DNA from: Magnetococcales bacterium DCbin2
GTDB lineage: Bacteria > Pseudomonadota > Magnetococcia > Magnetococcales > UBA8363
Assembly: GCA_002753615.1 (NCBI GenBank)
Contig: PEAO01000030.1
Span: 1-33,175 of the forward strand
Direction of reading: 5' to 3'
DNA length: 33,175 bases
Part shown: piece by piece, positions 1 through 33,175 of the stretch
Layout of the letters: every line of letters begins with the position of its first letter
Position numbering within the stretch: the first letter of the stretch is position 1
Notes under the pieces: model-generated
Told to the model about the DNA's origin: nothing
What the model saw: the letters and a program-made list of their open reading frames with translations, nothing else
The model's database searches: none
Program-made: the position numbers and the translations under genes

Positions 1-52
1 AAAAAAATGCTTCGGGAGAAGGGGCGCATGAAAAGCAAAGTCAAAATCAAAA

Positions 53-88
53 CCCTGGGGGCAATCCCCCAGACCCCTTTTTTCTTTT
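53..88 (+). terminator. Rho-independent terminator for a gene left of the window
   Basis: The hairpin CTGGGGG-CAAT-CCCCCAG (55-72) is followed by ACCCC and then a run of T residues interrupted by one C (78-88). Read on the + strand this is a classic intrinsic terminator, presumably ending a transcript that enters from the left. It belongs to the same repeat family as the hairpin at 147-166, in opposite orientation. Confidence 0.7.
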
Positions 89-132
89 AATAATTTTATT
101 TAATATCAATATACCCTAGATTCAATGATTGC

Positions 133-166
133 AAAAAGAAAAAAAGCCTGGGGGATTGCCCCCAGG
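133..166 (-). terminator. Rho-independent terminator of the efflux gene train
   Basis: On the minus strand an 8-bp stem CCTGGGGG/CCCCCAGG with a CAAT loop is followed directly by C and a long T-rich tract (145 down to 133). It lies about 35 bases beyond the stop codon of the 4Fe-4S gene at 200, so it should end the leftward metal-resistance transcript. Confidence 0.8.
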
Positions 167-199
167 GTTGTGACTGCGCTTTTTTATGTCTCCTCGAAT

Positions 200-2029
200 T
201 CAAAACCGCATGTTCATGTTCTGGGCCATCAGCCACAGGTTGCACGCGGTCATGACGGCAATAAAAACCAGCATCGGGGCCAAACGCCAGCCCGTTAAAC
301 GGACCCCCCCAACCTGCAAGCCCCAGCCACGATGACGAAGAATTTCCACCGCCAACCACAGTCCCAAGGTCATCAGGCCCGCCTGCGACAAAAACAAGAC
401 CTGCTCGGACATGCCTCCCCCGACCAAACGCAATTGTCGTTCCGCTGCGGTCATGGCCACCAATCCAGTTCCCAAGGGATTGGCCAAGACATCCCAAAGG
501 CCACCCGTTTCCCGATACAGATGGTCCAGGTTGTGGGACAAATGGTAAGCAAACGCCAAGGGTAGGGTGGAAAAAGGGAGTGCCACAAAAAGTCGTCGAT
601 AACCGATGGCCCCAGGCAACAGCATTTGCGTGGCCCCGATGGCCAACGCATAAACCAATACCGGCAAGAGGAATCCCGCCAACATGCCCAGGGTGAAGCC
701 TGCGATCGGCATTTCTGTCTCTCCAAACCATTGTGCCGAGGTATTGAGCCATGTGTTCCAAAATGGCATCATGGTGACCCCGTGAAAACTGGTAATCCCC
801 AGCAACGCCAACATAAACCATGCCCCATCCCACATGGGTCTGGCCTCGGCCAGGGCTTCCGATCCCGGCGACCGCAGTTGCCAGGAAACGTTCTTATGGG
901 GACAGCTCAGGGCGCAGTTACCGCACGATAAACAATAGGTGTTTTGGGAAAAACGACCGATGGTCAGATGTGTCGGACAGGGTTCGATCTCTTCCGAACC
1001 ATTGTAGCATTCCATGCTTTTGCATTGGGTACATATCTCCTGATTCTGGGAACGGACACCGATGGGGGCCAATCGGGAGTAAAATCCCAACGCCCTGCCG
1101 ACGGGACAAAAATAACGACAAAAGGCTTTGCGTTCAAAAATGAACAGGGAGACAAACGCCAGAATCACCATAATCACCGCCATGAGCGCGGTGGCCATGG
1201 GAATTTTTGTGACCCCGATCCCCAACTCCAACCAAGTCAAGCCCATGAACATCAACAATGCGGGCCAAACATTGCGCAGGGCTTGGGGAACCTTCAGGTT
1301 GAGGCCGGGATGGGGATTTGTCCGCCGCCATAACCGATGCCGTACCAACCAGGAGGCCAGCGTATCCCACGGGCAAATGCCACACCAGAAGGATCCCATG
1401 AAAAATACCGAGACCACCACCAAAGGCCACCACAAATTCCAAACAAAGTTGGTGGCTAAATTGCGTTCGGGCAGGGGTGAACCAAACAACCCGGCGTAGA
1501 CCACGATGAGAAAAACAGTCACGGAGATTATTTTCAAAGTGACCAGGGGCCACGGCGCATGATAAAACCAGCGGACAGCTCTCCCCACCCCAGGGGCTTG
1601 AGAAAGATTGATGGTCCGTTTGGGACGGTCATCCGGTGCCCCGGCCCATAAACCCCAAAGCAGAATACCCGCCATGATGGCGACACTCCCCCAAACATAA
1701 ACCATGGGCAAACCAGGGTGTTGATGGGCTTCGCCGGTACCATGTCCACCGTGATCGCCATGGGCCTGAGTGGTCGCAGCGGAAGGATCATGCGTGGGAA
1801 CTGCCCCTGAGGCGTGGTCATTGTGTATCGCGGCAGGCGTCGCATGAACATCGACAGAGATCGGTGCGGTGTGATCATGCCCCGTTGCCGGAACGCCTTG
1901 ATCATGGACCACAGCGGGATGATTATGATCGGTTGGTCCTTCGGCATAACTGGCCGTTGCCGTCATGAATAAAACCAGCAAAAAAATGATGCAAGATAAA
2001 TGGATTAACCTTAATGTCAGGTGTTTCAT
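200..2029 (-). CDS. His-rich NosR/NapH-like polyferredoxin membrane protein
   Basis: A 609-residue inner-membrane protein. Residues 1-29 form a signal or first membrane segment. Residues 35-104 are a periplasmic tail with 14 histidines (HNH, HDH, HGDHGGH), a likely metal sponge. A membrane core follows, with cysteine motifs of the Fer4_5/NosR type: CGICPWD, CRYFCPVGRALGF, CTQC...CYNG...CPTHL and CLSCGNCALSCPHK, the last two resembling [4Fe-4S] sites. More helices follow, including a His-rich stretch (AYHLSHNLDH). Such proteins pass electrons across the membrane to a periplasmic partner. The partner here is unknown; the efflux context suggests metal redox handling. The ATG at 2029 is chosen over an upstream TTG at 2065 because GGAGAC precedes it at good spacing. 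It is the last gene of the train before the terminator. Confidence 0.8.
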   Translation of the reverse strand: MKHLTLRLIHLSCIIFLLVLFMTATASYAEGPTDHNHPAVVHDQGVPATGHDHTAPISVDVHATPAAIHNDHASGAVPTHDPSAATTQAHGDHGGHGTGEAHQHPGLPMVYVWGSVAIMAGILLWGLWAGAPDDRPKRTINLSQAPGVGRAVRWFYHAPWPLVTLKIISVTVFLIVVYAGLFGSPLPERNLATNFVWNLWWPLVVVSVFFMGSFWCGICPWDTLASWLVRHRLWRRTNPHPGLNLKVPQALRNVWPALLMFMGLTWLELGIGVTKIPMATALMAVIMVILAFVSLFIFERKAFCRYFCPVGRALGFYSRLAPIGVRSQNQEICTQCKSMECYNGSEEIEPCPTHLTIGRFSQNTYCLSCGNCALSCPHKNVSWQLRSPGSEALAEARPMWDGAWFMLALLGITSFHGVTMMPFWNTWLNTSAQWFGETEMPIAGFTLGMLAGFLLPVLVYALAIGATQMLLPGAIGYRRLFVALPFSTLPLAFAYHLSHNLDHLYRETGGLWDVLANPLGTGLVAMTAAERQLRLVGGGMSEQVLFLSQAGLMTLGLWLAVEILRHRGWGLQVGGVRLTGWRLAPMLVFIAVMTACNLWLMAQNMNMRF

Positions 2030-2103
2030 GAGCCGTCTCCATGACGAAGTGATATTTTTAATCAAAAATTACTCTTTATTGTTCTTAACACCTCCGGTTG
2101 CAT

Positions 2104-2337
2104 CTACACGCTAAGATACAGATCTGCCAGTTGAAACACGATTTTTGGCATCTCTTTTTCGTTGTTTGCCGTGGTCATTAGATCCGGTAACAAAGATTGA
2201 AAAATATCCAAAAGATTGGGATCAAAATGACGGCCCCGTTCAGAAAGCATCAACTCCAGGGTGTGTTCCAAGGAAAATGGAAGTTTGTAGGGGCGACGCG
2301 ACGTTAGGGCATCAAACATATCGGCAATGGCAAAGGT
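2104..2337 (-). pseudogene. Remnant of an HD-GYP phosphodiesterase domain
   Basis: The translation TFAIADMFDALTSRRPYK..., then ERGRHFDPNLLDIF, matches the C-terminal third of HD-GYP domains (consensus ADVFDALTSxRPYK and GxHFDP). These hydrolyse cyclic-di-GMP. The catalytic HD and GYP motifs are missing. The fragment begins at the codon right after the TGA stop of the DUF411 gene and is in the same reading frame. This looks like a deletion or recombination joint rather than a gene with its own start. The first internal ATG (2319) would give 71 residues, but I see no reason to think that product is functional. Confidence 0.7.
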
Positions 2338-2808
2338 TCAATGATTGGCAAAAATCTGGGTTTTCCCCTCCCGGGTAAACGAAAACACTTGGTAAGGTTC
2401 CGGATTCTGACCGGGAACTTCCATTCCCGGAGACCCCACCGGCATGCCCGGGGCGGCGATACCCCGGATCGGGGAATGTTCCGCCAGCATCCGGCGAATA
2501 TCTGCGGCAGGGACATGTCCTTCCACCAGATAATCCCCGATCACTCCGGTATGACAAGAATCCATCGCGGGTGGAACTCCCAATTGACGCTTGATCGCCG
2601 TCATATCCTCCACATTACGTATCTGAACGCGAAAACCGTTTTGTTCCAGGTACTTCACCCATTCGCCACAACATCCGCACGAGGCGGATTTGTAAACCAG
2701 CAAATCAGTGGCCCTTGCCTCTGGCGTTGCAGCCAACCACCAGACGGCGAGCAGGAGCAGACCAAGGCCGGTCAACGAAAAAATGTTTTTCTTCCTCAGG
2801 CTGTCCAT
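2338..2808 (-). CDS. DUF411 periplasmic metal-associated protein
   Basis: A 156-residue protein. An N-terminal membrane anchor or signal (about residues 8-33, ending near ATPEARA) is followed by the DUF411 domain. This opens VYKSASCGCCGEWVKYLEQNGF, with the characteristic CGCC pair, and continues through LGVPPAMDSCHTGVIGDYLVEGHVP and IRGIAAPGMPVGSPGME, all family hallmarks. DUF411 proteins are often encoded beside copper and other metal efflux genes and are thought to bind metal in the periplasm. The biochemical role is not settled. The ATG at 2808 has GGGAG about 8 bases upstream. The gene lies between a CusA remnant and an HD-GYP remnant, so its surroundings have been rearranged. Confidence 0.85.
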   Translation of the reverse strand: MDSLRKKNIFSLTGLGLLLLAVWWLAATPEARATDLLVYKSASCGCCGEWVKYLEQNGFRVQIRNVEDMTAIKRQLGVPPAMDSCHTGVIGDYLVEGHVPAADIRRMLAEHSPIRGIAAPGMPVGSPGMEVPGQNPEPYQVFSFTREGKTQIFANH

Positions 2809-2821
2809 AATCGTTCTCCCA

Positions 2822-3085
2822 TCATTGTGCGCGAATGGAAAATTCTTTGATTTGGTAATAAATGGTTGGAATGACGATCAAAGTCAACATGGTCGAGGAG
2901 AACATCCCCCCGACCATGGGGGCGGCGATGCGGCGTATCACCTCGGAACCGATACTCCACATGATGGGTAGCAAACCCGCCATGATCGCAACCACCGTCA
3001 TCATCTTGGGCTGTACCCGTTCCACCGTCCCTTCCATTGACGGATCTTTATGGCAATTTCCGTCATTTGAAGCGAAGGGGACCAC
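2822..3085 (-). pseudogene. C-terminal remnant of a CusA-type RND pump
   Basis: From about 3045 down to 2822 the translation ([58 protein letters not shown]) is the last 70 or so residues of a heavy-metal RND pump: the loop before the penultimate helix and the final two helices. These pumps are about 1040 residues long, so more than 90% is gone. The first 15 codons ([14 protein letters not shown]) look unrelated or degenerate. It sits downstream of the outer-membrane factor and CusB-like genes, where cusA is expected in a cusC-B-A order. It is probably not functional. Confidence 0.8.
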
Positions 3086-3102
3086 CCCAAACCTGGATCA
3101 GC

Positions 3103-3684
3103 CTATCGGGGGGGAGAAATGGCCGTCAAATGCGCGTCCATCTGTCCCAGGAGATCCGACATCAGTGCCATCCGTTTTTTCATCAGTTCATGGTGCCCTG
3201 TCATATCCCCCATCATCCCTTGTCCCATCATCCCCATCCCACCCTCAGGTTTCTTTTCTCCATCGTGGGGTTTTCCCGCCATGTTCCCCATCTTTTCCTT
3301 GTCTTTCATGGTCTGTTCCATCTTGGCCATCATTTTTTCCATATGTTCGCGCTGTCCGGTCATGATCGCGCGCAGACCCGCCCCGTGTTCTGTCAGGAGT
3401 TGGTCGCGGTCCGCGCCGGGAGGGGTTGCCCGCACCTTTTCCATCACCCCTTTCATGGCGGTCATCCGCTCTTCCGCTTGCGCCATCTCTTGCTTCATGG
3501 CCTCCATTTCCACCGACATGTTGGCCATTTGGGCTTCCATTGGTTGGGCATGGCCACCGGCAGGTGCTTGTTGCGTCGGCGCAGGATGATGCTCCTGACG
3601 ATCAACCGATTCTTCAGCCATCAGGGCCGATGATTGCAAACACAGGAATAAAGATAATGCACCGACTGACAATGTTTTTTGCAT
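3103..3684 (-). CDS. Met/His-rich periplasmic protein, putative metal binder
   Basis: A 193-residue exported protein. The signal peptide is residues 1-23 (cleavage likely after ALMA). A short His/Pro/Gln segment is followed by a long, very Met-rich, probably helical region (MEAQMANMSVEMEAMKQEM and onward), then GMGMMGQGMMGDMTGHHELM near the C-terminus. Thioether clusters with neighbouring His residues are typical of periplasmic Cu(I)/Ag(I) binding proteins, which fits its place beside CusB/CusC-like genes. No catalytic domain is recognised. GAGGAG precedes the ATG at 3684. The gene replaces or abuts the deleted part of the CusA remnant downstream. Metal choice is inferred from composition only. 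Confidence 0.7.
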   Translation of the reverse strand: MQKTLSVGALSLFLCLQSSALMAEESVDRQEHHPAPTQQAPAGGHAQPMEAQMANMSVEMEAMKQEMAQAEERMTAMKGVMEKVRATPPGADRDQLLTEHGAGLRAIMTGQREHMEKMMAKMEQTMKDKEKMGNMAGKPHDGEKKPEGGMGMMGQGMMGDMTGHHELMKKRMALMSDLLGQMDAHLTAISPPR

Positions 3685-3801
3685 TCTGAATTCTCCTCAA
3701 AGTGTCAAATTGAACAAACTACAGGTTTATGCCGCAGGGCCGTCAATCTTCATGGCCCATCCGGCACCGTGTTTATTGTTATTGGGTTCCCTCAATGGCG
3801 G

Positions 3802-4965
3802 TCAGTGGGAAAAGTGCCCCAGGGCGGAACGTAAATTGGACTCGGCATCGATCAGGAAATTGGCCCGCACCACCACTTGTTCCCCCTCCTTGAGTCCTTC
3901 GATAATTTCAATATAGCCATCCCCCCTGCCTCCCGCCTTGACCGGACGCGGTTCAAATACGCCCTCTCCATGATCCACCAAAACCGCCTGCCGGGAACCG
4001 CTGTCCAGAACGGCGGAATCGGGGACGGCAAGAACCCTTGAAGCGGACGCGGCGGAGGCGAGATACACCGTGGCATAGAGGGCGGGCCGTAATAGATTTT
4101 CAGGATTGGCCAGTTCGATGCGGACCTGAACCGTCCGAGTTTCGGCGGATAAGGTGGGGTAGATGAAGGAAACCTTACCGGCAAAAGTTTTTCCAGGCAT
4201 CGCCCGCAAAGTCACCTCGGCGGCCTGCCCTTCCCGTACCGATCCCACATCCTGTTCGAACACATCGGCCACTACCCACACCGTCGATAGATCCACCATG
4301 CGATACAGCATCTCTCCCGGCATTGCCCGCATTCCCTGAATGGCCGCCTTCTCAAGGATGATTCCGTTCATCGGCGAATGGACGCTCAAGGTCCGCCGGA
4401 TTTCGCCTGAAGTGCGTAAACGTTTAATCTGGTCCTCGGAAATATCCCAGTTGCGCAGACGGATCAGGGCACTTTCGGCCAGTTCGTCCGCTGTGGCCCG
4501 GGTCTGGGCATCCGCCCCGTCCAGCGACTTCCTGGCCTTGATGACGGCCAAATATTCCTGTTGCGCCAGCACCAGGGCAGGGCTGTAGATTTCCATCAAG
4601 GATTGTCCCCGGCGCACCGACTGGCCGGTGGCGTTGGCATGGAGTGTTTCGATCCAACCTTCATATTTCAACGTGATCACCTGAAGCTTGCGTTCATCCA
4701 CCTGCACCGTTCCCACCGCCCGCGTCGCGCGCGTCAGGGAACGCATGGTGGCCACCTCGGTCTTGACCCCCATTTTCTGAACTTTGTCCATGCTGATACG
4801 TACCGCCCCGGTCTTGTCGCTCCCTGCGGTTGGATTGGCCGGAGCCGCAGTCCCATGGCGTGCATGGTCGGTGGTGGTTTCGGCCATGATCTCGGAAAAA
4901 GAGACGCTGGCGGCCATCATGGCCATCACGGTCAATCCCAAAACATTCTTTTTGACGCCGATCAT
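3802..4965 (-). CDS. CusB-like RND efflux periplasmic adaptor
   Basis: A 387-residue membrane-fusion protein linking an RND pump to an outer-membrane channel. There is an N-terminal signal segment (residues 5-28), then a short His-containing spacer. The adaptor core starts near VRISMDKVQKMGVKTEV, with the CusB-family signature KYEGWIETLHANATGQSVRRGQ (lipoyl half), an alpha-hairpin (LVLAQQEYLAVIKARKSL...), the second lipoyl half (SPMNGIILEKAAIQGM) and beta-barrel and membrane-proximal domains ending in GLKEGEQVVVRANFLIDAE. The ATG at 4965 overlaps the stop codon of the upstream outer-membrane factor (ATGA), so the two are translationally coupled. Its own pump gene is reduced to a remnant at 2822, so it may now serve the pump at 6688. 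Confidence 0.85.
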   Translation of the reverse strand: MIGVKKNVLGLTVMAMMAASVSFSEIMAETTTDHARHGTAAPANPTAGSDKTGAVRISMDKVQKMGVKTEVATMRSLTRATRAVGTVQVDERKLQVITLKYEGWIETLHANATGQSVRRGQSLMEIYSPALVLAQQEYLAVIKARKSLDGADAQTRATADELAESALIRLRNWDISEDQIKRLRTSGEIRRTLSVHSPMNGIILEKAAIQGMRAMPGEMLYRMVDLSTVWVVADVFEQDVGSVREGQAAEVTLRAMPGKTFAGKVSFIYPTLSAETRTVQVRIELANPENLLRPALYATVYLASAASASRVLAVPDSAVLDSGSRQAVLVDHGEGVFEPRPVKAGGRGDGYIEIIEGLKEGEQVVVRANFLIDAESNLRSALGHFSH

Positions 4966-6305
4966 AAATCATCTCCGATCAACCGTTCGATTTCCGCCAG
5001 ACGGACCTGTCCCTCGAATTGTGATTGAAGCAGATCGATCTGAAATTTTTTCAATCTTTGGATCGTATCCAACACCACCACCGCCTCCGTGGCTCCAATC
5101 TGATACCCTTTCAGTGCCGATTGCAGTGCCAGGTGTCCTTGGGGCAACAGGGTGTCGGCGGTGATCCGTGCCACTTCCTGTGCCTCTTCCAGACGCAACA
5201 AAGTTTCCCGTAGGGAAGATTCGAGATGTCGTTGTTCAAAAACCAACGATTCCCGTACCGCTCCAGTCTTGGCGGCGGTTTCCCGTTCGTGCGCCTGGCG
5301 TTTTCCCCATTGCAGGGGAAGGTTGAATTCCATCATGGCCTCAAAACCGTTGGATTCCCCATCGTCGCGCCGTTGGACCAACCCGGCACCCAACTTGACA
5401 TCGGGATACCAGGCAAGGTTCGCCAGCCGTTGGTCGCCCTCAGCGGCGGCCAAGCGGGCCTGAACCATGGCCAGGGCTGGATTGTTTTGCCGGGCGATGG
5501 CCAATAGGGTGTCATGGTTGAGTGCCTCAGGGGGGGGGAGTGGTCGCATCTGCGGATGTTCCACGATGGGGGCGTCCGGCTCACGGTTGACCAGGGCGTT
5601 CAACCGCGAACGGATACGCTGGCGTTCTTTGCCCAGACGGACCCGTTCGACCTCCAATGCCCCCCGTTCCGCTTCGGAGGAGGTGACTTCCGACTGCATA
5701 CTCATCCCCTGGGCATAACGAAACTGGGCAAACCGTACCAGGGTATGCATGATTTGGATCCAGTCGGCGGTTTGGTCCATGGATAAATGGACCCGATGAT
5801 AATCGGCGTAGGCGGTTTTGATGCGTAGCGCAATCTCCGCCCCCACATCGTCGAGCCGCCCGCGTGCCTCGCCACTTTCTGCGGCGGCGATGTCGCGCTC
5901 CGCCTCCCGTTTGCCCCACCAGGGTAACTCCTGTTGCAAAGAATATTTGATAACCCCCACCCGCTCCGGCAAACCGGAACCGGTTTTGGAAATGTCATCC
6001 AAGGTCCATTGAAACATGGGGTCGGGAAATTGACCGGCCCCCTGGGCGCGGGCCATCGCCGCCTCCGCCTCCAGGCTGGCTGCGGCCCGTTCCGGGTTCA
6101 TTTTCAAAGCCAGATCCAAAAATTCCGCCACCGAAGCACCAATCGGATGGATCTCCCGTTCTGGCTCTGCCGCCGTTGATGGAGCGGACCAGAATAAAAC
6201 CCCGGCCAGTACGACGGCACCCAGCGAACGTTTCCCATGATCGGACCTTTGTTTCCTTGTTACGCGCCGTCCAAAAAAATTCATGGTTTTCCCCATGTTT
6301 ACCAT
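4962..6305 (-). CDS. TolC/CusC-like outer-membrane efflux protein
   Basis: A 447-residue outer-membrane factor. A long basic N-terminus precedes a signal peptide (about GAVVLAGVLFWSAPSTAA). Two repeats of the outer-membrane efflux domain follow. The first contains AAASLEAEAAMARAQGAGQ-FPDPMFQWTLDD, PWWGKREAERD and heptad-rich helices. The second contains LAIARQNNPALAMVQARLAAAE, YPDVKLGAGLVQR and LPLQWGKRQAHER. The protein forms the trimeric exit duct for metal ions. The ATG at 6305 overlaps the preceding stop (TAATG). A later ATG at 6284 has GGGG upstream and would give a shorter leader, so the start is uncertain by seven codons. It ends in a four-base overlap with the CusB-like gene. Confidence 0.87.
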   Translation of the reverse strand: MVNMGKTMNFFGRRVTRKQRSDHGKRSLGAVVLAGVLFWSAPSTAAEPEREIHPIGASVAEFLDLALKMNPERAAASLEAEAAMARAQGAGQFPDPMFQWTLDDISKTGSGLPERVGVIKYSLQQELPWWGKREAERDIAAAESGEARGRLDDVGAEIALRIKTAYADYHRVHLSMDQTADWIQIMHTLVRFAQFRYAQGMSMQSEVTSSEAERGALEVERVRLGKERQRIRSRLNALVNREPDAPIVEHPQMRPLPPPEALNHDTLLAIARQNNPALAMVQARLAAAEGDQRLANLAWYPDVKLGAGLVQRRDDGESNGFEAMMEFNLPLQWGKRQAHERETAAKTGAVRESLVFEQRHLESSLRETLLRLEEAQEVARITADTLLPQGHLALQSALKGYQIGATEAVVVLDTIQRLKKFQIDLLQSQFEGQVRLAEIERLIGDDL

Positions 6306-6691
6306 TATTTTTGCGCCGGAAGACGGGCACTGATCGGTTTGGGCAACCCCTGAACGGTGACCACCGCAGCCGCTTTGTCACCGCCTGCAACCGCTTTCTG
6401 GCCGGAAAGCAGATTGTCACTCACCGCCACAAGTGCAACCTCTTCCTTTTTACCTCCTACAAGGAAAGTCACCTTGGCCGATGCACCATGGACTGCCACC
6501 GGCTTATCACCGTGGTCGGTCACATACAGGTCAATTTTGTCCGCAGCGACCACCAGTTCCAACCGGCTGCCATTGGCTTCCGCCATGCGTCCGCCATGAG
6601 CGGGGGTTAATGTTCCATCGGCCCAGAGCGACCATGATGGCATCCAAAGACCCACCAACAGCAACGAAACAAATTTCAAGTTATTTTTCAT
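6305..6691 (-). CDS. Small periplasmic protein of heavy-metal RND operon
   Basis: A 128-residue exported protein with a signal peptide at residues 1-25 (ending SWSLWA). The mature part contains HGGRMAEANGSRLELVVAADK, LYVTDHGDKPVAVHGASAKVTFL and a Lys/Val-rich beta-strand tail. I recognise this pattern from small hypothetical proteins found beside CusA/CzcA-type pumps, but know no established function; a periplasmic metal-binding or pump accessory role is inferred. The ATG at 6691 is chosen because it forms an ATGA overlap with the stop of the pump gene. The longer reading from 6733 would overlap the pump by 46 bases. It is also coupled to the next gene by TAATG. Confidence 0.72.
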   Translation of the reverse strand: MKNNLKFVSLLLVGLWMPSWSLWADGTLTPAHGGRMAEANGSRLELVVAADKIDLYVTDHGDKPVAVHGASAKVTFLVGGKKEEVALVAVSDNLLSGQKAVAGGDKAAAVVTVQGLPKPISARLPAQK

Positions 6692-9600
6692 GATTCCCAT
6701 TTTCCTGTTCCAAGGGTTTGAAGTTCCAGCCAACGGTCTACAGCCTTTTTCCCAACGAGTAGAAAAATAACTGGTGTTACAATGGTGTCGAGGAGTGTGG
6801 AAGAAATCAGTCCACCGAAAATGACCACGGCGACTGGGTAGAGGATTTCTTTGCCGGCGGCATCGGGGTCGATCATCAAGGGGATCAGGGCCAGGGCTGC
6901 AACCAGGGCGGTCATCAATACCGGGGTCAACCGCTCCTTTGAGCCTCGAATCACCATGTCGGGGCCGAACGACTCGCCCTCTTCAGCCACCAGATGAAGA
7001 TAATGCGATACCTTGAGGATACCGTTTCTGGCAGAAATTCCAGCGAGGGTAATCAACCCCACCATACTGGCGACCGAGAGCGGGGTGTTCGTCAACCACA
7101 GGGCGGCGACACTCCCCACCAAAGCCATGGGAATGTTGGCCATGATGATCAATGACAGCACGGTCGAACGAAAATGACTGAAAAGAACCAGAAAAATACC
7201 CGTCAGCGAAATCAGGGAAAGGAGGGAAATGGTGTACATCGCCTCCTGCTGACTGCGAAACTGCCCCTCGAACGTGATGTAATAACCCGTGGGGAGGGTG
7301 CTATGGGCGACTTTATCTTGTATCTCCTGCACCACGGCGGCCATATCCCGCCCCTGGGTATTGGCGAGGACGACGATACGCCGTTGCATGTCATCGCGGT
7401 TGATGACATTGGGGCCGGTGGTCTCCACCACGTCGGCTACCAACTCCAGGGGAATTTTGCCGGTGGGGGTATCGATGAGAATTTTGTGAAAATCCCCGGT
7501 TTCGGCACGCCATTCCTCCGCCAAACGCAACACGACATCATAGGTGCGTTGACCATCCAGCACTTGAGAGACGACCTTGCCGTTGAGGGCCGACTGGAGA
7601 ATTTCTGTCAATTGGTTGAGAGAAAGTCCATATTTCAGGGCCTCCCCCCGATCCAGGCGAATTTGCAATTGGGGGATGAGTACCTGTTTTTCCACATATA
7701 AATCGGTTACGCCAGGGATGGATGCCATTTGCTGGCGGATTTCCTCCCCCTTGGCACGTAAAATATCCAAATCATCGCCAAATAGTTTGACCGCAATCTC
7801 TGCCCTGACCCCAGAGAGCAGGTGATCTAGGCGATGGGAGATGGGTTGCCCAACATTGATCGCCACCCCCGGTATCATCGCCAGATTTTGGCGCAATTCC
7901 CCCAGAATGGTACTGCGACTCCGCCCGGAGGGTTTTAAATCGACATCGATTTCGGAAAAATGGACCCCTTCGGCATGTTCATCGAGTTCTGCACGCCCGG
8001 TACGGCGTCCCGTCGAGATGACTTCTGGAGTTCGTCGCAACAACCTTTCGGCGATGGTGCCGATGCGATTGGATTCTTCCAAGGAGGTTCCCGGAGTCAT
8101 GATGACACTCACCGTCACCGTCCCTTCATTAAACGTGGGCAAGAAGGTTCGACCCAACCAGGGGACCGACACAATTGCCACCACGACCAGGAGCAACGTC
8201 GTTGCCAGCAGCAGACGCGGATGACCAAAAGACCAGCCAAGTAAATGATGATCTCCCGCTTTTAACTGTCGTACCAGCCAGGAGTCGCCGTGGGTCATGA
8301 CCTTGATGCCGGGGAGGAGGAAATAACACAAAACCGGCGTCAGGGTCAGCGATACGAACAAAGAGGCGAGGATGGAAACGATGTAGGCGATTCCCAAGGG
8401 GGCAAAAAGCCGTCCCTCGATCCCCGACAAGGCAAAAATGGGTAAAAACACCAGCATGACGATGATCGTGGCGTAAACAATGGAATTTCTGACCTCTCTG
8501 GAGGCACGCCAAACCACCTCCAGGGATGGGCGTGGGGCGCGGGATTGGGCGTTTTCCCGCAGCCGTCGGAACACATTTTCCACATCGACCACCGCATCAT
8601 CCACCAATTCGCCGATGGCCACCGCCAGTCCCCCCAAGGTCATGGTATTGATGGACAAACCAAACCATTGAAAAATCAAGGCGGCCACCACCAGAGACAG
8701 GGGAATGGCGGTTAAACTGATGAAGGTTGTGCGCACGTTCATGAGGAAAATAAACAGCACGACCGCGACTAAGATGGCACCGTCGCGCAAAGCTTCCTCG
8801 ACGTTGGCAATGGCGTGTTGAATAAAATCGGCCTGCTTGAAAAGAATGGGGGCAATCTTGACATCTTGGGCAAGGGTCGTTTGCATGGTCGCAAGGGCCG
8901 CTTCAATACGTCGTGTCAAAGCAACCGTGTCGATTCCCGGTTGCTTTTGTACCGCGAGAATGACCGCCGCCTGGCCGTTGATGCTGGCGTCTCCCCGTTT
9001 GATCCCAGCACCAAAGCGGACATCGGCCACCTGCCCCAACGTGATGGATTCCCCTTTGTTGACCGCAACCACGGTCTGCTCCAAATCTTCCACGTCGGTG
9101 GTTTGGCCAAGATTTCTAATCAGATATTCCCGTCCCTGTTGGGAAAGAAAACCGCCGGTGCTGTTTTTGGCAAATCCATCCAGGGCTTGTTCCAGGGCGG
9201 TGAAGGAGAGTCCCAGGGCGGTCATACGGGTGGAATCGACCAAGATCTGATATTGTTTGACTTCACCACCGATAGGAATCACCTGCGCCACCCCGGCGAT
9301 CCCCAGGAGTTGCGGTCGCAACGTCCAATCGGCGATGGTGCGCAGGGCCATGGGGGAGGTTTTCCCCTGTTCGCTCCTGAGGCCAATGAGCATAATTTCA
9401 CCCATGAGAGAACTGACCGGTCCCATCACCGGGACCACATCGCGAGGCAGGGTCTCCTGGATCGTCGCCAGTTTTTCCGCCACCAACTGTCGGTTGCGGT
9501 AGATCTCCGTCGCCCAGGAAAATTCGACAAATACAATGGACAGTCCTACCCCCGAATTACTGCGCAGACGGGAGACCCCGGGCATACCGTTCAGGGCTGA

Positions 9601-9810
9601 CTCGATACGCATGGTCACCAGGGATTCCACCTCTTCCGGGGCCAAACCAGGGGCCTCGGTCATGATGGTGACGGTGGGACGGTTGAGATCGGGAAAAATA
9701 TCCACCGGCAGACCGATGACTACCCATCCCCCGAGGATCAGGAGCAGGAACGATAACGCGATGACAAATAGGCGTTGGCGCAAAGAAAACTGGATAATCG
9801 CATCAAACAT
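6688..9810 (-). CDS. Heavy-metal efflux RND pump (CusA/CzcA family)
   Basis: A 1040-residue inner-membrane proton-driven pump, full length for the family. It starts MFDAIIQFSLRQRLFV, a typical N-terminus. Visible features are the first helix, the large periplasmic porter domains (PTVTIMTEAPGLAPEEVE..., GVSRLRSNSGVGLS), and helix 4 with the proton-relay signature AIGELVDDAVVDVEN (residues 398-412). The second half is homologous, from FGHPRLLLATTLLLV to the last helices (IPLMIDPDAAGKEILYPVAVVIFGGLISSTLLDTIVTPVIFLL). The helix-4 motif differs from E. coli CusA and from CzcA, and the central cleft has ELDEHAEGVHFSE instead of CusA-type methionines. Substrate therefore cannot be assigned from sequence. 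The ATG at 9810 lies seven bases after the adaptor stop codon. Confidence 0.93.
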   Translation of the reverse strand: MFDAIIQFSLRQRLFVIALSFLLLILGGWVVIGLPVDIFPDLNRPTVTIMTEAPGLAPEEVESLVTMRIESALNGMPGVSRLRSNSGVGLSIVFVEFSWATEIYRNRQLVAEKLATIQETLPRDVVPVMGPVSSLMGEIMLIGLRSEQGKTSPMALRTIADWTLRPQLLGIAGVAQVIPIGGEVKQYQILVDSTRMTALGLSFTALEQALDGFAKNSTGGFLSQQGREYLIRNLGQTTDVEDLEQTVVAVNKGESITLGQVADVRFGAGIKRGDASINGQAAVILAVQKQPGIDTVALTRRIEAALATMQTTLAQDVKIAPILFKQADFIQHAIANVEEALRDGAILVAVVLFIFLMNVRTTFISLTAIPLSLVVAALIFQWFGLSINTMTLGGLAVAIGELVDDAVVDVENVFRRLRENAQSRAPRPSLEVVWRASREVRNSIVYATIIVMLVFLPIFALSGIEGRLFAPLGIAYIVSILASLFVSLTLTPVLCYFLLPGIKVMTHGDSWLVRQLKAGDHHLLGWSFGHPRLLLATTLLLVVVAIVSVPWLGRTFLPTFNEGTVTVSVIMTPGTSLEESNRIGTIAERLLRRTPEVISTGRRTGRAELDEHAEGVHFSEIDVDLKPSGRSRSTILGELRQNLAMIPGVAINVGQPISHRLDHLLSGVRAEIAVKLFGDDLDILRAKGEEIRQQMASIPGVTDLYVEKQVLIPQLQIRLDRGEALKYGLSLNQLTEILQSALNGKVVSQVLDGQRTYDVVLRLAEEWRAETGDFHKILIDTPTGKIPLELVADVVETTGPNVINRDDMQRRIVVLANTQGRDMAAVVQEIQDKVAHSTLPTGYYITFEGQFRSQQEAMYTISLLSLISLTGIFLVLFSHFRSTVLSLIIMANIPMALVGSVAALWLTNTPLSVASMVGLITLAGISARNGILKVSHYLHLVAEEGESFGPDMVIRGSKERLTPVLMTALVAALALIPLMIDPDAAGKEILYPVAVVIFGGLISSTLLDTIVTPVIFLLVGKKAVDRWLELQTLGTGKWES

Positions 9811-9817
9811 GGTTCCA

Positions 9818-11119
9818 TCACCGCATGGCATTGAGTTGGTTATGGCCTTGAACGACCACCTTGTCGCCCGGTTGGATCCCTTCCAAAATTTCTACCCAAT
9901 CCGCCGTTTTTCGACCTATGCGTACAGAACGCCCGGCAAACGCTTCGGGGGCGGTCTTGACCCAGACCCGGGGTATTCCCCCTTGTTCGAGGATGGCTTG
10001 GCGCGGAATCGCTACCGCAAACAATGCGGTACCGGTGTGGGCATAGACATCCATGGGCATTCCCGGTTTGATCAAGGTACCCGACTGATCGATGGCAAAT
10101 TGCATGTGTAATCCTTGATTTTCAGGATTGACCTTGGGACTCACCCCCATCAATGTCAGGGAAAAATTTTTACCAGGAATCTGTCGTGATGCCGCACTTG
10201 CGGCGGTAATACGGTCCGCCATGGACAAATCATAAAGAATGGCTTCGACCCAAAGGTGATCGGGATCGATGATTTCTGCCAGGATATCCGCTTCCGCCGC
10301 GACATCGCCGGGGATGATGTGAACATCGGTCAGTTGCCCATCCATAGGAGCCAAAACCAACTCCCTTCCCGTAAAGGCTTCTCTCTGTTCCCCTTTAAAC
10401 AGGGAAAGACGTTGCCCCGTTTTTTCCACGTTGGACAGGAGAGGATCCAATACCGCCAGGGTTTGTCCACGTTTTACCTTTTGTCCCGATCTTGGGGGGG
10501 GGAAGCTGGGATCGTAGACGATGCGGGAGGTCACTGGGGGATGAATGCGGGCATAAAAGGATGGATCGGGAATGACATGCCCCACAAGGCGGATGGTTTG
10601 CATCACATCTCGTTGTTCGGCGGGGACTGTGCGCACATCCAATAAAAACTGACTCGCCTTGGGCAGGGAGACTCCCCGATGGGCCGTCCCGACATTCCCC
10701 GACGGTTCCTGAATCAGGATAAGATCGGAACTGTCGGCGGTTGTCACCGTCACGGTGAGATCACCCGCCGCATTTGGGGGCAACGTGTTCCCAAGTCGAT
10801 AAATGCCTACAGTCGAGGTGGATTCTCCGGTGCGGGTCCAACCCGGGTTTCCAGTCGCTTCCACTTCGATGGTGGCATTGGCGACAGGGGCGTTGGTTTT
10901 CGCATCGGAAAGATAGATCCACGGCTGTCCGGTATCGTCCTGGATGAGTACCGCCTCATACATGTCTCCCTGGGCACCGTTTCCCAGACCCAATGTTGTG
11001 GGGCCTTGATGTTGCTGGGAAGCGGTCTCACCATGATCTTCACCACCGTGTCCATACGCCCCATCGGTTTGCAGTCCCACGAGTCCGATGGCCAAGAGGA
11101 TGATCCAAGCGAATGGCAT
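9818..11119 (-). CDS. RND periplasmic adaptor with N-terminal beta-domain
   Basis: A 433-residue adaptor that partners the downstream pump. There is a signal peptide at residues 1-22 and a short His-rich segment (GHGGEDHGE). An extra Ig-like or DUF4198-like domain follows (about residues 45-135, VLIQDDTGQPWIYLSDAKTN...VANATIEVEA). The adaptor core comes next: VRTVPAEQRDVMQTIRLVGH, lipoyl half PPRSGQKVKRGQTLAVLDPL, second half LVLAPMDGQLTDVHIIPGDV, and barrel and C-terminal domains ending GIQPGDKVVVQGHNQL. The alpha-hairpin between the lipoyl halves is very short. The ATG at 11119 is preferred over upstream options because AGGAAA precedes it at correct spacing. It is the first gene of the leftward train and is divergent from the two-component regulators. 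Confidence 0.85.
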   Translation of the reverse strand: MPFAWIILLAIGLVGLQTDGAYGHGGEDHGETASQQHQGPTTLGLGNGAQGDMYEAVLIQDDTGQPWIYLSDAKTNAPVANATIEVEATGNPGWTRTGESTSTVGIYRLGNTLPPNAAGDLTVTVTTADSSDLILIQEPSGNVGTAHRGVSLPKASQFLLDVRTVPAEQRDVMQTIRLVGHVIPDPSFYARIHPPVTSRIVYDPSFPPPRSGQKVKRGQTLAVLDPLLSNVEKTGQRLSLFKGEQREAFTGRELVLAPMDGQLTDVHIIPGDVAAEADILAEIIDPDHLWVEAILYDLSMADRITAASAASRQIPGKNFSLTLMGVSPKVNPENQGLHMQFAIDQSGTLIKPGMPMDVYAHTGTALFAVAIPRQAILEQGGIPRVWVKTAPEAFAGRSVRIGRKTADWVEILEGIQPGDKVVVQGHNQLNAMR

Positions 11120-11202
11120 TGCGTTGTTTCCTGTCGTTCGTTCAAGATGACGGTGGATGATCGGTTCCTTGAGAAGCATTGACGGCTACGGTATCTGATC
11201 GA

Positions 11203-11239
11203 TGTCACAAACGAATGGCGCAATTGTCACAAAAGAATG
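11203..11239. promoter_or_regulatory. 22-bp-period direct repeat, candidate response-regulator box
   Basis: TGTCACAAACGAATG (11203-11217) and TGTCACAAAAGAATG (11225-11239) match at 14 of 15 bases and lie exactly 22 bp apart, about two helical turns. OmpR-family regulators usually bind head-to-tail repeats on one DNA face. The site lies between the divergent efflux train (start 11119) and the response-regulator gene (start 11258), just upstream of that gene's GGGAG ribosome site. I infer it is the operator through which this regulator controls both units. No convincing -35/-10 pair was found for either direction. Confidence 0.5.
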
Positions 11240-11257
11240 TCATCCGGGAGAATGTCC

Positions 11258-11974
11258 ATGAACCAACCTCCATGCATTCTGGTGGTGGAAGACAATCGGG
11301 AAATCAGGGATTTGGTCGTCCGTTACCTGGAAGAACACGGCATGACCGCGATGGGCGTTGCCGATGGGCGTGCCATGCGGAAAGCGATGGAAACGAACCC
11401 CGTGGATTTGATTGTCCTGGATGTCATGCTTCCGGGAGAGGATGGCTTGTCCCTATGTCGAAAACTACGGGAAAAATCCAATATTCCCATCATCATGTTG
11501 ACCGCACTCGGAGAATATAGTGACCGGGTGTTGGGATTGGAAATGGGGGCGGACGACTATCTCACCAAACCTTTTGATCCCCGCGAAATGTTGGCGCGCA
11601 TCCGAGCGGTGTTGCGTCGGTGCCGGGGGGATGGTGTCGGATCCCGTTCCAAGAAAAGCTCTCGGATTGGCTTTGCAGGGTGGACTCTGTACCTGGATCG
11701 ACGCGAACTGGTCAGCCCGGAGGGGTTGGTGGAACCGTTGAGTTCCGGCGAATTTGACCTGCTGCTGGCTTTTGTCAGCCATCCGCAGCAGGTACTCAGC
11801 CGCGAACGGTTATTGGATTTGGCCCACGGAAAAGGTGCTGAAAAATTCGACCGTAGTATCGATACCCAAATTATGCGTTTGCGCCGTAAGATTGAAACCG
11901 ATGCCAAAGAACCCAAACTCATCAAAACCGTTTGGGGCGATGGTTATATGTTGGCCGCCGAGGTGAGCGAATGA
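11258..11974 (+). CDS. OmpR/PhoB-family response regulator
   Basis: A 238-residue two-component regulator. The receiver domain (residues 5-120) has acidic residues E11 and D12, phospho-acceptor D55 (in LIVLDVMLPGEDG), T82 and K104, all conserved positions. The C-terminal winged helix binds DNA (SSGEFDLLLAFVSHPQQVLS, then DRSIDTQIMRLRRKIE and TVWGDGYM). The ATG at 11258 has GGGAG eight bases upstream; an earlier in-frame ATG at 11237 overlaps the putative operator and has no ribosome site. Its stop codon overlaps the kinase start (ATGATG), so the two are co-translated. Orientation and spacing suggest it controls the divergent metal-efflux train. Confidence 0.92.
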   Translation: MNQPPCILVVEDNREIRDLVVRYLEEHGMTAMGVADGRAMRKAMETNPVDLIVLDVMLPGEDGLSLCRKLREKSNIPIIMLTALGEYSDRVLGLEMGADDYLTKPFDPREMLARIRAVLRRCRGDGVGSRSKKSSRIGFAGWTLYLDRRELVSPEGLVEPLSSGEFDLLLAFVSHPQQVLSRERLLDLAHGKGAEKFDRSIDTQIMRLRRKIETDAKEPKLIKTVWGDGYMLAAEVSE

Positions 11975-13374
11975 TGAAAATAAGGTTTGCCATCGGTCTT
12001 CGGGGACGGATCATCGCCATTTTGGTCATCGGTCTTACTCTTTCCCATATCTTGAGCATTCTTGTCTTCACCAGCGAAAAGTTGGAACCTGCTCTCCTCA
12101 CGAACGAACAGCAGGTATTGGAGCAAATGGTCACCGCCGTTCGCATGATGCTGGAAATTTCAGACGAATCGCAGCATTCCATTTTATCGGCCATCAATCG
12201 CAACGGTCTGCACTTGAAGATCACCCGTTACTTGCCTGGAGATGGGAAACCGCCACCCCATCAAAACGATGAACCCTTGCGGCGGCGTTTGGAGACGGGG
12301 CTGGGTTCCACCGGGGCGCGTGTCGTTGCCCTCTTCGCCGATCCACCCGACTGGAATCATTACCACGGAAAATTTCACCATTTTTTGTTTGATCTGGAAT
12401 TGGTGATCATCCGGTTCATGCACGATACGGTGATGGAAAAGGAACTGCACGCTTGGATCGACCTCCCCACCGGGGAGCGCGTTCTTCTACAGACCCAATT
12501 GACAGAAAACCATGTCCCTCTGTTTCGACATGCCACGCTATCGGTCATCATCATGACGGGGGCCATTATCCTGTTTGCCATCGCCATAGCCAGGTCCATG
12601 ACCAAACCTCTCCAACGGATCGTCGATGCCGCCAACGCCATCGGGGAGGACGTTTATGCGGTCCAGCTTCCCGAAAAAGGGACTGTGGAAGTTGTTGCCG
12701 TCGCGCGGGCGTTTAACCATATGAATCGAAGAATCCAAGCTTTTGTGGAAGATCGGTTACAGATGGTGGCAGCGATTTCCCACGATCTGCGCACACCGTT
12801 GACCAAGCTGAAACTGATGGCCGAATTTGTGGGCGATGAGACCAGCAGAGTACGGATGGTGGCGACCCTGGACGAGATGGAATCGATGCTCGCTGCCACA
12901 CTCTCTTTCGCACGGGACGCGACAACCTTGGAACCGAAACAACCCGTGAACCTGAGTGGTCTGATTGGGGCCATTTGTGCCGATATGACCGATGCCGGGC
13001 ACACGGTTTTTTTTGAGGAGATGGACCGCGTTGTTTACCCATGCCGCCCCCTGACGATGAAGCGGGCCTTGATCAACTTGATTGAAAATGCGGTCAAATA
13101 CGGCGGTTCGGCGCAGGTTTCTCTCCTTTGCGAAGAACAACGGTTTGTCGTTCTGATTCAGGATCCAGGCCCAGGGATCCCAGAGGATCAGTGGGACAAC
13201 GTGTTCAAACCCTTTTTCCGTCTGGAACCTTCACGCAGCCACGATACGGGCGGGGTTGGTTTAGGGCTGTCCATCGCTGCCTCGGTGATCCGTGATCATG
13301 ATGGTTTCATCCGTTTTGTCCATCTTCAGGAGGGAGGTTTTATGACCAGGGTCGAGTTGCCGGTCGGTCATTAA
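11971..13374 (+). CDS. Sensor histidine kinase, EnvZ/CusS-like
   Basis: A 467-residue inner-membrane kinase. The first membrane helix is about residues 12-33. The periplasmic sensor (34-187) has a His/Tyr cluster NHYHGKFHHFLF near 129-140. The second helix is about 188-207, followed by a HAMP linker. The phospho-accepting His271 is in AAISHDLRTPLTKLKL. The ATPase domain has an N box LINLIENAVKYG (N373), G1 DPGPGIP and G2 GVGLGLSIA. It should phosphorylate the adjacent response regulator. The periplasmic His cluster is a plausible metal-sensing site, which is inference. The ATG at 11971 overlaps the regulator's stop; a second ATG three bases later is equally usable. Confidence 0.92.
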   Translation: MMKIRFAIGLRGRIIAILVIGLTLSHILSILVFTSEKLEPALLTNEQQVLEQMVTAVRMMLEISDESQHSILSAINRNGLHLKITRYLPGDGKPPPHQNDEPLRRRLETGLGSTGARVVALFADPPDWNHYHGKFHHFLFDLELVIIRFMHDTVMEKELHAWIDLPTGERVLLQTQLTENHVPLFRHATLSVIIMTGAIILFAIAIARSMTKPLQRIVDAANAIGEDVYAVQLPEKGTVEVVAVARAFNHMNRRIQAFVEDRLQMVAAISHDLRTPLTKLKLMAEFVGDETSRVRMVATLDEMESMLAATLSFARDATTLEPKQPVNLSGLIGAICADMTDAGHTVFFEEMDRVVYPCRPLTMKRALINLIENAVKYGGSAQVSLLCEEQRFVVLIQDPGPGIPEDQWDNVFKPFFRLEPSRSHDTGGVGLGLSIAASVIRDHDGFIRFVHLQEGGFMTRVELPVGH

Positions 13375-13425
13375 AACAACTTATCTGAATGGGTGCTGGG
13401 AAGAAACAGGCAGTCCAGACAACCT

Positions 13426-13680
13426 TTATCCAGCCGCTTGCAGTTCCTCGCGAATGACCTTACGCAGGGTCTCTTCCAAAGGCTTTTTGCTCATTTCCAG
13501 GTACGCACGCAATGCGTCGTTGATCATGATCTGATAGCCGGTTCCAGCCGTTTCGGCACGGCTACGGAATTCCGCAATTACGTCATCGGAAAGGTTGATG
13601 GTGATCCGTGTCCTTCCTACCTGGGGAAGAACAGCCCCACGTTTGGCGTCGCTGAAATCAAACCCCTCTTTCGTTTTCAC
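13426..13680 (-). CDS. brnA: BrnA-type antitoxin
   Basis: An 84-residue antitoxin. The core RTRITINLSDDVIAEFRSRAETAGTGYQIMINDALRAYLE is the ribbon-helix-helix DNA-binding domain of the BrnA/DUF4415 family, which neutralises BrnT and represses its own operon. The GTG at 13680 is chosen because GAGGGG precedes it and because it follows the toxin stop codon by four bases. An upstream ATG at 13731 would overlap the toxin by 47 bases. Gene order (toxin first, antitoxin second) is that of brnTA operons. Confidence 0.85.
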   Translation of the reverse strand: MKTKEGFDFSDAKRGAVLPQVGRTRITINLSDDVIAEFRSRAETAGTGYQIMINDALRAYLEMSKKPLEETLRKVIREELQAAG

Positions 13681-13684
13681 AAGT

Positions 13685-13942
13685 TTACCCCTCGTACAGT
13701 TGCCGTTCCCATCTTTCGGACCTGCGGGCACTGATGATGCGGTAGCACTGGTCGCGACAGGTGAAAATAACGGTCAGAATCCTACCCATGGCATCTGCAC
13801 CAATCGTTTGAAAACGTTGTTCATCGGCACGATCATCCTCCGAGACCAAAGCCATGGGATCGTCCAACACGGTAGCCGCATCCAGAAAAGATACCCCATG
13901 TTTTTTCTGGTTGCTTCTGGCCTTGACTGGGTCTGAATTCAA
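13685..13942 (-). CDS. brnT: BrnT-type ribonuclease toxin, N-terminus probably frameshifted
   Basis: About 85 residues. DPVKARSNQKKHGVSFLDAATVLDDP, the central beta-strands and YRIISARRSERWERQLYE fit the BrnT toxin family, an RNase of RelE-like fold. The open frame has only a TTG (13942) as a start, directly after a stop. The family N-terminus (xIEFDPxK) is present in another frame: GTG AAC ATT GAA TTC from 13949, then one extra A at 13934, then GAC CCA GTC AAG. Removing that base gives VNIEFDPVKARSN. So either the toxin has been broken by a one-base insertion or the sequence has an error. It lies four bases upstream of brnA. Confidence 0.78.
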   Translation of the reverse strand: MNSDPVKARSNQKKHGVSFLDAATVLDDPMALVSEDDRADEQRFQTIGADAMGRILTVIFTCRDQCYRIISARRSERWERQLYEG

Positions 13943-13955
13943 TGTTCACAGGAGC

Positions 13956-13984
13956 AATATATACATATATGATGCATATTTCAA
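13956..13984 (-). promoter_or_regulatory. Promoter of the brnTA operon
   Basis: On the minus strand TTGAAA (13984-13979), a 17-base spacer and TATATT (13961-13956) form a strong sigma-70-type promoter. The expected start point, seven bases on, falls at 13949, the G of the GTG that opens the canonical BrnT N-terminus, so the mRNA could be leaderless. The spacer contains the palindromes CATATATG and ATGCAT, plausible contacts for BrnA autorepression. Confidence 0.6.
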
Positions 13985-14024
13985 TCGTTATTTTGACATC
14001 AGTTTCGACGTGCTACCCGGTCGG

Positions 14025-17000
14025 TCATTGATTTCCAGTGAACAGATAATCCCCGCCCACCTGATGGCCTGCGGAGAGCATGGCCCCATAGTGTGGTGTC
14101 TGTGGGGCCACCTTGACGACCTCGCTGCGGATCAGATTGAACAAGTCAAAGCCACGTCGTGGTTGGTTGCCATCCCCCAGGTTGGATAACAGTGTGCGGG
14201 CAAAAACCGAATGCCCGTCGCCACCCCCATCCATCACCGGCTCCTCACCGCCCGAAGAGAGCATCATCACCGCCCGCCGTTTGCCGATCTCCTCGACGCT
14301 TAACCCATCGCTATCGGCGGAAAAGGTATATTCCCGCGTCAAAGATCCCGAATAACAGCTATCCGAAATCACCATGATGTGTGCGGCGGAAATTTTGCTG
14401 AGAAAATCGGAAATATCTTTGGTGGAAATCCATTTCTCCGCTGACGAGACATCCACATCCCCAGGGATCCAATAGCCGGTGGCCGTTTCCTCCCGGTAAT
14501 ACCCATGCCCGGCAAAATAAACAACCAATTCCTGACCCGGCTTGATCTGCATGGCCAAGCTTTTGAATGCCCCGATAATGTCGCCATGGCTGGCGTCTTT
14601 GAGGACAATGGATTGATACCCCAGGGATCCCAGCTTGTCACCGACCGCTGTGACATCGTTCACCGCCGTTCCCAAACTGGGGACTGGCTGTGGATAAGCG
14701 TTAATGCCAATCAGCACCGCCACCTTTTGCGAAGTCAGCTCAGGGAAGGGACGTTTCGCCTCCCATTCGACCCCCGGAGGTGGCACCCTCTCAAAGACAT
14801 TTTCTCGGTTTTCTCCCAAGGCATCCAGTTGTCCCAGGGCGGCGGAAAACATCTCGGTGCGCTGGGCCTTCTGGACCATTTGAAATGCCAGCAGATGCGA
14901 CATACGCTCCCTGGAATCAACCCCCATCCCGTTCAATACCTTGATCAAATCCCCCTGGGTCACAGGATCTCCTTCTGTGACACGGGCCAAAACCGCCCCC
15001 ACCTCCCGACTGTTGGGATCATTGGATTCCCGATAGCTTGCCACAATACCCGCACCACCCAGCCCCCCCAAAACCAGTTTTTGTTCCGCGATAGATAATC
15101 CCACGTCGGTCATGGTGGTCACCAAAACCCCGGCATCCACGATCCCTCTATCCGCCGATCCCGTTACCCGTAATAACGCATCGACAGAACCGGAAATTTC
15201 CCTGACCTCTGGGGCTGAAACCCCCTGTTGCCCCCTCTCCATAACCGTGGAAGGTGGCAGAGGTTCTTTCCCAAAATTACCCACCCGAGAATCCGACCGG
15301 ATCAGCGAAATTCCTCCCGGTTCAATCGCCGACGTGGGATCTCCCTGGATGATGACTTCCCTGGTGGCATTGGAAGTGGCCAATGCCCTTTGGGCCATCA
15401 ACCCTTGAATATTTTCGTGATCGGAATCTTGAACGTCCGTTTCCGCTTTTCCTGAAACTGCGGTATCCGTTTGAATCGTGGGTTCGGTTACATGGACCGT
15501 TGTGGTCGTCTCCACTGGGGCGGTTATTTCCGTTGGGACGGTCGTATCCGCCGAAGTCGTCGTTTCCGTCGCAGTTGTTGTTTCCGTCGCAGTTGTTGTT
15601 TCCGTCGCAGTTGTTGTTTCCGTCGCAGTTGTTGTTTCCGTCGCAGTTGTTGTTTCTACCGAAACGACCGTAACGGTGGTGGTTGTCTCGGCAACCACCT
15701 CATCCACCGGCGTGATGATGATCGTTACCGTCGCGCTGTTGGAAGCTCCATACCCATCCCAGGCCACAAATGTCAACGTATCTGTGCCATTGGCGTCGGC
15801 TGTGGGGGTATAGACAAATACCCCGGTTGCTGCGGTTATTGTAGTCGTGCCCAATGTACCATCGGTCATGATCTCATAGGTAAGTGTATCACCATCGTCA
15901 TCGCTGGCACTCAAGGTACCGGTTGCCAGGGAGTCTTCATCGAGGGTTATCAGACCCGCAACGGCCACGGGCAGATCATTGGCGTTGGCAATGGTCAAGG
16001 TAAAATCATCGGAAACACTGGCATTGCCGTCCGATGCCGTTACGTAGATGTATAATACGCCGACATCATCCTGGGTTGGGGTGCCGGAAAACGTGAGGGT
16101 GGCACTGGTATAGGCCAGCCAGGATGGGAGTGCGGATCCATCGACTTGTGTGGCTGTGGTCGTCAACACGTCGGTACTGTCCACATCCGAGAAGGTGGTG
16201 GAGGAAACCTGGAAACTGAACGCGGTATCCTCGGTGGCACTTTGATCGGAGATTGTGGTGGCCACGGTGGGGCTGTCATTGACCGAAGTGACATCCAGGG
16301 TTATCGTCCCCGTTACAGCGGAACTGCTATCTTCGCCACCATCGGCGATGGAAACTGCCAGGGTGGTGTCGGTATCCCCATCGGCTACCGGCACAAACGC
16401 CACCGCCGCCAAGGCTGTATTGACATTGGCCACTGTATCACTGATGCTCCATACCCCCGTGCTGGCGTTGTAACTGCCGCCGCCCGTGGTGGTCAAACTC
16501 CCTGCTGCGATATCGGCCAACGTCAATTGTGCGGTGATCGTTTCACCGGAGTCGCTGTCGGTCACGACAATATCGGTCAGGGCGACGCTGGCGGCATCCT
16601 CGGTATAGGTGGTGGTCACCGCGGTATTGGTTGCGGTGGGACTGGTGTTGGCGGTGGTTTGATATTCATAGGCACCAATGTCAATGGTCCCCACCTGACG
16701 GGTTTGCCCCGCCTGATCGGTGGTCAAACCTCCTGCATAGGCAGCGTCGCCTGTGTTAACCGCCAAGCTGCTGGATGTCAACGCATGGGTTTGGGTAGTG
16801 CCACCATTGTCGGCCAGTGCCGAAACCCCAGGACTGAGCGATGATGCCCCTGTCCCCACCTGATCACCCGTACCGGTGAACCCGGAAGAACCATCTCCGT
16901 CTCCAATCAGGTTATAGCCTCGGGAGGTAAAAGATGTGAGTGCTGCGTTGGAGTTGACATCATCGGTTACGGTGCCGGCACTGCCCAGGAAATTACCGGC

Positions 17001-18509
17001 AATGAGGGTGTGGCTCACACTGACAGATCCTCCCCCCATGTAAATACCACCTCCATAATCGGTAACGCCCGCATTATCAAATTTGGCCATGTTCGCGGTG
17101 ATGGTGCTGTTGTCGATGGTGGCGACACCGCCTGTGGATAGATAACATCCCCCACCGGAGTTTGCGGCGGTATTCCCGGATACGGTGCTGTTGATCATGG
17201 TCAGGGTGCCCAGCGAATAGATACCACCCCCATGGGTTGTGGCGGTATTCCCCGATACGGTGCATCGTGTCAACGTCACATCCGCCGTTGTGACATAAAG
17301 ACCACCCCCAAAGGAGGCACTGCCGGAGGTCATGCTGGTATCTTCGATCACCACCGTACCGCCATTGATATAAACATTACCACCTTTATTGATAGTTCCG
17401 GTACCATCGGTTAATTCCAAGCTTTTCAGGGTGGTATTCAGGGCAATCGAAAAAATGGAAAATGAGCCACTGCCACCGCCGTCAATGATAACATCCGCTA
17501 TGTCGTCACCATCCACATCACCATCGATGGTCATGTCTGCGTTGACGATGCCGCTGATGGCGATACCGGACGTCAGGTAAATGGTCCGAAGATTGGCTGC
17601 CACCGTGTCTGGATCAAAGGCGGTGGCATCAAAAGTGATGGTTTCTCCGGCCCCGATATCTGTTACCGCCTGCCGCAAACTTCCCGCCCCGGAATCATTG
17701 GTGTTAGTGACGACCTGGTTGGCCAACAATCCTGAAAAATCATCGGTGGCTTTGGAAGCCAACGCCCAAGAAGCCTCGATTGGTCCCACACGCTGTTCCA
17801 GATCCCAGTCGCCTCCCAAAGCCGCTTGTCCGGTCGCGTCTACCGAAGCCCCCACATCGGCTTTCGTCACATGGGCCAATTCTCGCAGGAATGCCTCTCC
17901 CTGGGTTCCCGCCGCCACGTCACAACCATAGAGCAGCAAATCCCCCCCAGCCTGCAACGCCTTTCCCCACTGTGCCACGGCGGTTTTATTCCCCGCCAGA
18001 GTGGTCAGATCCAAACTTTCATGGCCTAAAATGACTTTCCCCGGTTCCCCATGGGAGATAATCTGGATGGATTCCAAGTTTTTTTTGTCTGCCAGACATT
18101 GCGTGATGCGGGCAATTCCATCATCCCCCCCCCTGGATGATTCAACCTGCGTATCGGGTGGCACCTCTCGCACCAACGTCGCCAGATCGGGTACGCGGGC
18201 ATCGATGAACACCAGGGTCTTGGGGTGGGCCACCGCACGTTCCCATAAATCCAACAGCGGTTGGAGTTCCGCCATACCAGGGCCGTCTGGCATATTGTGG
18301 GTGGGGTGGGTTCCATCGACCGCAGGCTCCAGAGGATCCATCCCCGATTCCAGCCCCATGATCAACCCCGCCATCACCCCCCCATCGAAGAGAATGCGCG
18401 GTTCCAAGGCTATGGCGCGAAAGGGGAGGGGGTTACCCCACGAAACATCGGTCCCGGGTTTTTCAACCCCCGCATAGCCACCTTGGTGCGTTGTTTGGGA
18501 TGTTTTCAT
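14025..18509 (-). CDS. Giant exoprotein: LEPR motif, DUF4347, beta-helix, cadherin-like, caspase
   Basis: A 1494-residue surface or secreted protein without a classical signal peptide. Leader motif LEPRILFDGG lies at 35-44. DUF4347 (about 97-260) has a His/Cys pair in IISHGEPG (H153) and LYGCDVAAG (C196). A beta-helix with choice-of-anchor-type repeats (SGNTATTHGGGIYSLGTLTM and similar) covers about 265-620. Cadherin/Ig-like repeats (TEDAASVAL, ISDQSATEDTAFSF, DEDSLATGTLSASDDDGD) cover 624-945. A Thr-rich linker spans 945-1010, and a region of unknown fold reaches 1260. A peptidase C14 caspase-like domain (1262-1494) has H1335 in VVYFAGHGYY and C1385 in VISDSCYSG. It probably acts as a cell-surface or secreted protease or adhesin. 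The ATG at 18509 (AGGG upstream) is preferred to 18539. It is divergent from the 18863 gene. Confidence 0.85.
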   Translation of the reverse strand: MKTSQTTHQGGYAGVEKPGTDVSWGNPLPFRAIALEPRILFDGGVMAGLIMGLESGMDPLEPAVDGTHPTHNMPDGPGMAELQPLLDLWERAVAHPKTLVFIDARVPDLATLVREVPPDTQVESSRGGDDGIARITQCLADKKNLESIQIISHGEPGKVILGHESLDLTTLAGNKTAVAQWGKALQAGGDLLLYGCDVAAGTQGEAFLRELAHVTKADVGASVDATGQAALGGDWDLEQRVGPIEASWALASKATDDFSGLLANQVVTNTNDSGAGSLRQAVTDIGAGETITFDATAFDPDTVAANLRTIYLTSGIAISGIVNADMTIDGDVDGDDIADVIIDGGGSGSFSIFSIALNTTLKSLELTDGTGTINKGGNVYINGGTVVIEDTSMTSGSASFGGGLYVTTADVTLTRCTVSGNTATTHGGGIYSLGTLTMINSTVSGNTAANSGGGCYLSTGGVATIDNSTITANMAKFDNAGVTDYGGGIYMGGGSVSVSHTLIAGNFLGSAGTVTDDVNSNAALTSFTSRGYNLIGDGDGSSGFTGTGDQVGTGASSLSPGVSALADNGGTTQTHALTSSSLAVNTGDAAYAGGLTTDQAGQTRQVGTIDIGAYEYQTTANTSPTATNTAVTTTYTEDAASVALTDIVVTDSDSGETITAQLTLADIAAGSLTTTGGGSYNASTGVWSISDTVANVNTALAAVAFVPVADGDTDTTLAVSIADGGEDSSSAVTGTITLDVTSVNDSPTVATTISDQSATEDTAFSFQVSSTTFSDVDSTDVLTTTATQVDGSALPSWLAYTSATLTFSGTPTQDDVGVLYIYVTASDGNASVSDDFTLTIANANDLPVAVAGLITLDEDSLATGTLSASDDDGDTLTYEIMTDGTLGTTTITAATGVFVYTPTADANGTDTLTFVAWDGYGASNSATVTIIITPVDEVVAETTTTVTVVSVETTTATETTTATETTTATETTTATETTTATETTTSADTTVPTEITAPVETTTTVHVTEPTIQTDTAVSGKAETDVQDSDHENIQGLMAQRALATSNATREVIIQGDPTSAIEPGGISLIRSDSRVGNFGKEPLPPSTVMERGQQGVSAPEVREISGSVDALLRVTGSADRGIVDAGVLVTTMTDVGLSIAEQKLVLGGLGGAGIVASYRESNDPNSREVGAVLARVTEGDPVTQGDLIKVLNGMGVDSRERMSHLLAFQMVQKAQRTEMFSAALGQLDALGENRENVFERVPPPGVEWEAKRPFPELTSQKVAVLIGINAYPQPVPSLGTAVNDVTAVGDKLGSLGYQSIVLKDASHGDIIGAFKSLAMQIKPGQELVVYFAGHGYYREETATGYWIPGDVDVSSAEKWISTKDISDFLSKISAAHIMVISDSCYSGSLTREYTFSADSDGLSVEEIGKRRAVMMLSSGGEEPVMDGGGDGHSVFARTLLSNLGDGNQPRRGFDLFNLIRSEVVKVAPQTPHYGAMLSAGHQVGGDYLFTGNQ
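15553..15660. repeat. 18-bp tandem repeat encoding Thr-rich linker
   Basis: GCAGTTGTTGTTTCCGTC is repeated in register from 15571 to 15642 (four exact copies). A fifth copy (15643-15660) diverges in its last four bases, and one degenerate copy lies before them (15553-15570). On the minus strand it encodes the hexapeptide ATETTT inside the exoprotein, between cadherin-like repeats and the C-terminal part. The near-identity of copies suggests recent slippage expansion. Confidence 0.9.
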
Positions 18510-18576
18510 GGCATCGCCCTGGGTTTTCAAATGCAACATGGTTCGGCAAAATCTTGTTTTCTATCGATCATAGTAC

Positions 18577-18592
18577 GCCAATCCTGTGCCAA
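18577..18592 (-). promoter_or_regulatory. Sigma-54-like -24/-12 promoter of the exoprotein gene
   Basis: On the minus strand TTGGCACAGGATTGGC carries a perfect -24 element (TTGGCAC) and a GG-N10-GC spacing. The -12 element is TGGC instead of TTGC, one mismatch. It lies about 68 bases upstream of the ATG at 18509. No good sigma-70 pair was found in the same place. Prediction only. Confidence 0.4.
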
Positions 18593-18786
18593 TCTCATCA
18601 TCCCATTTTTTCTCATGTTCTGAAGGAGGGGGGGAGGGTTGTGTAATATTTTTTCTGATTATGTAAATATTTTTTTACGTTTTTTACGCCCAGCCCTTTC
18701 GCCATTGGCCATTGACTGTACCGCTTACGTTGAGAAACCCTCTGAAATGGTTCAGAATCTATTTCCTGGTAATGGATCCGTGGCTC

Positions 18787-18802
18787 TGGCTTATAATTTG
18801 CG
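18787..18802 (+). promoter_or_regulatory. Candidate promoter of the 18863 gene (sigma-54-like or TATAAT)
   Basis: TGGCTTATAATTTGCG fits the -24/-12 pattern TGGC-N7-TTGC with GG-N10-GC spacing. It also contains a perfect TATAAT (18792-18797), but no -35 hexamer lies 16-18 bases upstream of that. The distance to the ATG (about 61 bases) mirrors that on the divergent side, so both genes may share sigma-54 control. Low confidence in choosing between the two readings. Confidence 0.35.
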
Positions 18803-18862
18803 CTATATAGGGGTGGGGGCTGGTGATATTCATTCACCTTAAAGCAAATACAGGAGGTTGTC

Positions 18863-19597
18863 ATGACTTGGAAAATACGAACTGCAAGTGCTTTTATTGC
18901 ATCAGGTTTCCTATGGATCAACACCGCCTGTGCGTCTAACCTTGTGGTGTTTGAAGCCAAGGGGGCCGGTTTAAAAACGGGACAGGTTATCGATAGCGGT
19001 CTTCCCCTGAAACTTGCCGAGGGTGAGAGTGCCGCGCTGATTGCCGAGACGGGGCGTATCATCCGCCTTAAGGGGCCTTATGATGCCGCCCCTTTGGCTG
19101 AGGGGAGTGGTGGCGTCGGCAGCGTGAAGGATGCCATGGCCAGTCTGCTCAACTCCGGCGTCAAGGAGAAGAGTGCCCTGGGGGCGACTCGTAGTGCCGA
19201 TTCTGCGTTTAAAATGGCCAAAGAGGGTAAAAAGCTACCCAATCCTTGGGTGATCGATGTCACCGAAAATGCGGACCACTGTTATCGCGAAGGGGAACGC
19301 TTGGTTTTCTGGCGTCCCGATAGCACCACCGATGTCAAGATCCGGGTTGTCCTGGGTCAGGAGACGTGGAAAGCGCGCACCGATTGGCCCAAAGGGAAGA
19401 ACAATCTGTTGTTGCCCGCCAACGCCCCCGTTCAGGACGGTCTCAGCATGACTTTGGAAATGGACGGCAAGAAGACCGCCTCGGTCCTCCATCTGGTCCC
19501 CAATGCTTTGCCATCCGATCCGGCAAAGGCGGCCTGGATGCATGAAAAAGGGTGCAAGCATCAATTTATGGCCCTGCTTGGGACTTTCAACCAATAG
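18863..19597 (+). CDS. Periplasmic protein of unknown function, partner of exoprotein
   Basis: A 244-residue exported protein with a signal peptide at residues 1-24 (ending TACA). The next part (LKTGQVIDSGLPLKLAEGES, TGRIIRLKGPYDAAP) is a beta-rich module reminiscent of FecR-like domains: GQ, level of gain, then a GP turn. A second part has VTENADHCYREGERLVFWRP and MHEKGCKHQ, with two cysteines that may pair in the periplasm. I do not recognise a named family. The AGGAGG ribosome site is very strong. It is divergent from the LEPR/DUF4347/caspase gene, so a chaperone, anchor or regulator of that exoprotein is a reasonable inference. Confidence 0.6.
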   Translation: MTWKIRTASAFIASGFLWINTACASNLVVFEAKGAGLKTGQVIDSGLPLKLAEGESAALIAETGRIIRLKGPYDAAPLAEGSGGVGSVKDAMASLLNSGVKEKSALGATRSADSAFKMAKEGKKLPNPWVIDVTENADHCYREGERLVFWRPDSTTDVKIRVVLGQETWKARTDWPKGKNNLLLPANAPVQDGLSMTLEMDGKKTASVLHLVPNALPSDPAKAAWMHEKGCKHQFMALLGTFNQ

Positions 19598-19617
19598 ACC
19601 ACCTAGCCATAGTTCAT

Positions 19618-19648
19618 CACGGGGCCGGGAGAGTCATCTCGCCCCGTG
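19618..19648 (+). terminator. Hairpin after the 18863 gene, weak terminator
   Basis: CACGGGGC (19618-19625) pairs with GCCCCGTG (19641-19648), with an inner GAGA/TCTC pairing. It is 21 bases after the stop codon. Only a short TTTT follows, a few bases later, so termination may be inefficient or need Rho. Confidence 0.4.
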
Positions 19649-19677
19649 GCTGGATTTTAGCGGATGTCTCTTACGAC

Positions 19678-20427
19678 CTAAAGATAAAGACACCACCCGG
19701 CCCGACGGGTTTCAAGGTAAATTAAATGAAAGATGTCTGGAAATGATGGCAATGCGAACACATCAAAAACTTTGCTACTGCACTCCCCCCCCACACGATT
19801 ACCAATGTGTTTCTTTGAGTCTTCATAGAACTGACATGCCAAGCAGGCGGCAAAGAGACTTTCTCCAGTTTTTGCAGTCATGATGTCGCCCTTGGGGATG
19901 GCTCCATTGATGAACTCGCAAAACTGCGAGATACATTCACGATCAAGAAAACTTTCTTTCCTACAAGAAACTTTGGCCAAGCAATCACAATCATTTGTTG
20001 AGAAATCAAACTCAAAATAATTTCTATGCATATCAGGTAAATCTAATATTTTTATGATCTCTCTTAGGTTTGCTTTTTTCACGGCAATAAAATTATTTAA
20101 CGTGCTTCCATAGCCATACCTGAGTTCTTGTATCACACGTTCAAGAATGCGATATCCGTTTTCCAATGTTATAGACGTTCCAAGATGATCATTATGCGAC
20201 ACAAACCCCCTCGAAAACAGACCCGCGTCGCCAATACGCACGCCTATGAAACATTTTGTACCAGAGGGAAACTTTTCATTGGTATCGAACAATCCGATAT
20301 GATCCGATAATTCTTTCATGTAGCCACGTCTTTTGTAATTTCCTTCATAGAAAATGTTTGTCGCATAGGGGATCCTACACCTGATTTTTAACGAATTACC
20401 TTTATTTTCAATGAAGTTATTGTTCAT
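19678..20427 (-). CDS. Orphan hypothetical protein, AT-rich, Cys-rich
   Basis: A 249-residue soluble protein with no signal peptide or membrane helix. I do not recognise it. It has several cysteines in the C-terminal half (NDCDCLAKVSC, DRECISQFCEF, AACLACQFYED, GGECSSK) but no clear CxxC zinc ribbon. The region FPSGTKCFIGVRIGDAGLFS may be a structural core. The gene is visibly richer in A/T than its neighbours and has no good ribosome site before the ATG at 20427, which suggests horizontal transfer. It lies between the exoprotein partner gene and a decayed nuclease locus. Confidence 0.5.
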   Translation of the reverse strand: MNNNFIENKGNSLKIRCRIPYATNIFYEGNYKRRGYMKELSDHIGLFDTNEKFPSGTKCFIGVRIGDAGLFSRGFVSHNDHLGTSITLENGYRILERVIQELRYGYGSTLNNFIAVKKANLREIIKILDLPDMHRNYFEFDFSTNDCDCLAKVSCRKESFLDRECISQFCEFINGAIPKGDIMTAKTGESLFAACLACQFYEDSKKHIGNRVGGECSSKVFDVFALPSFPDIFHLIYLETRRAGWCLYL

Positions 20428-20747
20428 TTTTTATATGTTGAATAGTGTGTTTAGAGTGTTACGTCCCAAGAATTTAGGCCAAAACCAGTCGTTCCTAGAA
20501 GTCTTTATTGATGACCGAAGGTGCCACGGTATCATATTCATTGAGAAAAATAAACCCTATCACGCTCTTTGATGCAAATAATCGCATCCTATTTTTCTTG
20601 CCGAAAAGGAAGACTTAATGGAAGATGGCCGAGGATCCGAAGGCGTTTGCGCTCAGGAGTCCCGATGTTTGTCGGTTTAGCCCATAAGAATAATGAAAAA
20701 TGTATTGAATAATCCTTGAAATGGAATGATTTACGCCGGAGTATATT
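20428..20747. other. AT-rich spacer without a recognisable gene
   Basis: About 320 bases between the divergent 20427 and 20748 starts. The only open frames are about 20 codons long. It probably holds both promoters; TTGAAT 17 bases before GATTTA (from about 20705) is a weak candidate for the rightward unit. I see no RNA gene, inverted repeat or mobile-element end. Confidence 0.4.
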
Positions 20748-21081
20748 ATGCAATTTGGGAAAGAATGGTTCGAGTCCATGGTGGATGTAACGCCGGAGGA
20801 GGAGCCTTTTTCCCTAGAGGCGTGGAACCTTCGCATCTTCGACGCCCAGCCCTTGGACGATGTTTTTTCGGGGAAGTCATGATGTGACCTGGGGTGACGC
20901 TTTTCACTTTAGCTGGACGAATGGTTCCAGAAAGAACCGCATCAGGATCCGCGATTTCAAATTCGACACCATTGATGTTAATGGCAGCAACCATCTGCCC
21001 AACCTGAAGCCGAATCATGAAAACTGGAAGGTCCGCCTCATCGAAGAAGAGTTTATGAAGCGTATGTGGGAGATGGAGTAA
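20748..21081 (+). pseudogene. Frameshifted gene upstream of DUF1016, unknown function
   Basis: Two frames appear to make one gene of about 110 residues. The first, from ATG 20748 (GGAG upstream), reads MQFGKEWFESMVDVTPEEEP...AQPLDDVF and stops at 20882. The second continues HDVTWGDAFHFSW...NHENWKVRLIEEEFMKRMWEME to 21081. They meet at a run of six T residues (20863-20868). Reading it as five T restores one frame. The product is unrecognised, Glu/Trp-rich and probably cytosolic. Its stop overlaps the DUF1016 start (TAATG), so it belongs to that operon. Sequencing error, slippage or real decay cannot be told apart. Confidence 0.5.
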
Positions 21082-21329
21082 TGACCTCCAGAAAAATCAT
21101 GAAGTGCCGTCAATCGGAAGAAGGCGGTGCTACGGACACCCCCCCCGTTGGCCTGATTCAGACGCCGGATGGTTACGCCGATTGGTTTAGAGAGCTAAAA
21201 AAACGTATTCACACGGCCCAGCAACGGGCCACGCTGGCCGTCAACCGCGAGTTGGTGCTACTTTACTGGCAGATCGGTCACGATATTTTGATGAGGCAGG
21301 CCGATCACAGGGTTGGGGTGCCAAGGTGA
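21081..21329 (+). pseudogene. DUF1016 (YhcG-like) nuclease, N-terminal fragment
   Basis: From ATG 21081 (GGAG upstream, overlapping the previous stop) this frame encodes the DUF1016 N-terminal domain: DGYADWFRELKKRIHTAQQRATLAVNRELVLLYWQIGHDIL, a helical, probably DNA- or partner-binding region. At ADHRVGVPR it leaves the family pattern. The expected continuation (ADQGWGAKVIDRL) is restored by removing one CA from CACA at 21306-21309. The C-terminal part follows in another frame (21326-22183). The full protein would be about 367 residues. Confidence 0.75.
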
Positions 21330-22183
21330 TTGACCGGTTGGCCCACGATCTTCGGGGTGCTTTTCCTGAGATGAAAGGTTTTTCGCCGCGTAATCTCAAA
21401 TACATGCGCACGTTTGCCGCGGCTTGGCCGGATGCCGAATTTGTGCAAGGGGTGCTTGCACAATTGCCCTGGTATCACCAGATCGCCCTGCTGGATAAAT
21501 TGAAAGAGAACGATGCGCGGCAATGGTATGCGTGCAAGGCGATTGAAAACAATTGGTCGCGTAATGTATTGGTGATGCAGATTGAAACGCGCCTGCGGGA
21601 ACGGCAGGGTCAGGCGATCACGAATTTTGAACAGCAATTGCCCAGGCCGCAATCCGACTTGGCCCGGGAATCGCTGAAAGATCCCTACCGTTTCGATTTT
21701 CTCGGTCTGAGTGATGATGCACAAGAGAGGGAGGTCGAATCGGCGTTGGTACAACATGTCATGCGTTTTCTCGCAGGCGGGGGGGCGGGCTTTGCGTTTG
21801 TTGGTCGTCAAGTATTGCTCAATGTTGGGGGGGAAGAATTTTTTATTGATCTGCTTTTTTACCACCTGAAGCTGCGATGTTATGTGGTGATCGAACTCAA
21901 GGCGGGCAAGTTCAATCCTGAACACCTGGGGCAGTTGGGCTTTTATCTCACGGCGGTGGATCGTCAGGTCAAGGACGAGCAGGATCAACCCACCATCGGT
22001 TTGTTGTTGTGCAAAAGCAAAAACAAGGTGGTGGCTGAATATGCCTTGGGAGACAAGAACCAGCCCATGGGTATTGCCGAATATAAGCTGGTGGAATCCT
22101 TGCCAGAGCCTTTGCAAACCAGTTTGCCTACTATTGACGTATCTTTAAAAGAATTGGACGGAGGCGGGCATGGCCAAGCCTAA
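21326..22183 (+). pseudogene. DUF1016 (YhcG-like) PDDEXK nuclease, C-terminal fragment
   Basis: Continues the same gene after the two-base frameshift: VIDRLAHDLRGAFPEMKGFSPRNLKYM ends the N-terminal domain. The PDDEXK nuclease domain follows, with the catalytic D in EEFFIDLLFYH and the ExK motif in VVIELKAGKF, plus the family signature GQLGFYLTAVD. DUF1016 proteins are predicted nucleases common in defence and mobile regions. The catalytic part is intact, so a product translated from an internal start (for example ATG 21371) is possible but would lack the N-terminal domain. The end overlaps the start of the 22170 gene. Confidence 0.8.
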
Positions 22184-22766
22184 ATCCAAAGGGCAAAAAT
22201 CGCATCCCTTCCGCAACAAGCTGCTGCTCAACCAGTGGCTGGTGAGCCTGTTCGGGATCAATCCGCTCATCGAACACAAAATCAATGGCAAAATGCCCTT
22301 TCACAAATTGGCCGAACCTATCCGTGATTCGCGCCTGGAAGGGTTGGACAAAGATAATCTGCATTTTTTCTACCACCATCTTGGTAATAGCCCGCTGGAA
22401 CAGGTTATTCAGGGAATTCAGCGGATCAAGAAGGATCTGGAACAGAAAAAGGATGATCTGCTGAAGGTTGGCGATCTGAATGCTTGTAATTTCGGCAAGC
22501 ACCTGTTCCAGCCGCACGGCCTTTTGCACGAAGGCCCCGCCTGCGAGAAGGTTTTGTTCCACAAACGGATCAAGGATGTCGAGCAACGGTTGCAAGACCC
22601 AACCGTGATCCTCAACAGTTTCATCCTTTCCTGGACACAGTACCCGCAACTGAAATGGGATAAGACACAGGACGAACTTGAGGATATGCACGTACTGTTC
22701 ATGACCGATGGCGGGGAAAGATACGTCAATAAGCTGTTTGCCAAGTTAAAGGGGCTGGCTCATTGA
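22170..22766 (+). CDS. Unknown protein, possibly helicase N-terminal fragment
   Basis: A 198-residue cytosolic protein beginning inside the DUF1016 gene (14-base overlap), so probably co-translated. The opening (FRNKLLLNQWLVSLFGI, PFHKLAEPIRDSRLEGLDKDN, FYHHLG) resembles, from memory, the N-terminal region of some restriction-type DEAD/DEAH helicases found with such nucleases, but no helicase motifs follow. A coiled-coil-like Lys/Asp stretch (RIKKDLEQKKDDL) and a C-terminal MTDGGERYVNKLFAKLKG end it. It may be a complete small accessory protein or a truncated helicase. Its stop overlaps the start of the next adaptor gene. Confidence 0.5.
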   Translation: MAKPKSKGQKSHPFRNKLLLNQWLVSLFGINPLIEHKINGKMPFHKLAEPIRDSRLEGLDKDNLHFFYHHLGNSPLEQVIQGIQRIKKDLEQKKDDLLKVGDLNACNFGKHLFQPHGLLHEGPACEKVLFHKRIKDVEQRLQDPTVILNSFILSWTQYPQLKWDKTQDELEDMHVLFMTDGGERYVNKLFAKLKGLAH

Positions 22767-23518
22767 TTCGCATTGATTTTAGCCCATCTATTCTTCTTTG
22801 TATTTTGGGATGGCTGGGATCGGCCTCGGCTTGGGCGGAGGAGCCGATTCAGGCGCGGGTGCTGTTGGTGGCAAAACGCCATACGATCCTCTCCAGCCGC
22901 TTGGCCGGACCCATCGAACGGATGACGGTCAACGATGGTGATCGGTTTGATAAAGGGGGGGAACTGGTCACCATGAACTGTGTCATCCAACAGGCGGAGT
23001 TGGAAAAAGTGCAGGCGGAACACGATGCGGCCCGCCATACCCTGGAGGCGCGAAAAGGTTTGCAAAACCTAGCCTCCGGCAGTGCCTTGGAGACCCGCTT
23101 GGCCGCCGCTGAAGTGGCGCGTACCGGTGCAGAGGTGCGACGCAATCAGGCGACCGTCGGCATGTGTCGCCTGTCGGCCCCTTTTTCGGGTCGGGTGGTG
23201 CTGCGCCATGCCCAACCCTTCCAAAGTGTTACCCCAGGGCAGCCGTTGTTGGAAATCCTCGATGATTCTGATCTGTCCGCCACGCTGATCGTCCCTTCAC
23301 GCTGGTTGCGCTGGTTGCGGATGCAAACCCCATTTACCATGAACCTGGATGAAACCGGAAAAACCTACCAGGGGCATGTGGTCTCAATCGGTGCCCGGAT
23401 TGATCCAGCGAGCCAATCGGTTGCCGTTACGGGGGAAATCCATGGCGACCATCCCGAACTGTTGGCCGGGATGAGTGGTGCTGCCCGTTTTGATCCTCCT
23501 GCCGATTTAAAACCGTGA
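22763..23518 (+). CDS. HlyD-like periplasmic adaptor of the export cluster
   Basis: A 251-residue membrane-fusion-type protein. A signal segment (about residues 7-25, GSASAWA) is followed by the first lipoyl half (LSSRLAGPIERMTVNDGDRFDKGGELV), an alpha-hairpin of about 60 residues (QQAELEKVQAEHDAARHTLEAR...), the second half (LSAPFSGRVVLRHAQPFQSV) and a beta-barrel (SATLIVPSRWL...VVSIGARIDPASQSVAV). It ends at ARFDPP with no membrane-proximal extension, so it is short for the family. The start is TTG at 22763, overlapping the previous stop; no in-frame ATG exists before the signal. Its end overlaps the next gene by GTGA. No RND or ABC pump is adjacent. Confidence 0.78.
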   Translation: MIRIDFSPSILLCILGWLGSASAWAEEPIQARVLLVAKRHTILSSRLAGPIERMTVNDGDRFDKGGELVTMNCVIQQAELEKVQAEHDAARHTLEARKGLQNLASGSALETRLAAAEVARTGAEVRRNQATVGMCRLSAPFSGRVVLRHAQPFQSVTPGQPLLEILDDSDLSATLIVPSRWLRWLRMQTPFTMNLDETGKTYQGHVVSIGARIDPASQSVAVTGEIHGDHPELLAGMSGAARFDPPADLKP

Positions 23519-24879
23519 ACGAGACTGCTCACCAACGAATGTTGGCCGGCGCGGGGGCACTCCTCCTGTTGGAGGAGGAGACCCGTCGTTCCCAAACCCA
23601 TGAGGAACTGGTGTTTTTGATGACCAACCGCACCGCCTCAGCATTGGCGGCGGATACCCTCTTCTTCTTCCCCGTCGAACTGGAGAAATCGGGAAAACTG
23701 GGAAAATTACGTGCGGTTTCCGGCGTATCCGCACCCGAATCCCATGCCCCTATGGTGGTCTGGTTGAACGGTCTGATACACCGCCAGCCATTACCATCGC
23801 AACCGGAAATTGTGACCGGACGGTGGGTGGATGCGGATGGCGACTCGTGGCAACGGTGGATGCCACCGGAGGGGATGTTGTTGCCTTTGACGACCCCGTG
23901 TGGAGGCGTTGTGGGGGTGCTGCTCCTGGTGCGGCGTCATCCATGGCATCAGGAGGAGTTGGAATTGGCCCGGCGTTTGGGGTTGTGTTATGGCCATGCC
24001 TGGGAATACCTCCGACTGAAAACGACTCCGGGACGGGGAAGTGGTGGCAAATGGGGTATGATGGTATCGCCTCGGTCTCTTTTGTGGGTGGGTGGGGTCT
24101 TGGTGGTGCTGCTGTTGGCTTGGCCGGTACGCCAGTCGGTCATGGCACCCGCCAAGGTGATCGCCGAAAAACCACGTTTGGTCACGGCGACCATGGATGG
24201 GGTGGTGGCGCGTATTGCGGTGGAACCCAACAGCCTGGTCCATGCGGGGCAGATACTCTTGACCATGGAGGAGACCATGGTGGCCAATCGGCTGGCGGTG
24301 GCGGAGGATGCTTTGCGGGTGGCGGAGACGGAACTCCTCAGGGCGGAACAGTTGGCGTTTTCCCATGCCGATGTCAAAGCCAATCTGCCGATGTTGCGCA
24401 GTCGCATCCAGGAACGGACCGTGGAACGACACTATGCCCAGGAGATGTTGGAACGGAGTCGGGTGTTAGCACCGGGGGATGGGCTGGCATTGTTCGGTTC
24501 GGCGGAGGAATGGGTCGGGCAACCGGTCCGGGTGGGACAAAGAATCATGGTGGTCGCCGATCCCGACAAGGTGGCCATTGCCATGGATCTCTCCATCCAC
24601 GATGCGGTGACCATGAAAACGGGGGGGGCGTTTTTGTTGTTTTTGGATTCCGATCCGTTGCATCCGCGAGCGGGTCAGGTGGTCCATGCCAGTTATGAAG
24701 CCAATGTCACCCCGGAAGGGGTGGTGGCGTTTGCCGTGCGTGGACACTTGACCGATGGCAGGCCGCCACCTCGGATCGGGCTTCGGGGGAGGGTGCGCCT
24801 CTTTGGAGAGGATACTGCGTTGTTTTATCTCCTGTTCCGGCGTCCGCTCTCGGCGTTGCGGCAGTTTGTCGGGATGTAG
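23515..24879 (+). CDS. GAF-like domain fused to HlyD-like adaptor
   Basis: A 454-residue inner-membrane protein. Residues 1-170 look like a cytoplasmic GAF-type sensory domain (TRRSQTHEELVFLMTNRTA, then LLPLTTPCGGVVGVLLLVR and ARRLGLCYGHAWEYLRL). One membrane helix is near 180-202. The periplasmic adaptor part has lipoyl half VVARIAVEPNSLVHAGQILL, an alpha-hairpin (ANRLAVAEDALRVAETELLRAEQL...) and a barrel (RVLAPGDGLALFGSAEEWVGQPV..., VAIAMDLSIHDAV). The GTG start at 23515 overlaps the preceding stop. It is followed after five bases by the site-2-protease fusion. A cytoplasmic sensor joined to an adaptor suggests regulated assembly or activity of an export complex; that is inference. Confidence 0.75.
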   Translation: MNETAHQRMLAGAGALLLLEEETRRSQTHEELVFLMTNRTASALAADTLFFFPVELEKSGKLGKLRAVSGVSAPESHAPMVVWLNGLIHRQPLPSQPEIVTGRWVDADGDSWQRWMPPEGMLLPLTTPCGGVVGVLLLVRRHPWHQEELELARRLGLCYGHAWEYLRLKTTPGRGSGGKWGMMVSPRSLLWVGGVLVVLLLAWPVRQSVMAPAKVIAEKPRLVTATMDGVVARIAVEPNSLVHAGQILLTMEETMVANRLAVAEDALRVAETELLRAEQLAFSHADVKANLPMLRSRIQERTVERHYAQEMLERSRVLAPGDGLALFGSAEEWVGQPVRVGQRIMVVADPDKVAIAMDLSIHDAVTMKTGGAFLLFLDSDPLHPRAGQVVHASYEANVTPEGVVAFAVRGHLTDGRPPPRIGLRGRVRLFGEDTALFYLLFRRPLSALRQFVGM

Positions 24880-24884
24880 GCACT

Positions 24885-25811
24885 ATGGAGACGGCATCCG
24901 GGCGGGGGGGGAGAGATCACCCTGAATCGTCGCTCCCTGGGGGGCTGACTCCTGCTCTTCCGTATTTATTGCGCCGAGAATTGCGGTTTCACCCTGGCCC
25001 ACCCCATCCCGATGGTTCCCCCTCCTGGATGATTCATGATCCGGTTCGGCAACGATTTTTCCGCATGGGTTGGGTGGAACGGATCATCATGGAGCATCCC
25101 GGTCTGACACCGGAAACGCTGGGGATGCAGGTCAGGGCATTGGGCGGTCCCGCCATCTCACCGGAACAGGTGATCAGGGTCCGTGATTTCTTGGTGCAAA
25201 ATGAATTGGTTGTGGCAACCTCTCCGACGATGACGCAAACATTGTTGCAACAACGACAGCGGCAAACCCAGGGGTGGCTGCGGCGGTTGTGGCATGGATG
25301 GTTGTTTTTTCGCGTCCCTTTGGTCAATCCCGATCCTTTTCTCGTCCGATGGGGAGGGTTATGGCGTCTGTTAGGACACCCTATGGTTTGGGTGGCGGTG
25401 GTGGTGATGGGGTTGGTGGGGGCGACGAATACCGCACGGCACTGGGATATGTTTGTGGCCACCTTTCCCCATTTTTTTTCGTTCGCGGGGTGGATTTGGT
25501 ATGGGGGGGCCATTTTGGGGGCCAAACTGGTCCATGAGTTGGGACATGCTGCGACGGCGAGCCGTTACGGATGTCGGGTTCCCACCATGGGTGTGGCGTT
25601 CATGTTGTTTTGGCCGGTATTTTATACCGATGTCGGGGAAGCATGGTTGCTGCGCTCCAAAAAAGAGCGGTTTTTGATTGGTGCGGGGGGGGTGTTGGCC
25701 GAATTGGGGCTGGCGGCGGGGCATTGTTTTTGTGGCCATTTGTTTCCGAGGGGCCTGCCCGCAGTGCCCTGGTTCTCCTGGCGGGGGTGGTCTGGGTGGG
25801 GACGGTGGTGA
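24885..25811 (+). CDS. Site-2-protease/HlyD fusion, N-terminal protease part (frameshifted)
   Basis: First part of a gene that should run 24885-27055 (about 723 residues). Residues 30-115 resemble a PqqD-like winged-helix module (WMIHDPVRQRFFRMGWVERI). Membrane helices follow, then the M50 zinc motif HELGH (217-221, in KLVHELGHAATASRYGC) and VPTMGVAFMLFWPVFYTDVGEAW, a site-2-protease hallmark. Frame and family agree through GVLAELGLAAG. From 25722 this frame gives non-homologous HCFCGHLFPRG..., while the true continuation ALFLWPFV is in the -1 frame, so one base (a G in the run at 25718-25721) appears missing. ATG 24885 lies five bases after the previous stop. Confidence 0.8.
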   Translation: METASGRGGRDHPESSLPGGLTPALPYLLRRELRFHPGPPHPDGSPSWMIHDPVRQRFFRMGWVERIIMEHPGLTPETLGMQVRALGGPAISPEQVIRVRDFLVQNELVVATSPTMTQTLLQQRQRQTQGWLRRLWHGWLFFRVPLVNPDPFLVRWGGLWRLLGHPMVWVAVVVMGLVGATNTARHWDMFVATFPHFFSFAGWIWYGGAILGAKLVHELGHAATASRYGCRVPTMGVAFMLFWPVFYTDVGEAWLLRSKKERFLIGAGGVLAELGLAAGHCFCGHLFPRGLPAVPWFSWRGWSGWGRW

Positions 25812-27055
25812 TCAACTTGAACCCATTCATGCGATTTGATGGTTATTTTTTGCTCTCCGATGCCCTGGGGGTTCCCAATTTGCAACAGCAGGCTTTTGCC
25901 TTGGGACGGTGGCGGATGCGGGAGTGGTTATTTGGATGGGGTCTCCCGGAACCCCATGGGGGGCGGGATGGTTTGGGTCGGTTTTTGACATTCTTCGCCT
26001 ATGCCGTTTGGATTTATCGCGCCATCTTTTTTACCGGCTTTGCACTGGTGGTTTATTTTATGGTGTTCAAGGTGGCGGGGTTGGTGCTGTTGCTGGCGGA
26101 AGTGGGATGGTTTGTTGTCCGTCCGGTGGTTTTGGAAATGGGCGTTTGGTGGCAAAATCGGCATCGGTTTCACGGAAATGGGGCGGTGGTGCGGACGATT
26201 CTGCTGGTGGTGGGGGTGGTTTTGCTGGTGGCGGTGGTTCCGTGGGAAGGGGCGGTACGGGTACCGGCCATGGGAAAAGCGGGGTGGTATCAGGAGATGT
26301 TTTCTCCGGTGGGGGCGCGTGTGCGGCAGGTCTGGGTGACATGGGACCAGGCGGTGGAAAAAGATCAAGAACTCATGGTGCTGGATGCTCCCGATCTGGC
26401 GTTATCTTTGGAGCAAAATCGTTTAACAATAGAACGGTTGCAATGGGATATGGGGCATGGGGCCAGTGAGTTCACCGTGGGGGATAAACACCTGGTCGTT
26501 GCCCGCGAGTTGGCCTCTGCCTTGGGTGAACGGGATGGTTTGCTTAAGGAAGCGGCTTTATTACGGGTTCGCGCCCCGTTTGCGGGGGTGGTGAAATTCA
26601 TTGCCGAGGGGATGGAGCCGGGGGTTTGGGTGGATTCCAAACAACCGTTGGTGGCGATCATGCGCCTTCAGCCGGTACGGGTGGAGGCTTTTGTCACGGA
26701 AGAGGAGATTGACCGGGTGTTGGGAACCTCCCAAGCGACCTTCATTCCCGCTGAACTGGGACGTCCGTCGCGTGAACTGAAGGTGGACCGGATTGAGAAC
26801 CAAGCGGTTGAATTTATAAAAGATCCTGCTTTTGCTTCGACGTATGGCGGCCCTTTGGCGGTGCGGCAGGATCGGAATGGTCGGTTGGTCCCTGAAAAAG
26901 GGTGTTTTCGGGTATGGCTTTCTCCGGTGCTTGCCTGGTCTGACCTGGATCGGGTTTCACCGGGGACTGTCCGTTTTGCGGTCGCTCCACGGACTGTTTT
27001 GGAGCGGTTCTGGCACCCCATCTGGGCCGCATTGATCCGTCAAACCGATTTTTGA
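25712..27055 (+). CDS. Site-2-protease/HlyD fusion, C-terminal part (frameshifted)
   Basis: Continues the protease gene in the -1 frame; the open frame extends back to an ATG at 25571, but homologous sequence begins near ALFLWPFV. It holds the second M50 motif LNPFMRFDGYFLLSD, whose Asp is the third zinc ligand, and more helices (TFFAYAVWIYRAIFFTGFAL, GLVLLLAEVGWFVVRPVVL, TILLVVGVVLLVAVVPW). A periplasmic HlyD-like half follows: GARVRQVWVTWDQAVEKDQELMVL, a short hairpin, RVRAPFAGVVKFIAEGMEPG and a barrel domain. A protease joined to an adaptor suggests cleavage coupled to export. Its last 50 bases (27019-27068, running past the stop) are duplicated at 27780-27829. Confidence 0.78.
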   Translation, partial: GGGALFLWPFVSEGPARSALVLLAGVVWVGTVVINLNPFMRFDGYFLLSDALGVPNLQQQAFALGRWRMREWLFGWGLPEPHGGRDGLGRFLTFFAYAVWIYRAIFFTGFALVVYFMVFKVAGLVLLLAEVGWFVVRPVVLEMGVWWQNRHRFHGNGAVVRTILLVVGVVLLVAVVPWEGAVRVPAMGKAGWYQEMFSPVGARVRQVWVTWDQAVEKDQELMVLDAPDLALSLEQNRLTIERLQWDMGHGASEFTVGDKHLVVARELASALGERDGLLKEAALLRVRAPFAGVVKFIAEGMEPGVWVDSKQPLVAIMRLQPVRVEAFVTEEEIDRVLGTSQATFIPAELGRPSRELKVDRIENQAVEFIKDPAFASTYGGPLAVRQDRNGRLVPEKGCFRVWLSPVLAWSDLDRVSPGTVRFAVAPRTVLERFWHPIWAALIRQTDF

Positions 27056-27068
27056 GTGCAAACCGTCG
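27019..27068. repeat. 50-bp direct repeat, copy 1 (3' end of protease fusion)
   Basis: The end of the protease/HlyD gene including its stop (from CATCTGGGCCGC to GTGCAAACCGTCG) matches 27780-27829 at about 43 of 50 bases; all but one of the differences are transitions. The two copies bracket the DUF1640-like gene. Confidence 0.85.
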
Positions 27069-27071
27069 TCT

Positions 27072-27608
27072 TCAAAGCAGCTTTACCAGTGCGGCAACGG
27101 CACCGACCGCAACGAACATCAGGCTTCCGAGTTTGATCACCATGCGTTGCTCCAGTTCTTTGATATCCCGCTTCAACTCCGACCGGATCGACTCGATTTT
27201 GAAGTCGAGTTCCTTGAACCGGACTTCAACCTTGGTATCGAGTTCCTTGAACCGGACTTCAACCTTGGTGTCGAGTTCCTTGATGTCCCGTTTCAACTCC
27301 GCTCGGACCGACTCGATCCTGGCATCGAGTTCTGCCCGGATCGACTCGATCTTGACATCGAGTTCTGCCCGGACCGACTCGATCTTGACATCGAGTTCTG
27401 CTCGGACCGACTCGATCTTGACGTCGAGTTCCTTGATATCCCTCCGCAGAGTGGCTTCAACCTCGGCCAGATCCCTTTTGGTCGTCAACCGGTCTTCGAC
27501 CAAGTTGACCAACGCTTCGGCTTGGATGGCCGCCTGTCGTTCATCGACTCCGGCCTCTTTCAGTTTTTTGACGTAGGCGTAGGTGTCAAATGCAATCGCC
27601 TGACTCAT
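27072..27608 (-). CDS. DUF1640-like coiled-coil membrane protein
   Basis: A 178-residue protein. The N-terminus (MSQAIAFDTYAYVKKLKEAGVDERQAAIQAEALV) matches the DUF1640/CCDC90 family pattern, followed by TKRDLAEVEATLRRDIKELD. The centre is a long coiled coil built from 11-residue units (four consecutive units based on ELDVKIESVRA) and two FKELDTKVEVR units. One C-terminal membrane helix (about 158-176, LGSLMFVAVGAVAALVKLL) anchors it, with the coiled coil outside that helix. Bacterial members have no firmly established function and are often found in mobile or toxin-like contexts. The ATG at 27608 has GGGG seven bases upstream. The gene sits inside a duplicated 50-bp bracket. Confidence 0.8.
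   Translation of the reverse strand: MSQAIAFDTYAYVKKLKEAGVDERQAAIQAEALVNLVEDRLTTKRDLAEVEATLRRDIKELDVKIESVRAELDVKIESVRAELDVKIESIRAELDARIESVRAELKRDIKELDTKVEVRFKELDTKVEVRFKELDFKIESIRSELKRDIKELEQRMVIKLGSLMFVAVGAVAALVKLL
27211..27432. repeat. 33-bp tandem repeats encoding 11-residue coiled-coil units
   Basis: Two near-identical 33-bp units at 27211-27243 and 27244-27276, and four more of a second type at 27301-27333, 27334-27366, 27367-27399 and 27400-27432. All stay in frame in the DUF1640-like gene. Copies of the second type differ by a few bases, showing recent duplication of hendecad coiled-coil units. Confidence 0.9.
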
Positions 27609-27645
27609 CGGATTCCCCTTTCAAGAAATTTCCACTTTTATCCAT

Positions 27646-27673
27646 TCTATACTGCAAAGAAGAAGCTTGACAG
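27646..27673 (-). promoter_or_regulatory. Candidate promoter of the DUF1640-like gene
   Basis: On the minus strand CTGTCA (27673-27668), a 16-base spacer and TATAGA (27651-27646) each match the sigma-70 consensus at four of six positions. The start point would lie about 30 bases upstream of the ATG at 27608. Confidence 0.4.
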
Positions 27674-27779
27674 CCTGTCGTGCCAACCGACGTTGAATCT
27701 GTCCGGGGTGCGACAAATTTCCTATTGAATGTCAATACGGCCCGACGGATGCTTAGAAACAGCAATGAGAACGGGATAT

Positions 27780-27829
27780 CATGTGGACTGCATTGATTCG
27801 TTAAATCGGTTTTTGAGTGCAAACCGTCG
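27780..27829. repeat. 50-bp direct repeat, copy 2
   Basis: Second copy of the protease-fusion 3' end. In frame it still reads W-T-A-L-I-R and then TAA, compared with W-A-A-L-I-R-Q-T-D-F in copy 1. Seven bases further on (27836) comes a half copy of the terminator repeat seen at 53-166, so the segment looks like a junction of rearranged pieces. Confidence 0.85.
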
Positions 27830-27876
27830 CGGATGTCTGGGGGATTGCCTTTAGATTCTAGTTTAAGTGTTTGGAT

Positions 27877-28806
27877 TTAAATAATAATATCCCCATATTC
27901 CGACAAATTTTGAGATTTTATAATTGTTTTAGAACTTAAAATGATATCACGGAGTGTTTCATAGCCGAGATTTAATGGGAAATCATCTTTATCGAATACG
28001 TGTGTCGCCAGCAGAAGAAACATTTTTTGATATTTGGCAGGCCAACCTAGAAAGACACGGATTGGGTCTTTACTTGCTCCTTTTTTTCTATGCCGGTTGA
28101 CTTTTCCCTGGTGGAATACCTGATCCAGATATGCCTCCGTACAAGGCAGGCGGTCTTGAGTCAGGTAAAGGAAGAGGTCACGGAAGCGGTCCCGTTCCTG
28201 GGTGTAGTCGTCCATATGGAAAATTTGTCGATCATCCAGAATGGACAAGCTCTGGTCAGTTGATAAAGTTCCAAGAACGACCCAAAGAAAGCACAGTTCT
28301 TCCAGATGTCCCATCAATTGGTCGAGGGTTTCGTATTTTTCTATCAGATGGCAATCTTCAAAAGTGTAAACCAACCGTTCATGTAATTGTCTACATTGCA
28401 GATAGAAAGTGGCCAGATTCAGAAATTCTACGGCTCTGGCCGCCCGTAAAGCATCAATATGGTGGCGAAACAGAGAATCGATACGCAGTAAAGGATCTCT
28501 GGCCAAGGCGACAAAACGGCCACCCAAACATTGCGTGGGTTCCTGCATACAATGTTCGTGAAAACCATGAACTCCACCGAAAAAATGGTCTTCCCGACTC
28601 ATCTCGGCCATTTTATGGGCAAATTCTTTGGGTGATAACTCAACAGTTTTGTTCACTTCCTGGTCGGGGGGGTCTCCCAGGGCGGATACCGGGGGCCAGC
28701 GGCGGGAACCGTGAAAGCAGGTGACGTTTGGGTGTATATTCAAGGCATTGGCAAGCCAGTTGGTTGCCGAACCGCCCCAGGAGGAAGCGTAAAAGATATT
28801 TGCCAT
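27877..28806 (-). CDS. Sulfotransferase-like protein
   Basis: A 309-residue cytosolic protein. The opening IFYASSWGGSATNWLANALN followed by HPNVTCFHGSR resembles the 5'-phosphosulfate-binding loop of PAPS-dependent sulfotransferases (SxGGSGTxWL), and LARDPLLRIDSLFRHH resembles the 3'-phosphate-binding strand and helix (RDPxxRxxS). Such enzymes transfer sulfate to glycans or other acceptors; the acceptor here is unknown. The C-terminal half (DRFRDLFLYL..., PIRVFLGWPAKYQKMFLLLATHVF) is not distinctive. The ATG at 28806 has no good ribosome site, and the gene stands alone between the repeat junction and topB. It could modify surface polysaccharide, but nothing nearby proves it. Confidence 0.65.
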   Translation of the reverse strand: MANIFYASSWGGSATNWLANALNIHPNVTCFHGSRRWPPVSALGDPPDQEVNKTVELSPKEFAHKMAEMSREDHFFGGVHGFHEHCMQEPTQCLGGRFVALARDPLLRIDSLFRHHIDALRAARAVEFLNLATFYLQCRQLHERLVYTFEDCHLIEKYETLDQLMGHLEELCFLWVVLGTLSTDQSLSILDDRQIFHMDDYTQERDRFRDLFLYLTQDRLPCTEAYLDQVFHQGKVNRHRKKGASKDPIRVFLGWPAKYQKMFLLLATHVFDKDDFPLNLGYETLRDIILSSKTIIKSQNLSEYGDIII

Positions 28807-28960
28807 ATTTTTTATGTTATTTTATGTTGAAAAAGAACAGCCTCCGCAGTCCCGATAATAACCGAGAAAATTATAATGCCATTTGGGCAAGAAGTCAACG
28901 ATAAAGTCGAAGGCAGTCCCCCCTAATGGCTATGATGAATCATCGATGGGGAACAGGATA

Positions 28961-31006
28961 TCATGGGGTTGGTATGGGCTGGGTATGGGTACATCGCGGA
29001 TAGGCGTTACAGCCTAGAAAACGGTTGCCAGCGTTTTTCCCCTTTTTTGCGGTCCGCTCCACCAAAATGCCACGGTGACACCGGGGGCATGGCGGTGACG
29101 TTTCTCCCGTCGTTGCCGATTGTGGTCGGCTCGTTGTCGATATCGCACAGGATAACCCGGAAAAGTGGGAAGTACACAGACTTTGCCGCGCTTTGACGTT
29201 GGCGATGAGTTTATTGATCCAAATCTCCGATTTGCCAAGGAATGCCTCCAACGTCCCCCGCGCATGGGCGATGTCATCCAACGCCTGTTCCCATACGGCG
29301 GTGGTCGCCGGATCGGTGACACTGTGGGGGAGCATGTCCACAAGGAGACGCCCGGCAGGCATACTGATTAAATTCTTCTTGCCATCCTTGGATAACAGAT
29401 TGCGCTTGATCAAATTTTCAAGGATCGCTGCTCGGGTCGCCTCGGTGCCAATGCCGGAGGTCTCCCGCAAAATTTTGCGCAGACGGGGATCTTCCACCTG
29501 TTTGCCCACGTTTTTCATCGCCGCAATCAGAGTCCCTTCGGTATAACGCGAGGGCGGTTTGGTGTGTTTTTCTTCCAAATCTGCTTGGGTCGCAACCAGG
29601 GGTTCCCCATTTCTGACAGTGGGAAGTGGCTGATCTTCCTCGTGACCATCGTTTTTTTCCTTCCCCTTGTCACCCCCAAGAACCTGTTTGAACCCGATCA
29701 CCTGCTCCACGCGACCGGAGGCGCGGAATGTTTCCCCGTTCACCACCGCATCGATGACGGTGCGGTCATACTCAAAAGCGGGGAAAAATTGCGCCAGATA
29801 GTGGCTGCGGATCAGATCATAAAGACGGGATTCCTCACGGGACATGGCACCGATGGAAACCCGGGCAGTCGTGGGGATGATGGCATGGTGGGCGGTAATC
29901 TTGCGATCATCCCAGGCTCGGGAACGGATGGTGGGATCCGCTTGGGCCACCAACGCCGCAAAGGAACCATCCGCAGCGATCAATGCCTGAAAAATTTGGG
30001 GGACATCGCCCAACTGGCTGTTGGGAAGAAAGCGGCAATCGGTTCGGGGATAGGTGATCGCCTTGTGTTTTTCATAGAGGGCTTGCCCCCCCTCCAAGGT
30101 TTGTTTTGCACTCATCCCCCACCGTCGGGAGGCCTCCTGTTGCAGTGTCGAAAGCTCCAGGGGGAGGGGCGGTGGTTCTTTGATCCGTTTAGTTTCCTTG
30201 CGGGCGATGTTTCCCGGTTGTCCTGAAATTTTTTGGACAACGGCATTGGCGGTATCGCGGTCCAGACACCGCCCTTCTGGATCGGCCCATGGTTTGGGGA
30301 CCATCCACTTGGCTTTGAACGCCCCCTGTTCCACCTGGATATGGGCGATCACGTCATAATAGGTGATGGGATTGAACTGTTCGATCTGCCGATCCCGATC
30401 CACCACCAGTTTGAGTGTTGGGGTTTGGACGCGGCCCACCGTCAATACCCCATCGTAGCCCCCCTGACGCCCCAAAATGGTATAGGCGCGGGAAAGATTC
30501 ATCCCGACGATCCAATCGGCGCGGGATCGTCCCAGGCCGGCATGATAGAGTGGGGCGGTCTTGTCCCCAGGCAAAATCCCGTTCAAGGCTTTACGAATGC
30601 TGGCCTCATCCAGGGCGGTCAGCCAAAGGCGGGAAACAGGCCCCCGATAATGGCACCGTTCCAAAACCTCACGACCGATGGTCTCCCCCTCACGATCGGC
30701 GTCGGTGGCCAATACCACCTCGCGCACATCTTTCAGGAGACCTTTGATAACCTTGAATTGTTTTTTTCCCCGACTGGTGACTTCCAACTGCCACTGTTCG
30801 GGGATGATGGGCAACGTCTCCAGGGACCATCGTTTCCATTCCGGTTTGTAGCCGTCGGGTGTGATCATCTCCAGCAAGTGACCAATGCACCAAGTGACCC
30901 GGCGACCGTTCCCCTCCAGATAGCCGTCCCGTTTGGCGGTCGCCCCCAAAATCTGGCCGATATCGCGTCCCTGCGATGGTTTTTCGCATAGGTAGAGGAT
31001 GGTCAT
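28961..31006 (-). CDS. topB: DNA topoisomerase III
   Basis: A 681-residue type IA topoisomerase that cuts one DNA strand and passes another. The TOPRIM domain has CEKPSQGRD (the catalytic Glu) and ATDADREGETIG (metal-binding DxDxE). The nicking tyrosine is Y319 in AITYPRTDCRFLP, the family signature. GIGTEATRAAILENL is conserved in the gate domain. A single C4 zinc finger (CPRCHRGILVERTAKKG, then FLGCNAYPRC) closes the protein. ATG 31006 (MTILYLCEKPS) fits the family N-terminus; an in-frame ATG at 31072 would add 22 unrelated residues. No strong ribosome site precedes either. The length and single zinc finger fit chromosomal or island-borne TopB. Confidence 0.93.
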   Translation of the reverse strand: MTILYLCEKPSQGRDIGQILGATAKRDGYLEGNGRRVTWCIGHLLEMITPDGYKPEWKRWSLETLPIIPEQWQLEVTSRGKKQFKVIKGLLKDVREVVLATDADREGETIGREVLERCHYRGPVSRLWLTALDEASIRKALNGILPGDKTAPLYHAGLGRSRADWIVGMNLSRAYTILGRQGGYDGVLTVGRVQTPTLKLVVDRDRQIEQFNPITYYDVIAHIQVEQGAFKAKWMVPKPWADPEGRCLDRDTANAVVQKISGQPGNIARKETKRIKEPPPLPLELSTLQQEASRRWGMSAKQTLEGGQALYEKHKAITYPRTDCRFLPNSQLGDVPQIFQALIAADGSFAALVAQADPTIRSRAWDDRKITAHHAIIPTTARVSIGAMSREESRLYDLIRSHYLAQFFPAFEYDRTVIDAVVNGETFRASGRVEQVIGFKQVLGGDKGKEKNDGHEEDQPLPTVRNGEPLVATQADLEEKHTKPPSRYTEGTLIAAMKNVGKQVEDPRLRKILRETSGIGTEATRAAILENLIKRNLLSKDGKKNLISMPAGRLLVDMLPHSVTDPATTAVWEQALDDIAHARGTLEAFLGKSEIWINKLIANVKARQSLCTSHFSGLSCAISTTSRPQSATTGETSPPCPRCHRGILVERTAKKGKNAGNRFLGCNAYPRCTHTQPIPTP

Positions 31007-31117
31007 GATGGCATGTTCATAAAAGGTGGCACGGGGGTTAATAGGGTATCCAGGATACTGGACGGTGCGCATGTGCTTACAACTAGGCGTTGCAGGTTTC
31101 TATTTTCTCCCGCGATT

Positions 31118-31216
31118 AGGGTAAATTTGCTTACACGAAATTTTCGGTTACTGTTTATCATACTATCATTAATTTTTGTAAAATCAACACATTCCAAAAC
31201 GGAACAAATTTACCCT
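31118..31216. promoter_or_regulatory. Perfect 12-bp inverted repeats around the topB promoter
   Basis: AGGGTAAATTTG (31118-31129) and its exact reverse complement CAAATTTACCCT (31205-31216) are separated by 75 bases. Their centre (31167) nearly coincides with the middle of the topB promoter (31154-31182). Each arm also contains the palindrome AAATTT. This looks like a paired operator, possibly with looping, between topB and the divergent 31301 operon. The binding protein is unknown. Confidence 0.45.
31154..31182 (-). promoter_or_regulatory. Candidate topB promoter
   Basis: On the minus strand TTTACA (31182-31177), a 17-base spacer and GATAAA (31159-31154) lie in a markedly AT-rich stretch. 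This leaves a leader of about 140 bases before the ATG at 31006. Confidence 0.5.
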
Positions 31217-31300
31217 GGTGGTCTTGACTGATTCTGCCTATTGTCATATTCCTCCGGCTCATGGACGGATTAACCTCAACATCACCTGAATGCCTGCCCC

Positions 31301-32128
31301 ATGCCAACCGAAACTTCCGACACGAAAAACCATGGCCGACCGTTCCATGAAATCCTGCCCCTTGTGACAGTGATCAGACACATCCCACTGATCAATGTTT
31401 TAGGATCGGGCTTTTTCTGGAATTCTCATGACCTGGAATCAACCGCCGCCCCTGAAATCGCAAGAAAATGTGGCGATTTTTTGATCACGATTCCACGAGG
31501 CCGCTATTATTATGCCGGATTTGCCGATGGACAATACGGCGACATTGCCTTTGCCTACGGACCGGACCATGAATCAGGACAACGGGGATCTGCCCATCCA
31601 TTTGACACCGGTGCGTTGATTCTTGGAGGACTCCACCCTTTTTTCAAGCATCCTAAACATTCACGCCCCCTCTGCCAGTTCGTCGCGGATACAACCGTCC
31701 AACTGGCAGGTTGGCGGGACTTGTTCAAACGCTTCATTGACCTATGCTACGACGGAGATGTTATTCCGTATCTGAATGGGGATCGCCCTCCAAAACCAGC
31801 GAATTATTGGACAACGCCACAGTTACCATCCTACCATTCAGCCAATATCGCGCCACAGGCATGGACCTGGGAGGTTGTGATTCATTCGCAACCTGAGGTG
31901 GAAAGGGGTTTGATCGCCTGGAGTTGCTATGATGATATCCGCAAAGAGGTGGTGGATACTCTGAACGATTTTAAAGGAAAAGAACCCACGTTCCCCGCAG
32001 ATCGCATTGACGCCTGCCTCCCTCTTTTGCAACAATGTTATCAACACACCATAGGAAAAGAACCCTGTGATGTTATGCAACAAAAAATCGTAGACTGGGT
32101 TCAAGAACAGATACGGCCAAAACCATGA
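31301..32128 (+). CDS. Unknown protein, first gene of KGGVGR-ATPase operon
   Basis: A 275-residue soluble protein that I do not recognise. The most distinctive stretch is RGRYYYAGFADGQYGDIAFAYG, followed by GSAHPFDTGALILGG, with clustered Tyr, Asp and His residues that look like an active or binding site. The rest includes HPFFKHPKHSRPLCQFVADTTVQL and a C-terminal helical part (CLPLLQQCYQHTIGKEP). There is no signal peptide or membrane helix. The ATG at 31301 is the only plausible start, though no good ribosome site is visible. It overlaps the next gene by ATGA, so the two are made together. Confidence 0.6.
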   Translation: MPTETSDTKNHGRPFHEILPLVTVIRHIPLINVLGSGFFWNSHDLESTAAPEIARKCGDFLITIPRGRYYYAGFADGQYGDIAFAYGPDHESGQRGSAHPFDTGALILGGLHPFFKHPKHSRPLCQFVADTTVQLAGWRDLFKRFIDLCYDGDVIPYLNGDRPPKPANYWTTPQLPSYHSANIAPQAWTWEVVIHSQPEVERGLIAWSCYDDIRKEVVDTLNDFKGKEPTFPADRIDACLPLLQQCYQHTIGKEPCDVMQQKIVDWVQEQIRPKP

Positions 32129-33078
32129 ATCCATCCGACAGTTATCTGGCAACCGACCTTTCGGGGTCTGTGCAAACGCCCTGCGGGATCAGACCTTTGG
32201 TGTTCCGTTATTCGGGCGATCCACCATGGTTTGGCGGTTCCCCGTCGCAGACAAAATCCGGTGGGAGAGGACGACGCCATACCCTCGAAGAGATGGAATA
32301 CATCCGCATGGATGGACGGGTAACCGCGATGCAAGAACCACGTCAGGTATCCGGTGATAGCGTGGCCTTTTTTGCCCGTCCCTCTTTTTTGATCGCGTAT
32401 GAAGTCATTTGCGGTGAACCCTTTCCCTGGCCATCACCATCCAACCCTGTCGATCTCATAGCATCCGTAGAGGAAACAAAAGAAAAAGAACGCTTTCCCC
32501 AAATTTTGAAACATACCGGTGGATCGTGGTCTCGTCACGACACGGTTCAAGCCGTACTGGGATCAGCAGACGATTTCCTTAAAATGCTTGCCCAGGCCAG
32601 TGCAAGGATTCATGTTCGGGGGGAGATCACGGGTTGCCTGTATTTGGAATATACGAAAGATTCCGAAGAGTACCTGGATGCCTTGGATCGCCTGAAGGAA
32701 ATGGGATGGCTGGAAACTTTTTGTACCAAGGAGCAGTCACCCGATCTATTATTTGAATCCTATGAATTCACGGGTCTGTCCCTCTGGGAACGGGGAGGAG
32801 AAGATCGCCTTAGAAGTCTGTTCGCCACCGGCATTCACCCACTGGCCCCACAAACCAAGTTTCAGGATTTTCTTGATCATATTCTCAGGTTTAAAGATAA
32901 ACTGAAATATAGACATGACCAGAAAAAGTGCCATTGCGAGACGCTTCGTCAGAGTCCAGCTATTATTTCCGTTCCAGCATATCTGGAAAAAATCTGCCAA
33001 ATCACAGAAGAAGGTAATCCTGGCAAAAAACAAATTGTAAGCGGTAGACATAAGCTTGAGGTCGTTCCTGTCCACTAA
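32125..33078 (+). CDS. Unknown protein, second gene of KGGVGR-ATPase operon
   Basis: A 317-residue soluble protein, unrecognised. The N-terminus (MNPSDSYLATDLSGSVQTPCGIRPLVFRYS...DPPWFGG) is followed by ARPSFLIAYEVICGEPFPWP and an acidic/helical middle (HVRGEITGCLYLEYTKDSEEYLDALDRLKEMGWLE, where a winged-helix-like fold is possible). The C-terminus is basic with KKCHCETLR. The start overlaps the previous stop (ATGA) and the ATPase gene begins nine bases after its stop, so all three form one unit. Its work is probably tied to the ATPase; no function is assigned. Confidence 0.6.
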   Translation: MNPSDSYLATDLSGSVQTPCGIRPLVFRYSGDPPWFGGSPSQTKSGGRGRRHTLEEMEYIRMDGRVTAMQEPRQVSGDSVAFFARPSFLIAYEVICGEPFPWPSPSNPVDLIASVEETKEKERFPQILKHTGGSWSRHDTVQAVLGSADDFLKMLAQASARIHVRGEITGCLYLEYTKDSEEYLDALDRLKEMGWLETFCTKEQSPDLLFESYEFTGLSLWERGGEDRLRSLFATGIHPLAPQTKFQDFLDHILRFKDKLKYRHDQKKCHCETLRQSPAIISVPAYLEKICQITEEGNPGKKQIVSGRHKLEVVPVH

Positions 33079-33087
33079 CAGCGGCTG

Positions 33088-33175
33088 ATGGTCCAAGTGA
33101 AAACATACAGTTTTTTTTCTTTTAAAGGTGGCGTTGGCAGAACGGCTTTGATGGTCAACATCGGGGCTTATTGGG
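33088..33175 (+). CDS. ParA/MinD-like ATPase with KGGVGR motif (partial)
   Basis: Only the first 29 codons lie in the window. They read MVQVKTYSFFSFKGGVGRTA followed by LMVNIGAYW. This is the deviant Walker A motif of the ParA/MinD (SIMIBI) ATPase class, with GR in place of the usual GK before T. NCBI-style names for such proteins use KGGVGR-motif variant ATPase. The variant Arg keeps the signature first Lys (KGG). Such ATPases often form dimers on ATP and appear in multi-gene systems of uncertain function. The ATG at 33088 has a weak ribosome site; the gene runs off the right edge. Confidence 0.75.
   Translation, partial: MVQVKTYSFFSFKGGVGRTALMVNIGAYW

Follow-up and report, generated by a model that had tools for sequence, protein, structure and literature searches.

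A short tag near the N-terminus of very long surface proteins, the LEPR tag, is strongly linked across genomes to an operon that encodes an M50 protease fused to a HlyD-type adaptor. We approach this link from a window of 33,175 nucleotides from Magnetococcales bacterium DCbin2 (contig PEAO01000030.1 of assembly GCA_002753615.1), the whole stretch of DNA that was analysed, where a HlyD adaptor, a GAF/HlyD fusion, and an M50/HlyD fusion lie in succession (Table 1). This trio is probably part of a dedicated system that exports and processes large surface or extracellular proteins under the guidance of the tag. Operons of this kind are also found in Proteobacteria, Nitrospirota, and other Gram-negative bacteria, often in the order TolC-HlyD-GAF/HlyD-M50/HlyD and frequently by a large LEPR-tagged protein, and very long surface proteins with LEPR-type tags are widespread among the sampled genomes. 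In the open-access literature (preprints and most subscription papers fell outside this scope), we found no account of how LEPR-tagged giant proteins leave the cell and, as the initial annotation had supposed, no described system of the trio's form.

Table 1. Features of the window discussed in the text
Feature	Position	Strand	Support
LEPR-tagged exoprotein, 1504 aa, candidate substrate	14025..18539	-	DUF4347 5e-53, He_PIG 4.6e-15, Big_9 7.6e-15, Peptidase_C14 2e-15
DUF4347 domain of the exoprotein	17724..18215	-	profile match
LEPR tag, LEPRILFDG, residues 45-53	18381..18407	-	translation
Uncharacterised small protein (244 aa), oriented divergently to the LEPR gene	18863..19597	+	family match 9.7e-59
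Periplasmic adaptor of HlyD type, 251 aa, listed with a TTG start	22763..23518	+	HlyD_3 3e-18, HlyD_D23 2.2e-16, RND_mfp 6.7e-29
GAF-HlyD fusion, 454 aa: GAF (residues ~1-176), hydrophobic helix, adaptor domain	23515..24879	+	
M50/HlyD gene, fragment 1: RRE-like domain and membrane part with HELGH	24885..25811	+	Peptidase_M50 1.7e-4 (below curated cut-off), daptide_HExxH 2.3e-24 (also below cut-off)
RRE-like domain in fragment 1	~24960-25220	+	inferred from homologues
HELGH in fragment 1	25533-25547	+	
M50/HlyD gene, fragment 2, other frame: NLNPFMRFDGY and adaptor domain	25571..27055	+	HlyD_3 8.9e-9
NLNPFMRFDGY in fragment 2	25814-25846	+	

The co-occurrence of tag and operon was assessed in 366 genomes outside the window's order, 52 with a full-length M50/HlyD protein and 314 without; genomes with weaker M50-like matches (G367, G133, G294, and G248) were scored as negative. 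NCBIfam model NF012209 matched 21 genomes that also carry M50/HlyD and none that lack it, leaving 31 with M50/HlyD only and 314 with neither (Fisher 2.6e-20; within-family product 6e-14, from hand-transcribed family lists). A7, a tag profile that was built in this analysis and draws some of its rows from the 52 test genomes themselves (at least G160 and G262), matched 39 of the 52 positive genomes and none of 79 M50-negative ones. The initial annotation had named co-occurrence no better than chance as grounds for giving up the idea, which survived: by one search or the other the tag is present in 51 of 52 M50-positive genomes, against 0/314 (NF012209) and 0/79 (A7) of the negative ones. The one remaining genome, G177, encodes M50/HlyD and lacks the tag by both searches.

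The same association is seen in proteins with the DUF4347 domain. Within M50-positive loci, 68 of the 69 DUF4347 proteins whose N-terminus is present are tagged (64/65 unique), the exception being a MEPRFLLSG variant. None of the 20 read in 17 M50-negative genomes carries the tag (0/19 without the first L274 protein, a frame-broken gene), the 20 being a subset of the copies in these genomes, with the weak matches of G112 and G309 left out. In M50-positive genomes, three of the 10 DUF4347 proteins that were read far from the M50 gene are untagged (two in G116, one in G177). The domain itself tracks M50/HlyD (40 of the 59 DUF4347-positive genomes outside the order are M50-positive; Fisher 3e-28); as a candidate for the signal it was rejected, since it also occurs in 19 M50-negative genomes, in all of which A7 was silent in a whole-genome search. 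At the level of loci, a tagged gene lies inside the stretch in 30/126 M50 loci of the order and in 39/70 named loci (named loci being the best 80 of 565), values that are low in part because stretches and contigs end and a simple gene caller misses genes. What is counted here is loci or proteins rather than independent events, and the counts include duplicates, either the same contig twice (e.g., L067/L191, L070/L222, and L066/L227) or near-identical strains. In 25 of 220 stretches the M50 label is missing, either because the contig is short or because of the simple gene caller, and five of the 25 are not centred on an M50 gene.

The tag follows the consensus LEPR[LIM][LM]FD[GA]A (76 unique tags), and the longest tagged open frame spans 19,427 residues. 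Background is low: the motif occurs in 1/1614 proteins of 251-900 aa without DUF4347 and in 0/1838 shuffled N-termini. NF012209 (LEPR-8K, LEPR-XLL domain) describes the same tag on very long proteins and scores its LLSA form best, though it is a name for the motif only; the window's form, LEPRILFDG, is not listed by it at E 0.01 and does not reach its curated cut-off. The window's own genome has two other NF012209 matches.

The M50/HlyD protein offers a plausible reader for such a tag. Among 116 M50/HlyD proteins, the H, E, and H of HExxH and the N, P, D, and Y of NLNPxxxFDGY are 100% invariant. The N-terminus carries a domain of PqqD/RRE type, which serves to bind the leader in the systems that make ribosomally derived peptides (RiPPs). 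This assignment is supported, weakly so by sequence: with E values of up to 10 allowed, Pfam PqqD matched 10 of 35 N-terminal domains, most strongly that of L042 (4.5e-7; 30.5 bits, above the cut-off of 23.4), and among 42 full-length proteins 3 have a match with E no higher than 1. NCBIfam matches of the domain were PqqD (1.1e-6), lasso PqqD, ApyI, ScmD, HvfC, and AlbA, with none at cut-off among those listed for the first member; the best sequence matches in the PDB were TfuB1 (0.02) and PqqD 3g2b (0.11). In the L222 model, the domain has three strands and three helices. A structure search with the full-length model was filled by adaptors, and the absence of PqqD from that list is uninformative. 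In the window fragment, the RRE-like domain is placed by alignment to homologues. The initial annotation had proposed that the M50 protein recognises LEPR and had overlooked this domain; its proposal now has a concrete module, and leader recognition through it is moderately supported.

The nearest family of the M50 part is daptide_HExxH (L043: 1.9e-44 and 152 bits, below the cut-off of 300). Together with an RRE, a RiPP module, this would fit a cassette for the maturation and export of a small peptide, akin to the daptide and epipeptide M50 systems, with the LEPR protein a frequent but separate neighbour. We consider such a cassette very unlikely: the tag itself, and not just a neighbouring position, follows the operon both between families and over whole genomes, and there is no general extra gene family among open reading frames of at least 90 aa.

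The window's copy of the M50/HlyD gene is broken. The three genes of the initial annotation are real, a HlyD adaptor, a GAF/HlyD fusion, and an M50/HlyD fusion, but it had missed that the last is split by a one-base frameshift, with the frame changing at about 25,719 by comparison with the relative L048, whose gene is open and 94% identical in DNA. The break falls between HExxH and NLNPxxxFDGY and puts these motifs in different frames. It may mark a decaying pseudogene or a one-base error in an assembly that is fragmented (201 contigs, 78% complete), in which case this copy would say nothing about function here. We regard that reading as unlikely, if a real concern: downstream of the frameshift, 60 of the 89 differences from L048 are at third codon positions, which suggests constraint until recently, and open copies are present in G004 and at other sites of the window's own genome. 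The family-level result is untouched by this reading. Should the frameshift be genuine, the tagged proteins would depend on intact copies encoded elsewhere in the genome.

The adaptors point to a conduit. MacA aligns over the length of the adaptor domain in two of the three trio proteins, and the GAF-HlyD fusion has a single hydrophobic helix (residues 186-201 in the model) that by eye spans the membrane. The absence of an ABC or RND pump beside the trio, part of the original proposal, is borne out: a motif pattern finds exporter-size ABC-like proteins in 3 of 203 M50 loci, none of which is the window, and the window's RND gene (6688-9831) comes with a separate adaptor and lies on the opposite strand, about 13 kb from the trio. 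The accompanying TolC-like gene that the initial annotation suggested looking for is found within the stretch in 111 of 202 M50 loci, and it directly adjoins the operon in 59 of 198. The window has a single labelled TolC-family gene, and it lies by the RND pump. Neighbour clustering found no extra gene of at least 90 aa conserved generally in loci of the window's type, and candidates for an additional inner-membrane engine (acetyltransferase, tail-collar, and sulfotransferase-like genes) were mainly from Pseudomonas, none general.

In a sister type of the operon, the M50 gene has a SecA-like ATPase gene at its side; no such ATPase was found in the window's operon type. The two genes adjoin on the same strand in 29/29 pairs, overlapping in 27, and the SecA-linked M50 proteins form one clade (support 0.987). 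With a search cut-off of 1e-230, at least 24 of 397 genomes are positive, and all seven positive genomes outside the order carry the tag. M50 loci whose stretch lacks SecA contain 68 D-form tagged proteins, and those with SecA contain 0. The ATPase comprises DEAD, preprotein cross-linking, and P-loop domains, and its ~670 aa span approximately the first 600 positions of the SecA models; it is the likeliest motor of the sister type and does not figure in the initial annotation.

These features also bear on whether the trio transports at all. A processing or display complex would let substrates cross by Sec or another route while the RRE-M50/HlyD protein binds the tag and cuts it, within the membrane or next to it, so that they are released, anchored, or sorted, with the adaptors as a periplasmic scaffold. 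The window-type operon indeed has no ATPase or pump gene, site-2 proteases are best known for cutting rather than transport, and 45 of 198 M50 genes lack labelled neighbours. Yet the MacA-like adaptor domains and frequent TolC genes suggest a conduit, the SecA-like gene overlapping M50 suggests translocation, and tagged N-termini show by eye no obvious Sec signal, though hydrophobicity separated them poorly from Sec-type N-termini. A complex confined to processing is accordingly a minority reading, which we think improbable without dismissing it.

For the favoured export and processing system, we propose the following route. The LEPR tag would serve as a leader, bound by the RRE-like domain at the start of M50/HlyD, presumably in the cytosol, and cut off by the intramembrane protease with its invariant catalytic residues. 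Domain identity and gene order suggest that the periplasmic arms of the three proteins and a TolC-family channel would form the outward conduit. The SecA-like ATPase would drive the substrate in the sister type; in the window's type, energy might come from housekeeping SecA/SecYEG or another source, and the GAF domain may act as a gate or sensor. Cleavage, export, and the window-type motor are all inferred. There is precedent for an RRE and an M50 protease in processing and export: PMC10885120 describes EpeP, an M50 protease thought both to cleave and to export its peptide, and lasso leader proteolysis, which requires an RRE.

Whether this amounts to a separate class of Gram-negative export, in which an RRE reads LEPR, an adaptor-fused M50 protease serves as the inner-membrane port in place of the ABC exporter, and a dedicated or housekeeping SecA-like force acts through adaptors and TolC, we judge slightly short of an even bet. 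Type I secretion (HlyB-HlyD-TolC) shares HlyD-family adaptors, often a TolC-family channel, and large repeat-rich exoproteins with no Sec signal evident by eye; it differs in that the trio loci have no conserved ABC exporter, encode three adaptors (with GAF fused to one of them and an RRE-like domain plus M50 to another), and have substrates with an N-terminal LEPR tag. RND tripartite efflux differs in that no RND pump gene lies alongside the trio adaptors in the window. RiPP leader proteases with an RRE and the M50 daptide and epipeptide proteases share the PqqD/RRE-like domain, the intramembrane metalloprotease, and a leader-like tag; they lack the HlyD fusion, and their substrates are short peptides, whereas LEPR substrates range from ~1,000 to many thousand residues. 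The sister-type ATPase resembles SecA and the accessory SecA2 translocases in its domains, but is encoded with M50/HlyD, adaptors, and often TolC. If correct, the proposal would bring together SecA-type transport, proteolysis within the membrane, and leader recognition of the RiPP kind in a single route for some of the largest bacterial proteins, and would account for large adhesin-like proteins in Pseudomonas, Azospirillum, Nitrospira, magnetococci, and marine bacteria. The near one-to-one link of tag and operon already names a candidate machine, recognition module, and protease open to test.

In the window, the candidate substrate combines DUF4347 (PF14252; 179.7 bits against a cut-off of 24.6) with Ig-like repeats and a C-terminal caspase-like domain. 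Across 81 rows of DUF4347, His163 is kept in 98% and Cys206 in 100%. Compared with solved structures, the domain gave one plausible match, 9qpe_G, the rest being designed-protein repeats and weak matches. The family of the divergent 244-aa protein is present in eight M50 loci of the order, the window included, which makes this protein a possible companion of the system.

The LEPR tag, a motif near the protein N-terminus, and the operon for the M50/HlyD protein, an M50 protease fused to an HlyD-type adaptor, go together. We searched 397 genomes of the phylum, 31 from the window's order and 366 others, and counted M50/HlyD as full-length at a best E <1e-130. By this measure, 52/366 genomes outside the order are M50+. 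NF012209, the NCBIfam model of the LEPR-8K tag, matched 21/366 genomes outside the order, 21/21 of them M50+ and none M50- (Fisher 2.6e-20; 6e-14 as the product of within-family probabilities, with family lists transcribed by hand). Within 2 families, tag and M50/HlyD fall in identical genomes (5/39 in f18; 3/13 in f30). Since NF012209 favours the LLSA form of the tag, to which it gives its best scores, we added a profile for LEPRxxFD-form tags (A7), which matched 39/52 M50+ and 0/79 M50- genomes, all 19 DUF4347-bearing M50- genomes included. By one search or the other, the tag is present in 51/52 M50+ genomes outside the order, the exception being G177; the co-occurrence proposed for checking in the initial annotation is borne out.

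The tag consensus over 76 unique sequences is LEPR[LIM][LM]FD[GA]A, located at residues 4 to 89 (median 35). The pattern is absent from shuffled N-termini (0/1838) and found in 1/1614 non-DUF4347 proteins of 251-900 aa and 13/143 longer ones (>900 aa). A third form, [LM]EPR[FY][LM]LSG, occurs on DUF4347 proteins of the window's genome and 3 others (G018, G029, and G262). LEPR-8K-tagged open frames reach 19,427 (G005:C115), 15,434 (G029:C1), and 14,920 residues (G018:C1), to our knowledge among the largest known bacterial proteins.

DUF4347 itself was rejected as the signal, since it stands untagged on proteins of M50- genomes: of the 20 read, none is tagged, from 17/19 such genomes (11 + 9 proteins in two readings, one of the 11 from a frame-broken gene). 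Four of these untagged proteins begin, by eye, with a Sec-like signal. Among DUF4347 proteins with an N-terminus in the fetched M50+ loci, 68/69 are tagged (64/65 unique), the remaining one carrying the variant MEPRFLLSG. Tagging of DUF4347 proteins distant from M50 in M50+ genomes (7/10) favours the tag–operon link only partly. The DUF4347 His is 98% conserved and its Cys invariant over 81 alignment rows, a His/Cys pair of the kind that clan CD cysteine peptidases have as their dyad, and the domain could act as a self-processing protease. A PDB match, 9qpe_G (E 3e-5), carries a DUF4347 protein label.

Features of the window (contig C43; the genome, 78% complete, has 3.36 Mb in 201 contigs)
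Feature	Position	Strand	Basis or content
RND efflux cluster	3802-13374		ACR_tran 4.7e-264, CzcB-like adaptor, TolC-like gene
LEPR/DUF4347 protein	14025-18539	-	LEPRILFDG residues 45-53, DUF4347, Ig-like repeats, caspase-like C-terminus
Caspase (C14) domain, LEPR protein end	14088-14726	-	
DUF4347 domain	17724-18215	-	
HlyD adaptor gene	22763-23518	+	family search
GAF/HlyD fusion gene	23515-24879	+	family search
M50/HlyD gene, frame-broken	24885-27055	+	ORFs and family search
Coiled-coil repeat protein, directly after trio	27072-27608	-	CCDC90-like 5.4e-10
309-aa protein	27877-28806	-	no Pfam or NCBIfam match; by eye resembles sulfotransferases

The 3 adjoining genes of the initial annotation are all present, the last of them split by a one-base frameshift: HELGH lies in ORF 24885-25811, and NLNPFMRFDGY and the adaptor domain lie in the frame of ORF 25571-27055. 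The intact relative L048 is 94.3% identical in DNA, with one single-base gap at ~25719, past which third codon positions hold 60/89 differences; the break is therefore recent or an assembly error. Given its C-terminal C14 domain, the LEPR protein may hold two different cysteine-peptidase-like domains.

In the window's genome, M50 occurs at 7 places, DUF4347 at 5, and the SecA type at 3, of which one has canonical length. Its contig C200 holds the full set in order: TolC-like, HlyD, GAF/HlyD, M50/HlyD, three tail-collar-type genes (one tested by family search), and LEPR/DUF4347. M50 matches occur in 39/41 genomes searched, this one included, and the best 80 of at least 565 loci in a species-genome scan include Pseudomonas, Pectobacterium, Azospirillum, Duganella, Variovorax, Methylomonas, Nitrospira, Pelagibacteraceae, and Desulfobulbaceae. 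For 198 M50 genes, the genes upstream on the same strand were followed, giving TolC-HlyD-GAF-M50 in 53/198, HlyD-GAF-M50 in 39/198, GAF-M50 in 49/198, M50 alone in 45/198, and other runs in 12/198; the TolC-like companion asked about earlier accompanies part of the operons.

Two operon types can be distinguished. Type A, the window's, is without SecA and associated with LEPRxxFD[GA] tags (68 proteins so tagged lie in M50 loci whose stretch lacks SecA, 0 where the stretch includes it). Type B has a SecA-like gene; 5 of the 6 LLSA-tagged proteins have that gene in their stretch, and for the sixth (L278) it lies one stretch further along the contig. M50 and SecA-like genes adjoin on the same strand in 29/29 pairs and overlap in 27. 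On contigs C163 and C39 of the window's genome, a shorter SecA-like gene directly follows M50. SecA-linked M50 proteins form one clade (30 tips, support 0.987), with SecA in the stretch for 26/30 tips and for 0 outside it. The SecA-like proteins, encoded in at least 24/397 genomes (E 1e-230; 7 outside the order, 7/7 tag-positive), contain DEAD, preprotein cross-linking, and P-loop domains, match SecA models up to about position 600, and keep the ATPase motifs.

Computation establishes gene order, domains, the tag–operon association, and the SecA partner of type B, and sequence profiles and predicted topology support an RRE-like (PqqD-like) domain at the N-terminus of the M50/HlyD protein. This domain would bind the LEPR tag, the M50 protease would cut it, and the adaptors with TolC would form the conduit; in type B, the SecA-like ATPase would push the substrate. 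More speculatively, housekeeping Sec could supply power in type A, and GAF might gate the complex. The main alternative, that the trio is a processing or anchoring complex and export takes another route, we consider less likely. The tag is already catalogued as LEPR-8K, and passages of one paper mention a giant LEPR-XLL Vibrio protein without naming any exporter (PMC10868602). Because no paper joining M50, HlyD, SecA, and LEPR as one system was found in full-text literature of partial coverage, we regard this putative tag-guided transport system, whose transport role we infer, as categorically new.

Several neighbouring genes recur. Phage tail-collar-type genes lie between M50 and the LEPR gene at L041:14141-15924 (Collar match 7.6e-28 for L041:14705-15292) and in Pseudomonas loci; their cluster spans 17 loci, mostly Pseudomonas. 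A sulfotransferase-like type, read by eye, also lies between these genes in Pseudomonas. Within the order, operons such as L042, L156, and L166, most of them type B, adjoin two-partner-secretion-like genes, among them a ShlB-like cluster in 10 loci and large exoproteins; all of these were labelled by sequence reading and not by family search. Beside the window's RND efflux cluster lies a sensor kinase that matches EnvZ below the cut-off (3.9e-60), and in G004 a protein with the same start as the coiled-coil product also adjoins the trio (L048:4042-4578).
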